DNA of 14,924 nt, from the NCBI GenBank assembly GCA_025455535.1, contig JALOMM010000008.1, positions 1 through 14,924 on the forward strand. The letters run 5' to 3'. The notes under the pieces are model-generated. The model had not been told where the DNA came from, did no database searches, and saw only the letters and a list, made by a program, of their open reading frames with translations. Of the stretch, positions 1 to 14,924 are shown piece by piece. Both the position numbers and the translations under genes were made by a program. The DNA comes from Bacteroidales bacterium (GTDB lineage: Bacteria; Bacteroidota; Bacteroidia; Bacteroidales; VadinHA17). Positions within the stretch are counted from its first letter, which is position 1. Each line of letters opens with the position of its first letter.

Positions 1-615
1 ATGAATCAGGAAGATTGCGATGACAGGATTATAACCGGTGCTGCTGAATTATTCAGGGTAGCGGGCATTAAAGCCGTGACAATGGATGATATTGCCCGTG
101 AACTCGGTATTTCGAAGCGTACCATTTATGAGAAGTATGGCGACAAGGATGAACTCCTTCTTGCCGTAATGAAGTGTATGGTCTTCAGGCAAAGAAAGAT
201 GATAGAGGAGACAATCTCATCATCACCGAACGTTATTGCCGCGATCTTCAGGATGATCAATATGATGAGGGAGCATACCCGAAGCATGAATCCGGTGATA
301 TTCGCCGATCTTAAGAAATATCACAGTAAGGTACTTGACAAGCTTAAAGATAGCTGTGAACTGCCTGACTACAAAGGGTCAGAGAATATTGTGGCAAAAG
401 GAATTGAACAGGGTCTCTTCAGGGACGAGATTGACGTTGAGATCGTCAGCAGGTGTTTTCAGGGTCTGGGTCAGATGATATCGGATGTGTCACTGTTTCC
501 GCCTGACAAGTACCTGCAGCGTGACGTTATAAAAAGCGTGATTGTGAACTACATGCGGGGAATTTCAACCCCTGCTGGAGCAGAGATAATTAAACAATTT
601 GAATCAGAATTTTAA
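1..615 (+). CDS. TetR/AcrR-family transcriptional regulator
   Basis: This 204-residue protein is a one-component DNA-binding regulator, probably the local repressor of the efflux genes that follow. Residues about 9-55 form a standard TetR N-terminal three-helix domain: an AAELF helix, a G-I-K-A-V-T-M-D-D-I-A segment, the recognition helix around G36-I-S-K-R-T-I-Y43, then K-Y-G-D-K-D-E-L-L. Residues after about 60 are helical and variable, as expected for the ligand-binding and dimerisation domain, and give no clue to the ligand. Length is normal for the family. The first base of the window is the A of its ATG, so its promoter and operator lie outside and a longer start cannot be excluded. It ends 10 bases before the preferred start of the TolC-like gene, consistent with one transcript. 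Family assignment is firm; its target is inferred from position. Confidence 0.93.
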   Translation: MNQEDCDDRIITGAAELFRVAGIKAVTMDDIARELGISKRTIYEKYGDKDELLLAVMKCMVFRQRKMIEETISSSPNVIAAIFRMINMMREHTRSMNPVIFADLKKYHSKVLDKLKDSCELPDYKGSENIVAKGIEQGLFRDEIDVEIVSRCFQGLGQMISDVSLFPPDKYLQRDVIKSVIVNYMRGISTPAGAEIIKQFESEF

Positions 616-625
616 ACACTTTTAT

Positions 626-1945
626 ATGAGACGATTGCTATTACTAATCATTTTTTCAGCCTCGCTCTGGGGTATGAACGGAGCAGCCCAGGAGGCACCG
701 GCATCATTGTCACTGACAGTTGAAGAGGCGATGCAGTATGCCATTGAGAACAACAGGAACGTTACATCGGCACGGTATGATCTGCTTGCTGCCGAGAAGG
801 GTGTATGGGAGGCATATGCTGCCGGCCTGCCCACAGTAGACGGGAGTGTGTCACTCGGAGACAACCTTGCCGTTATGACAAGGATAATTGAAATGAACGG
901 ACAGCAGATGGCTTTCAAGTTCGGTACACAGTATGATCTTGCATATGGTGTGTCAGCCTCAACCGTGATATTCAATGCTCCGTGGATAGTAGGGATACAG
1001 ACGGCAAAACTTGCCACTACCCTTGCAAGCCAGGGGTTGAAACTGACCGAGATTGATACAAAGGAGTCGGTGATGACTTCATATTACCTGATACTTGTAA
1101 CTGAAGAGACAATAAAGATCATCGATGCAAACATTGCTGATCTGGAGGAGACGATGGTTTCAACGAAAGCGATGTACAGTGTCGGTATGGCTGAAGCGAC
1201 TGATGTCGATCAGATCCAGGCCAACCTCTCTACCCTTAATAATACAAAGGCCTCGATGCAGCGAAACCAGGAACTGACAACCAACATGCTCAGGTTCATG
1301 CTCGGAGTCGAAAGAACAACCGGCATAATACTGACGGAAACCCTTGATCAGGTAACAGCCCGGGTAAATGTTGAGGCACTCCTCGCAGAGGATTTCGACA
1401 TAAATGAGAATATAAACTATCAGCTTATCGAAAGTCAGTACCAGATGTCAGAGCTTGCTCTGAAAGGTGCGAAGGCTGCAGTCCTTCCTTCCCTCGGCGC
1501 TTCAATATACTATAACCAGAACGGAATGGGAGATCAGCTTAACGACATGGATTTTTATCCCAACTCGGTACTTGGATTTCAGCTGCAGGTGCCTATTCTT
1601 GCAAGCGGTCTGAGGTCAACCCGAATCAAGAGGGCTAAGATTGATCTCGACAAGGCTGAGAATACACGTGCTTTGGTATCTGATCAGCTGCTCTTGCAGG
1701 AAAAGCAGCTCCGGTATAATCTCATAAGTTCAAACGAGCAGTACAGGAGCCAGAAAGAGAACGCTGAAGTAGCAGCCAGGATACTTCAGAGCTTCGAGAA
1801 CAAGTATAACCAGGGAATGGCTTCCAGCCTAGAACTTACCCAGGCTAACAGCAACTATCTGACAGCCCAGAACAATTATCTGACGGCCCTTCTGAATCTG
1901 CTTCAGACAAAAGTTGCCTACGATAAGCTTATGAACAAACTATAG
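626..1945 (+). CDS. TolC-like outer-membrane efflux protein
   Basis: Outer-membrane channel component of a tripartite efflux pump, forming the exit duct for the RND transporter encoded two genes downstream. I chose the ATG at 626 (439 residues) because it begins directly with an Arg-Arg-Leu-rich signal peptide ending near A-A-Q (residues 20-22). An in-frame TTG at 599 would add nine polar residues in front of the signal and overlap the TetR gene. The mature protein opens with S-L-T-V-E-E-A-M-Q-Y-A-I-E-N-N, the usual start of the OEP domain. It carries two helical repeats with N-I-A-D-L-E-E-T and Q-I-Q-A-N-L-S-T type heptads; the second contains the typical V-A-A-R-I-L-Q-S-F and Y-N-Q-G-M-A-S-S-L-E-L-T-Q-A stretch before the stop. 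Length is normal. The next gene begins 9 bases after the stop. Exported substrate is not determinable. Confidence 0.93.
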   Translation: MRRLLLLIIFSASLWGMNGAAQEAPASLSLTVEEAMQYAIENNRNVTSARYDLLAAEKGVWEAYAAGLPTVDGSVSLGDNLAVMTRIIEMNGQQMAFKFGTQYDLAYGVSASTVIFNAPWIVGIQTAKLATTLASQGLKLTEIDTKESVMTSYYLILVTEETIKIIDANIADLEETMVSTKAMYSVGMAEATDVDQIQANLSTLNNTKASMQRNQELTTNMLRFMLGVERTTGIILTETLDQVTARVNVEALLAEDFDINENINYQLIESQYQMSELALKGAKAAVLPSLGASIYYNQNGMGDQLNDMDFYPNSVLGFQLQVPILASGLRSTRIKRAKIDLDKAENTRALVSDQLLLQEKQLRYNLISSNEQYRSQKENAEVAARILQSFENKYNQGMASSLELTQANSNYLTAQNNYLTALLNLLQTKVAYDKLMNKL

Positions 1946-1954
1946 TACCAGAAA

Positions 1955-3025
1955 ATGAAAACAATTAATCAGCATACAATGAATCACTCAAGTCTATTTA
2001 CTGTTATTCTTACGGGTGCCATGATAATGACGGCATGCACACCAAAAGAGAAGCCTGCTGCAGCAATGACGGCAGAGACTGTCGCAGCAGCGCCGGTCAG
2101 GGTTATCCCTGTGTCAAAGACAATAATTGCCCGCACTATTGACTATACAGCTACCGTTCAGCCTTTTGAGGAGGTTAATATGGCTCCCTCGACACCCGGC
2201 AGGGTAGACAGGATATATGTCGAGGTGGGAGACAGGGTTCAGAAGGGGCAGCAGCTCTTCCTGATGGACCGCACGCAGTATTATACAAACAAGATCCAGC
2301 TGGCGAACCTCGAAAAGGATCTTGCAAGGATGGATACACTGCTCAAGGTCGGAAGCATCAAGGAGCAGACCTATGATCAGATGAAGGCTCAGTATGAAGT
2401 CATGAAGACCAATGTTGACTTCATGGAAGAGAATACGCTCCTCGAGGCACCCTTCACCGGGATAATTACCGGCAGGTATCTTGAAGAGGGAGAGCTCTAC
2501 TCAGGTGCTCCCTCAGCTTCGGGCAAGGCCGCTGTTGTCACACTCATGCAGATAAACCCTGTGAAGGTCATGGTCAGCGTTTCGGAGCAGAATTATCCGC
2601 TCATAAAGAATGGAATGAAGGCAAAAATCACCGCTGACGTCTATCCTGACAGGGAATTTGCCGGAAGAATATTCCGTGTTCATCCCACAATAGACCAGAT
2701 GTCAAGGTCATTCAGGGCTGAGATCGAGATACCGAACGGCAACGAGTTGCTGAGACCGGGCATGTTTGCACGTGTCTCGATTGACATGGGCCAGGCTGAA
2801 GCCTTTGTGGTACCGTCAAATGCCGTATTGATACAGGAAGGGACCAACGAGAGGTATCTTTTCGTGGTGAATGACGGCGTTGCTTTGCGGAAACCGGTCA
2901 GGCTGGGAAAGAGATTTGATGAGATGGTGGAGATTGCAGAGGGAGAGATCCGCGAAGGTGACAACCTTATTGTTGATGGTCAGGCACGCCTGACAGGCGG
3001 TCAGAGAGTGGAAATAGTAAAATAG
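1955..3025 (+). CDS. RND efflux membrane-fusion (periplasmic adaptor) lipoprotein
   Basis: Periplasmic adaptor linking the inner-membrane RND pump to the TolC-like channel. The 356-residue product starts with a hydrophobic signal and a lipobox-like M-T-A-C ending at Cys28, so it is probably lipid-anchored. Residues about 73-105 form the first half of the biotinyl/lipoyl-like domain (N-M-A-P-S-T-P-G-R-V, then V-G-D-R-V-Q-K-G-Q). A short helical hairpin follows at about 108-160, and the second lipoyl half is around E164-A-P-F-T-G-I. The beta-barrel region follows, with R-P-G-M-F-A-R-V near 267-274, then the membrane-proximal domain. The hairpin is short, as in many Bacteroidetes adaptors. ATG 1955 is used; an internal ATG (residue 9) would give a tighter signal peptide and is an alternative. 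It lies 9 bases after the TolC-like gene and 25 before the pump gene, consistent with one operon. Confidence 0.94.
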   Translation: MKTINQHTMNHSSLFTVILTGAMIMTACTPKEKPAAAMTAETVAAAPVRVIPVSKTIIARTIDYTATVQPFEEVNMAPSTPGRVDRIYVEVGDRVQKGQQLFLMDRTQYYTNKIQLANLEKDLARMDTLLKVGSIKEQTYDQMKAQYEVMKTNVDFMEENTLLEAPFTGIITGRYLEEGELYSGAPSASGKAAVVTLMQINPVKVMVSVSEQNYPLIKNGMKAKITADVYPDREFAGRIFRVHPTIDQMSRSFRAEIEIPNGNELLRPGMFARVSIDMGQAEAFVVPSNAVLIQEGTNERYLFVVNDGVALRKPVRLGKRFDEMVEIAEGEIREGDNLIVDGQARLTGGQRVEIVK

Positions 3026-3050
3026 TGTTTAATTTAAGATTCAGACCACA

Positions 3051-6000
3051 ATGAGTATATATGGCAGTGCAGTAAAGAAACCCGTAACCACGATACTGAT
3101 ATTCGTGATAACGATGGTTATGGGATTGTACTCGCTGACGCAGTTGTCCGTTGACCTGTATCCGGAGATCGAACTTCCGTTCCTTTCGGTATACACCAGT
3201 TACCCGGGTGCAAGTGCATCAGACATTGAAACTAATATAACGCGTCCTATTGAGGATGTGTTGAGCTCGGTAACAGGGTTAAAGGAGATGACCTCCACAT
3301 CCAGTGACAACGTCTCGGTTATATTCCTTCAGTTCGAGTATGAGACAAACCTTGATGAGGCATCAAACGACATTCGGAGTAACCTGTCCTTTATTAAGAA
3401 CTACCTTCCTGAAGAGGCTGAAGATCCAAACATTCTGAAATTCAATTCCGCCATGATGCCCATTGTCTTCTACGCCATCACGGCGCAGGAGAGCTATCAG
3501 GGCCTGGAGAAGATACTTGACGAAAAGGTGGTCAACCCCCTGAACCGCATAGAGGGTGTCGGAAGCGTTTCCCTTTCAGGTGTCCCGGGAAGGGAGATCT
3601 ACGTGGATGTCGATCCGCGCCGCATGGAGGCTTACAACCTTACCATTGAGCAGATAGGCAATGTACTGCGGGCAGAAAACATAAATATGCCGGCCGGATT
3701 CATTGAGATGGGGGCAACTGACTACCCGATACGGGTACAGGGAGAGTTTGAGGAGAGCGATATAATAAAGGACATTGTCGTTGGGAACTATGCCGGCAAT
3801 GATATACTCCTCAGCGATGTAGCTGTGGTAAAAGATACGATCAGGGAATCGAGGCTGATAGCGAAGATTAACGGGGAAAGGGGTATGGGCCTGTTTATTC
3901 AGAAGATGTCAGGCGCCAATACCGTTCAGGTTTGCCGTGATGCAGAAGCTGAACTGCAGAAGCTTCAGAAGGATCTTCCGCAGGATGTGAAGATCGAAAA
4001 GCTGTTTGACTCTGCGGAATTCATCAGCGGCTCAATAAATAACCTGACAGAGACACTGATGTATGCAGGCATCTTCGTTATCCTGGTGGTGCTGTTCTTC
4101 CTCGGCCGGTGGAGGGCTACATTTATAATTATTCTGACAATCCCGATCTCACTGGTCTTTGCCTTTATTTACCTGTTTATTTCCGGGAATTCGATAAATA
4201 TAATTTCTCTGTCGTCGCTCTCAATAGCAATAGGGATGGTGGTCGACGATGCCATTGTGGTTCTCGAGAACATAACGAAGCATATCGAACGGGGCAGCAG
4301 TCCGCGCGAAGCCGCCATTTATGCTACCAATGAGGTATGGCTGGCAGTTATTATTACCACACTTACCGTAGTGGCGGTATTTTTCCCGCTGACTTTCGTA
4401 ACGGGGCTCACCGGCGTGATGTTCTCACAGCTTGGGATGATCGTTTCAATTACAATCGTTGTATCGACCTTTGCTGCAATCACTCTCACGCCTACACTGG
4501 CTTCCAGGATGATGAGGCTGCGTCCGCTGAAAAAGGATGCTCCGATATATACGTGGGACGGTTCAGTACATAAGTTCCTGGAATGGATGGACGGTTTCTA
4601 CGTTAAATCGTTGAACTGGGCTGTACATCACAAAAGGTTCACGATTGCCATTGCTATCCTGGTGTTTGCAGGGTCAATGTCTCTCCTGAAATTTGTCGGC
4701 AAGGAGTTCATGCCTACCGCTGACGAGTCGAGGTGTACTGCTAACGTTGAACTGCAGACAGGTACCAGGGTTGATAATACTCTTGTTGTTGCCGACAGGA
4801 TTGATTCACTTGTAATGGCAACCGTACCTGAAGTAAAGCTGATCTCAACCAATACAGGGAATGATGACAGCGGCGGGTTCGCCTCAATATTCAGCCAGGG
4901 AGGGACACATGTAATCCAGTTTACATTTTCACTGGTCCCGGTAAGTGAGAGATCGAGAAATGTGGAGGAGGTGGCAGAAGCCATCAGGCAGATAATGGCG
5001 CCTATGCCCGAGATAGTCAACTATTCCGTCTCTACCACTGATGATATGAATATGGGCGGTATGGGCGGCAATACCGTCAACCTTGAGGTATACGGCTACG
5101 ATATTTCACAGACAAACCTTGTGGCTGAGGAACTGGCATCGAGGGTGAAGAATATCGAAGGGGCCACAAACGTGCAAATCAGCCGCAAAAGGTCAAAGCC
5201 CGAGCTTCAGATCATCTTCGATCATAAGAAGCTTATGACACACGGGCTTACAACAGCCCAGGCATCGGCAATGATAAAGAACAGGGTTGACGGGCTGACC
5301 GCCACCCGCCTCCGCCAGGCAGGCGATGAATATGATGTCGTTGTGCGCTATAAGGAGTCTGCACGTAACTCAATCACGGAAATAGAGAACATGGGTATTG
5401 TTACACCTGCGGGACAGGTGATAAGGCTGGGTGAGATAGCAGATGTCAGGGAAGCCTGGACCCCTCCAAATATTGAGAGAAAGCGCAAGGAACGCATCGT
5501 CACCGTTTCAGTCACACCTTATAAGAGATCTCTTAACCTTATTGTGGCTGACATCCAGAAAGAGCTGGATGAGGTGGCATTGCCATCGGGCGTAATGGTG
5601 GAGATATCGGGAGCCTTTGAAGATATGACAGAATCATTCATGGATATCGGGCTGCTGCTGGTTGTATCCCTGCTGCTTGTATATCTTGTTATGGCCTCCC
5701 AGTTCGAGTCACTGAAGATGCCGCTGATAATCATGCTTTCGATACCATTTGCTTTCAGCGGTGTTGCCATAGCTCTTTTCCTCTCCGGTGAAAGTCTGAA
5801 CCTTATTGCGGGTATCGGAGCGGTGATGCTCATCGGTATTGTCGTGAAGAATGCCATCGTGCTGGTTGACTTTATAAATCTGACACGTGACAGAGGGGTG
5901 GAGCTTTACGAGGCTGTTCTCATATCGGGAAGGTCAAGGCTCAGGCCGGTGCTCATGACCTCTCTTACAACCATCCTTGCCATGTTGCCGCTGGCAGTAA

Positions 6001-6191
6001 ATCCGGGGGAGGGCTCTGAGCTCTGGAGACCGATGGGTATAGCAGTCATCGGCGGCCTGGTCTTCTCCACCACGGTTACCATGATACTCGTTCCGGTGGG
6101 ATATGTACTCATGGCCCGCAGAGGTGAAAGAGATAAGAAACACAAGGTGGCATTCAGGGATATGAAGTTCCTTGATGACATAAAAGAGTAA
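3051..6191 (+). CDS. RND multidrug-type efflux transporter (HAE1 class, AcrB-like)
   Basis: Proton-driven inner-membrane exporter of 1046 residues, normal for the family. The N-terminus has the AcrB-like cytoplasmic start and first helix (V-K-K-P-V-T-T-I-L-I), then a large periplasmic loop with the P-G-A-S-A-S-D-I-E-T motif. Transmembrane helix 4 carries the paired aspartates D399 and D400 in G-M-V-V-D-D-A-I-V-V-L-E-N, and helix 10 carries K933 in G-I-V-V-K-N-A-I-V-L-V-D-F. These are the expected proton-relay residues, so the pump looks functional. The D-D-A pattern fits the HAE1 (drug/amphiphile) class rather than the heavy-metal HME class, which usually has a single aspartate (V-D-A-A). A glycine/methionine-rich loop (M-N-M-G-G-M-G-G) lies near residue 667. 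It follows the adaptor gene by 25 bases and precedes the PII-like gene by 18. The substrate is unknown. Confidence 0.96.
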   Translation: MSIYGSAVKKPVTTILIFVITMVMGLYSLTQLSVDLYPEIELPFLSVYTSYPGASASDIETNITRPIEDVLSSVTGLKEMTSTSSDNVSVIFLQFEYETNLDEASNDIRSNLSFIKNYLPEEAEDPNILKFNSAMMPIVFYAITAQESYQGLEKILDEKVVNPLNRIEGVGSVSLSGVPGREIYVDVDPRRMEAYNLTIEQIGNVLRAENINMPAGFIEMGATDYPIRVQGEFEESDIIKDIVVGNYAGNDILLSDVAVVKDTIRESRLIAKINGERGMGLFIQKMSGANTVQVCRDAEAELQKLQKDLPQDVKIEKLFDSAEFISGSINNLTETLMYAGIFVILVVLFFLGRWRATFIIILTIPISLVFAFIYLFISGNSINIISLSSLSIAIGMVVDDAIVVLENITKHIERGSSPREAAIYATNEVWLAVIITTLTVVAVFFPLTFVTGLTGVMFSQLGMIVSITIVVSTFAAITLTPTLASRMMRLRPLKKDAPIYTWDGSVHKFLEWMDGFYVKSLNWAVHHKRFTIAIAILVFAGSMSLLKFVGKEFMPTADESRCTANVELQTGTRVDNTLVVADRIDSLVMATVPEVKLISTNTGNDDSGGFASIFSQGGTHVIQFTFSLVPVSERSRNVEEVAEAIRQIMAPMPEIVNYSVSTTDDMNMGGMGGNTVNLEVYGYDISQTNLVAEELASRVKNIEGATNVQISRKRSKPELQIIFDHKKLMTHGLTTAQASAMIKNRVDGLTATRLRQAGDEYDVVVRYKESARNSITEIENMGIVTPAGQVIRLGEIADVREAWTPPNIERKRKERIVTVSVTPYKRSLNLIVADIQKELDEVALPSGVMVEISGAFEDMTESFMDIGLLLVVSLLLVYLVMASQFESLKMPLIIMLSIPFAFSGVAIALFLSGESLNLIAGIGAVMLIGIVVKNAIVLVDFINLTRDRGVELYEAVLISGRSRLRPVLMTSLTTILAMLPLAVNPGEGSELWRPMGIAVIGGLVFSTTVTMILVPVGYVLMARRGERDKKHKVAFRDMKFLDDIKE

Positions 6192-6209
6192 ACTTTAATA
6201 GGTATAGAA

Positions 6210-6503
6210 ATGAAAGCTGTAATGATAATATATAACCTGGCTCTTACCGAGAAGGTTGAATACACTCTTGAACACTTCGGCATCAGGGGATATACGCAAT
6301 GGGACAATGTGGAGGGAATGGGATCGAAAACCGGTGTTCCACATCTTGGTACTCACACATGGCCCGAGATAAACGGCGTAGTAATTACATTCGTCGAACC
6401 GGAAAAGGTGCCTCCTCTGCTTGAGGCTGTCAGGCGTATTGATGCCATCAACGAAGAGGTCGGCATCAGGGCGTTTGTCTGGGCCATTGAACAGGCAGTC
6501 TGA
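6210..6503 (+). CDS. PII-like small signalling protein linked to the RND pump
   Basis: A 97-residue cytoplasmic protein with the beta-alpha-beta, beta-alpha-beta layout of the PII superfamily. Strand M1-I-I-Y-N is followed by helix T13-E22, strand G-Y-T-Q-W, a loop at about residues 33-53 rich in Gly, His and Trp (ending H-L-G-T-H-T-W-P-E), strand G-V-V-I-T-F-V, helix L-L-E-A-V-R-R-I-D-A-I, and a final strand near R-A-F-V-W. It is shorter than canonical GlnB/GlnK (about 112 residues) and has no Tyr in the T-loop, so uridylylation as in enteric PII is not expected. It sits 18 bases after the pump gene and before the terminator, so it is almost certainly co-expressed. A divergent PII group (PII-NG) is known beside metal RND exporters; this may belong to it or be a separate PII-like branch. 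Role as sensor or allosteric modulator of the pump is inference. Confidence 0.75.
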   Translation: MKAVMIIYNLALTEKVEYTLEHFGIRGYTQWDNVEGMGSKTGVPHLGTHTWPEINGVVITFVEPEKVPPLLEAVRRIDAINEEVGIRAFVWAIEQAV

Positions 6504-6522
6504 AGCCTTGATTAATATGTCG

Positions 6523-6555
6523 CAGCGACGCCCCGCAATGGCGTCGCTGTTTTTT
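6523..6555 (+). terminator. Rho-independent terminator closing the efflux operon
   Basis: A perfect 10-base-pair GC-rich stem pairs 6523-6532 (CAGCGACGCC) with 6540-6549 (GGCGTCGCTG) across a 7-base loop, followed directly by six T residues (6550-6555). It lies 19 bases after the PII-like stop codon and points the same way as the operon. This is the strongest terminator in the window and separates the efflux unit from the downstream genes. Confidence 0.93.
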
Positions 6556-6662
6556 ATGCTATAAAACATAATTCAAGACCGCAAGTTTTTTGCTGCCCGC
6601 CTGTGTAAGGTTACTACAAGATTCCTCATTCATTTGCGGCGCCGGGACATATTCACTGAGGC

Positions 6663-6692
6663 TTTGCGATCTCCCATTATTGATTATTTTTG
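6663..6692 (+). promoter_or_regulatory. Bacteroidetes housekeeping-type promoter
   Basis: TTTG at 6663-6666 and TATTTTTG at 6685-6692 match the Bacteroidetes -33 (TTTG) and -7 (TAnnTTTG) consensus, with 18 bases between them. Transcription would start near 6698-6700, giving a leader of about 26 bases for the lipoprotein gene at 6726. Its place just after the operon terminator makes it a credible start for the next transcript, which may run through the sigma-factor module. Assignment rests on motif match only. Confidence 0.62.
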
Positions 6693-6725
6693 TATGGGGG
6701 ATAATTCCCAATAAAGAACCATACA

Positions 6726-7163
6726 ATGAGAAATCTGTCATTTGTTTTATTTGTTGTTTTTGGATTGGCAGCTGCTTCATGTGCTGACAATAAGAACAGC
6801 CAGAAGGTTACAGCATCGGAAAACACAGAAGCATCGTCAACAAAAGCAGCGCTTAGCCCTGAGCTTCAGGCAAAGTTAAGCTGGGTCGAAAAGGGCACTG
6901 AGTGCTACGGTATTGTCATCGGCTTCTTTGCTGATGGCAGCACCCTCGGTAAAGCTGTCAAGTGCAGGGTCATCGCCATAAAACCAGACAAGATCAAGAT
7001 GAAGACTGTTGAGAGTGTAAGCCTCCTTGAAGGAGAGGGCTGTGACAAGATGGGCCTTGCTTATGGCGATACCTGGTGGGAGGAGGAAGGTGATATCTTC
7101 AAGACCAGGGAAGAGGCTGAAGCATTCATCAGGGATAAGGGATGGGCCGGAAGGAAAAATTAG
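6726..7163 (+). CDS. Small hypothetical lipoprotein
   Basis: A 145-residue protein that I do not recognise. Residues 1-19 are a lipoprotein-type signal (M-R-N-L-S-F-V-L-F-V-V-F, then A-A-S-C19), so the mature product is probably anchored in the envelope facing the periplasm or the surface. A polar Ser/Thr/Lys/Glu linker covers about residues 21-42. The folded part (about 43-142) has a beta-rich look, with C60, C80 and C106, a G-I-V-I-G-F-F-A-D-G strand pair, a W-W-E-E-E-G acidic patch, and a terminal helix around R-E-E-A-E-A-F-I-R. Three cysteines in the mature domain could form a disulfide or bind a ligand. It has its own plausible promoter, and the sigma-factor gene starts 60 bases downstream with no terminator between, so the two may be co-transcribed. 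No function is proposed. Confidence 0.78.
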   Translation: MRNLSFVLFVVFGLAAASCADNKNSQKVTASENTEASSTKAALSPELQAKLSWVEKGTECYGIVIGFFADGSTLGKAVKCRVIAIKPDKIKMKTVESVSLLEGEGCDKMGLAYGDTWWEEEGDIFKTREEAEAFIRDKGWAGRKN

Positions 7164-7223
7164 CTGACATGCTAAAGGGGAGATGGCAATCATTCCTGTT
7201 TATTTATTTGTCGCCGGTCCGGG

Positions 7224-7829
7224 ATGAGTGACCAGGAGCTTATAAAAGCCATCATCAGGGGTGATAACAGTGCCATGAGGGAGCTCATAGGCAAGTATCA
7301 GGACCTGGTGCTGAATACCTGCTACAAGGTCTTGCGGTCACGCGAAGATGCCGAAGACATCTCACAGGAGGTCTTTATCGAAACATACAGGTCAGCCGCA
7401 GCCCTGAGATCTGAGGATGACATTTCATACTGGCTCTACCGGGTCTCACTCAATAAGTCGATAAACCACCTCAGGAAATCACAGAATATACTTTTTCGCT
7501 CACTCCTTCAGATAGAAGCCCTGTTCGGGCATAGTGACACTGCCGGCAGCCACCGTACTCCCATGTCTGATGATCACCCCGGAGATACTCTTGAATCAGC
7601 CGAGAGACAGGAGATGCTTGCCAGGGCTGTGGCTTCGCTGCCTGCAATGCAGCAGAAAGCATTTATCCTGCATCATTATGAAGATATGCCTTATAAGGAG
7701 ATCTGCCAGGTGCTTAACCTGTCACTCTCATCTGTAGAATCGTTGATTTTCAGGGCAAGGACCAGCCTGAAGAGAAAGTGCTGCCCGCCTTCAACGGATC
7801 AATTGCGTAACAAAAATCTCAAGATATGA
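7224..7829 (+). CDS. ECF-type RNA polymerase sigma factor
   Basis: Alternative sigma factor of 201 residues that would direct RNA polymerase to a small regulon, probably including the neighbouring metal-related genes. Region 2 spans about residues 24-86, with the characteristic R-E-D-A-E-D-I-S-Q-E-V-F segment (40-51) and a W-L-Y-R-V-S-L-N-K-S helix. Region 4 spans about 130-185, with S-L-P-A-M-Q-Q-K-A-F, then Y-K-E-I-C-Q-V-L-N-L-S and V-E-S-L-I-F-R-A-R as the helix-turn-helix. There is no region 1.1 or 3. The linker between regions 2 and 4 (about 100-125) is rather long and contains several His and Asp residues. The stop codon overlaps the start of the next gene by four bases (ATGA), which indicates tight co-expression with the periplasmic sensor-like protein. 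Family call is firm; target promoters are unknown. Confidence 0.93.
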   Translation: MSDQELIKAIIRGDNSAMRELIGKYQDLVLNTCYKVLRSREDAEDISQEVFIETYRSAAALRSEDDISYWLYRVSLNKSINHLRKSQNILFRSLLQIEALFGHSDTAGSHRTPMSDDHPGDTLESAERQEMLARAVASLPAMQQKAFILHHYEDMPYKEICQVLNLSLSSVESLIFRARTSLKRKCCPPSTDQLRNKNLKI

Positions 7830-8353
7830 TACCTGAAAGAATCAACAGGATTTTAATGTGGCTCAATCTGGTGTTGCTGCTCATCATCACCTCTGCCGTT
7901 GTCACCTTTCTGATAATGAGATCATCATCCTCCGGACGCCAGATTACCGATCCGGTAGCCATGAACTCTATGGAGATGCTCCGGACTGAACTGGGACTGA
8001 ATGCAGAACAATACCGGAAGGTGCTTGTGGAGAACGACCGTACTCTCAGGACTTACAATCTCGTGCTTGACATGATGTGCGAGACCAACGTTGCTATGAT
8101 TGAAGAGCTTGCCCGGCCTGAGTCTGACCCGGCAGTTCTTGACAGCCTGGCAAAAAAAATCGGCGTGCTGAACACATCACTCAGAAGACATACGAGTGAC
8201 TATTTCGTCAACCTGAAGGCTATCTGCAACGATGACCAGCAGCAGAAGCTGACCCTCATCTTCAAACAGATGATGCAGCTCGAACAGCAGTGTGAGACTT
8301 GTAATAAAATTGATTGTCCGCGGAGAGAACGAATTAACAATCTCGGAAAATAA
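7826..8353 (+). CDS. Membrane-anchored periplasmic sensor-like protein (CnrX/Spy-like)
   Basis: A 175-residue protein with a short cytoplasmic start, one transmembrane helix (about residues 11-31), and a helical periplasmic domain. The domain opens with L-G-L-N-A-E-Q-Y-R-K-V and later has N-D-D-Q-Q-Q-K-L-T-L-I-F, two segments in the positions of the L-T-x-x-Q-type motifs of the Spy/CpxP/CnrX (periplasmic heavy-metal sensor) fold. H122 lies in the third helix, where CnrX-type proteins place a metal ligand. The C-terminus is cysteine-rich (C156, C159, C164, with C85 and C134 further in), a natural site for a soft metal ion or disulfide switch. Its ATG overlaps the sigma stop in ATGA, so translation is probably coupled. 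By analogy with CnrX it could sense a periplasmic metal and control the sigma factor. Fold call is moderate; metal sensing is inference. Confidence 0.72.
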   Translation: MIPERINRILMWLNLVLLLIITSAVVTFLIMRSSSSGRQITDPVAMNSMEMLRTELGLNAEQYRKVLVENDRTLRTYNLVLDMMCETNVAMIEELARPESDPAVLDSLAKKIGVLNTSLRRHTSDYFVNLKAICNDDQQQKLTLIFKQMMQLEQQCETCNKIDCPRRERINNLGK

Positions 8354-8437
8354 TTTTCATCATGCCGCAGGTTTAGGTCATCAAAGTTGTCTTTTTAGTA
8401 TACGCATGTTATTTGATTAACAGTAAAACACAGACCC

Positions 8438-8773
8438 ATGTCAGATTATATTTCAGAAATATCCGGGGAGATGCGAAAGGAGAGGATAACAGCTCCTGAC
8501 TGCTTTGCCGACGATATCATGAAGAGGATAGCCGTCGAGAAGCGCGGAGGACTGGAAGCTATGTCAGCCACTTCCCGTATTATTCTTTTTGCGATGATAT
8601 TTGTCGTTTACTCCTCACTTGGGGTCCTGGTTGGAATACAGGGCTATAAAAACCTGTCCCCGGGCAACCATTCGAAGTTCAAAGGCGCACTGGAGGAACT
8701 GATGGATACTCACCACCTTAGTCCTGACGCCATGCAGGATCAGCTATTCAGGCATTTTTACCCCGCAAACTAA
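8438..8773 (+). CDS. Single-pass membrane protein, candidate small anti-sigma factor
   Basis: A 111-residue protein with a cytoplasmic N-terminal segment of about 45 residues, one transmembrane helix (about 46-68, from R-I-I-L-F-A-M-I-F-V) and a short periplasmic tail of about 40 residues containing H78, H92, H93 and H106. The segment A-P-D-C-F-A-D-D-I-M-K-R-I (19-31) resembles the short amphipathic stretch at the N-terminus of many Bacteroidetes membrane anti-sigma-like proteins. There is no visible zinc-binding H-x3-C-x2-C motif. Topology and size are close to those of CnrY, the anti-sigma factor that pairs with CnrX and CnrH. It follows the sensor-like gene by 84 bases and precedes the 4Fe-4S gene by 27, so it may be the first gene of the downstream operon. 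Function is an inference from topology and context. Confidence 0.6.
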   Translation: MSDYISEISGEMRKERITAPDCFADDIMKRIAVEKRGGLEAMSATSRIILFAMIFVVYSSLGVLVGIQGYKNLSPGNHSKFKGALEELMDTHHLSPDAMQDQLFRHFYPAN

Positions 8774-8800
8774 ATCATAACTACTTTCTATACTCAAACC

Positions 8801-10735
8801 ATGAAAAAACAGAACTGGTACAAACTGATATATCAATTTGCGATTATCGGCATACTGACCTTTATGGGTTTCCGCCTTCTATTTGACAAAGCCTATGCCC
8901 CTGATTTCGAGGCATATTGTCCTTTTGGCGGAATACAAGCCCTCGGAAGCTACCTCACCATGGACTCATTGTCATGTTCAATGACAAGCACCCAGATAAT
9001 GATGGGTGTGGTCTTGTTTATAGGCATAGTGCTTTTCTCGAGACTCTTCTGCGGATATATCTGTCCGTTAGGCACCATCAGTGAGTGGATTGGAAAGCTG
9101 GGCGACAGGCTGAAAGTGAGAATTACTCCCACTGGCTGGATCGATTACGCGCTTCGTTTCTTTAAATACGCCATTTTATTTCTGACATTTTATTATACAC
9201 TGAAGTCAAGCGAGCTCTTCTGCAAGAAATTCGATCCGTATTATGCGGTAGCTTCAGGATTCGACTCTGACGTTTCTCTGCTATGGGCATTGCTGGCTAT
9301 CGTCGCTCTCGTGCTGGGGTCATTCTTCATGAGGCTATTCTGGTGCCGTTACCTCTGTCCGCTCGGAGCCCTGTCTGCGATTTTTAAATTCTCATACTGG
9401 TTCCTGGGTGTGATGGCGCTATACGTCATCCTCCTTCTTGCAGGACTTGACATTCCTTATCTCTATCCCCTGATAGTGATAACAGCCGGAGGCTACATCC
9501 TTGAGATCATAAGGATGAAAAAGGTACGGCCTGATCCGGTCCATATCACACGCAACACAGACAGCTGTATTGATTGTGGTCTGTGCTCGGTAAAGTGCCC
9601 CCAGGGTATTGATGTTGCCAACATGGTCAAGGTGACCCATACAGACTGTACCCTGTGCGGTGATTGCCTCTATGCCTGCCCCGAGAAAAACACCCTTCAG
9701 ATTAACAGGAAGAACATGAAATGGCTCCCGGGTCTGGTGCTCGGACTGCTTATAATACTGGGAATAGTTGCAGGCACACTCTTCGAGTTGCCAACCATTG
9801 CTCAGAAATGGGGTACCCCTGAGCAGATTGAGTCAGCAGGAGTGTTCGAAATGAGCGGACTGAAAAACATCAAGTGTTTCGGCAGCTCTACAGCCTTTGC
9901 CAACCAGATGCGAAAAGTAAACGGAATCTACGGTGTTTCAACATATGTTGCCAGCCATAGCGTACACATTCTCTATGATACAACCATGTACGATGATGTA
10001 AAGCTCCAGAATCTTTTGTTTGTGCCCGAAAAGAGAATAATCAGCAGCGTGGCCAAAGAGGTCGATTCCGTAACATACTATACCCTTACCGTCGATAAGT
10101 TCTTTGATCCGCTTGATGCAACATACCTTCAGCACCTGCTCGACCAGAAGACTGAGGCATGCGGTTACCAGAGCGACTTTGCCTGTCCGGTCATCATACG
10201 GATATATTTCCCTGCCGGGAGTGAACCGGATAAGGAGACGCTTGTGAAGGCGATTGAGTCGAAGAACCTCAGTTTTACATCCAACGGCAACGATTTCAGC
10301 GTCAAGCTGCCATATAAGGTTATTACATTTGATGAGCCTGCCGTGAAAATATCGAAGAGAGATTATGCAGAACAGATGTTCACCCCCACTGTGTCACATT
10401 TTAACGGATATTCAAAGTATACACCGGATGTGATAATGCAGTATGTACTCCGGTTGGGAGCAAACGCCTCTCTTAAGGCACGATACAGCTATCTTATTAG
10501 CCACCTTTCAAATGACAAGGGTGTTGTCGGGTTCGAGACTTCACTTGATTCGGCAGGTGCCGAGATCGGGTCTGTAATGTTTATTGATTCACTGACAACG
10601 GCTGAGCGGATATTCACCTCCGTCAACGCTGATACCTTGCTCTTCCACTATTCAGACGGACGGACAGGAAAGCTCGCCAATCCTTTCTCCTTCCCGGACC
10701 AGGGAACAATTCTGCAGCTCACAGATAACCGATAA
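8801..10735 (+). CDS. Polytopic 4Fe-4S membrane protein (NapH/NosR/CcoG-like) with HMA-like C-terminal domain
   Basis: An inner-membrane electron-transfer protein of 644 residues. The membrane part (about 1-240, roughly six helices) carries the family motifs: C40-P-F-G-G, F-C84-G-Y-I-C88-P-L-G, and W-C182-R-Y-L-C186-P-L-G. Two ferredoxin-type clusters follow, with C256, C259, C262, C266 and C283, C286, C289, C293. A further helix at about 309-326 leads to a C-terminal region of about 315 residues, far longer than NapH. Residues about 348-408 (M-S-G-L-K-N-I-K-C359, then a helix and V-S-T-Y-V-A-S-H-S-V-H-I-L-Y) look like a heavy-metal-associated ferredoxin fold with only one of the usual two cysteines. 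The remaining region is unrecognised. It probably moves electrons across the membrane to a periplasmic acceptor such as a metal; that is inference. The stop lies inside a 7-base tandem repeat, 22 bases before the ABC ATPase gene. Confidence 0.88.
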   Translation: MKKQNWYKLIYQFAIIGILTFMGFRLLFDKAYAPDFEAYCPFGGIQALGSYLTMDSLSCSMTSTQIMMGVVLFIGIVLFSRLFCGYICPLGTISEWIGKLGDRLKVRITPTGWIDYALRFFKYAILFLTFYYTLKSSELFCKKFDPYYAVASGFDSDVSLLWALLAIVALVLGSFFMRLFWCRYLCPLGALSAIFKFSYWFLGVMALYVILLLAGLDIPYLYPLIVITAGGYILEIIRMKKVRPDPVHITRNTDSCIDCGLCSVKCPQGIDVANMVKVTHTDCTLCGDCLYACPEKNTLQINRKNMKWLPGLVLGLLIILGIVAGTLFELPTIAQKWGTPEQIESAGVFEMSGLKNIKCFGSSTAFANQMRKVNGIYGVSTYVASHSVHILYDTTMYDDVKLQNLLFVPEKRIISSVAKEVDSVTYYTLTVDKFFDPLDATYLQHLLDQKTEACGYQSDFACPVIIRIYFPAGSEPDKETLVKAIESKNLSFTSNGNDFSVKLPYKVITFDEPAVKISKRDYAEQMFTPTVSHFNGYSKYTPDVIMQYVLRLGANASLKARYSYLISHLSNDKGVVGFETSLDSAGAEIGSVMFIDSLTTAERIFTSVNADTLLFHYSDGRTGKLANPFSFPDQGTILQLTDNR

Positions 10736-10751
10736 CTGATAACTGACAACT
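10724..10751 (+). repeat. Four-copy 7-bp tandem repeat (GATAACT type)
   Basis: Four consecutive heptamers run GATAACC, GATAACT, GATAACT, GACAACT. They cover the last codons and stop of the 4Fe-4S gene and nearly the whole gap to the ABC ATPase start at 10758. The unit is not a multiple of three, so gain or loss of a copy would shift the reading of the extreme C-terminus and change the spacing before the next start codon. Confidence 0.85.
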
Positions 10752-10757
10752 ATTCCA

Positions 10758-11642
10758 ATGTACGCAATTGAGTGTAAAAACCTGACCCACTATTACGGCA
10801 AGAAGATGGTTTATGAGAACCTGAGCTTCAATGTGGAGGAGGGCAAGATACTGGGTCTTCTGGGTAAAAACGGCACCGGGAAGTCGACTACAATAAACAT
10901 CCTCAACGGTTTCCTCCAGCCATGTGCCGGGGAGTGTCTCATCTACGGAGAGAACACCCAGCTTCTTACTCCTGAGACAAAGAGAAGAATAGGATTCCTG
11001 ATCGAAGGACATGTCCAGTATACCTTTATGAATATTCATCAGATCGAGAAGTTTTACTCCGGCTTCTATGAAGGATGGAACAGTGCACCCTACTGGGAGC
11101 TGATGTCAAAGCTGAAGGTAACTCCGAAGCAGAAGATATCGAGTATGTCATGCGGCCAGCGGTCACAGGTTGCCCTGGGGCTCATCCTTGCACAGAACCC
11201 TGACCTGCTGATACTCGATGACTTCTCGATGGGGCTCGATCCGGGCTATCGCAGGCTCTTCATAGACTATATGCGTGAGTATGCCAAGGCAGAACATAAA
11301 ACTGTCTTTGTGACATCGCATATCATACAGGATATGGAGAGACTGATCGATGACGTGATGATAATGGATTATAATAAGATACTCGCGCAGCAGCCCATAG
11401 GTCAGTTCATGAATACCTTCAGGCAATTCAATATTTCACTTGCCGATCATAATGCAGCTGTTGACCTTGACGGCATCGCGGTGAATATTGAAAGGGTGAA
11501 AGACAAGATTGAGTTCTACACCTATTCAACTGAAGAGGATGTAAAGGGATATCTTAAAATGAAAGGTATCGGTTATAACAGTTTCGAAGAGGTAAAAATG
11601 TCACTTGAGGATGCTTTCATAGGACTGACACGCAAATATTAA
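10758..11642 (+). CDS. ABC transporter ATP-binding protein
   Basis: Cytoplasmic ATPase subunit of 294 residues that should power the six-helix permease encoded next. The Walker A motif is G36-K-N-G-T-G-K-S-T44. The H-loop is H188 in F-V-T-S-H-I-I-Q-D. Two core motifs are unusual: the signature reads M-S-C-G-Q (130-134) where L-S-G-G-Q is normal, and Walker B reads L-L-I-L-D-D-F (150-156), giving Asp155 where the catalytic Glu usually stands and Phe for Pro. The D-loop (G-L-D-P) is intact. After about residue 215 there is a C-terminal extension of about 80 residues. The nearest general type is the single-domain export ATPase group (NosF-like, bacitracin-type); close relatives in Bacteroidetes accompany DUF4857 proteins. 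ATG 10758 is the only sensible start. The permease gene begins 14 bases downstream. Substrate and direction are unknown. Confidence 0.92.
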   Translation: MYAIECKNLTHYYGKKMVYENLSFNVEEGKILGLLGKNGTGKSTTINILNGFLQPCAGECLIYGENTQLLTPETKRRIGFLIEGHVQYTFMNIHQIEKFYSGFYEGWNSAPYWELMSKLKVTPKQKISSMSCGQRSQVALGLILAQNPDLLILDDFSMGLDPGYRRLFIDYMREYAKAEHKTVFVTSHIIQDMERLIDDVMIMDYNKILAQQPIGQFMNTFRQFNISLADHNAAVDLDGIAVNIERVKDKIEFYTYSTEEDVKGYLKMKGIGYNSFEEVKMSLEDAFIGLTRKY

Positions 11643-11656
11643 AAGGGATCGCTGAT

Positions 11657-12325
11657 ATGTTTAAATCGATTATATACAAAGAGTGGATAAAGATCAGGCT
11701 CATAGTGCTGATCTCTTTAGGATTAAGCCTGCTGGCTCTGATCAATATTTTTCTGAAGGTGAGGCATGACATCCTGTTTGTCGACGCCGCCAATTACTGG
11801 TACTCATTCCTTTTCAGGGGCAGTACCTATTTCGGAATCCTGAAATACCTCCCTTTTGCCATCGGGCTTGCAGTTGCAATTGCTCAGTACATTCCTGAGA
11901 CGGTCAACAAAAGGATAAAACTGACATTTCACCTGCCTGTCTCTGAGAATGGTATACTGATAAGGATGCATGCGTTCGGAGCGGCTGTTCTGGTGACTCT
12001 TTTCCTGGTTGTCATGGGCCTGTTCACTGCCGGAAGTGCAATTTTCTTTCCGTCGAATATCATAAATCCGTCACTTGTCACAATGACTCCCTGGTTCCTG
12101 GGCGGGATGGCCACTTATTTTCTTGTTGCCCTGATACTGCTCGAGCCGGTATGGATCTACCGCGGACTCTATGCAGTGGTTGCCGCAGGCTTTGTTACTC
12201 TCTTTTACACAAGTGCGTCAATAGGGGCATTCAGACCTGTGCTTCCTGCCTTGATTTTAATTACTGTATTGTTGAGTTTTGTGGTTCTGTTCTCAGGTTA
12301 TAGATTTAGGAAAGGGGAAATGTAA
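11657..12325 (+). CDS. ABC transporter permease subunit (six-helix, NosY-like)
   Basis: Integral membrane protein of 222 residues with six hydrophobic helices (about 15-34, 60-78, 105-130, 146-165, 170-186, 195-213). The N-terminus, K-S-I-I-Y-K-E-W-I-K-I-R, is the amphipathic start common in ABC-2 type permeases that use a separate ATPase. A cytoplasmic loop between helices 2 and 3 reads P-E-T-V-N-K-R-I-K-L-T-F-H-L-P and is the likely coupling region to the ATPase. The start is preceded by a purine-rich AAAAGGGA stretch, one of the better ribosome-binding sites here. It follows the ATPase gene by 14 bases and ends one base before the preferred start of the DUF4857-like gene, so the three are almost certainly one transcript. 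Function as membrane partner of the ATPase is well supported; cargo is not. Confidence 0.85.
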   Translation: MFKSIIYKEWIKIRLIVLISLGLSLLALINIFLKVRHDILFVDAANYWYSFLFRGSTYFGILKYLPFAIGLAVAIAQYIPETVNKRIKLTFHLPVSENGILIRMHAFGAAVLVTLFLVVMGLFTAGSAIFFPSNIINPSLVTMTPWFLGGMATYFLVALILLEPVWIYRGLYAVVAAGFVTLFYTSASIGAFRPVLPALILITVLLSFVVLFSGYRFRKGEM

Positions 12326-12326
12326 T

Positions 12327-13574
12327 ATGATAAAGATTAGCAGATATATACTGGTTCTGACAGCTGTGCTTGTGGCTTCTATAGCTCTTCCGGCATTTTA
12401 CTGGACTGTCTTTGAGAAGGTGCCCAGGTCACCGCAGATATACTATAGTTGTGTTACCGGTGATTTTATTATTGCTGATGGAAACAAGCGCACTGACCCT
12501 TCAGGTAAGGAGTTCACCCTTGACGAATACGAGAGGGCACTTCCCTTGCTGTATTTCCGTCAGCTGATGGCAGACGGCGAAATGCCTGACTCGATCCACG
12601 GAATAAAGCTGGAGGCTCCCTCAATTAGCAGGGCTTCATCATTCTACCGGTATACACCACGTAAACTGAAAACACCGGTACCGACACTCTATCCTATGCT
12701 CGAATCACAGAGCGGAAAGGTCAACCTGGCAATGCCTGATGATTACTTCCGGATAGAAAAGAGGATGGAATTTATCGTAGCCAAAACAAACAGGATCAAC
12801 GAAGAAAAGAGTGCGCTGTTCACTGACGCTCTCATCGAAGAGGGTTTCGTTTTCCCCGCAAAGATAATAGCAGGCATCCCCACTACCCGTAAGTCTGTTG
12901 ACGAAGGATACTTCGTGACCGACTCCGGGGGCTCATTATTCCATGTCAAAATGATAAAGGGAGAGCCATATGTCGTAAGGATCGAAACGGAGGAAAAACT
13001 GGACATAGTTTATATTGAGGCCGTTGACCTGAGAAGCAGGGAGTTCTATTGCTATGTTTTCACCAAAAATCAGGGTATCTTTGTGGTAATGGATGAGGTT
13101 TATGACCTGCAGAGACTGCCTGTAGACGGATTTAATCCGGAGATCCATACTTTCAGGATCAATGCAGATCTCTTCAATAAATGTATAACAGTCCTGGGTG
13201 AGAACTGGTACCAGGCAATAGCTGTTGATGACATGTACAAGGTCGTGGGAACCCATTACGAAGAGTGGAGCGGTCTCTATGAAAGAGCTGAGGGCAAGGC
13301 CTTTGCATCAATCTTCCCGTTTGAGATAAGGATGAAGGATGACAACTCGGCCTTTATACGGTTTTTCTTCAGGCCCTCACCGGGTTACAGGTGGATAATA
13401 GTCAACCTTGTCGCACTTATCATTGCCTTTATCATGATCAGAAGAAGGGGATGGGCCATCGGAGCCAACATCGCTGACCTGCTGATAGTAGGCATTACTG
13501 GCATTTATGGTCTTGCGGCAACACAGTTCTTTCCGAATAAGTTTACGGTAAATAAACAGCCAAACAACAAATAA
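12327..13574 (+). CDS. DUF4857-like membrane protein linked to the ABC transporter
   Basis: A 415-residue protein that I match to the DUF4857 type from its overall pattern and neighbours. I chose ATG 12327, one base after the permease stop and preceded by AAAGGGGAAA, because the in-frame TTG at 12279 would overlap the permease gene and add a polar 16-residue leader before the first helix. Residues about 6-27 form one transmembrane helix, residues about 30-350 a large periplasmic domain, and residues about 356-372 and 382-399 two closing helices separated by R-R-R-G-W. The N-terminal periplasmic part contains the segment L-D-E-Y-E-R-A-L-P-L-L-Y-F-R-Q-L (65-80) and P-D-S-I-H-G, which look like the most family-specific stretch. 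There are only a few cysteines and no obvious cofactor motif. It may be the periplasmic partner of the ABC pair. Biochemical role is unknown. Confidence 0.72.
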   Translation: MIKISRYILVLTAVLVASIALPAFYWTVFEKVPRSPQIYYSCVTGDFIIADGNKRTDPSGKEFTLDEYERALPLLYFRQLMADGEMPDSIHGIKLEAPSISRASSFYRYTPRKLKTPVPTLYPMLESQSGKVNLAMPDDYFRIEKRMEFIVAKTNRINEEKSALFTDALIEEGFVFPAKIIAGIPTTRKSVDEGYFVTDSGGSLFHVKMIKGEPYVVRIETEEKLDIVYIEAVDLRSREFYCYVFTKNQGIFVVMDEVYDLQRLPVDGFNPEIHTFRINADLFNKCITVLGENWYQAIAVDDMYKVVGTHYEEWSGLYERAEGKAFASIFPFEIRMKDDNSAFIRFFFRPSPGYRWIIVNLVALIIAFIMIRRRGWAIGANIADLLIVGITGIYGLAATQFFPNKFTVNKQPNNK

Positions 13575-13581
13575 CGGTACC

Positions 13582-14924
13582 TTGAAAAAGCTACTATCAA
13601 TATTCATTATGCTTCTTGCCGGGCTTACCCTCACTGCCCAGACGAAGCATTCCATGCAGGGTAAGGTAATCTGCAAGACTACCGACGAGCCGGTAATGAT
13701 GGCGACGGTGGTAATCAAGGAGCTGAATATCTGGGCAACGACAAATGAGGCAGGTGATTTTGAACTGAAAAATGTCCCGGCCGGCACCTATACCATCGTT
13801 GTTTCATGCCTGGGCTTTATTCAGCGTGAAGAGACCATCTCATTCCCCCTTAAGTCAGCTAAGACCAATATCCTGATTGACGAGGCGACCCTTGCCATCG
13901 ATGATGTGGTTGTCACCGCCAAGGAGGGAAGGAGGCTTGCTTCAGGCTCGATGATTGAGCAGGCCGCCATCCAGCATGTCCAGCCCACTGACCTGTCAGA
14001 TGTGATGCAGCTTCTGCCCGGACAGATAACGCAAAATCCTGATCTCTCAAGGCCTAAGCAGTTAACCATCAGAGAGATCATTACCGAAGACGGTTACGGA
14101 GCCGACAACATGGCAAGCCTGGGCACACTGTTGATTGTCGACGGTGCTCCCGTCTCCAATGATGCCAATATGCAGTTCCTGAAAACGACCAGTGCTTCGA
14201 CAGGGGTAACGGCCAGTTTTTCTACTACAGCTTCCGGTGGTACTGACGTCAGGCAGATACCGGTTGATAATATTGAGACCATCGAAGTAGTAAGGGGTAT
14301 AGCCGGGGTCGAGAACGGAGATATGCTGAGCGGGGCTGTAAAGGTCACCCTGAAAAAGGGTCAGACACCATTCACCGCAAAGATCAAGATTGACCCGGCC
14401 ATAAAACAGTTTTATACCGGGAAGGGATTCAACCTGGGCGAAAAGGCCGGAATCATCAACCTCGATTTTGACTTTACACAGTCTTTTGATGATATCAGGG
14501 TAAGATACAAGACATTCAACAGGCTGAATGCAGGGGTGATCTGGAACAATACTTTTTTCAAGACAGGAAGACCGCTGACGCTGAGCCTGTCAACCAGGGC
14601 ATCGCAGACAATCGATATCAGCAAGAATGATCCTGACATGCTCGAAATTGAAGAGTATGAAGCCAATGAGAAGGGTCTTGCAATGAACCTGAACGGTAAA
14701 TGGGCACTTAATTCACTGCTGCTGACCAATCTCAATTTCATGGTGTCAGGTAATATTCAGCACCAGGTAGGGCACCAGCTTGAACTTGAGGAAATACCAT
14801 CAGGAGCTCAGCCCCAGCCTGTTGCACTTGAACCTGGCGAAAATGAGGTACCCATTCTCCCTTCATCTTATCTGAGCGATCTTACAATAGACGGGAAGCC
14901 GTATTATTTTGACAGCAAACTTTC
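13582..14924 (+). CDS. TonB-dependent outer-membrane receptor (5' part, cut by window end)
   Basis: The first 447 codons of an outer-membrane receptor that takes up a bulky or scarce ligand with energy from TonB. The reading frame stays open to the last base. I start it at TTG 13582 because this gives an ideal signal peptide (M-K-K-L-L-S-I-F-I-M, ending L-T-A-Q at residue 20, a cleavage site typical of Bacteroidetes); no ATG nearby does so well. Residues about 24-105 form a carboxypeptidase-regulatory-like beta domain (V-I-C-K-T-T-D-E-P-V, N-E-A-G-D-F-E-L, P-A-G-T-Y-T-I-V-V). A TonB-box-like D-D-V-V-V-T-A lies at 107-113. The plug follows to about residue 260, with L-L-I-V-D-G-A-P-V and I-P-V-D-N-I-E-T-I-E-V-V-R-G. 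The beta barrel starts near 265. It lies 7 bases after the DUF4857-like gene. The ligand cannot be told from this portion. Confidence 0.9.
   Translation, partial: MKKLLSIFIMLLAGLTLTAQTKHSMQGKVICKTTDEPVMMATVVIKELNIWATTNEAGDFELKNVPAGTYTIVVSCLGFIQREETISFPLKSAKTNILIDEATLAIDDVVVTAKEGRRLASGSMIEQAAIQHVQPTDLSDVMQLLPGQITQNPDLSRPKQLTIREIITEDGYGADNMASLGTLLIVDGAPVSNDANMQFLKTTSASTGVTASFSTTASGGTDVRQIPVDNIETIEVVRGIAGVENGDMLSGAVKVTLKKGQTPFTAKIKIDPAIKQFYTGKGFNLGEKAGIINLDFDFTQSFDDIRVRYKTFNRLNAGVIWNNTFFKTGRPLTLSLSTRASQTIDISKNDPDMLEIEEYEANEKGLAMNLNGKWALNSLLLTNLNFMVSGNIQHQVGHQLELEEIPSGAQPQPVALEPGENEVPILPSSYLSDLTIDGKPYYFDSKL

Follow-up and report, generated by a model that had tools for sequence, protein, structure and literature searches.

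Why do genes for an ECF sigma factor, a CnrX-like sensor, a polytopic 4Fe-4S protein, an ABC transporter and a TonB-dependent receptor stand in one row in a genome from a little-studied group of Bacteroidales? The stretch in question, referred to here as the window, is a complete contig of 14,924 bases from a genome of 61.88% completeness. The full-text literature scarcely mentions DUF4857 and DUF4876, two families of this gene set, and DUF6850, a third, was not found in it; in gut and oral Bacteroidetes, loci with DUF4857 and DUF4876 are among the genes that respond strongly to iron, according to the available text of one study (PMC10434189). With a sigma factor of its own and a periplasmic sensor that carries cysteines, the gene set appears to turn on a two-membrane machine whose probable task is to import and reduce an iron compound.

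The eight genes are the interior of a larger conserved operon

Checking the open reading frames and domains of the window, we found a tightly spaced block on one strand (7224-14924) with intergenic distances of -4, 84, 27, 22, 14, 1 and 7 bases (Table 1), in agreement with the eight consecutive genes, their order and the short gaps described by the first-pass annotation. Its boundaries proved too narrow, since the conserved set also takes in a putative lipoprotein gene upstream (lip, 6726-7163) and, in relatives, three genes downstream of the receptor: DUF4876, which follows it, DUF6850 and a HEAT/C25-like gene. The window itself stops inside the receptor gene, which is open at the 3' contig end (14924). 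Pfam matches upheld the labels for sigma70 regions 2 and 4, Fer4_5/Fer4, ABC_tran, DUF4857 and CarbopepD_reg_2 with Plug; the CnrX-like, single-pass, permease and HMA labels are weaker. For lip, whose conserved residues include the signal-peptide C19, we obtained no Pfam family and no credible PDB relative.

Table 1. Coordinates and supporting evidence of the operon features in the window
Feature	Coordinates	Strand	Evidence
lip, putative lipoprotein, 145 aa	6726..7163	+	first conserved gene of set; directly 5' of sigma gene in 10/10 long close loci
SIG, ECF sigma factor, 201 aa	7224..7829	+	Sigma70_r4_2 7.4e-17, Sigma70_r2 5.5e-15 (Pfam)
CNRX, membrane-anchored periplasmic sensor, CnrX/Spy kind, 175 aa	7826..8353	+	Cys85/156/159/164
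ECF-type promoter, CCGCAGGTTT / 12-nt spacer / TTGTCTTTTTA	8365..8397	+	predicted from motif
ANTI, single-pass membrane protein, 111 aa, probable anti-sigma factor	8438..8773	+	one TM, ~43-70
FES, polytopic 4Fe-4S protein, 644 aa, HMA-like C-terminal region	8801..10735	+	Fer4_5 1.5e-12, Fer4_10 3.2e-07 (Pfam)
FES two 4Fe-4S motifs, residues 249-299	9545..9697	+	C256/259/262/266, C283/286/289/293
FES HMA-like domain, residues 345-413, single conserved Cys359	9833..10039	+	CopA match and modelled fold order
ABC, ATPase, 294 aa	10758..11642	+	ABC_tran 8.7e-22 (Pfam)
PERM, permease-like membrane protein, 222 aa	11657..12325	+	hydrophobic segments
DUF4857 protein, 415 aa	12327..13574	+	PF16149 3.5e-84
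TONB, TonB-dependent receptor, 3' cut by contig end	13582..14924	+	CarbopepD_reg_2 2e-20, Plug 1.2e-09

A search with DUF4857 returned 14 loci; four of them (L009, L020-L022) lie on short or cut contigs and were left out of the order count, and all ten of sufficient length show nine genes in order. In distant genomes the set is retained at about 35-50% protein identity, even with the two transport blocks swapped, and this retention through re-ordering supports the functional linkage previously proposed. Across the order we counted the neighbours of 54 DUF4857 loci (58 DUF4857 rows minus the window and the sub-cut-off G510, with two second copies merged), finding ABC in 49, PERM in 48, TONB in 35 and DUF4876 in 34; as only same-strand neighbours were counted, opposite-strand receptors such as those of L102 and L107 are not included. 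PepSY was present in 20 of these loci, FES in six and both in none, against about two expected, a weak signal. Outside the order, L024 and L025 carry both FES and PepSY.

Scattering of the genes among relatives had been named beforehand as an observation that would speak against a common system. It was seen for FES, which occurs without DUF4857 in 33 of 42 FES-bearing genomes of the order and stands alone at 13 of the 20 places fetched for neighbourhood analysis (45 in total). It was not seen for the regulatory genes: all five DUF4857 loci with a close CnrX-like protein also carry the sigma, anti-sigma and lipoprotein genes.

A sigma factor, a four-cysteine sensor and a promoter restricted to the operon

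SIG scored 97.1 bits against the sigma70-ECF model TIGR02937 (cut-off 42.9). The CnrX/Spy-like nature of CNRX emerged at the family level: a 16-member profile searched against solved structures gave NccX (4clv) as its best match (E 0.0025), and Metal_resist was detected in 11 and LTXXQ in seven of the 16 members. The CNRX sequence alone reached 20.5 bits against Metal_resist, below the 29.2 cut-off, and a profile of nine close relatives retrieved no CnrX chain from the PDB. A four-Cys signature was present in 10/10 operon members and in 0/6 non-operon homologues, the latter from six loci taken from many. Nothing points to Ni or Co, the metals that the first-pass annotation named for CnrYXH; what distinguishes the operon sensors is this signature. 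Across 393 genomes of the order, seven sensor matches reached 160 bits or more, the window's own among them, and all seven fall in DUF4857-bearing genomes.

ANTI gave no meaningful Pfam match and no credible PDB relative. Its positional equivalents were recognised by HMM in L059-L063 and L065, four of them bearing an HxxxCxxC motif, and Pfam zf-HC2 matched these motif-bearing proteins only at E 0.029. ANTI is probably a shortened relative of the HxxxCxxC-type (class I) anti-sigma factors, as judged from sequence.

The predicted ECF-type promoter precedes the anti-sigma gene in 9/9 close loci with a fixed spacer, and a related form does so in 5/5 distant loci, the motif having been derived from the same loci in which it was counted. 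Scanning the window's genome with the close form (up to three mismatches) gave five sites, one of them exact, and 12 in a backwards control; scanning six genomes with the distant form (up to one mismatch) gave 18 sites, eight exact, with eight in the control. All eight exact distant-form sites fall inside the operon, and G514 (L059) is without one. Among 296 upstream windows of the same loci, 18 scored at least 14.0, every one preceding ANTI or its equivalent, lip (L060, L065) or two genes of the L094 triad locus. The scores were 12.0 for both L018 and L019; at 11.2, L059 stood close above the next window, an unrelated one (10.7), so its promoter is marginal.

Some ECF-CnrX triads elsewhere (L095-L097) also have the distant form ahead of their anti-sigma gene; these belong to one genus and therefore provide a single line of independent support; the site was absent from L093 and L098, two of the six non-operon triads examined. 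Exact sites for a second ECF promoter lie 5' of lip in three of five distant operons. Upstream of lip in the window's clade there is at most a degenerate resemblance, and we do not claim a second promoter. A broader SIG regulon was rejected: exact sites are confined to the operon, and we treated mismatched sites as chance; the genome being 61.88% complete, SIG targets may be missing from it. The promoter before ANTI and its restriction to the operon favour the ECF control proposed by the first-pass annotation, and this regulatory half is the firmest part of our reading.

A distinctive 4Fe-4S protein precedes the transport block

The Cys motifs of the two FES clusters are invariant in 47/47 aligned proteins. 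Curated models nevertheless place FES outside the named families: it scored 26.5 bits against TIGR02745 for CcoG (RdxA/FixG; cut-off 316.7), 38.5 against NosR (cut-off 1000) and 51 against NapH/MauN (cut-off 213). All three assignments were rejected, among them the CcoG type that the first-pass annotation had brought in for comparison. The HMA-like label stands as a candidate assignment, suggested by a weak sequence match of residues 353-409 to CopA (1p6t; E 0.0093) and by a beta-alpha-beta-beta-alpha-beta order in a low-confidence model (whole-FES mean pLDDT 69.2, pTM 0.46). A CopA-like CxxC site was rejected, just one Cys being conserved, and a fold search of FES gave no match at E 0.001 or better. 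Some FES loci adjoin S46, S9 or M16 peptidases, and at L121 FES and lip adjoin cytochrome and sulphur-transport genes.

Downstream, PERM had no meaningful Pfam match and is fused to DUF4857 in L028. The DUF4857 model (mean pLDDT 89.8) comprises one N-terminal TM helix, a beta-rich domain and two C-terminal TM helices; its fold search yielded partial propeller matches only (TM-scores about 0.17-0.27), with no convincing global match. TONB is full length, about 962 aa, in L010 and other relatives, where a C25/HEAT gene lies 3' of it. Neither the window nor any long close locus encodes a PepSY membrane protein; a PepSY_TM protein is encoded elsewhere in the window's genome, on C160.

Proposed mechanism and alternatives

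We propose, with a probability of roughly 0.55, that the operon imports a metal complex, ferric in the likeliest case, by a TonB-coupled route involving reduction, and does so under an ECF circuit of its own. ANTI, in the membrane, would hold SIG; CNRX, with an inner-membrane anchor and a helical domain in the periplasm, would sense a periplasmic ligand through its four cysteines, and SIG would be freed. SIG would read its promoter and turn on ANTI, as feedback, along with FES, ABC, PERM, DUF4857, TONB and the later genes. TONB would bring the metal complex into the periplasm, and FES may pass electrons outward from 4Fe-4S clusters in the cytoplasm to the periplasm, where its HMA-like Cys domain would help it to reduce or receive the metal; PepSY proteins are proposed to do this in comparable loci. 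ABC, PERM and DUF4857 could move the freed metal or ligand, or couple ATP to release of the cargo. Iron is the most likely metal by analogy with the published annotation of a similarly composed, iron-responsive locus (PMC10434189); the metal link of the first-pass annotation holds to that extent, that locus being of the PepSY type and likened by annotation.

An unlikely alternative is handling or detoxification of copper or another thiophilic metal, with the CNRX thiols binding a Cu(I)-like ion, the HMA-like Cys of FES keeping the metal reduced and the ABC machine delivering or expelling it. NosR-NosDFY and CcoG offer copper-handling parallels. The four operon-specific cysteines, the kinship of the sensor to NccX/CnrX, the HMA-like match to a copper ATPase and the weak FES scores with the NapH, NosR and CcoG models would all suit this explanation, but the HMA-like domain conserves one Cys alone, the operon contains no CopA, CusA or NosZ-like gene, and loci of similar make-up rise under iron starvation in the published data available (PMC10434189).

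We consider it improbable that the genes form a periplasmic redox or cofactor system in which FES exports reducing power, CNRX reads thiol state, and the receptor and peptidase-like genes import peptide- or haem-bound cargo needing reduction. The relation of the sensor to Metal_resist argues against it, as does the fact that the set lacks any thioredoxin- or DsbD-like gene; the thiol-only signature, the many solitary FES genes, the peptidases next to FES, the C25/HEAT gene after the receptor and the setting of L121 argue for it. Chance adjacency of the ECF-CnrX triad, the 4Fe-4S gene and the ABC-TonB block is very improbable: FES and ECF-CnrX triads each occur apart from DUF4857 too, but the set survives re-ordering at low identity, the promoter heads the uptake genes and the strong sensor matches (7/7) keep to DUF4857 genomes.

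Returning to reductive metal uptake, we put forward more tentatively that the machine may be a new one, in which the usual place of PepSY reductases is taken by a transmembrane 4Fe-4S protein whose periplasmic tail is HMA-like (possibly three tandem folds) and whose partners are an ABC-DUF4857 complex and a TonB receptor. Control would lie with CnrX sensors of a new branch, reading metal or redox state via four thiols and commanding a sigma factor that has one operon as its recognisable target. Testable roles are thereby offered for DUF4857, DUF4876 and the membrane 4Fe-4S/HMA-like family. Because one survey found just 6% of the ECF sigma factors of Bacteroidetes to have a linked class I anti-sigma factor (PMC7406223), a sigma/anti-sigma/sensor set whose promoter can be recognised and whose clear target is a single operon would make a tractable Bacteroidetes model.

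Comparison with known systems

With the CcoG/NosR/NapH polyferredoxins, FES shares a membrane domain of the Fer4_5 family and a pair of 4Fe-4S motifs, but it falls far below their curated cut-offs and has an HMA-like periplasmic tail. CnrYXH/NccYXH likewise combine an ECF sigma factor, a one-pass anti-sigma candidate and a membrane-anchored, NccX-related sensor, whereas our operon has a four-Cys sensor, distant ANTI members with the class I HxxxCxxC motif, and linkage to TonB uptake genes in place of an efflux pump. CnrX-type circuits are classically induced by metal excess, which fits efflux better than scavenging and so speaks against our uptake reading. Features of the FecI/FecR/FecA type were missing from the window, with no FecR beside the sigma gene and no signalling domain in the receptor (CarbopepD_reg_2 and Plug); FecR is present in one distant relative, L026.

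Among iron systems, XusABC has a TonB transporter and, in the inner membrane, a proposed ferric-siderophore reductase, a function suggested for PepSY proteins beside TonB transporters (PMC13142918). It relies on a PepSY protein together with a lipoprotein at the surface and, as described in the available text, has no ABC-DUF4857, 4Fe-4S protein or ECF set, unlike the operon (PMC13142918). PG1019-1022 of P. gingivalis, induced 21-215-fold in low iron, and BT1933-39 share a TonB receptor with DUF4876 and low-iron induction, and BT1933-39 also shares a HEAT protein with relatives of the operon; both are annotated without ABC-DUF4857, the 4Fe-4S protein or the ECF set (PMC10434189).

The nearest counterpart is BT3625-BT3633 of B. 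thetaiotaomicron, 36.7-128-fold up in low iron and, in the same source, otherwise uncharacterised (PMC10434189). By published annotation, not by sequence, it shares DUF4857, a hypothetical protein, an ABC ATPase, DUF4876 and a TonB receptor, and L101, L103, L110, L111 and L117 have a similar gene order. Two PepSY proteins stand there in place of the 4Fe-4S protein, and its annotation lists no ECF-CnrX-anti-sigma set (PMC10434189). Contrary to the first-pass view of a candidate undescribed system, the transport half is not wholly undescribed, since it resembles this published locus; the regulatory set and the 4Fe-4S protein set the operon apart.

Gene set and its conservation

Gene calls and Pfam searches confirmed that the eight genes listed in the first-pass annotation are all real, lie on a single strand and are tightly spaced; they encode an ECF sigma factor (SIG), a CnrX/Spy-like periplasmic sensor (CNRX), a single-pass probable anti-sigma factor (ANTI), a polytopic 4Fe-4S membrane protein (FES), an ABC ATPase (ABC), a permease-like protein (PERM), a DUF4857 protein and a TonB-dependent receptor (TONB). 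A ninth gene, lip, belongs to the conserved set. The window is one whole contig of 14,924 bases from a genome that is 61.88% complete, with Bacteroidales or Bacteroidetes MAGs as its nearest named relatives, and its end cuts TONB, which encodes a full receptor of ~962 residues in relatives. Three further genes lie 3′ of TONB in the 10 loci extending there (L010, L012–L020).

Features of the operon, its relatives and the ECF-CnrX triads
Feature	Location	Strand	Description
lip	6726-7163		Putative lipoprotein, 145 aa; ninth gene, upstream of the eight
Gene after TONB in relatives			DUF4876 lipoprotein (PF16215, 3e-41)
Further gene 3′ of TONB in relatives			DUF6850 protein (1.4e-64)
Further gene 3′ of TONB in relatives			717-aa protein with HEAT repeats; C25-peptidase match below the cut-off
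Triad site	L095:1163	(-)	Near-identical promoter before anti-sigma gene
Triad site	L096:7745	(-)	Near-identical promoter before anti-sigma gene
Triad site	L097:2197	(+)	Near-identical promoter before anti-sigma gene

Using the DUF4857 protein as query, we obtained 14 genome-contig loci, 10 of them long enough to show the block, and all 10 kept the order lip-SIG-CNRX-ANTI-FES-ABC-PERM-DUF4857-TONB. Proteins of two relatives, L018 and L019, were 44–77% identical to those of the window (ANTI, 26–27%), the ANTI of L018 being missed by tblastn and found by HMM. Four distant operons (L060, L061, L062 and L065; 34–50% identity, ABC 71–73%, ANTI detected by HMM only) have the order lip-SIG-CNRX-ANTI-FES-TONB-DUF4876-DUF6850-ABC-PERM-DUF4857, with one extra gene between FES and TONB in some and DUF4876 not called in L065. 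Survival of the set through this re-ordering speaks for a functional link. Some partners are separable, FES occurring mostly without DUF4857. Upstream, window positions 1–6503 carry a TetR-TolC-MFP-RND-PII block, whose PII-like gene belongs to the PG0541 family; parts of it precede the operon in L010–L017. No such block precedes the L019 operon, nor did any turn up in the sequence surrounding L060–L065; little upstream sequence is available for L018.

A candidate ECF promoter

The sequence points to a dedicated ECF promoter of the operon, a new and testable element. The 84-bp CNRX-ANTI gap holds CCGCAGGTTT-N12-TTGTCTTTTTA at 8365–8397, and both blocks are conserved in the window and L010–L017 (9/9), with a spacer of variable sequence and fixed length. 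The same gap holds a diverged copy in L018 and L019 and CGCCAGATTT-N11-nCGTC in five distant operons (L060–L063 and L065); a marginal site in L059, which has a different gene order, likewise lies immediately 5′ of ANTI. In the window's own genome a single site matches the close motif exactly, the other four sites having 3 mismatches, and exact matches to the distant motif number 8 across 6 genomes, 8/8 in the operon (5 before ANTI, 3 before lip); as the motifs were derived from the loci in which they were counted, these counts describe restriction to the operon, not independent discovery. Support independent of the motif-training loci comes from ECF-CnrX triads of one genus (L095–L097), in which CCGCAAGTTT-N12-TTGTCTT lies 5′ of the anti-sigma gene and the fetched stretch contains no DUF4857 operon, a hint that ECF-CnrX sets form a broader family within the order. 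Motif scoring gave no promoter site in triads L093 and L098.

Another triad, L094, has a weaker promoter copy before its anti-sigma gene and another before a nearby gene. This second ECF-type site, a good one (score 18.6), precedes a 182-aa gene (ORF start 10572, reversed locus), which the sigma factor of the locus may also target.

Anti-sigma factor and sensor

Pfam returned nothing informative for ANTI. An ANTI HMM recovers equivalents from the distant operons, four with HxxxCxxC, a signature used for zinc-type class I anti-sigma factors (PMC7406223); Pfam zf-HC2 itself reached no better than E 0.029, in one of two tested equivalents. The single CNRX sequence scores under the Metal_resist cut-off, and a profile from 9 close relatives found no CnrX chain. 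With a 16-member family profile, NccX was the top match (E 0.0025), and CnrX chains (E 0.1–0.6) and ZraP (0.24) appeared amid unrelated matches; Metal_resist matches 11 of the members and LTXXQ 7. In the 16-member alignment, Cys85, Cys156, Cys159 and Cys164 are present in 10/10 operon members and 0/6 others, whereas Cys134 shows the reversed pattern, being present in 6/6 non-operon members and lost from two operon members. Within the CnrX/Spy kind, the operon's sensor forms a branch that carries thiols, and this four-cysteine branch is new and testable. CNRX relatives occur in 123/393 genomes of the order; the 7 that reach 160 bits or more, counting the window, come without exception from DUF4857-bearing genomes.

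Transport half and FES

The same-strand neighbours of 54 DUF4857 loci in the order were ABC (49), PERM (48), TONB (35), DUF4876 (34), DUF6850 (30), PepSY (20), FES (6) and CNRX (5). FES and PepSY never occurred together in these loci (0/54; about 2 expected if independent). Both are present in L024 and L025, outside the order, so replacement of PepSY by FES is a tendency only. The transport half is a widespread module in which a 4Fe-4S protein can occupy the usual place of PepSY proteins; recognising this is again new and testable. PERM and DUF4857 form one 680-aa ORF in L028 (4007–6049, (-)). In a distant relative (L026:1-4889), a sigma-like gene and FecR lie 5′ of the TonB receptor, so regulators of the module may have been swapped. 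Elsewhere in the window's genome, another contig encodes a 545-aa PepSY_TM protein (G000:C160:4455-5957).

The DUF4857 model (mean pLDDT 89.8) comprises a single TM helix at the N terminus, two helices at the C terminus and a beta-rich domain; its fold matches were to propellers and partial only. The two four-cysteine 4Fe-4S motifs of FES and its CxxxCP motifs are kept unchanged by 47/47 aligned proteins, and Cys359 is the single invariant cysteine of its HMA-like domain. In a structure model whose overall confidence is low, the C-terminal half of FES contains three beta-alpha-beta-beta-alpha-beta stretches; hydropathy and charge suggest that the clusters lie inside and the tail outside.

At E 1e-60, FES was found in 42/393 genomes of the order, 9 of which have DUF4857. 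Among 20 fetched of 45 FES places, 13 carried none of the set's other strong markers, and L125, L135 and L138 had FES with TonB-DUF4876-DUF6850 and without an ABC of the operon's family. In L121, lip adjoins FES; there (3296–10185) the pair has another setting, beside cytochrome c, cytochrome b561 and two Sulf_transp/rhodanese genes. Peptidase genes also occur near FES: by Pfam, S46 in L125 and S9 in L135, and, by eye only, an S46-like gene in L138–L140.

Which metal

The first-pass annotation proposed an ECF-controlled envelope system for metal uptake and reduction; its observation was right and its interpretation right in part, with function and metal both predicted for this operon. Copper instead of iron is a serious rival because of the sensor thiols and the HMA-like fold of FES. 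A CnrX-type switch responsive to metal excess would be a better fit to efflux than to scavenging.

On the metal, published iron-starvation data offer the best lead. As reported in one study (PMC10434189), low iron raised Bacteroides thetaiotaomicron BT3625-33, annotated as DUF4857, hypothetical, ABC ATPase, two PepSY, fimbrillin, two DUF4876 and TonB receptor, 36.7–128-fold, PG1019-22 (DUF4876, TonB) 20.8–214.5-fold and BT1933-39 (HEAT, DUF4876, TonB) 3.5–7.4-fold. Hemin supply lowers a Porphyromonas gingivalis DUF4876 protein along with HmuY and flavodoxin (PMC10470040), and a proteome table lists PG1019 with the latter two (PMC12119571). Ferric siderophore reduction is the role proposed for PepSY inner-membrane proteins beside TonB transporters (PMC13142918). 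In this operon, FES would fill the slot of such a PepSY protein.
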